This document shows positions 1-27,793 of a stretch of 27,793 bases of DNA, piece after piece. The DNA is from a virus: the IMG/VR virus record IMGVR_UViG_3300049845_000216, positions 1-27,793 of that record; one strand, given 5' to 3'. Numbering within the stretch: position 1 is the first letter of the stretch; every line of letters begins with the position of its first letter. The notes beneath the pieces were generated by a model. The model worked only from the letters and a program-made list of their open reading frames with translations, ran no database searches and had not been told where the DNA came from. A program made the position numbers and the translations under genes.

Positions 1-2
1 AG

Positions 3-2276
3 TTTGCCGCGCTGGTGAAGGAGGCGGTCAACGGCCACGACATCGTGGAGGAGCGCCCCGTCAACATGCTGATCCCGGGCGAGCGGCTGAAGGCAGCGCC
101 CGATGCGGTGGGCATGAAGTTGGCGGAGTCGTCCACGGTACGTTTCAGGGACATCCTGCAGCGGACCAGCGACGGCAAGGGCTGCGCGCAGATCACTTAC
201 TACGTGGAGCACGCCACCGACGACGGCATGGAGCCACTGTGGCGGGCGCTGCTGTCGATCACCAAGCACTGCACCGACGCGGAGAAGGCATCGAAGTTCC
301 TGTCTGATCTGCACCCGTACGAGCCAGCGCGCATGCGACAGAAGCTGCGCGAGATCAAGGGCCCGTACTCTTGCGACAAGATCGACGGGACCAACACAGG
401 CGTGTGCGGCGCATGCCCGCACAGGGGCAAGATCACCAACCCACTTGCCCTCGGTCGCAAGATCGAGCAGGCCCCCGAAGACGAAATCGTGCAGCACTCT
501 GAAATCCCCCAGATCACCTACAGCAAGCCCGCCGCACCGTTCGGTTTCTTCTACGGCGCGAAGGGCGGAGTGTTCGCCAAGGTGATGAAGGAGTTCAGCG
601 ACGGCGACGCGCAGGAAGAAGACAAGTGCGTGGTGCCGTACGACGTGTATGTCACCGACACGATGCGCAGCGGGACCGATGGCAGCGTGCATATCGTGGC
701 CCACCGCCCGAGCGGGATGCTCGACGTGGTGATGCCGTCCAAGTCGCTGGTCAGCAAGGAAGAGACACTGAAGTTCCTCGCCAACCACAACGTGGTGGCA
801 GCGACCGGACAGGACGCGCGCTTCTACCACTTCATCCGCGCGGGCGCGGGCGACATGCTGCACTCACGGATCGAACGCAACATGCCCGACCAGTTCGGCT
901 GGCAACCTGATGGCAGCTTCGTGCTGAACAACAAGCAGATCAGCAAGGGCGACGTGCGCGTGGTGCCGGTGTCGCCGGAACTGGTCAACCTCGTGTCGAA
1001 CACGACGCCAGTGGGCACGATGGACGCGTGGCGCAGCGTGGTGAATCTCTTCATCGCCAAGAAGAAGCACGACATCCTGTTCAGCATGCTGACAGGCTTC
1101 GCGTCGCCGCTGATGGAGTTCACGGGGCACAACGGCGTGGCCATCCACGTGCAGTCGCATGCGTCGGGCACCGGCAAGACTGTCAGCCTGATGTTGGCGG
1201 CAAGCGTGTTCGGGCATCCATTGCGCAGCTTCGTGTCGATCCAGTCGAGCGTGCTCGCCACCATCCACCGGATGGGTCTGCAGAACAGTCTCGTGGTGCC
1301 GATTGACGAAGTGACAACCAAGACACGAAACACAACCGAAGGAGCAGTGGGATGGGCAAAGGAATTTCTGTTGGCGGTGACGCAGGGCAAGGGCAAGGAA
1401 CGGATCGACGGGTCAACGATCAAGGAGCGGAGGAACATAACGCAGTGGAAGCTATTGGCGCTGCTGTCCTCAAACACTTCGATCATCGATGGGCTCACTT
1501 CTTCAACTACGACAACCGAAGGCGAGATCAACCGGCTGCTGGAGATCGAGATGCACCAGCCGCTGGGCCTGACGCGTGAAGAAGAGGCGTTAGTCGGGAC
1601 CCTGCAGCACAACTACGGCTACCCCGGCTACCAGTTCATCCGGTGGGTTTGCGACAACATGGACACCACACGGGCGGTGGTCAAGCAGGTAGGTGACGAA
1701 CTGCAGAAGCTGTTCAACGCCAGAGGCACCGAGCGGTATTGGATGGCCGGGATCACCGCCATCATCGCGGCAGCGATTCTCGTGTCTCCCAAGTACGCCA
1801 ACATCGTCAAGCTGCCAGTGCAAAGCGTTATCAGCTTCGCGTGGAGCCTGCTACAGAAGATGCGCGCCGCTGCTTCCGCCAACCTGCGCACCGCCGACGA
1901 CATCCTCAACACCTTCGTCCGCGAATACCATCCCAACCTCCTCATTCTGCGCAAGAAGAACGATGCCGTGATCGCCCAGATGGGTCTGCACGACATCACC
2001 GAGGAAACCCCCACGCGCACGAAGGTGCGGGGTCGAGTGGAGCATGGATTCAAGCAGGGCGTCGTCACGCTCTACATCGAGCGCACGGTGCTGAACCAGC
2101 ACTGCTACGAGATGACGTTCAACTCGACGGCATTCATCAACGAACTGAGCCAGCACTTCCACGTGGACGCCGACGTGCGGAAGTCGCTGTTCGCCAACAC
2201 CAAGACAGCGGGCCCGCGCGTGCGCTGCGTTGCCATCGACATCCCCGAGGCGCAATGGAAGGATGTCGATGCCTGA
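3..2276 (+). CDS. Phage primase-helicase, DUF927-type ATPase part (5' end missing)
   Basis: This is probably the helicase half of a replicative primase-helicase that unwinds DNA at the phage fork. The frame is open to the left edge. The first possible start, GTG at 15, has no Shine-Dalgarno and the frame reads Phe-Ala-Ala-Leu before it, so the gene most likely begins outside the window. Numbering from that GTG (753 residues), a Cys/His cluster (C120, C131, C134, H136, followed by GKITNPLALG) sits just after a conserved HPY segment. This arrangement is typical of the region following the primase in phage primase-helicases. A Walker A motif SGTGKT is at 384-389 and a Walker B-like VVPIDEV at 427-433, with the DUF927-like sequence GVAIHVQSHASGTGKT around the first. 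An archaeo-eukaryotic-type primase domain may lie upstream; this is inferred and not seen. The end overlaps the next gene by 8 bases. The ATPase call is strong; the exact subfamily is less sure. Confidence 0.85.
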   Translation, partial: FAALVKEAVNGHDIVEERPVNMLIPGERLKAAPDAVGMKLAESSTVRFRDILQRTSDGKGCAQITYYVEHATDDGMEPLWRALLSITKHCTDAEKASKFLSDLHPYEPARMRQKLREIKGPYSCDKIDGTNTGVCGACPHRGKITNPLALGRKIEQAPEDEIVQHSEIPQITYSKPAAPFGFFYGAKGGVFAKVMKEFSDGDAQEEDKCVVPYDVYVTDTMRSGTDGSVHIVAHRPSGMLDVVMPSKSLVSKEETLKFLANHNVVAATGQDARFYHFIRAGAGDMLHSRIERNMPDQFGWQPDGSFVLNNKQISKGDVRVVPVSPELVNLVSNTTPVGTMDAWRSVVNLFIAKKKHDILFSMLTGFASPLMEFTGHNGVAIHVQSHASGTGKTVSLMLAASVFGHPLRSFVSIQSSVLATIHRMGLQNSLVVPIDEVTTKTRNTTEGAVGWAKEFLLAVTQGKGKERIDGSTIKERRNITQWKLLALLSSNTSIIDGLTSSTTTTEGEINRLLEIEMHQPLGLTREEEALVGTLQHNYGYPGYQFIRWVCDNMDTTRAVVKQVGDELQKLFNARGTERYWMAGITAIIAAAILVSPKYANIVKLPVQSVISFAWSLLQKMRAAASANLRTADDILNTFVREYHPNLLILRKKNDAVIAQMGLHDITEETPTRTKVRGRVEHGFKQGVVTLYIERTVLNQHCYEMTFNSTAFINELSQHFHVDADVRKSLFANTKTAGPRVRCVAIDIPEAQWKDVDA

Positions 2277-2493
2277 TCGCTTGCTGGAACTGGAGAAGCT
2301 GGAAGTGGGCGAAGCGCACTTCATCCCGACGCTGCGGCCCTACGGACTGATCGCGGACGCAGCGTCACTGGCGGACAACATGAACCGGCGCTTCGGCTAC
2401 CGGGAGACGGTCGTGGACGGCAAGTACGGCGTGCTCTTTACGCGCCGCACCGGACGCCGGGGCATCATCAACGAGGACAGGAAGCCGAGCTAA
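2269..2493 (+). CDS. Small phage protein of unknown function, 74 aa
   Basis: I do not recognise this family. The start chosen is ATG 2269 (MPDRLLELEKLEVGEAHF), because GGAAGG at 2257-2262 stands six bases before it. ATG 2263 and ATG 2230 are open in the same frame but 2263 touches the Shine-Dalgarno and 2230 lies well inside the helicase gene. The protein is soluble, with an acidic helical start and a basic C-terminal part containing TRRTGRRG. It overlaps the helicase end by 8 bases and its stop TAA shares one base with the following ATG (TAATG), so the three plus-strand genes look like one co-translated unit. A role linked to replication is suggested only by position. Confidence 0.7.
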   Translation: MPDRLLELEKLEVGEAHFIPTLRPYGLIADAASLADNMNRRFGYRETVVDGKYGVLFTRRTGRRGIINEDRKPS

Positions 2494-2774
2494 TGGGAAT
2501 CGAAGTGATGTACCGGCACATCTGCGATGTGTGCTCCGCGCACGTCATGGACGAGGTATTCAAGGCTTACCCCAGTCCATTCGGTCCGATAGAGATACCG
2601 CCCCCGCAGTCCCGCAAGATATTCGGAGGCCGGGTGCTGTGCGAGCGGTGTTACTCCGTGCTGGAGAACGTTGCGGTTGCTATCGCACCCGGCGTGACCA
2701 ACACTACGGCGCAAGCTGCTCAAACTGCCGCGCCCGTTCAATCTTCATCTGCCGTATCTCCGAAAGCTGTTTAG
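2493..2774 (+). CDS. Zinc-ribbon-like small protein, 93 aa
   Basis: Two CxxC knuckles (C11/C14 in HICDVCSAH and C50/C53 in LCERCYSVL) about 35 residues apart form a probable zinc ribbon. The remaining C-terminal 35 residues are Ala/Ser/Thr/Gln-rich and look disordered. ATG 2493 is preceded by AGGAAG at 2479-2484 with an 8-base gap, so the start is well supported; ATG 2508 is a weaker alternative. It is the last gene of the plus-strand module. Its final 71 bases (2704-2774) overlap the end of the minus-strand giant gene, tail to tail. The low-complexity C-terminus lies partly in that overlap. The function is unknown; small zinc ribbons are common in phage replication modules. Confidence 0.7.
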   Translation: MGIEVMYRHICDVCSAHVMDEVFKAYPSPFGPIEIPPPQSRKIFGGRVLCERCYSVLENVAVAIAPGVTNTTAQAAQTAAPVQSSSAVSPKAV

Positions 2775-5700
2775 CCTTCTCCTCCGACGACAGACGCGGG
2801 TCGAAGTGGATGATGCGCTCCAGCTTCGTCAGCTTGCCCATCTCCTGCTTGAAGCGACCAGCGGCGGACTTGTAGCCGATCAGGTCGCCACTCTCTGACA
2901 GCGTGTCAAGGGCATCGGCCTCGCGGCCCTGCTCGTTCGCGCGGCGATAGCGTTCGGCAGCGGCCTCGATCTTCTTCACCTGCTCGTACGCACGGTTGAT
3001 CACGGCGGACCCATCGACCTGTTGGAAGAGGGGGCCCACGATGGCCGTGCGCGACAGCGGCTTGTCAGGCGGTGCCGACGTGTTGGGCTGGATGAAAGCG
3101 TCCATCAACTGCAGCACGGCGTAACCCGCAGGGCCGGTGTAGCCACGCACCAAGTTTTCGAAGTGCATGGGCGAGCCACCGTAGATGCTGGACAGCGCCT
3201 TGGCCGACTCGGTGGTGTTGAGCGTCCACTGGTCAGGCGCGTCCTCGCCTTGCAAGCTGCCGGGAACGATGTCGCGCCCAGTGAAGAACGAGTGGTTCGC
3301 TGCCTTCTCGATCAGCGGCTTCGCGCCTGCCGGGATCAGGAACGACGAGCCCCCGGGCAACTGATTAGCTGCCATATTGCCCAGCGCCTTCCACGCTGCG
3401 TCTGCTTCCTTGTCGTTCTTTGACGCTATGTAGATCGTCTCGGGCAACGCCTTGAACAGCAGGCCGAACTCGAAAGGAATCGGGATGCGGATGGGCTCGT
3501 CAACGCCGGGAATCTTGAACAGCCAGTTCGACAGCCGCACGTTCTCGGGCGTGTTCTTGTACCAGTCCTCGTCCTGCACCAGCGAGTAGTACAGCGTCGT
3601 GCCAGCGGCCACCATCATGGCGCGCTGGATCAGCTTCTGCCGCGCCTTCATCTTGTCGTTGAACGGCATCTGCCCGTTCAATGCGCGGTATACCGAGTCG
3701 ATGCCCTGCAACTGCGCGTTGAAGAACGGGATGATCATGTTCAGCGCGTGCACAGTGGGCGACAGCCCGCGCGTGGCGAAGTTGATCGCGTCCATCGCGG
3801 CGAGTGTGGCCTCCATGTCGGACAGGCCCTTAGCCTTGAAGTCGTCGTACATGGCAGCGCGCGTGGCGGCGTCAGAGGCCGTGGCGTACTCCTGCAGCTT
3901 GGCGTGGAACTGCTGAATCACACCTTCGCCCGCGTGTAGCTGGGCCATGATGCGGCCCATGTCCTCGTCATTGCCTTGGATCACCTGTCCGCCCACGAGC
4001 CCGCGCTCGCGCAGCAGGTTGCCTGTTTCATCCCGGTGGTTCGCCAGCGCACGCACGCGCGTCAGGCCCTTCGCAGCGCGCGAGAAATCCATGCCAGTAG
4101 ACAGCCACGCGTGCATCGGATCGCGGATCAACTGCCGGAACATGTAGGTCGGCATCAGCGTGATGGCGTTGCGCAGGAACTGCGCAGGCACCTGCAGCAC
4201 GCGGAACATGTCAGGCAGCGTGGTGGCGATGCCCTCCATGCCCTTCACCAGCAAGTCGGACGGGATGTCGGCGTACTTGCTGTCCGCCCCGGTGTTGACG
4301 ATGGCCGTGCGGTCCACACCCTTCCACTTGAAGTGGATGACGTTGCGGCCCTGCTCGACACGCCCGCGCAGGTTGGAGTTGTTGATCTCCGCCAGCCCCA
4401 AGTCCTTCAGCGTGAAGGCAACGCTCTTCGCTGCTTCGTTCTGCAGCGCGAGCTTCATAATGATCCGCGTGTTGGTGGCGATGTTCTGGAACGGATCATC
4501 CAGCGGCTTGTCGCTGCCAACGAGGCGCGCAAGGTCCGCTTGGTCGCGCACGTTGCCGATCTTGATGGGGTGCTCGCCCATCACGCGCACGTCGCCGTTG
4601 GGGTCCACGCGGTAGAACGGGATGTAGTCGCGCGACAGCATGTCGTTCGCGTCTTTTTCCGAGATCGCTCCGGTATCCACCATCAGCTTGACCAGCGAGG
4701 CGTTGTACTTGGCGTACTGCTGGCGTGCGATTTCGAACGCCGGGAGCGCGTCGCCTTCCGCAAGGATGGCTTGCTGCTCCTCGGGCGTCAGCGTCGGCGC
4801 ACCATCCCCCAGCAACGCAGCGAGCCCTTTGCCCGTTGCCTGCGCCCGCTTCAACGCCATCCACGACGACCACAGCTTGAAGTCCTGACCCTTCAGCGTC
4901 TTCACGATGTCGCGCACAGCGACACCCTTGGCGCTCTGGAACATGCGCTCGACGCGCCCGTCCTTGCGCGGGAGTTCCACCAGTTCCACCGGGCCGTTGG
5001 TCATGGCTTCGGCGGTCATCTGGTTGGTGCGGTCGGCCATGCGCACGAAGTACACCATCTGCGTGGCCTTCAGCGCATCCATCATCTTGTTGGCGATGCC
5101 AACGACGGGAGCCCAGCGGTCGAAGTACTGCGTGCGCAGTCCGTAGCCGAGGAAGTTCTTCCGTGCGCTGGAGCGCAGGCTCTGGCGCTCCGGGTACAGC
5201 TTGCGCACACCGGACTGCGCAGCGGCGCTGGCGACCGCGTTCTTGGTCGCCAGCCTCTGACTGAAGGCTTGCTCGTCGCGCTGATACGAGATCGCCCCGG
5301 CGCGGTCAGGAGCGGACAAGTCCACTTCCTCGTTCCGCAGCCCCTGCGCTACGTCGTACGACGCAATCAGCGCGGCGTCCAACCACGACGGCGCATCTTC
5401 GCCAAAGCCCAGCACTTCCTTCACCCACGCTTTGATCCGCTCCAGCATGGACTGACCCTTGTAGCGCACTTGCGCAAGCGCCTTTTGGAACGCCGGGTCC
5501 GTCAGTGCGCGGATCAGAAACTCTTCCGGATCACGCAACGCCTCGTCCAACGATACGGACAGTAAGTGCCCCGCGCCCTCGTCCATGTTCGGGAAGAGCT
5601 TGTTGAACGCCTTGCGCAACGGCCCATCGGGGCGCATCTGCTCAGTGAACTCGCTGTACAGCGCCTTAAATTGGTCGAGGGCCTTCTGCATTTCCGGCGA

Positions 5701-8700
5701 GGACACCGGCATGCTGCCGTCCATCATGTGCGCCAGCGACCCGAAGCGGGACATGATCGCTACGTGCAGAAGCTCGTGCAGGAATACTTCGTTGCTGATG
5801 TACCCCCGACCTCCGACACCGGGGCTGTAGCGCAAACGGATTTCACCGCGCTTCTGTTTGCCTGAAATCCACGCGGGCTCGATGTAGTGCGAGACGCGCC
5901 CGTACGTTGCGCCGCCGTGCCCGGTGCTGCCATACCCCAACGGGTCCACTGTCAGATTGAAGGCGTTGGGCTTCGTCGGCAGCAACAGCTTGATCAGCCG
6001 TGCCAGCGGGCGCAGTTCTTGTGGCCCGTGCTGGAGGAACGCATTGAGGGCTGCATGGATGCGCGTGGCTCCGTTGGGCGTGTCTGTGTTGGGCGGTAGC
6101 TCGCGCGACACCTGCATTGGGATAGCTGCGTCGAGTACACCCTCGGTGAACGGCTCAGACATGCCAACGGCTTTCGCCGCTTGCTGTGCAGCTTTCGTCA
6201 TCGTCGCGCGCACAGCTTGCGCAGCGGGCGTGGGAGCAACGGCGTTTTTGACGATCCCTACTTCATCGCTGAATCCACCACCGAAACCATCCGGCAGGAA
6301 CTCGGTGCCAAGCTCGCCTGTGCGCAGATCAGCGATGTCTTCTTCCGTTGCGCTCGCGCCGCGACGCCGCTCCTTGGCACGAGCGATGGCGTCCTCGGCC
6401 ATGCCGACTTGCCCGGTCTGCTCTTCGAACGCCTTCTGCAGCACGGCATCGTTCAACCGCGCTTTCTCGTTGAGCCTCGGAGAGCCCTTGTTCTCCTTGT
6501 ACCCTTCGGCAGCGACGCTGGTGATGAACGAATCCAGCTTGGTGCGCTTGGGCTTTTTCTGCCACAGCTTCTTGTCCGCTTCCGACTTGGGCTGGATCAA
6601 GCGTCCCGGGCGCGGCGCTGGCTTTTCTTCCTTCGGCAGCGGCAAGTCGAAGCGGCGCTTGATCTCCTTCGCTTCCTCGACTTTCTTTTCGATAGCTTGC
6701 GTGGCCTCGATACCAGCGGCGCGCATCTCCTCCTGCGCCTTTTTCAGCAGGCGCTCGATGTGGAAGTTGCCGACGTACGCCTCTTTGTCGTACACCCCGA
6801 TAGCAGCTTCTGCCGCGCGCATTTCAGTGAGCGCGGTTTCGTAGGCTTCGATCAGGGAATCCAGCTTCTCTTTCATGTCCGCAAACGGACGCAGCGCGAT
6901 CTCCGCCTTCTTGGCGTTGATTGCAGCCTGCCGCGCACGCGCTTTTGCTTCCGCGATGTTCTTGGCGTTGTCGTCCTGCGTGGTGAAGAACGCAGGTAGC
7001 CGCTTCTCAATCACCACTTCGGCGTCGAGCGTGACTTCGGCTTCCTTCCACAGGTCCGCCTGCTCCGCCAGTGCAAACACCTTGTTCCGAATCTCGGGAC
7101 CGTACTTGTCGCCATTGAGTAGTCCCGCCAGCCGCAGCATGGATGCCTTTGCTTTGCGGTAACGCGACAGGTGGTGCGCGATAGCGGTGCCCGCATCTGC
7201 CGTGTTGGCGGTGTACTTCTTCACCTCGGCAACGGTCTGCTCCAGTTGCTTCTTCTGCTTGGCGAAGCGCGCTTGGAACATCTTGATGTAGCTGCGGAAC
7301 AGTTCCGGCGTCAGCGCACCCGTGCCGCGATCACCAAACATCGTTTGCTGCTTGCCAGTGACTTCCGCTTCCAGTGCTGCCGTCGTGAACTCGGCGGCTT
7401 CCTGTTCCGGCGTCACCTCTTTCGGCGCGGGCGTGTAGTCGTACTTCTTGCCGAGTTCGAACGGCGTCTTGACGGTTGTCTTCGGGCCGCTTTCCGTGCG
7501 CAAGGCGCGATCCTGCACGCGCTCGATCTGTTCGAAGATCGCTTCACGCGCTGCCTTGAGCTTGCCGAACGGGCGCTCCATCGCAAGGTCGGAGTTGTCG
7601 TTCTTCGCGCCAGTCCACGGGCGCACAACAGACTTGCCTTGCGCGTTGGGGCCTTCGAAGTAGTTAAACAGCTTCTCGCTCAACGCTTCTTCGCGCTCCT
7701 CCAGCGTGCGCACAGCCTGCTCGGCTTCAACCCAGTCGGTGTACTTATGCCGCTCACGCGACAGCGTGCGCGTCAAGTCCCACACCTCATTACGGATGCG
7801 CAGGATGGCGTCCTGCACACGCTTCGCATGCTCTGGCGAACGGATCGCGCCCTTGTTCCACACGAACCGCTGCTTCGGCGTGGGCGACGGCTTGGCCGCT
7901 GGGTTGGTGGAGCGCAGCGTGAGTTCCGTGGCGAGCAGTTCGATCTGCTCCTTCACTTTGTTGTACTCGGTGCGCGTCAACGGAACCAGCCCCATCTGGT
8001 CCCGTTTCTCCACGATCTCGCGCAGCGCATAAGCGACGAACTTCGCACGCTCGCGCTTCACTGCATTCCACAGGTCGGCGCGCTTCAGCGGGGCGGTGAT
8101 CTCGGGCCGCGCTGCTGCCTTGTACGGATTGCGCGCTTCGACACCTTCGGGCGAGTCGTACTTCCAGCGTGATGCCGACCCGTTGTTGCGCAGATCAGTA
8201 AGCAGCATCGTGAGGTTGGCGTACGCGTCGTTCTTGCCGAGCTTGGCGCGCTCCACCAGCGCCGTGGGGCTGGCTACCTTGTTGCTGGTGACACGCCGTG
8301 GTAAATGGCTGCTGGGACCGGAAGCGCCCGCTGCACGCACAAGAGCGTCGGCGGTTTCGAGCGGAAGCTCCTGCTGCCCTTCAGCCGGGGCCACACCGTC
8401 CGCAGGGATGTTCTCGCGCGGGCGAGGGCTGACATCCTGCCCGGGGATCGCCGTGCGCCACTCTGCCAGTGCCTTTACTCCCGCAGGCGGGACCGGCGCA
8501 GCAGAGGCCACGGGCGCTGGCTGCTCGCCCAAGCTGGTAACCGCACGCGGCTGCTTGGCAGGCACAGGCATCGGACGCAGCGGCAGCGCCTCGCCCAGCG
8601 GCAAGTCCTGCTGCACACCCCCGGGAAGCTGCACGCCGAACTCAAAGTTCGGGCGCTCGGGCTGGCCTTCCCCCGGCTGTATCGGACGGTAGCTTGCGAC

Positions 8701-10392
8701 TTTGCCGTTAGGGCCGATGACCGGGGCCATCTGCTCGACAGGTGCGGGTAACTGCCCTGCGTCGCCCATGCCATGAAGCTGCCCCGCTTCGCGCTCGCGC
8801 TGCGATTGCGCGAGCCACATCTGGTACGCCTTCGGGTCGGTAAGCGACAGCATGTACGCGTCTTGCGCGTCGGCGGTCGGGTACTGCGGTGCGAATGCAG
8901 TGGGGTCGGGCACATCGACAGCCACGTCGCCATTGCGCGGCGGTGGTATCTCCACACCCGGCGCGAACATCTCGGGCGCTACCGGCTGCGCAGCTTTCTG
9001 CCTGCGCTTTGGCTCGGGCATCGCTTCAACAGGCGACGCGCCTTGGTAGGTGCGCTTGTCCAACTCTTCCGGCGTGGGGGACACCTTGGCGAACGGAGCC
9101 GCCGTGGCTTGCTCCAGCATGTACTGCTCGGGCGTCAGCTTCGCCACCCGCATGCGCTCGCCCAGCGTCTTGATCTGCTCCGTGATCGCCTTGTGCTGAC
9201 CCTGCAAGTCTGCGATGCGCTCGGCGTCGATGGGGTCCTTCGGGTTGAGCCCGCGCTGTTGCTGGCGCAGCGCCGTCTGCTGGGCCTTGAGCGCCTTGTG
9301 CTGCTCGATCAGGCCCTCCATGCTGCCTGCGTACGCCGGGTCCGCCTTGCGCGCCGCCTCGGCCTCCAACTGCTTGGCCGTCTCTTCTTCGTTCTTCTGG
9401 CGCTCGTTGGCCTCCACCTCATCCCGCGCGCTCGCGCGGTTCAGCGGCGACATCGCGCCACCGATGGATGGGCCGAGCAACGCAGCGGCGTAGCCCGCCT
9501 GCTGGTACTCCTTCCACGCATCCTCGCTGGCCAGCGGCAGGCCCGCCTGCGCCCGCTCGATCACCTGCTGGGCGATCTCCGTGGGAATCTCCGTCCCACC
9601 CGCCACCATGCCTCGGCCCACCGTAGCTCCGAGGCTACGCTGCGCTGTTGCCAACAACTCCTTCTCGGCCACCTTGGGGGCCATGCCGACGAAGCGCCCA
9701 AGGCCGAGCTTGCCCAACGCGAACACGTCGAGCCCTGCCTGCACAGCGCCCGCGCCTGCGGCTTTCATCAGGCTGGGGTCAACTGCTTCGCCGCGCTCGG
9801 CCTGTGCTTCCACCTGCCGCTCCAAGTTGGAGCCCGCCTGCATCGCGCCCGACACCATGCCCGCGCCTACCATGCCACCCACGGGACCCGCCGCAGCGGT
9901 GCCCGCCACGCCACCGACGATGGACGCCAGAATCTGCGGGATGTTCTCGGCAAGCACGTGCGGGAACTGGCGCATGACTTCGCGCGCTGCGGCCCCCACG
10001 CCCTCCTTCTCGTACACCTCCTTGATCTTCTCCAGATCGCCTTCGGAGGCGTACTTCTCCCCGATCTTCCGACTGCGTTCGATCCCCGCCTCGGCTGCGG
10101 TCTTCGAATCCCCGACCACTGACTCGCCCAGCGTCTGCAGCCCCGACAGCGCCGTCTCCACGCCCTTGCCGAACGATGCGGCCACACCCGTGCGCTTGGG
10201 CGGCGCTGGCGGCGGAGGCGGCGTGTAGCCCGCGTACGCGGCGTTCAGGATGTCGTCCATGCTCCGCCGCTGGCGCTGCGCGAACGCCTGCGGGTACTCG
10301 CTCCTCAAGCGCGCCAGCGCCTGAAAGCGCGGCACATCGTCGGGGATGCCTTCGACTACGGAGCCATTCGGAAGCTCAAGGGAGTAGGCCAT
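2704..10392 (-). CDS. Giant internal virion (ejection) protein with zincin-like and LPD38 domains, 2562 aa
   Basis: This is a very large virion protein, probably carried in the capsid and ejected into the host with the DNA. It opens with a short motif common at the start of phage internal proteins (LPNGSVVEGIPDDVP, residues 7-21). A Gly/Ala-rich membrane-active stretch follows at about 151-187. Long charged coiled-coil regions occur at about 330-415 and about 1000-1300. A zincin-type metalloprotease signature HELLH is at 1539-1543, with a downstream DPEEFLIRALTDP whose Glu 1623/1624 could be the third ligand. The C-terminal third (about 2190-2440, including IIPFFNAQLQGID and IPIPFEFG) matches my knowledge of large polyvalent protein-associated domain 38. 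I see no lytic transglycosylase. The start ATG overlaps the previous stop (TAATG) and has no Shine-Dalgarno, so translation is probably coupled. Protease activity is inferred from motifs only. Confidence 0.88.
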   Translation of the reverse strand: MAYSLELPNGSVVEGIPDDVPRFQALARLRSEYPQAFAQRQRRSMDDILNAAYAGYTPPPPPAPPKRTGVAASFGKGVETALSGLQTLGESVVGDSKTAAEAGIERSRKIGEKYASEGDLEKIKEVYEKEGVGAAAREVMRQFPHVLAENIPQILASIVGGVAGTAAAGPVGGMVGAGMVSGAMQAGSNLERQVEAQAERGEAVDPSLMKAAGAGAVQAGLDVFALGKLGLGRFVGMAPKVAEKELLATAQRSLGATVGRGMVAGGTEIPTEIAQQVIERAQAGLPLASEDAWKEYQQAGYAAALLGPSIGGAMSPLNRASARDEVEANERQKNEEETAKQLEAEAARKADPAYAGSMEGLIEQHKALKAQQTALRQQQRGLNPKDPIDAERIADLQGQHKAITEQIKTLGERMRVAKLTPEQYMLEQATAAPFAKVSPTPEELDKRTYQGASPVEAMPEPKRRQKAAQPVAPEMFAPGVEIPPPRNGDVAVDVPDPTAFAPQYPTADAQDAYMLSLTDPKAYQMWLAQSQREREAGQLHGMGDAGQLPAPVEQMAPVIGPNGKVASYRPIQPGEGQPERPNFEFGVQLPGGVQQDLPLGEALPLRPMPVPAKQPRAVTSLGEQPAPVASAAPVPPAGVKALAEWRTAIPGQDVSPRPRENIPADGVAPAEGQQELPLETADALVRAAGASGPSSHLPRRVTSNKVASPTALVERAKLGKNDAYANLTMLLTDLRNNGSASRWKYDSPEGVEARNPYKAAARPEITAPLKRADLWNAVKRERAKFVAYALREIVEKRDQMGLVPLTRTEYNKVKEQIELLATELTLRSTNPAAKPSPTPKQRFVWNKGAIRSPEHAKRVQDAILRIRNEVWDLTRTLSRERHKYTDWVEAEQAVRTLEEREEALSEKLFNYFEGPNAQGKSVVRPWTGAKNDNSDLAMERPFGKLKAAREAIFEQIERVQDRALRTESGPKTTVKTPFELGKKYDYTPAPKEVTPEQEAAEFTTAALEAEVTGKQQTMFGDRGTGALTPELFRSYIKMFQARFAKQKKQLEQTVAEVKKYTANTADAGTAIAHHLSRYRKAKASMLRLAGLLNGDKYGPEIRNKVFALAEQADLWKEAEVTLDAEVVIEKRLPAFFTTQDDNAKNIAEAKARARQAAINAKKAEIALRPFADMKEKLDSLIEAYETALTEMRAAEAAIGVYDKEAYVGNFHIERLLKKAQEEMRAAGIEATQAIEKKVEEAKEIKRRFDLPLPKEEKPAPRPGRLIQPKSEADKKLWQKKPKRTKLDSFITSVAAEGYKENKGSPRLNEKARLNDAVLQKAFEEQTGQVGMAEDAIARAKERRRGASATEEDIADLRTGELGTEFLPDGFGGGFSDEVGIVKNAVAPTPAAQAVRATMTKAAQQAAKAVGMSEPFTEGVLDAAIPMQVSRELPPNTDTPNGATRIHAALNAFLQHGPQELRPLARLIKLLLPTKPNAFNLTVDPLGYGSTGHGGATYGRVSHYIEPAWISGKQKRGEIRLRYSPGVGGRGYISNEVFLHELLHVAIMSRFGSLAHMMDGSMPVSSPEMQKALDQFKALYSEFTEQMRPDGPLRKAFNKLFPNMDEGAGHLLSVSLDEALRDPEEFLIRALTDPAFQKALAQVRYKGQSMLERIKAWVKEVLGFGEDAPSWLDAALIASYDVAQGLRNEEVDLSAPDRAGAISYQRDEQAFSQRLATKNAVASAAAQSGVRKLYPERQSLRSSARKNFLGYGLRTQYFDRWAPVVGIANKMMDALKATQMVYFVRMADRTNQMTAEAMTNGPVELVELPRKDGRVERMFQSAKGVAVRDIVKTLKGQDFKLWSSWMALKRAQATGKGLAALLGDGAPTLTPEEQQAILAEGDALPAFEIARQQYAKYNASLVKLMVDTGAISEKDANDMLSRDYIPFYRVDPNGDVRVMGEHPIKIGNVRDQADLARLVGSDKPLDDPFQNIATNTRIIMKLALQNEAAKSVAFTLKDLGLAEINNSNLRGRVEQGRNVIHFKWKGVDRTAIVNTGADSKYADIPSDLLVKGMEGIATTLPDMFRVLQVPAQFLRNAITLMPTYMFRQLIRDPMHAWLSTGMDFSRAAKGLTRVRALANHRDETGNLLRERGLVGGQVIQGNDEDMGRIMAQLHAGEGVIQQFHAKLQEYATASDAATRAAMYDDFKAKGLSDMEATLAAMDAINFATRGLSPTVHALNMIIPFFNAQLQGIDSVYRALNGQMPFNDKMKARQKLIQRAMMVAAGTTLYYSLVQDEDWYKNTPENVRLSNWLFKIPGVDEPIRIPIPFEFGLLFKALPETIYIASKNDKEADAAWKALGNMAANQLPGGSSFLIPAGAKPLIEKAANHSFFTGRDIVPGSLQGEDAPDQWTLNTTESAKALSSIYGGSPMHFENLVRGYTGPAGYAVLQLMDAFIQPNTSAPPDKPLSRTAIVGPLFQQVDGSAVINRAYEQVKKIEAAAERYRRANEQGREADALDTLSESGDLIGYKSAAGRFKQEMGKLTKLERIIHFDPRLSSEEKAKQLSEIRQMKIERARQFEQLAP

Positions 10393-12152
10393 TAGCGGGG
10401 GGCTCGGCTAGTGGGGAAGGACTGGCCCGCACCGGGCCACTGCAGACGGGGCGCGGGTCCACCACCGCCACGAATGTCGCCGCGCGCTTCGTTGAACATC
10501 TCCAGCGTGGCTTGGACACGCGCTTCGTACTCTGGCAGCACCAGCGCCATGAATGCCCTCGGATCGTCCGCGAAGCGACGCATCGCCTGCGGGTTGTCCT
10601 TGAAGCGATCCACGACGCTCTTCGATGCACCTTCGAACGCCTTGTCCATGACGGCCAGAATCTTGTCGTCCTTGTTGGCCGCTTGAATCGCCCTGATCTT
10701 GGCGTACTCGGCGTTGACATTGGCGAACATCGCATCGACCTTGCGGTTCTCGATGCCGAGCTTGTCCGACTCCTGCCGGAAGTTGTTCCACGCGCCGATT
10801 GTGGCGATGTGCTCGGCGCGACCACGATCCATGCGGTTGACTTCTTCGTTGCCCTGCGTGCGGGCTTCGCTGCGCGCTTGGATGTCGCGGTTCTGCACGC
10901 CGAGCCGTCCTTCCATCTCCTGACGACGCAGTTCGCGTCCCAGTGCATCGAGCTTTGTCTCGCCAGCTTCGAAAGCATCGAGGCCCGCGATGCCGCCCGC
11001 GCCGATATTTTGCGCCGCGTACTTGGACTTGCCGCCCATTATTGCCAAGCCCGTGCGCAGCAGGGCCCGGTTCTGGTTGTCGGCATACTTCTGCGACAGC
11101 CCCTCGCGCTCGGCCTTGATCTCCTTCAGGAACTCCTCCGCTGCGTCAGGGCCGCGCTCCTTCTTGATGCGCTGATACGTCGCTTCGATGACCGCCGCGC
11201 GCTGTTCCTCGGTCTGATACTCGGGCGCACCAGCACGCGGGTCGATCCATTCGGAAAGCGCCGAACGCGGCGAACCTGCGCCACCCGCACCACGCTGTAG
11301 CGATGCGATGCCTGCACCTGCGTTCACGTCACGCTTCTTTGGCTCGTAGTTGCCTTGACTGGTCGGAAGCGCCTGCGATTGCGGAGGGGACCACGGCGTG
11401 CCGTTCGCGGATGCGGCCCCAGCATGTTGTTGCCCGCGCACGTAGCGGTCGTAGAACGGCGTGGCTGAGTCCCAGCTACTGCCTTCCGGCGCAAGGATGT
11501 CCGCCATGTAGGGCACGTCTCCACCCAGCGCGCGGACTCCGCCGATGACGGCGTTGCCTGCGCCCATCAGCCCACGCGGGATCATTGTCGCCACGTCAGC
11601 GCCCGCTGCGAGAACTGGCGCGGCACCACGCGAAATCTCATCGAGGTAGTCAGACCAGCGCGTGCGCTCCGGGGTGTTGTCCTTCGTGCCGTAGAACTGG
11701 CTTATAGGCCGCGCGCTACCGGGCAAAAATTCTCCCGGCGATCCGCCGCTGAACGCCACGATGCCGCCGCCCGCGTACTGCTGCGGGATTGCTTGCCCGG
11801 TGGGCAACTGCGGGATGCCCTGCGCCATCATCGTGGGGTTGGCCACGTCGAGCGCGTTCGGCGGTGCCTGCGGTGCCTGCGGGGGCGGCATGCCTTGCAG
11901 CACCTGCTGTGCAACGGTCTGCTGCGGCTGGCCCTTGGCCCGCTGCGCTTGCGACTGCAGTTGTTCGTTCTTGCGCTTCTGTACCTCACCCAGTGCCGCC
12001 AACTGAATGATGGCGTTCTGCGGATCGCTCGCCATCTGCATCAGTTGGTCAGGCGGCACCTTGGACCAGTCTTGCGGCGGAGCGATGCCCTGCTGCGGCA
12101 TCTGCGGCTGCATCGGTTGCTGCATCGGTTGTTGCGTGCCTTGAGGGATCAT
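10392..12152 (-). CDS. Probable internal virion / ejection protein, 586 aa
   Basis: The first 130 residues are Gln/Pro/Met-rich and probably disordered (for example MQQPMQPQMPQQG). A glycine turn motif YAGGGIVAFSGG follows near residue 125; this short motif recurs in many phage virion proteins. The C-terminal half is charged and helical (EEFLKEIKAEREGLSQKY and onward), suitable for coiled-coil assembly, and the last 25 residues are Gly/Pro/Arg-rich. There is no signal peptide or clear membrane segment. The gene lies between two other candidate ejection proteins, and its stop TAA shares one base with the start of the giant LPD38 gene. ATG 12152 has only a weak GGTAAG before it. The assignment rests on composition and position, not on a recognised catalytic domain. 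Confidence 0.75.
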   Translation of the reverse strand: MIPQGTQQPMQQPMQPQMPQQGIAPPQDWSKVPPDQLMQMASDPQNAIIQLAALGEVQKRKNEQLQSQAQRAKGQPQQTVAQQVLQGMPPPQAPQAPPNALDVANPTMMAQGIPQLPTGQAIPQQYAGGGIVAFSGGSPGEFLPGSARPISQFYGTKDNTPERTRWSDYLDEISRGAAPVLAAGADVATMIPRGLMGAGNAVIGGVRALGGDVPYMADILAPEGSSWDSATPFYDRYVRGQQHAGAASANGTPWSPPQSQALPTSQGNYEPKKRDVNAGAGIASLQRGAGGAGSPRSALSEWIDPRAGAPEYQTEEQRAAVIEATYQRIKKERGPDAAEEFLKEIKAEREGLSQKYADNQNRALLRTGLAIMGGKSKYAAQNIGAGGIAGLDAFEAGETKLDALGRELRRQEMEGRLGVQNRDIQARSEARTQGNEEVNRMDRGRAEHIATIGAWNNFRQESDKLGIENRKVDAMFANVNAEYAKIRAIQAANKDDKILAVMDKAFEGASKSVVDRFKDNPQAMRRFADDPRAFMALVLPEYEARVQATLEMFNEARGDIRGGGGPAPRLQWPGAGQSFPTSRAPR

Positions 12153-12155
12153 CGC

Positions 12156-13046
12156 TTACCACCACTTGAAGGTTTTGCCGAGGCTGTAGGCACCGAGCCC
12201 TGCGCCGAAAATCTGCGACCAGCGCGACGGGTCCTCGGTGTCCACATTGGCAGTGGAACTCGTTTGGCTCGTGTCGTAGCCGCGCAGGATGCCGTTGAGG
12301 AAGTTGGTCTGCTGGTACGGCCACTGCAGTTGCTGCTGGAAGTTCTGGTAGTCGATGTCGCGGCCCTGTTGACCGAGCGCCTGCTGCTGCCCACCGAACT
12401 GGTTCTGCAACGAGGCGATGCCCACGTTCGCGTTCAGTTGCTGCGAGCCCAGACCACCCAACGTCGCCGCTGACTGGTTCGCCACGCCAAGTCCCTGAAT
12501 GCCGCGCCCCTGATCCGCGTTGAACTGCCCCATGCCCGCGCTGTAGGCGTTCTGCAGTCCGGTCTGCGTGTTGTTGTTCATCTGCTGCTGCGTGTTCCGA
12601 TACATCTCGGAGTCCACGAAGCCGTGACGCGAGCCACCGTACGCACCAGCCTGCACCGCACGTGCTTGGTTGTTGTTGCGTTGCATCTCCGCCTGCCGCA
12701 GCAACTCTTGGTTCTGCACGTTGGAGACGTTCTGCGCGTACGGCGACATGTAGCTCGACGCCACGCCGGGGTCGGTCCACTTGGCGCTACCGGCGTTGAG
12801 CCCCGCGATGCCCGCTTGATTGGCGAGGTTGGTGCCTTGTCCAATCTGCCCCGGGGTTTGCATGTTTGCAGCAGCGTTGAACGACTGCTGCTGCATCCCG
12901 TTGAAGTCCTCCAGCCGCTGCCCGCCGTAGGGCTGGTACGACTGCTGTGCGAGCGGCATCGCCTGACCCAGCACTTGGGTCATGGCAGGCGCGGCCCACT
13001 CCGGAATCGAGTTGCTGTTGGTGGTGGTAGTGACGGTATCAGCCAT
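12156..13046 (-). CDS. Gln/Asn-rich virion protein, probable ejection component, 296 aa
   Basis: A Gln/Asn/Gly/Ala-rich protein with conserved-looking pieces such as IPEWAAPAM, SSYMSPYAQNV and AGAYGGSRHGFVDSE. From general knowledge, the pattern of a helical QNQELLRQAEMQRNNNQAR segment followed by AYGGSRHG occurs in many environmental podovirus virion proteins encoded next to large internal proteins. There are no cysteines and no transmembrane segments. The start ATG 13046 has AAGGG upstream at a good distance. The gene is separated from its neighbours by only 3 and 9 bases. Function in DNA delivery is inferred from position before the giant LPD38 protein. Confidence 0.75.
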   Translation of the reverse strand: MADTVTTTTNSNSIPEWAAPAMTQVLGQAMPLAQQSYQPYGGQRLEDFNGMQQQSFNAAANMQTPGQIGQGTNLANQAGIAGLNAGSAKWTDPGVASSYMSPYAQNVSNVQNQELLRQAEMQRNNNQARAVQAGAYGGSRHGFVDSEMYRNTQQQMNNNTQTGLQNAYSAGMGQFNADQGRGIQGLGVANQSAATLGGLGSQQLNANVGIASLQNQFGGQQQALGQQGRDIDYQNFQQQLQWPYQQTNFLNGILRGYDTSQTSSTANVDTEDPSRWSQIFGAGLGAYSLGKTFKWW

Positions 13047-13055
13047 GACGCGCCC

Positions 13056-14810
13056 TTATGCTGGAAGGAACTTCCCCGGATCGATCTCCGGAGGTTGCTC
13101 AGTGGTTCCGTGGCGCGCTTGACGGATGCGATCCATCATGGCGTACAGCACCTGCGCGCCCGCTTCGGAAGACCCGTTACCGAGGTCGCTCACGACATCG
13201 GCTGGGACTACAAACTCATCGTTGCCGAGGGCGGCTGGCTGCTGCCCTTCAATCGTAGCAGGGATGCTGTCGGACATGCCATCCCCCGGGCCTTTGACGT
13301 GGCCACCCCCTCCTGTCCGCAGCGCCGCGATGCCGCCTGCGGCGAAGCCGGGGGGCGCGAACGCCGTCTCGGGGTCAATCATCGCGGGGCCCGTGTAGGG
13401 CGGCAGCGGCGGGGCCGTTGGGTTCGGCGCGACCGGCGTGCTGCCCGGTGCGGAGCCGATCTGGTAGTTCACGTACTGGTGCTCGGGTGAAAAGCCGGGG
13501 CGGTAGCCTGCGGGCGCTGGGGTGTACGAGCGCGTCAACGACTGCGCCGTGATGGGCTGATTGAAGCCCCCGCTCGCGCCACCGCCACCGCCAGTCGGGT
13601 CGTCGGGGTTCTCAAGCGCGCTGCCCACGATGCCCGCTGTCGTCAGCGCCGCGCCGGGGTTGTTGAGAACCCACTGCCCTGCGCGCTCAAGGAGGCTGGG
13701 TACTGGGTTCGTAGGCAGCGCTCCGTTCGGGTTGTTGAGCGGCGTCGGGTTCTCTCCCGGCGCGTATGGCTCTGTCTCGGGCACGTACTGCGATGAAGGA
13801 AGCGTCCACTGTGCCGGGTCGAGCGAGATGCCGTTCGCCAACAGCACCGACTCCAGCGACTGCCCCGTGTTCACCGCTGTGTTCACAGCATCCACGATGT
13901 ACGACGGGTACTGCCCCGCGAGTGACGCAGCCGTCGAGCCCAACGTGGCGGCTCCGCCTTCACCAGCAACTACTCCCGTGCCGAGATACGTCTCGACGGG
14001 AGCGCCCAGTTCTGCTGCGGTCAACGCGTATGGATTGGCTGCGCCTTCTATGGCACCCACGCCCCCTTCCAGCCCCGAGCCCGCGAAGCCTTCAAGGCCC
14101 GTTTCCATGCCCGCTTCCAGCCCGAGGTCTGCCAAGGCCCCGCCGACACCCGTTGTCAGCAAGTACCCAAGCGCAGGAGCACCAATCGCGCCGCCAATGG
14201 CCCGCACCCAATCCATCGGCTCCATGCGGTTGGTGTTCCAGTCCTGCGTGCCCGCGTTTGCTACCGGCGTCCAGATGCCGTCGCGTAGCTCGTAGCGGAT
14301 GTTGGTGCCTTCCTTGTCATCCGTCTTGACGCGCACGTTGAGGTTGTTGTCGTCGATGCCTTCGACCATGTAGTTGTTCGACCACGAGTTGAAGGCATTG
14401 CGGCTGTCGCCTGCCAAGGCTCCATAGGCGTCGCCATTCAACTGGTAGTTGCGCACGGTGTACGGGTCAGGGGCAACAGGTCGCGCTTCTTCGGGTCCGT
14501 ACCACGGCTCCTGACTGGCCGGGTCGTTGTACGTTTGCTCGTAGTACCCGAGGTCGTCCTTGCGGATAGTCGGCATCAACACACCGCCCACGTCGATCCA
14601 CGTCGGAGCCCACGGCGCAGAAGCAACCGGCGCAGTGCTCGCCACCGGCTGCGTCGTGGCGCTGCCGGTGGGGGCTGCGTACCCACCGTAGTCACTGTCG
14701 ATCTCGCCGCCGAGTGCGTAGCCCTTCACCTGCCCGCCAGAGGCGAACGCTTTCTGGCCAAGCTGCAAGCCTTCCCGCACGCCTGCCATCAGGTCTTCGA
14801 TGCCGCTCAT
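13056..14810 (-). CDS. Gly/Ala/Pro-rich phage structural protein, 584 aa
   Basis: The start chosen is ATG 14810 (MSGIEDLMAGVREGLQLG), preceded by AAGGA; a longer frame to 14930 overlaps the neighbouring small membrane gene and has no supporting site. The N-terminus carries a FASGGQVKGYALGG motif. The middle is rich in Gly, Ala and Pro with a hydrophobic stretch near 210-240. The C-terminus has a widely shared phage pattern: FAAGGIAALRTGGGGHVKGP, then a DSIPAT segment, then NDEFVVPADVVSDLGNGSSE. I know this tail from many podovirus-like virion proteins, but its role is not established. The gene belongs to the block that ends with the giant LPD38 protein, so an internal or tail-core role is likely. 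Confidence 0.78.
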   Translation of the reverse strand: MSGIEDLMAGVREGLQLGQKAFASGGQVKGYALGGEIDSDYGGYAAPTGSATTQPVASTAPVASAPWAPTWIDVGGVLMPTIRKDDLGYYEQTYNDPASQEPWYGPEEARPVAPDPYTVRNYQLNGDAYGALAGDSRNAFNSWSNNYMVEGIDDNNLNVRVKTDDKEGTNIRYELRDGIWTPVANAGTQDWNTNRMEPMDWVRAIGGAIGAPALGYLLTTGVGGALADLGLEAGMETGLEGFAGSGLEGGVGAIEGAANPYALTAAELGAPVETYLGTGVVAGEGGAATLGSTAASLAGQYPSYIVDAVNTAVNTGQSLESVLLANGISLDPAQWTLPSSQYVPETEPYAPGENPTPLNNPNGALPTNPVPSLLERAGQWVLNNPGAALTTAGIVGSALENPDDPTGGGGGASGGFNQPITAQSLTRSYTPAPAGYRPGFSPEHQYVNYQIGSAPGSTPVAPNPTAPPLPPYTGPAMIDPETAFAPPGFAAGGIAALRTGGGGHVKGPGDGMSDSIPATIEGQQPAALGNDEFVVPADVVSDLGNGSSEAGAQVLYAMMDRIRQARHGTTEQPPEIDPGKFLPA

Positions 14811-14811
14811 G

Positions 14812-14964
14812 TCACGCGTCCTTGTCTTCGTCCCCGGGCAGCTTCTTGCCACCGAACACGGTGGAGTTGCCGGGAGTGCTCGTGCGTTTCTTCTTCGCGC
14901 GCCACACCAAGAAGCCGATGAAGGCAACAACGAAGACGCTGGAGAGGATGAGGTTCAGGTCCAT
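14812..14964 (-). CDS. Small single-span membrane protein, 50 aa
   Basis: A short frame, ATG 14964 to TGA 14812-14814, reads MDLNLILSSVFVVAFIGFLV and then WRAKKKR, with a hydrophilic, acidic end (PGDEDKDA). This is one N-terminal transmembrane segment followed by a positive cluster, so the tail should be cytoplasmic. A strong AGGAG lies six bases before the ATG. The gene exactly fills the space between the genes at 14973 and 14810, ending one base before the next ATG. It resembles small membrane proteins that sit among phage tail or ejection genes; function unknown. Its length, Shine-Dalgarno and fit make chance unlikely. Confidence 0.75.
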   Translation of the reverse strand: MDLNLILSSVFVVAFIGFLVWRAKKKRTSTPGNSTVFGGKKLPGDEDKDA

Positions 14965-14972
14965 GTGGGCTC

Positions 14973-15203
14973 CTAGAGGTCGGTGATGTTGGCCGCGCGC
15001 ACCGCTGCACTCAGTTCTTCTTCGCGCACGACGCTTTTGAGGATACTGAGCAGAAAGGTTTGCGCTTCAGCAAGCGTTGCATCACGCGGCGTCGGCGGAT
15101 CGCCCTCCACCACGGGCGGGTCGGTCAACAGCATGCGTCGCCCCAGCGCAGTTGCCACGCGCGTGGCCTGCGCAGGAGTCAATGAAATGGTCAGGTCGGG
15201 CAT
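14973..15203 (-). CDS. Small phage protein of unknown function, 76 aa
   Basis: Begins MPDLTISLTPAQATRVATAL, a predicted strand and helix, with a second helix TLAEAQTFLLSILKSVVREE in the C-terminal half, separated by an acidic Pro-rich loop. AGGGAG stands seven bases before ATG 15203. There are no cysteines or membrane segments. It lies between an Ig-like tail protein and a small membrane protein, with short gaps of 12 and 8 bases. Similar small helical proteins with the LTPAQA opening occur in other phage tail regions, to my knowledge without an assigned role. Confidence 0.7.
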   Translation of the reverse strand: MPDLTISLTPAQATRVATALGRRMLLTDPPVVEGDPPTPRDATLAEAQTFLLSILKSVVREEELSAAVRAANITDL

Positions 15204-15215
15204 GAGGACTCCCTG

Positions 15216-15728
15216 TTAAATGGCTGTGTGGTCGTGCGACAGGTTGTAGTCAGCGGACACAGCGTAGCTGCCGCTGCCCGTATCAGTCACCGTACAGCGA
15301 ACCGTTGCGGTCCATGTGCCGTCTCCCGCCGTGCTGCGCACCGCGCACGTTGAAGCGGTCGTGCTGCCGGGGAAGGTGTACTTGCCGTTCGGGTCGGACA
15401 CTTCCGTCCACGCGTAGGTGAAGGGGCCAACGCCACCGCTCACCGACGCAGCCACCGTCTCCGTGGCGATGCACGAAGTTTGTCCCGGGGGAGTGTACGA
15501 GCAGGAGGTACTGCCGCTGCTGTAGGCGAGGCTTACCGTGTGCCCCTTTATTGCCCCGGCGAACTGGCTCAGATTCAGCCCTGACACCGTGGTCGAAATG
15601 CTCGCGTTCTGCGAAGGACCGTTGGTCACATACGCGCCGCCGCGCACATACTCCGACAGGCTGTGCGGAGCCGTGCCCCCGAACTCGGTGACGACAGACG
15701 ACATCGTGGCAGGAGTGGACACAGCCAT
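15216..15728 (-). CDS. Ig-like domain virion protein, 170 aa
   Basis: The N-terminal part has a motif set common in phage tail proteins: LSEYVRGGAYV (residues 24-34) and LSQFAGA (53-59). One Ig/PKD-like domain follows (about 71-165) with GPFTYAWTEV and ATVRCTVTDT, four cysteines (76, 86, 128, 145) and a β-rich composition. The same Ig unit is repeated five times in the gene at 20335-22080. Ig-like domains on phage virions are thought to aid weak binding to carbohydrates. Translation is coupled to the S74 fibre gene: TGATG overlap plus GAGG five bases before ATG. It is the gene directly after that fibre, so the two may form one receptor-binding unit. Confidence 0.8.
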   Translation of the reverse strand: MAVSTPATMSSVVTEFGGTAPHSLSEYVRGGAYVTNGPSQNASISTTVSGLNLSQFAGAIKGHTVSLAYSSGSTSCSYTPPGQTSCIATETVAASVSGGVGPFTYAWTEVSDPNGKYTFPGSTTASTCAVRSTAGDGTWTATVRCTVTDTGSGSYAVSADYNLSHDHTAI

Positions 15729-18301
15729 CAGTGCCTCATCTCCAGCGCGGCGATGCGCGCTTCAAGTTGCTTGATCGCTTCGTTGTGCACAGCGGTCAGC
15801 GGGGCGTAGTTGATCGACAGCAGCCCCTCGGCTTCCTTCACCAGTTCCGGCAGCACTTCTTGGAACTCCTGCGCGATGAAGCCCACGCTCTGCTTGTTCT
15901 GTGCCTTCAAGCGGAAGCGGCGTCCGTGCAACGCACGCACGATAGCCAGCGGATCATCGAAGCCGCGCACGTCATCCTTCAACCGGATGTCCGAGGGAAT
16001 CTGGAAGTCGCTGGCGTACAGCAGCGTGTAGGCATCGCCGCTCGTGTACACGTGCAGCCCGTTCGCGCCACGCACATGCTTGATGTAGTCCGCCGAGGAG
16101 CCGCCTGCGTGCCACGTGATGATCACGTTGCCCGACGAGGAGTAGGCTTCAAAGGCAGAGGACGAATAGCCTGTTTGCGAGTTGTACTGCGCGGACATCC
16201 TGCCTGCGGAAGCAACGATGTTCCCACTGTTGCAGGTGATCGAAGACGCAGAGACAAAAGCCCCATAGGCAGTCGTCGTACCGGCGCTCGAAATTCCCAG
16301 CCAATCGACAAACGTCTGCGTGGAGCCCGCAGTAACAGACGGCGCGCGTCCGATTGAGAAGCCGTCGTTTGCCGACGACAGCATCATTCGCCATCCGGCA
16401 GCAGTGGCGATTGACTTCCAGTCAGGCGTGCTGGTGTAGTACGAGTTCGAATAAAGCCACAGATTGCCGGTTGCGCTAGTCGGGGACATCAGCCCATCAC
16501 CGCCACCGCCGAACTGAACTCCAAAGTATCCCGTGTTCCACGCACTCGCCGTGCCCGCCCCGAGCACGACGTTCCCGGCTGCTCCAATCGTCATCCGAAG
16601 GGTGCCGTTTGTCCCGAATGTGATTCTTTCGTTGGTGGTGTTCCAGACGTAGAACCTGTCGTCAGCAGCACCATACCCGAGGTATCCCTTTTCCCCGGTG
16701 CTGTCGTAGAACGTGAAGTAGTTGTTGCCGCCGCCGCGCGTGCCGGTGTTCGACTTGATGGCGTGGGCCACGCCGCTTATCAACAACTGCCCAGTCAGCG
16801 TGCCACCCGTCAGCGGCAGGAAGCTGCCACCTGAAGGCGCAGCCCACGTGCCATCGGCGCGCAGGAAGTTCGTCGTGCCGCCACCGGACAACGGAGCAAG
16901 GCCAGCCTCGGTGCTGGTGAACAACGGGAACGTGAAGCCGGTGCCCGTGCTCGATGCGACCGCGCGAGTGCTCGCGGTGTAGCTGATGTTCGTCCCGCCC
17001 GCAGGCGCAGCCCACGTACCATCGGCGCGCAGGAAGTTCGTCGTGCCACCACCCGATGCGGGCGCGAGGCCCTTGAGTGTCGTGGTGAACGTGTTCAGCA
17101 TCGCCGTCGCTTGCGTGACGGTCAAGTCCTCGACGTTGCCCGTCGCGGCGGTGGTGCGTCCCTTGAACGTCGCCGTGGCCACCTGCGCGAGCATGGCGTT
17201 GGTGACCTTGTTCGCGCCGATGGCTGTCGTGATCGCCGTGGCACCCGTGCCGCTGATGTCGCCCGACAGCGTGATGCTCTGATTGGCCGTGAGGACCGCT
17301 ACGCTGTTGACAGTGAGCGCCCCGTACACGTCGAGGTCGCCAGTGTTGGTAACACGGAAAGCGTAATCCGGAGCAGTTGTGGCGTCGTTCTTTTCGCTAC
17401 GAAAGAAGTAGAAATTGCCATCGGAGGTAGCACCAAACGCGGCGTAGCGTCCTGTTCCGACAACCCCGGTGTCCATCACTACCACGCCACCAACCCCGAG
17501 ATTCAACTGCTGCGTCCAACCGCTGGTAGTGACGGCGGAGTTCACACCTACGTTAAGCAGCCCCGATCCAAACGAAGCATATTGATTGAAGGTAGAAACA
17601 CCACCCGAGCTAATTGCTATCCGAACATTTCCGCCTGTGGAGATGTTGAGGGCGTGGCTTGCTGCCAAATTCGACTGCGCCGCTTCGACCTGAACGAACA
17701 AGTATTTCGCCGTGTCGTTGTTGTACCAAGTCTGCGCCCACGCACCAGCGTGATTGCCCTGCACAACCGCGATTGCATCCGAGGCAATTGCTTGCGCATT
17801 GACACCCAACCTCCCAGTTAGCGTGCCACCCGACAACAGCAGCCAGCGTGCGTCGCCCTGCGTGTTGAAGTCGGTAGTCAGCCCATAGCCGCTGAGCGTC
17901 GTCGGCGTGCCGGTGATGTCACCCCACGCGTGCGTGTGCGAAGCCGCAGCAGCGCCGACCGTGTTGTACGACACCGTGACTGCGGACGCTCCGTTGAAGG
18001 ACGTGCCACTTGCCGCGCCTGCGCCGCCGTTGTTGAACGTGACCGAGTTCGTCGTGGTGACCGAGCCACCGCCGCCAGCCAGCCCCGCTACCTTCAGGAT
18101 GTTGCCATCGACCCAAACATCGCCATCGCGCAAGCCTGCGGACGCCGTGGGCAGCGTAGCGAGCGAGAAGTTCTGCGTAGCCACGTTGATGTGGCGCACC
18201 GACTCCAACTGCGTGAAGTGCGTGCGCAGCGACGCCAGCAGGCGTGACATGTACCCGAGGTTGTAGCTCTCGGGTGCGTCAGGCAGGCGCGGCGCGCTCA
18301 C
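15728..18301 (-). CDS. Tail fibre with C-terminal S74 intramolecular chaperone, 857 aa
   Basis: A trimeric-fibre type protein. It contains a Thr/Ser/Gly/Ala-rich shaft with GGTLTGRLGV and GGTLTGQLLI repeats and two copies of the phage fibre motif TTNFLRADGTWAAP at about 417-433 and 473-489. The last 88 residues form an S74 peptidase (endosialidase-type chaperone): SDIRLKDDVRGFDDPLAIV starting at Ser770, then SVGFIAQEFQEVLPELV and a terminal coiled coil KQLEARIAALE. In this family the SD-R-K motif serine cuts the chaperone off after trimer folding. The start is GTG 18301 in a GTGA overlap with the upstream stop, with AAGGA nine bases before. The protein probably recognises the host surface. 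Confidence 0.92.
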   Translation of the reverse strand: MSAPRLPDAPESYNLGYMSRLLASLRTHFTQLESVRHINVATQNFSLATLPTASAGLRDGDVWVDGNILKVAGLAGGGGSVTTTNSVTFNNGGAGAASGTSFNGASAVTVSYNTVGAAAASHTHAWGDITGTPTTLSGYGLTTDFNTQGDARWLLLSGGTLTGRLGVNAQAIASDAIAVVQGNHAGAWAQTWYNNDTAKYLFVQVEAAQSNLAASHALNISTGGNVRIAISSGGVSTFNQYASFGSGLLNVGVNSAVTTSGWTQQLNLGVGGVVVMDTGVVGTGRYAAFGATSDGNFYFFRSEKNDATTAPDYAFRVTNTGDLDVYGALTVNSVAVLTANQSITLSGDISGTGATAITTAIGANKVTNAMLAQVATATFKGRTTAATGNVEDLTVTQATAMLNTFTTTLKGLAPASGGGTTNFLRADGTWAAPAGGTNISYTASTRAVASSTGTGFTFPLFTSTEAGLAPLSGGGTTNFLRADGTWAAPSGGSFLPLTGGTLTGQLLISGVAHAIKSNTGTRGGGNNYFTFYDSTGEKGYLGYGAADDRFYVWNTTNERITFGTNGTLRMTIGAAGNVVLGAGTASAWNTGYFGVQFGGGGDGLMSPTSATGNLWLYSNSYYTSTPDWKSIATAAGWRMMLSSANDGFSIGRAPSVTAGSTQTFVDWLGISSAGTTTAYGAFVSASSITCNSGNIVASAGRMSAQYNSQTGYSSSAFEAYSSSGNVIITWHAGGSSADYIKHVRGANGLHVYTSGDAYTLLYASDFQIPSDIRLKDDVRGFDDPLAIVRALHGRRFRLKAQNKQSVGFIAQEFQEVLPELVKEAEGLLSINYAPLTAVHNEAIKQLEARIAALEMRH
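16836..16885 (-). repeat. 50-bp fibre motif repeat, copy 1
   Basis: Codes for the fibre motif TTNFLRADGTWAAP. It matches 17004-17053 at 48 of 50 bases. Confidence 0.85.
17004..17053 (-). repeat. 50-bp fibre motif repeat, copy 2
   Basis: Matches 16836-16885 with two differences. The copies are 168 bases apart (56 codons, in frame), a possible site for shaft-length change by recombination. Confidence 0.85.
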
Positions 18302-20148
18302 CGCCGTCCGTCCTTCCGGATGTCAATGCGCGGCTTGCCCACCTGCCACTTGGTGCCCAGCGTGCTGGACTCCCAGCGGATGCGCATGTGCCGTCCGCGC
18401 AGACGCACATGCAACTGCTCCGTGAATCGCTCCGGGGCCGACAGCGTGCGCGTGATCGTCTTGGCGTCCCCGCCTGTGTTGTCAGCGGCACCCGGTGTAT
18501 TGCGCGCAGTGAGCGTGAGGACTACCTCGGGATTCGCGGCATCGGAGCCGGTGAAGGTCACATCCGGCAGCACCTTGGTGACGAAGCTGAAGTTGTGCCC
18601 GTCCTCGATGTCGAAGTCCGCCGATTCGATGAAGGCCGTGATGGGCGCTGCTGCTTGGTTGATCGTCTCGCCGTCGTCGTTGCCGCTTTCCTGATAGACC
18701 AGCGAGCCGTTGCTTGCGGCCACCGGGTGCGGACGCAGCGGCGTGTCGAGCCACGCGGAGCGCGCCAGCGTGCCGTAGTACCACGCGTCCTCGACGTAGT
18801 TGTAGATCACGTAGCGGTCGTTCTGATCTGCCTCGGCGGAGCAGTAGAACCACCACACCTCATTGAAGCCTTCGTTAGTCCCGGCGTACACCTGCCACCG
18901 CTGCGTGCCATTGAAGTCATCGAAGACGTACGACAGCAGCGGACACGGCATCGTGTGCACGCGCCCGTCGTACTTGTAGAACTTGTCCACGCCCATCCAG
19001 TAGGTCGTGTTGTTGGCGACCGCCATCGCGTTGGGTCCGGAGACGGACAGGTTCTCCCCAACAAGCTGGAAGCCCCACACGTACGGGGGCCCAAGGTACT
19101 GACCGGAATAGAGCCCCGAGTCCGTCCACACCAGCACTTCCTGCTTCGACTGCCGCGCAGCGATGATCTCGGAGCCGTACGACAGCCGCAGATCGCCCGC
19201 TTGGTTCAGCGGGTCGGGAGTCCAGTTGGGGGCGCTTTCTTGGTCGGTCCAGCGGATGAGCATGGGATCAAGAACACCGGAGCCAATGGCATTCGTGCCG
19301 AACACCATGACGAAGCGGGACACGTCTGACACCAGTAGACAGTTGTGCACTGTCGGGACATCACTCGCTCCTCCAAGACTGCTCAGCGCCACTCCACGGG
19401 AACCAGTGCCCGTGGACGCATCCCAGTAGTACAAGCCACCACCACGCGGACCAAACACCAAGTCTTCGCCGTACTGCCCGTGGTTCCATAGGCGTAGCTG
19501 AAAGCCGATAGCGATGGAAGAACCCGAGCCCCAGCCACCGCGCCCGAAGCTGCCCGCGCCAAAGCCCGTGCCTTGGATGTAGGTCGATAGCCCCGTCGTG
19601 GCTTGGTACGCGGCAACAACCGCTGCGCCACCACCCGTGGTTGTCGCATTCGGCGTTACCGCGAGCGTGATGTCGTAGTTGTCGCCGTCCACCAGCGTGA
19701 TCTGAAACTCCGCGTTCAGGTCCGCTGCTACGAGATTGGCGAAGCCAGCCGCGCCGCTGAACGTCACGAAGTCGCCGTCGATGCACCCGTGGCCGGTATC
19801 CGTCACCCGCACCACCGGGTTGCCGTTGGTCGTGCTGAACGGGTTGCTGTTGATCGTGCTCGATGCGCGAATGGGCGTGATGTCGAACATCGACTCGCCC
19901 ACTTCGACGTAGTACTTCAGATGCGTGCCGAAGCCGAGCAGGTTCTCGCCTGCGAGCGTCACCCAGTTCGTAAGCGAGCGGCAGACACCCAAGTACAACG
20001 GCGCACCGATGCGCGTCCAGCCGCCGATCTTCTGCGGTTGTCCATACTGGAAGCGCACCTTGTCGCAGTCGTACCAGCCGCCTTCGGCCACGTAATTAGT
20101 GACCTCACGGTTGATGCCGGGTTTGAACTGGAGCGGAGTCAGCGGCAT
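18298..20148 (-). CDS. Podovirus-type tail structural protein, 616 aa
   Basis: The N-terminus (MPLTPLQFKPGINREVTNYV, then GGWYDCDKVRF and KIGGW) is a pattern I know from many short-tailed phages, where the protein is a virion component. A segment near 110-160 (GCIDGDFVTFSGA, then LNAEFQITLVDGDNYDI) is another common phage tail module. The rest has blade-like repeats with Trp/Tyr-rich strands (WTDQESAPNWTPDP, YVIYNYVEDAWYYG), consistent with a β-propeller, as in tail nozzle or stabilisation proteins; this fold is an inference. No Shine-Dalgarno is visible before ATG 20148, one base after the previous stop, so coupling is likely. The end overlaps the fibre gene by four bases. Confidence 0.8.
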   Translation of the reverse strand: MPLTPLQFKPGINREVTNYVAEGGWYDCDKVRFQYGQPQKIGGWTRIGAPLYLGVCRSLTNWVTLAGENLLGFGTHLKYYVEVGESMFDITPIRASSTINSNPFSTTNGNPVVRVTDTGHGCIDGDFVTFSGAAGFANLVAADLNAEFQITLVDGDNYDITLAVTPNATTTGGGAAVVAAYQATTGLSTYIQGTGFGAGSFGRGGWGSGSSIAIGFQLRLWNHGQYGEDLVFGPRGGGLYYWDASTGTGSRGVALSSLGGASDVPTVHNCLLVSDVSRFVMVFGTNAIGSGVLDPMLIRWTDQESAPNWTPDPLNQAGDLRLSYGSEIIAARQSKQEVLVWTDSGLYSGQYLGPPYVWGFQLVGENLSVSGPNAMAVANNTTYWMGVDKFYKYDGRVHTMPCPLLSYVFDDFNGTQRWQVYAGTNEGFNEVWWFYCSAEADQNDRYVIYNYVEDAWYYGTLARSAWLDTPLRPHPVAASNGSLVYQESGNDDGETINQAAAPITAFIESADFDIEDGHNFSFVTKVLPDVTFTGSDAANPEVVLTLTARNTPGAADNTGGDAKTITRTLSAPERFTEQLHVRLRGRHMRIRWESSTLGTKWQVGKPRIDIRKDGRR

Positions 20149-20149
20149 G

Positions 20150-20338
20150 TCAGCAGTTGGAGCACGAGCCCGGTTCCGGAGGCAGCGGCGTACCGTTGAG
20201 CGTGGCCAGTTGCGCGTCCACGAGCTTCAGGATGCGGGCGCACTGCTCGCAGTACGGCGCAGCTTCGATCAGCAGTTGGCGCACGCGCTGCGCGTCGTCT
20301 GCGCTGAAGCCGAGGCCAAAGTAGGTTGGTAGGGTCAT
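20150..20338 (-). CDS. Cys-rich small protein, 62 aa
   Basis: Two CxxC pairs, C30/C33 (CEQC) and C59/C62 (CSNC, the very C-terminus), flank a helix and a Pro-rich linker, suggesting a zinc-binding or disulfide-linked small protein. The N-terminal half (FSADDAQRVRQLLIEAAPYC) is helical. It starts with an ATGA overlap with the Ig-array gene and ends one base before the next start. The nearest purine-rich site (GGAG) is too far upstream to be ideal, so coupled translation is likely. It is placed between tail genes; function unknown. Confidence 0.7.
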   Translation of the reverse strand: MTLPTYFGLGFSADDAQRVRQLLIEAAPYCEQCARILKLVDAQLATLNGTPLPPEPGSCSNC

Positions 20339-22080
20339 GGGTCGTACAAATGCTCCGTGTTGATGTTCACGTCGATGTACGTTGTAGCCGCTGTCGAATC
20401 CGTTACAGTGCAGCGATACACGCCATTAAAAACTCCATTCGCCGTGCTTCTTCGGAACTGCGTCGTTGCTGCCGAAGGCGACAGCACCGTGAAGGTGTCG
20501 CCACTCACGTACGTCCACGCATAGGTGAAGCCACCCACGCCGCCAGTGACGCTGACGGTCACACTGTTTGTTGTGGCCGTGCACGTAGCCCCCGGTGAAA
20601 AAAGTGCGCATAGCCCATACGCATCGCTGTCTTTGCTGGGCGTCATCGGCACATAGTTGTTGGTGTGCGTCGTGCTCACATACACATCGACCGTGGCCGT
20701 GCGGCTGGTGGAGTCCGTCACCGTGCAGCGATACCAGCCGCTCAACGTTTGCGTGCCGGTTGCCGTGCGCGAGAACGTCGTCGCCGCAGCAGAGGGGCTG
20801 TTCACCGTTGCCGTAGTGCCGCTCAAGTACGACCACGAGTAGGTGTATGGAGCGAGCCCACCGCTTACCGAAACCGTTGTCGTGCCGGTGGTCGCCGTGC
20901 AGTTGCCGCTAGTGTACGAACAGGAGCCGGAAGCATCGGCATCCCTGCTGACGCTGAGCGCCGTGTAGCTGTCGGTGTGCGTGCTCGTCACCGTGATGTC
21001 CGCCGTGCACGTGGTGCCGATATTGTCGGTCACGGTGCAACGGTAGGTGCCGCTGTAGACCGTCCCCGTAGTGGAGCCCGCCGCCGTCTTGCTGAACGTC
21101 GTGGTCGCCGCCGATGCGGAGTTGATCGTGAAGGTATCGCCCAACACCCGCGCCCACGCGTAGCTGTACGGAGCCGTGCCGTTGGCAGGCGTGACCGTCA
21201 CGCTGTTGGTGGTGGAGGTGCAGCCGTTGCCGTTGTTCGTGCTGCACGAGCCTGTAGCGTTGCCCGAGGCGCTGGCCGTGGGCGTCACGTAGGTGTTGGT
21301 GTGCGTCGTGTTGACCGTCACGTTCACCGTGGCCGTGCGCGCTTGGCTGTCCGTCACCGTGCAGCGGTAGACGCCCGAGTAAAGCTGCCCGCCGTTGGTG
21401 CCGCTCGCCGTGCGCGTGAAGGTCGTCGTTGCCGCCGTGGCGGAGTTGACCGTCGCGGTATCGCCGCTGATGTTGGTCCACGCGTAGGTGTAGGGGCCGA
21501 CGCCGCCTGAAGGCGTGATCGTCACGCTGCCCGTTGTGGCCGCGCAGTTGGCCGTGGGCGTGGCGTAGTTGCAAGTGCCCGAGACAGATGCCGCGCTGCC
21601 GGTGGCCGACAGGTTCGTCAGCGTGCTGGTGTGCGTGGTCGTGACCGTCACGTCGTTGGTGGCAGTGCGCCCGGTGGCGTCAGTCACCGTGCAGCGGTAG
21701 ACCCCTTGGTACTGCGTGCCACCGGCAGAGCCACCAGCCGAGCGCGTGAAGGTGGTCGTCGCCGCCGTGGGCGAGTTCACCGTGGCGGTCGCGCCGCTGA
21801 CGTAGCTCCATGCGTAGGTGAACGGCGCACGCCCGTTGGTCACCGTCACCGTGACACCGCTGGTGGTGGCCTCACAGTCCGTGGCAATGGCGGTGCTGCA
21901 CGAGCCCGACACGTCGCCCGAGTCGGACAGTTGCATCGCGGTATACCGGATATAGACGAGACGGGCCGAAACGCCGTCGTGCACATAGATGTAGTGCACG
22001 TCCCGCGTGGTCGTGGCATCGCGGATATGGACACCCGAGGGCGTCCGTGTCGTGCCGTCGCTGACCTTGGTGCTTTCCAT
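20335..22080 (-). CDS. Virion protein with five Ig-like repeats, 581 aa
   Basis: Residues 1-50 form a short β-rich head (IYVHDGVSARLVYIRY) of the kind seen on phage tail proteins. Five Ig/PKD-like repeats of 104-110 residues follow, each with a GSC...C pair, a TYAW or TYSW strand and a YRCTVTD strand; the RC cysteines are at 130, 240, 348, 452 and 557. Composition is Thr/Ser/Ala-rich with few charges, as expected for a secreted or surface β-protein. Such arrays are probably displayed on the virion and may bind cell-surface sugars. ATG 22080 directly follows the TAG stop of the fibre gene, in the same frame and without a Shine-Dalgarno, so it may be made by re-initiation or by readthrough as a fusion. 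Confidence 0.85.
   Translation of the reverse strand: MESTKVSDGTTRTPSGVHIRDATTTRDVHYIYVHDGVSARLVYIRYTAMQLSDSGDVSGSCSTAIATDCEATTSGVTVTVTNGRAPFTYAWSYVSGATATVNSPTAATTTFTRSAGGSAGGTQYQGVYRCTVTDATGRTATNDVTVTTTHTSTLTNLSATGSAASVSGTCNYATPTANCAATTGSVTITPSGGVGPYTYAWTNISGDTATVNSATAATTTFTRTASGTNGGQLYSGVYRCTVTDSQARTATVNVTVNTTHTNTYVTPTASASGNATGSCSTNNGNGCTSTTNSVTVTPANGTAPYSYAWARVLGDTFTINSASAATTTFSKTAAGSTTGTVYSGTYRCTVTDNIGTTCTADITVTSTHTDSYTALSVSRDADASGSCSYTSGNCTATTGTTTVSVSGGLAPYTYSWSYLSGTTATVNSPSAAATTFSRTATGTQTLSGWYRCTVTDSTSRTATVDVYVSTTHTNNYVPMTPSKDSDAYGLCALFSPGATCTATTNSVTVSVTGGVGGFTYAWTYVSGDTFTVLSPSAATTQFRRSTANGVFNGVYRCTVTDSTAATTYIDVNINTEHLYDP
20350..21930 (-). repeat. Five Ig-like coding repeats, about 312-330 bp each
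   Basis: Conserved cysteines of the YRCTVTD strand recur every 104-110 codons. At DNA level the strand coding YRCTVTD is nearly the same in each unit. A sixth, more distant unit lies in the gene at 15216-15728. Confidence 0.88.
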
Positions 22081-22971
22081 CTAGTCGTAGATGAAGCAGA
22101 TGTCGCCCTGCGACATGGCCGGGGGCGAGCCACCCTGCTGGACGATGATCTTGCCCAGCCCGTTGTTGCTGGTCGCGCCGCGCCCATACACGAGGCCCGT
22201 GGCCGTCATGGTGGAGGTCGTGCTGATCGCACCCGTGAACGCCGCGCCCGCGATGTTGGCAGGCGTGAAGGTGAGCGCCCCAGTGACATCGCCGCTGGTC
22301 AGCGTCACCGCGCCCGAGCGCGTGTTGAAGGTGGACACGCCCGCCGTGGCCGCTGCGATCTTGGCCACGACGAAGGCCGTGGTCGCTGCCGTCTGGTTGT
22401 TCGACGCACCCGCAGGCTCGGGGACCGTCACCGTGCCGGTAAGCGTCGGGTTGTTGATGGGCGCATACGGCGTTAGCGCCGTGGCGGTGATGTAGCTTGA
22501 CGGGTTGGTGGCGTTGTACGGCGTGAAGCCCAGCGCCGTGGTGACATCGCCGCTCGTGATCGTCGTCGGCTTGTAGACCTCGTAGCAGTCGGTGCCGTTG
22601 CAGAAGAGGCTCGTGACGATGCCGTTGGCAATCGTGACTGCCACACCGCCGCTTGTCTTCACCCGGATCGACTGCGCCCCCGTGGTGGCGTTGCGCACGA
22701 TGTAGGTCTTGCTGACCGCAGGGATGATGATGTCCCGCTGTGCAGTGAGCGTGCCGGTGACGTTGAGCACGGCGTAGCGCGCCTCGTCGGTCAAGCCATT
22801 GACGGTCGTCAGCGTCTTGTTGGCATCGGTCATCGAGCACGCGAGCACGCCCGCCAGCGCGTGCTCCAGCAGCGTGCCGAACTGCCGGTTCGTGGTCACA
22901 TCCCACGTGCCGGTCTGCTCGCCCTTGCCGATCAGTTCAAGACGGAGGGAAGAAGAGTAGGTGCTGGCCAT
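22081..22971 (-). CDS. Tail fibre protein, 296 aa
   Basis: The N-terminus (TYSSSLRLELIGKGEQTGTW, then TTNRQFGTLLEHALAGV) is a well-known phage tail-fibre opening in which a short domain attaches the fibre to the tail. The centre has fibre repeats such as TALGFTPYNATNPSSYI and NNPTLTGTVTVPEPAGASNN, and the end (GSPPAMSQGDICFIYD) is a typical fibre C-terminus. There is no S74 chaperone. ATG 22971 has AGGA five to six bases upstream. It follows the spanin genes by one base and is followed at once by the Ig-array gene, so lysis and fibre genes are one transcript. The stop is TAG. Confidence 0.88.
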   Translation of the reverse strand: MASTYSSSLRLELIGKGEQTGTWDVTTNRQFGTLLEHALAGVLACSMTDANKTLTTVNGLTDEARYAVLNVTGTLTAQRDIIIPAVSKTYIVRNATTGAQSIRVKTSGGVAVTIANGIVTSLFCNGTDCYEVYKPTTITSGDVTTALGFTPYNATNPSSYITATALTPYAPINNPTLTGTVTVPEPAGASNNQTAATTAFVVAKIAAATAGVSTFNTRSGAVTLTSGDVTGALTFTPANIAGAAFTGAISTTSTMTATGLVYGRGATSNNGLGKIIVQQGGSPPAMSQGDICFIYD

Positions 22972-22972
22972 G

Positions 22973-23506
22973 TCAGTCCTGTTTGCTCACGGAGCGCGCG
23001 TAGGTGCGGCAGAGGGCGAGTTCGTCGCGGAGGTCGTCAGCCGCTCGTCCGCTTTCTTCCGCCAAGCTATCAGCTTCTCCGAGTAGTACTGCGAGGGCTT
23101 CAACTCGGTGGTGAACATCCCCGCAGGTGGAGGAGGCACCTGCGGCGGCTTGCTGCTCAATGGCGGCGAGCTTGTTGCGCAGCCCAGTACCAGCAGCATG
23201 AAGCTGGCGAACAATGCCATCGCGCTGAGTAAGCGCAGCGAAGTACGCAGTTTCCATTCGTACACTGTCAGCCCGCCAGCGAGCTTCTGTCTCTCGTGCA
23301 TGTTGTTCTGCCTTTGCGAGTTCAGCGTTGAGTGTCGCCTGCTGCTGCGCGTAGTCGCGCTCCATCCGCGCGATCTTCCGATCCGCGAAGACTTTGTGTG
23401 CCCCCATCCCAATGAGGAAGAAGCAGAGCGCAAAGGCGAGGCCGATAAGGACCTTGGCGACCTTCTCTGTCGCCAGCCCCAGCAGCCACGGAGGCATCGG
23501 AATCAT
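22973..23506 (-). CDS. Rz: Inner-membrane spanin (Rz-like), 177 aa
   Basis: After a short N-terminus a single transmembrane helix (VLIGLAFALCFFLIGMGAH, about residues 19-37) is followed by a long periplasmic helix rich in Ala, Glu, Arg and Gln (ERDYAQQQATLNAELAKAEQ and onward), the usual build of an i-spanin. ATG 23506 is chosen because GGAG lies seven bases before it and it forms an ATGA overlap with the endolysin stop; a longer frame to 23575 lacks a start signal. With the nested o-spanin it should join inner and outer membranes and finish lysis of a Gram-negative cell. Position right after the endolysin fits. Sequence similarity is weak in this family, so the call rests on architecture and nesting. 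Confidence 0.85.
   Translation of the reverse strand: MIPMPPWLLGLATEKVAKVLIGLAFALCFFLIGMGAHKVFADRKIARMERDYAQQQATLNAELAKAEQHARETEARWRADSVRMETAYFAALTQRDGIVRQLHAAGTGLRNKLAAIEQQAAAGASSTCGDVHHRVEALAVLLGEADSLAEESGRAADDLRDELALCRTYARSVSKQD
22987..23301 (-). CDS. Rz1: Outer-membrane spanin lipoprotein (Rz1-like), nested in Rz in another frame, 104 aa
   Basis: Lies wholly inside the i-spanin gene in a different frame of the same strand. A hydrophobic signal (SLRLLSAMALFASFMLLVLG) ends in a lipobox LVLG before Cys41, and the mature part is Pro-rich (SSKPPQVPPPPAG), the signature of Rz1 o-spanins. ATG 23301 has AAAGG about nine bases before it; GTG 23265 would give a more usual signal length (Cys29) but has a weaker site. 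A longer upstream frame to 23433 is unlikely. The lipoprotein should be sorted to the outer membrane and bind the i-spanin C-terminus. The lipobox plus poly-Pro segment inside a spanin gene is hard to explain by chance. Confidence 0.88.
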   Translation of the reverse strand: MHERQKLAGGLTVYEWKLRTSLRLLSAMALFASFMLLVLGCATSSPPLSSKPPQVPPPPAGMFTTELKPSQYYSEKLIAWRKKADERLTTSATNSPSAAPTRAP

Positions 23507-23844
23507 GCGTGCTCTCCGCCGCGCGGAAGTTCGAAGTGAGGACCATCTTTGAACGTACTCCAGTCGCCGCCCCATGTGAGGGGCACGTTAAGTTCACCCG
23601 CCGCGAGCTTCATAGCGTCCGCGATCTTGTAGTACAGCGGCCAGTCCCACCGCACTTCACTCCCAACCTTCGCGGCCAGATCGACCGCGTGCCCTGTCAG
23701 ATGCCGCGAGTCCAGCGTGCGCGACGCCCCGATCTTCACCAACTCCCGCTGCCGCTCCAGCGTGCGCACACCCTCCGTGACGATGAACGGCACGGTCGTG
23801 ATCTCCGCAGCGCGCCGTACCACGGCAGCGAGGTCCGGATTCAC
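23503..23844 (-). CDS. Endolysin, M15-family peptidoglycan endopeptidase, about 113 aa
   Basis: A zinc peptidase of the VanY/T5-endolysin type that cuts peptide cross-links of the cell wall. Counting from GTG 23844, the motif SRHLTGHAVDL gives zinc ligands H48 and D55; DGPHFEL gives catalytic Asp100 and third ligand H103, spaced as in the family. EGVRTLERQRELVKIGAS is also typical. The start is uncertain: GTG 23844 lies one base after the stop of the previous gene with only a weak AAGG, while family members usually keep about 5-15 more residues, and here ARLLE just upstream looks family-like. GTG 23934 would give 143 aa but has no Shine-Dalgarno. No signal peptide, so a holin must release it. 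Ends in an ATGA overlap with the i-spanin. Confidence 0.88.
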   Translation of the reverse strand: MNPDLAAVVRRAAEITTVPFIVTEGVRTLERQRELVKIGASRTLDSRHLTGHAVDLAAKVGSEVRWDWPLYYKIADAMKLAAGELNVPLTWGGDWSTFKDGPHFELPRGGEHA

Positions 23845-23845
23845 C

Positions 23846-24145
23846 TCAAGAAGCCTTGCTTGGCACCGACTTGTTAGCGGGTGCCCGACGCTGGTAGGAC
23901 TTTCGGTGGTGCCAAACCTTGTAGGCGGTTCCACAGCCGAAGAGGGCGGCGGCGACGGAGAAGAGGACCATTTCCGGGGGAACCCAAGCCAAGTGGTAAA
24001 CGCGGTGAATAGCCGAGACACTTGTAATCCCCATTCCAATGAGGCCGAGATGCTGCGGCCAGTTATCTTGGTAGCGCGGGCTGAACAGCCCCGCCAAACA
24101 CAGGACGAAGACAAGGAAGAAGCTGGCCATCGTGAGCAGCGTCAT
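23846..24145 (-). CDS. Lysis-cassette membrane protein, possible second holin or antiholin, 99 aa
   Basis: Three hydrophobic segments are seen: about 3-21 (LLTMASFFLVFVLCLAGLF), 32-48 (HLGLIGMGITSVSAIHR) and 56-75 (EMVLFSVAAALFGCGTAYKV). A basic, probably cytoplasmic tail (WHHRKSYQRRAPANKS) follows. GGAGGAG stands eight bases before ATG 24145, a very strong site, and the ATG overlaps the preceding stop (ATGA). It lies directly before the endolysin. The topology and position suit a holin, antiholin or related pore protein; I cannot tell which of the two neighbouring membrane proteins sets lysis timing. Confidence 0.75.
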   Translation of the reverse strand: MTLLTMASFFLVFVLCLAGLFSPRYQDNWPQHLGLIGMGITSVSAIHRVYHLAWVPPEMVLFSVAAALFGCGTAYKVWHHRKSYQRRAPANKSVPSKAS

Positions 24146-24477
24146 TTGCTTTGCTCCTCCCCCAATCCCAGTCGTTTGCGAAGGAACTCCTTGATCGCCT
24201 TCCACACTTCGATGGGTTCAATTGCTTCAATGGTGTCGTGAACTTTGGCAAGCAGCGCCATCCCGAACAGCCCGAGCAGGAAACCGACCAGCCCGTCCGC
24301 CGACTCCATGCCCGCCACAACAGACACCCACTTGGTGCCGAAGTAAGCGAGCAAGCAGCCGCCAAGAAAAATGCCCGCCAAGGTCCACGGCGGTCGTCGC
24401 ATGAAGAACAAAGCCAAGGCGCTACCGGCGATCCCCGGCACGCTGGAGCGTAGTTCGTGAGGGATGTGCTCAAACAC
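24142..24477 (-). CDS. Holin candidate, 111 aa
   Basis: The start chosen is GTG 24477 (MFEHIPHELRSSVPG), six bases after GGGAGG; an ATG frame to 24573 runs through the upstream gene without support. There are three hydrophobic segments: about 14-26 (PGIAGSALALFFM), 31-52 (WTLAGIFLGGCLLAYFGTKW) and 60-77 (GLVGFLLGLFGMALLAKV). The C-terminus is charged and helical (VWKAIKEFLRKRLGLGEEQSK). This is the build of a class I holin that opens the inner membrane to let the endolysin out. It overlaps the coiled-coil gene by 8 bases and the next membrane gene by 4. Exact holin family not identified. Confidence 0.78.
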   Translation of the reverse strand: MFEHIPHELRSSVPGIAGSALALFFMRRPPWTLAGIFLGGCLLAYFGTKWVSVVAGMESADGLVGFLLGLFGMALLAKVHDTIEAIEPIEVWKAIKEFLRKRLGLGEEQSK

Positions 24478-24652
24478 TTGGAGCCTCCCGTGCCGCAACG
24501 TCGGCGTCCTTGGGAACCTGTGCTTTGAGCTTGGCGTTTTCCGCCTGCAGCACGTTGATGCGTGCGACTGCACGCGCCAACTCGGTCATTGCCATGTTGC
24601 GCTGGTTCTCCAGAATGGCCGCGAACACGGCCTGCTCATCGGGCTGTTCCAT
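24470..24652 (-). CDS. Small coiled-coil protein in the lysis cassette, 60 aa
   Basis: ATG 24652 is preferred: GGAG is six bases upstream, while ATG 24655 touches the site and GTG 24679 has none. The protein is one long helix with heptad-like spacing (AVFAAILENQRNMAMTELAR, then ARINVLQAENAKLKAQV) and an acidic end. Small coiled-coil proteins of this type are often found next to phage holins, but no activity is established. It overlaps the small membrane gene before it by 17 bases and the holin candidate by 8, so all three are probably translated together. Confidence 0.7.
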   Translation of the reverse strand: MEQPDEQAVFAAILENQRNMAMTELARAVARINVLQAENAKLKAQVPKDADVAAREAPSV

Positions 24653-24773
24653 CATCCTCTCCGTTATTGTTCTTTCCACGCTGGCAGTCCTTCACAACTT
24701 TCAGCACCAACGCAACAAGGAACACAATCCAAAAAACGACCACGAGTGCTTCAGCAACCGTGTGAATCTGCAC
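24636..24773 (-). CDS. Tiny single-span membrane peptide at the head of the lysis cassette, 45 aa
   Basis: GTG 24773 lies six bases after GAGGAG (24780-24785) and opens a frame to TGA 24636-24638. It has one hydrophobic span (EALVVVFWIVFLVALVLKVV) followed by a hydrophilic tail (KDCQRGKNNNGEDDGTAR). ATG 24797 in the same frame would add eight residues but lacks a site. It fills the otherwise empty 130 bases between the adaptor gene and the coiled-coil gene, with a 17-base overlap on the latter. Its build recalls single-span holins or spanin-like small lysis proteins. Short length means chance cannot be fully excluded. Confidence 0.6.
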   Translation of the reverse strand: MQIHTVAEALVVVFWIVFLVALVLKVVKDCQRGKNNNGEDDGTAR

Positions 24774-24783
24774 GGCACGCTCC

Positions 24784-25392
24784 TCAACGGTACGCATCCT
24801 TCTGGACAGACGCACCGAGTGCTTTCAATTGCCCAAGTGCTTCAACGTAGCGGTCTTCGTACATCTTCAGCACGTCCGCTTCGCCTTTCATAAACACGTA
24901 CGCATTGATGAGGGAGCCGTACAGCAGCACCGTCTCAAAGTTGTTGCCAAGCCACGACGTGCCCGTGTCCACGATGGACGCCGGGAAGCCCATGTAGCGA
25001 GCCTCCAGCGCGTAGGCCACGTCGGGTGTCGGTGCCACGATGTACTGCGCTTCGTTGAACACCGCGTAGAACTGCGGCACCGCCGTCGCCCCCTCGCTGG
25101 GGTACGCCTCACGCATGAACGACACATCCTTGTTCAGCAGGAACGTGTGCGAGCCCGCCTGCACAACGGCAAGCGACAGCGGTGACAGGAAGCCGGAAGG
25201 CAGCGCCACGTACGGACTCCCCACGCTGCACACCATCGACGCCAGCTTGCGCGTGGGAGGAATCTGCGCATCGAGGTAAATGCGCTGCTCAGCCTGTCGA
25301 ACAAAGCCGGGGATATTCGACACGAACGTCGTTTCCGAGTTCTCTGTCGTCTCCTCGATGACCGTGCCAAGTTGCGCGTACGTGAGCGCCAT
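24784..25392 (-). CDS. Head-tail adaptor protein, SU10-like, 202 aa
   Basis: The opening LTYAQLGTVIEETTENSETT and then FVSNIPGFVRQAEQRIYLD is characteristic of the phage adaptor family typified by the podovirus SU10 adaptor, which docks under the portal ring and connects capsid to tail. The rest alternates β-strands (SPYVALPSGFLSPLSLAVV) with a helical C-terminus (MKGEADVLKMYEDRYVEALG), as expected. ATG 25392 is preceded by AAAGG. It sits two bases after a small basic protein gene and is followed by the lysis cassette. Recognition is by motif memory, not by a search. Confidence 0.82.
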   Translation of the reverse strand: MALTYAQLGTVIEETTENSETTFVSNIPGFVRQAEQRIYLDAQIPPTRKLASMVCSVGSPYVALPSGFLSPLSLAVVQAGSHTFLLNKDVSFMREAYPSEGATAVPQFYAVFNEAQYIVAPTPDVAYALEARYMGFPASIVDTGTSWLGNNFETVLLYGSLINAYVFMKGEADVLKMYEDRYVEALGQLKALGASVQKDAYR

Positions 25393-25394
25393 GA

Positions 25395-25541
25395 TCAGCA
25401 GCCTTTAGCTTTGCCGCCCTTCTTGAACGGCTTGGCCCCGGGTGCTGGCTTCTTGCCGAACGGCGGAGCCATTCCCTTGCCGCCGAACGGCGGGGCCTTG
25501 CCAGCGGCCTTGGCCGCGAACGGGTTGGGTTTCTTAGCCAT
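25395..25541 (-). CDS. Small Lys/Pro/Gly-rich basic protein, 48 aa
   Basis: ATG 25541 opens a 48-residue frame (MAKKPNPFAAKAAGKAPPFG...) in which PPFG is repeated and the end is KPFKKGGKAKGC. It is strongly basic, with no acidic residues, and surely disordered; the single Cys is the last residue. The ATG overlaps the zinc-ribbon gene by 8 bases; GGAGG lies 11 bases before it, longer than ideal. A similar basic tail ending in GC occurs in the protein at 26553-26834. Such peptides are common near phage connector genes and may bind nucleic acid or virion proteins, which is not proven. Confidence 0.65.
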   Translation of the reverse strand: MAKKPNPFAAKAAGKAPPFGGKGMAPPFGKKPAPGAKPFKKGGKAKGC

Positions 25542-25854
25542 TTGTGATCGTGCCTCCAAGTGGTGAGATGACATCAATGACGCCTGCCGACACGGCAGTG
25601 CGTAGCCTGTCCGGAGCCGTGATGACGCGACTGTCATCGACGTTATCCGGACGCGGATTCTTCAGCGCCTCGACATCCACTACCGGGCGCTCTCCAACAA
25701 AATGCTGCGGCTGGTCGGGCACCCAGCAACTCGGGCACGCAAGCGTGGCCGTCGTCACGCGCTTGACCACGAGCGGCTTCAAGCGGAAGAGCTTGTAGCG
25801 TTGCCCGCAGACATCGCACAGTCCGACTGCCTTGCGACCGATGGCGTAGGTCAT
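25534..25854 (-). CDS. Zinc-ribbon protein in the connector region, 106 aa
   Basis: Two knuckles, C13/C16 (GLCDVCGQRYKL) and C40/C43 (ACPSCWVPDQPQHF), separated by a basic strand segment, form a typical zinc ribbon. The opening MTYAIGRKAVGLCDVCG with a later CPSCW and PDQPQHF is a pattern I know from small proteins encoded beside adaptor genes in many tailed phages. The C-terminal half is Pro/Asp-rich and probably extended (RPDNVDDSRVITAPDR). It starts in an ATGA overlap with the connector gene and ends overlapping the basic peptide gene. A structural role is likely; the exact function is unknown. Confidence 0.78.
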   Translation of the reverse strand: MTYAIGRKAVGLCDVCGQRYKLFRLKPLVVKRVTTATLACPSCWVPDQPQHFVGERPVVDVEALKNPRPDNVDDSRVITAPDRLRTAVSAGVIDVISPLGGTITNG

Positions 25855-26552
25855 GGCCGTCCGATCCGCCCGATGCGTGGTGTGATGCGAAACGGCACAC
25901 GCTGGCTGTCCTCTTGCGCGGCCAAGGTGAACTGCCGCTCGTACTCGGCCTGCAGCCCGTTGAGGCGGCTGCGCGCTTCCGGGTCAGGCAGCTTCATGGC
26001 CACGTAGTACGCCAGCCCCGCGACCAGCGCCGGGAAGTAACGCGGCGGCATGTCGGGCGTCGAAGTGGCCACACCCGGGTCCTCGATGCGGCGCATGCGC
26101 CAGTACACGAAGCGGAAGCTGTTGTCCTTCGGCACCGGCCAGAAGATCACGCTCGGCGCGTCACGCTTGCGGTCCACGAAGAACTGGCTGGGACGACCCT
26201 GCTGCAGCTTGTTGGGGATGGTGCTGTAGATGCTGAAGCCGATGCGCGCGATGGTGGCGTCGTGCTGGGATGCCTGCACGCCGTGGTTGGTGCGCAGCGT
26301 TCCTTCCAGCAGATCGATGGTGTCGGATGGCAGGGCATACGACGCCGTGCCAGCCACCAGCGAGATCGCGCCCTCCTCCACCGTCCACAGGTGGATGCCC
26401 CGGTTGGCCCACTCCAGCGTGAGCAGCGCCATGCTGCGGCGCGCGGTGCGCAAGTGGTAGCCGGTGCGTAGCTCCGTGCCCGCGCGTTCGAACGCCTCTT
26501 CCGCAAGGTCCGTGAAAGAGAGCGTGAATGCGGTTGTCCCAGACGTTGCCAT
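25851..26552 (-). CDS. Phage connector/adaptor-type tail protein, 233 aa
   Basis: A mostly helical N-terminal half (FTLSFTDLAEEAFERAGTEL) and a β/helix C-terminal half with RPSQFFVDRKRDAPSVIFWP, a FVYWRMRRIEDPG strand and FPALVAGLAYYVAMKLPDPE. This string of motifs recurs in podovirus-like neck proteins encoded beside SU10-type adaptors; I take it to be the second connector component (compare tail tubular A or P22 gp4-like proteins). The ATG directly follows the TAA of the previous gene, in frame, with no clear Shine-Dalgarno. The end overlaps the zinc-ribbon gene by 4 bases. The structural class is likely, the precise name uncertain. Confidence 0.78.
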   Translation of the reverse strand: MATSGTTAFTLSFTDLAEEAFERAGTELRTGYHLRTARRSMALLTLEWANRGIHLWTVEEGAISLVAGTASYALPSDTIDLLEGTLRTNHGVQASQHDATIARIGFSIYSTIPNKLQQGRPSQFFVDRKRDAPSVIFWPVPKDNSFRFVYWRMRRIEDPGVATSTPDMPPRYFPALVAGLAYYVAMKLPDPEARSRLNGLQAEYERQFTLAAQEDSQRVPFRITPRIGRIGRP

Positions 26553-26834
26553 TTAGCACCCGCGCTTGCGCGCTTTCCCCCAGCCTCGTGACTGCACCAA
26601 ACCACCCTCCTTGAAGGGCTTGGGCTTACCACCATCGACGGTGGAGTCAATGATCGAATCTTTGGTTTCGCGCCACCGTTTGCCGAGAGTCCCCTCAACG
26701 GGGGCTGGCTTGGGTGTCGGAGCCGGTGCCTTCGGCATCTTCTGCGTGAAGGCATCGTTGCTGCCGCGCTGGGGTCCCTTGGTGCCCGGTATCGGGTCCG
26801 TGGGCCTGCGTTTGGGGACAAATTCTTCGCTCAT
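26553..26834 (-). CDS. Basic, disordered small protein with GC tail, 93 aa
   Basis: ATG 26834 (MSEEFVPKRRPTDPIPG) is chosen because AGAGAGG lies six bases upstream; a longer frame to 26861 would overlap the preceding gene and lacks a site. The protein is Lys/Arg/Pro-rich with few hydrophobic residues (KMPKAPAPTPKPAP), ending in GKPKPFKEGGLVQSRGWGKA followed by RKRGC. The basic end with terminal Cys resembles the 48-residue protein at 25395-25541. It lies just after the repeat protein and directly before the connector gene. Function unknown; likely virion-associated by position. Confidence 0.7.
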   Translation of the reverse strand: MSEEFVPKRRPTDPIPGTKGPQRGSNDAFTQKMPKAPAPTPKPAPVEGTLGKRWRETKDSIIDSTVDGGKPKPFKEGGLVQSRGWGKARKRGC

Positions 26835-26857
26835 CTTAGCCTCTCTTTTCCGATGTC

Positions 26858-27793
26858 TCAAGCAACCTCAAGTTGACTGTTCAACGCGTCCCACACCACC
26901 AGATCGCCTCCTACCTCAAGGCGGTCCCCGATGTTCATGCCCCCGATGGCTAGGCCATCTGTCTGACCCCCGCCGCCCAGAATCGCCGCCCGCACACCGC
27001 TGGCCGTGGCCGCGATGGGGGTCGTCCCGATCTCCGGAGTGATCGTCTGCACCGACGCCTGCACACCGCTGGCCGTGGCCTGCACCGGGCTGGTCAGGAT
27101 GATCGTGCTCACCAGCATCGGCACGCCGCTGGCCGTGGCCTGCACCGGGCTGGTCGAAATCGTCACGTTGGTGGAGACAGCCGCCCCCACGCCGCTGGCC
27201 GTGGCGCTGACAGGCGCGGTCGCCACCGTCTCGTTCTGGCTGACGAGGGCCTGCACACCCGAAGCGGTCGCCGCCACCGGGGAGCCGCTGATTGTCGGGT
27301 TTAGGGCAACAGCGCAGGAAACACCACTGGCAGTCGCCGTGGCGACGTTGCCGAGGATCGTGATGTTGGTGGCGACGTTGGCCGCGACCCCGGAGGCGAA
27401 GGCAGTCGCCTCCCACGTGTCGATCCGGACGTTGTAGGTGATGGACGCCTGTACCCCGCTGGCGGTGGCCGCGACGGGGGTCGTGCTGATCGTGACATCC
27501 GAACCCTGCTGAACACTGGCCTGCACGCCGCTGGCGGTGGCAGCAACCGGCGTGGTTTCGACCGTGACGTTGCTTGCGACGTTGGCCGCAACGCCGCTGG
27601 CAGTCGCCTGCACTGGCGTGGTTTCGACCGTGACGTTAGTGGCGACGTTGGCCGCAACGCCGCTGGCAGTCGCCTGCACTGGCGTGGTTTCGACCGTGAC
27701 GTTAGTGGCGACGTTGGCCGCAACGCCGCTGGCCGTGGCGCTGACAGGCGCGGTCGCCACCGTCTCGTTCTGGCTGACGAGGGCCTGCACACC
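26858..27793 (-). CDS. Protein made of tandem 22-residue repeats (5' end missing)
   Basis: The frame is open at the right edge and the repeat pattern continues across it (GTG 27790 is preceded in frame by Gly, as inside a repeat), so the gene starts outside the window. The visible 310 residues hold 12 repeats of 20-24 residues with consensus VxAxVxxNVTIxTTPVxATASG, then a non-repeat end (GGMNIGDRLEVGGDLVVWDA). The repeats are Ala/Thr/Val/Ser-rich, almost without charge, and predict short β-strands, perhaps a stalk or solenoid. I do not recognise the family. As the gene precedes the connector genes, it may be a capsid-decoration or head-fibre protein; this is inference. It is followed after 23 bases by the basic GC-tailed protein. 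Confidence 0.75.
   Translation of the reverse strand, partial: GVQALVSQNETVATAPVSATASGVAANVATNVTVETTPVQATASGVAANVATNVTVETTPVQATASGVAANVASNVTVETTPVAATASGVQASVQQGSDVTISTTPVAATASGVQASITYNVRIDTWEATAFASGVAANVATNITILGNVATATASGVSCAVALNPTISGSPVAATASGVQALVSQNETVATAPVSATASGVGAAVSTNVTISTSPVQATASGVPMLVSTIILTSPVQATASGVQASVQTITPEIGTTPIAATASGVRAAILGGGGQTDGLAIGGMNIGDRLEVGGDLVVWDALNSQLEVA
27189..27259 (-). repeat. 71-bp direct repeat, copy 1
   Basis: Identical over 71 bases to 27723-27793, 534 bases away. 534 is a multiple of three, so recombination between copies would remove or add 178 residues without breaking the frame. Confidence 0.9.
27581..27712 (-). repeat. Perfect 66-bp tandem duplication
   Basis: Bases 27581-27646 and 27647-27712 are identical, and the identity runs about 20 bases into the next unit. 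Perfect identity suggests a recent expansion or active homogenisation of the array. Confidence 0.9.
27723..27793 (-). repeat. 71-bp direct repeat, copy 2 (reaches window edge)
   Basis: Identical to 27189-27259. The match runs to the last base of the window, so the true repeat may be longer. Confidence 0.9.

What the first reader, a model, noticed from the sequence alone, without database searches (positions are those of the whole stretch)
26858..27793. Unrecognised 22-residue tandem-repeat protein upstream of the connector genes
Twelve visible repeats with consensus VxAxVxxNVTIxTTPVxATASG are almost free of charge and end in a non-repeat cap. I know no phage family with this signature. Position before the neck genes hints at a capsid-decoration or head-fibre role. 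The gene continues past the right edge, so the full repeat number is unknown.
Basis: partly seen in the sequence, partly recalled or inferred. Interest (0 to 1): 0.68.

Follow-up and report, generated by a model that had tools for sequence, protein, structure and literature searches.

The report
Phage 22-residue repeat rod protein
A short-tailed phage fragment carries the cut-off end of a gene for a rod-like protein built from twelve or more near-identical 22-residue units, probably a fibre or spacer on the virion near the head-tail junction; related repeats turn up in several unrelated phages, often with a sugar-binding-type domain, but nobody has shown what they do.

Summary
A minus-strand frame (26858-27793, open at its 5' end) encodes twelve tandem repeats (22 aa, some 20-24), only 10 charged residues in 266, then a 45-residue cap. 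The downstream neighbours include two SU10-type adaptor genes. The window is an IMG/VR fragment that breaks inside the gene. Two close relative contigs extend the picture: one carries the same repeat (about 26 copies or more) and the same cap, after a non-repeat N-terminal stretch; the other keeps the cap but has a different repeat (GNLTITGQAPT). So the cap is the constant part and the repeat is exchangeable. The ATASG repeat also occurs in at least five other phage contigs, fused to or beside a LamG-type domain in four. In one (L106) it lies between the major capsid gene and an SU10-type adaptor, as expected for the window. Best reading: an elongated beta-rich virion rod, a head or neck fibre or spacer with variable copy number. 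The fold is unproven: AlphaFold2 gives a low-confidence beta-solenoid, a known artefact for repeats; Pfam's NosD match only modestly exceeds permuted controls. No virion data exist. The look-alike downstream GTGAVGT repeats failed a homology test.

The parts
26858..27793 (-). Repeat gene, 5' end cut by the contig edge; 311 codons seen
   Evidence: open frame; period 22 far above shuffles; dN/dS between units 0.36
26996..27793 (-). Twelve tandem repeats, consensus VxAxVxxNxTIxTxPVxATASG
26861..26995 (-). Non-repeat C-terminal cap (...TDGLAIGGMNIGDRLEVGGDLVVWDALNSQLEVA), conserved in L009 and L008
26553..26834 (-). Next gene: small basic protein (MSEEFVPKRRPTDP...GWGKARKRGC), kept in the same place in L009 and L008
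25851..26552 (-). Head-tail adaptor, SU10_adaptor (PF24175), 47% identical to the adaptor of phage DSL-LC04
25534..25854 (-). Small 'NPRPDN' protein, counterpart of the N-terminal part of CRP-902 gp53, which in CRP-902 carries a different repeat array
24784..25392 (-). Second SU10_adaptor match

Best explanation
The gene encodes an elongated, nearly uncharged, beta-rich virion protein: a rod of 22-residue units (twelve seen here, about 26 or more in the closest relative) ending in a conserved 45-residue C-terminal cap. I infer that the cap, the part that stays constant when the repeat is replaced, is the piece that docks or closes the rod at the particle, in the head/neck region encoded between the capsid and adaptor genes. 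The repeats hold a distal N-terminal domain away from the surface (LamG-type in other phages; not identified in the closest relative). Rod length can change by recombination between near-identical units. Shown: the repeats, the constraint, the conserved cap with exchangeable repeat, the recurrence beside or fused to LamG-type domains, and the gene position in relatives. Inferred: presence in the virion, the docking role of the cap, surface or glycan contact, and the fold.
For: Repeat, low charge, cap and coding constraint. The cap is conserved while the repeat is swapped in L008, 22-24 aa GNLTITGQAPT units. The same repeat with more copies in L009, after a non-repeat N-terminal stretch. The ATASG repeat in L110, L094, L100, L106 and L108: profile similarity above all 20,000 column permutations for four of the five and above all but 34 for L108. 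It stays significant pooled (8 of 50,000) when the columns fixed by my search pattern are left out. LamG-type domain fused (L110, L100) or encoded by the adjacent gene (L106, L108). Position: between a major capsid gene and an SU10-type adaptor in L106, and among portal, scaffold and capsid genes in L094, L100 and L110. In adaptor relatives of the window, beta-rich decoration-like genes fill the stretch between capsid gene and adaptor. Alternating conserved positions 1/3/5 and 16/18/20/22 fit strands with one buried face. AF2 regular three-strand coil and NosD match, both weak.
Against: No virion proteomics or micrograph. The capsid gene is not on the window or on its two closest relatives, so the slot is inferred from more distant phages. 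L173 carries a short related array at the end of a structural block, with no capsid gene in view. The N-terminal domain of this protein is not seen. AF2 confidence is low (mean pLDDT 59.5) and AF2 over-predicts solenoids for repeats.
Confidence: 0.5

Rival explanations
1. The same rod is part of the tail or neck appendage (tail fibre or whisker) rather than of the head, and presents a receptor-binding domain.
For: It lies directly before adaptor and tail genes; many phage fibres have repeat shafts. In adaptor relatives, proteins with another 22-aa repeat lie downstream of the adaptor among tail genes, and CRP-902 has one right after its adaptor.
Against: In L106, L094, L100 and L110 the ATASG repeat genes sit on the head side, with portal, scaffold and capsid genes. 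The window has a separate tail-fibre gene at 15728-18301.
Confidence: 0.25
2. The repeats form a homotrimeric fibre shaft (triple beta-spiral type) instead of a monomeric beta-solenoid.
For: Repeats of 15-22 residues with alternating hydrophobics and a conserved turn with Gly/Pro are what such shafts use (own knowledge); the conserved ATASG and TxP could be the turns.
Against: Pfam NosD (a right-handed beta-helix family) matches at 30.9 bits against 21.3 for the best of eight column-permuted controls; the best-superposing solved structures (rmsd 3-4 A) are right-handed beta-helices. Both are weak, and no trimer prediction could be run here.
Confidence: 0.25
3. Not a structural rod: a dispensable, fast-changing filler or a non-virion protein whose repeats have no fixed fold.
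For: Composition is very simple (A, T, V, S); homologous slots in relatives hold other genes; repeat type and number vary between close relatives.
Against: Strong constraint on specific positions across units and phages and repeated association with LamG-type domains and head genes.
Confidence: 0.15
4. The repeat number and order here are partly an assembly product.
For: The contig ends in an exact 71-base copy of an internal unit and holds a 92-base exact duplication; the contigs of both close relatives also break in this gene.
Against: Internal units differ in many synonymous and amino-acid positions, and the diverged homologue L009 has the same array and cap.
Confidence: 0.3

Closest known systems
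SU10_adaptor-bearing structural module of HTVC023P / CRP-901 / DSL-LC04 / Pag-Yong1 phages
   Same: Homologous adaptor, 34-47% identity over more than 90% of its length, followed by a related 'NPRPDN' gene
   Different: In the five records read, the genes between capsid gene and adaptor are others; no ATASG repeat there
Decoration proteins and head fibres of tailed phages (Hoc, pb10, N4 gp17, phi29 gp8.5; reviewed in PMC7602432)
   Same: Works-like: elongated accessory protein, some built of repeated domains, on the capsid; some help attach to the cell
   Different: Those use Ig-like domains or coiled coil; here a 22-residue repeat without detected homology to them
NosD-type right-handed beta-helix repeats (PF05048)
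   Same: Similar repeat length; Pfam match above its cut-off
   Different: No NosD context; the match is only about 10 bits above the best permuted control; TIGR04247 NosD not met (12 of 300 bits)
GTGAVGT 22-aa repeat proteins downstream of the adaptor in relatives and CRP-902 gp53
   Same: 22-residue period, similar composition, same phage group
   Different: Column-profile comparison is no better than permuted columns (6952 of 20,000 reach the score); different gene slot

Membership tests
NosD beta-helix (PF05048) | Profile match above gathering score | tested here: met
   33.5 and 35.0 bits, cut-off 23.6
NosD beta-helix (PF05048) | Match not explained by composition and period | tested here: inconclusive
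   30.9 bits real; 21.3 for one of eight column-permuted controls, another control passed an unrelated family's cut-off
NosD copper maturation protein (TIGR04247) | Score above the curated cut-off | tested here: not met
   12 bits of 300
Phage head fibre / decoration protein | Encoded with capsid genes | tested here: inconclusive
   met in L106, L094, L100, L110; for the window itself the capsid gene lies off the contig
Phage head fibre / decoration protein | Present on the capsid of the virion | not testable with these tools
   no virion data for any carrier
Beta-solenoid protein | Parallel coils of about 22 residues | tested here: inconclusive
   AF2 mean pLDDT 59.5, three strands per coil; no Foldseek match with E under 1 in the PDB; best VIA-align Z 13.0, rmsd 3.6 A to tapirin, a middling value for repeats; AF2 bias, PMC11795689
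ATASG 22-aa repeat group (this work) | Column pattern shared with L110, L094, L100, L106, L108 | tested here: met
   L108 marginal on the stricter test
GTGAVGT 22-aa repeat group | Column pattern shared with the window's repeat | tested here: not met
   best-register score reached by 6952 of 20,000 permutations

The most novel reading that the evidence does not exclude
A mobile 22-residue beta-rod module, not catalogued in PHROGs or NCBIfam, is used by unrelated tailed phages as a length-adjustable spacer on the head or neck. It carries lectin-type heads, and its unit type can be swapped on a constant docking cap.
Probability: 0.3. Interest if true: 0.55.

Novelty: new variant of a known kind. 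Interest (0 to 1): 0.36.

Why it matters
If the rod is a virion fibre, the constant cap with exchangeable, copy-number-variable repeats would be a simple genetic system to see how phages tune fibre length and reach. It would also give a profile to annotate a group of repeat genes now called hypothetical. Nothing here yet shows more than a structural role.

Tried and rejected
Direct protein searches of the phage collection with the window protein, L009, L008, L110, L100 and L094 found nothing; BLAST's low-complexity filter may hide such arrays. The search for the cap found only the two known relatives, and that for L009's N-terminus only itself. My first idea, that the GTGAVGT repeats downstream of the adaptor are the same repeat, looked good by eye but failed a column-permutation test; rejected as shown homology. 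The pattern scan of 84,980 species genomes gave 53 hits; none scored convincingly with the repeat profile (best E 0.012). SipA hits are composition matches. L009's N-terminal stretch reads like an Fn3/Ig-type domain by eye, but a fold without alignment was poor (pLDDT 40), PHROGs gave only a weak 'major tail protein' match (E 4e-4) and PDB sequence hits were unrelated; left open. BFVD matches were weak (best E 0.025). The L008 versus window repeat comparison had only two in-register units and was not significant. (an earlier form of the permutation test) failed for a script error and gave only the column counts.

Full report
WHAT IS THERE. The minus-strand frame 26858-27793 is open to the contig edge and encodes twelve repeats followed by a 45-residue cap. 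Identity at lag 22 is 0.54 (lag 44, 0.43; lag 66, 0.35) against at most 0.23 in 2000 shuffles. Only 10 of 266 residues in the repeats are charged. Among 27 in-register units from the window and L009, A18, A20, S21 and G22 never vary, V1, A3, N8, T10, I/V11, T13, P15, V16 and T19 rarely, and most positions between them vary freely; codons differ even at invariant positions and the median dN/dS is 0.36. So this is a constrained protein and not a DNA repeat that happens to be open.

ASSEMBLY CAUTION. The window is a complete IMG/VR record of 27,793 bases, classed linear. Its last 71 bases copy 27189-27259 exactly and another 92-base exact duplication lies at 27576-27667 / 27642-27733. The contigs of both close relatives also start inside this gene. 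Repeat arrays break short-read assemblies, so the number and order of units here should be treated as provisional.

CLOSE RELATIVES. A search with the adaptor next door (25851-26552) found two contigs at 90% identity and then a gap to 61%. L009 (IMGVR_UViG_3300045961_000269) has a 707-residue, also 5'-cut, homologue with about 26 units, an odd insert of about 50 residues, a non-repeat N-terminal stretch and the same cap. L008 (IMGVR_UViG_3300037882_000759) has the cap, but its repeat reads GNLTITGQAPTIRTPQTVQGTT, 22-24 residues, and one extra gene lies before the shared downstream genes. The cap is therefore the constant part and the repeat the exchangeable part.

NEIGHBOURHOOD. The genes after the array are a small basic protein, an SU10_adaptor (PF24175), a small 'NPRPDN' protein, a basic protein and a second SU10_adaptor. 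Adaptor relatives with names include Phage DSL-LC04 (47% identity), Roseobacter phages CRP-901/902, Pelagibacter phages HTVC023P/027P and Planktothrix phage Pag-Yong1. CRP-901/902 and HTVC023P share a structural module (PMC10149686). In CRP-902, Pag-Yong1, DSL-LC04 and MW202675 and in many metagenomic relatives the order is GroES-like gene, scaffold-type genes, major capsid protein, a cement-type or small protein, variable small genes, adaptor. HTVC023P has more genes between capsid and adaptor. The window's repeat gene would fall in this variable stretch. None of the five named records read has the repeat there.

WIDER FAMILY. A DNA pattern for ATASG twice at 66 bases, scanned over the viral collection, and a profile of the repeat, found arrays in L110, L094, L100, L106 and L108, pooled consensus FTANVDQNLTIAGSLGTATASG. 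Profile similarity to the window/L009 repeat exceeds all 20,000 column permutations for four and all but 34 for L108. Because the pattern itself fixes columns 18-22 and 1, I repeated the test on columns 2-17: pooled 8 of 50,000 permutations, L094 4, L110 13, L100 249, L106 419, L108 1891. So L110 and L094 are firm, L100 and L106 good, L108 marginal on that stricter test. In L110 and L100 the array is fused to a LamG-type domain and followed by a charged C-terminal tail; in L106 and L108 the LamG-type domain is the gene just before. The Pfam LamG match is above cut-off only in L108 (E 6e-10), below it in L110 (E 2.5e-4); L100 and L106 are linked to L108 by local matches ending in NPWxxFAP.

POSITION IN THOSE PHAGES. 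In L106 the order is major capsid protein (Phage_capsid_4, 47% identical to that of L011, an adaptor relative of the window), small genes, LamG-type gene, repeat gene, further genes, SU10_adaptor. In L094 the array lies just before a portal-type gene, with scaffold, capsid and SU10_adaptor genes following; in L100 and L110 it lies between portal and capsid/scaffold genes. This is the best evidence for a head-side role and is still only gene order.

FOLD. AlphaFold2 with ten aligned sequences gives three short strands per 22-residue coil, mean pLDDT 59.5, 62-77 in the first 90 residues and near or under 50 in the cap. Foldseek finds no PDB match with E under 1; VIA-align gives Z 13.0 at rmsd 3.6 A over 215 residues to tapirin, and similar Z to left-handed helices only at rmsd about 10 A. 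[quoted passage not shown] Pfam's NosD, a beta-helix family, scores 30.9 bits on the real array; of eight arrays with columns permuted in the same way one scores 21.3 with NosD and another passes an unrelated family's cut-off. The match is modest support for a beta-helix and no ground for calling it NosD.

A LOOK-ALIKE. About thirty of 85 adaptor-relative loci, and CRP-902 gp53, carry proteins with GTGAVGT-type repeats, 22 residues in nearly all (20 in gp53), downstream of the adaptor; those read have GWGxGxWG-type N-termini or W-rich C-termini. They share period and composition with the window's repeat, but the best-register profile score is reached by a third of permuted profiles. I do not claim common origin.

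MECHANISM. Most likely the protein is a virion rod: the cap docks it or closes it, the array spaces it out, and an N-terminal domain not present in this fragment does the contact. At about 4.8 A per coil, if it is a solenoid (inference), twelve units would be some 6 nm and 26 some 12 nm. Near-identical neighbouring units (two are identical over 66 bases) make length change by recombination easy. Not shown: presence in virions, orientation, fold, ligand.

VERDICT. A real, constrained and unannotated repeat protein; ordinary in kind (phages have many repeat fibres), unusual in the exchange of repeat type on a constant cap and in recurring across phage groups with LamG-type domains.

Noticed in passing
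L010 3931-4779, L024 4507-5346, L029 11283-12269, L063 10693-11770, L080 3074-4510 and others; CRP-902 gp53 (L002 8681-9607): Widespread unannotated phage proteins with 22-aa GTGAVGT-type repeats downstream of the adaptor, mostly with GWGxGxWG N-termini and W-rich C-termini; no NCBIfam match for L029's protein and no Pfam match for gp53.
   Followed up: partly
22973-23575 and about 23000-23433 (-): Rz-like spanin gene with a lipoprotein-type Rz1 (..LGCATSSPPLSSKPPQVPPPPAGMF..) nested in another frame, next to an M15-type peptidase gene (23503-24114, PF13539); same arrangement in L009.
   Followed up: no
2704-10392 (-): 2562-residue protein with an LPD38 domain (PF18857) near its C-terminus, probably a large internal virion protein.
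   Followed up: no
20335-22080 (-): 581-residue protein made of PKD/SprB-type repeats (PF22352, PF13573), a second repeat protein of the same phage, conserved in L009.
   Followed up: no
25851-26552 and 24784-25392 (-): Two SU10_adaptor-family genes in one phage with no BLASTP similarity to each other.
   Followed up: partly
L110 6368-6781, L173 7571-8053: A GNAT acetyltransferase gene directly follows the repeat gene in two unrelated contigs.
   Followed up: no
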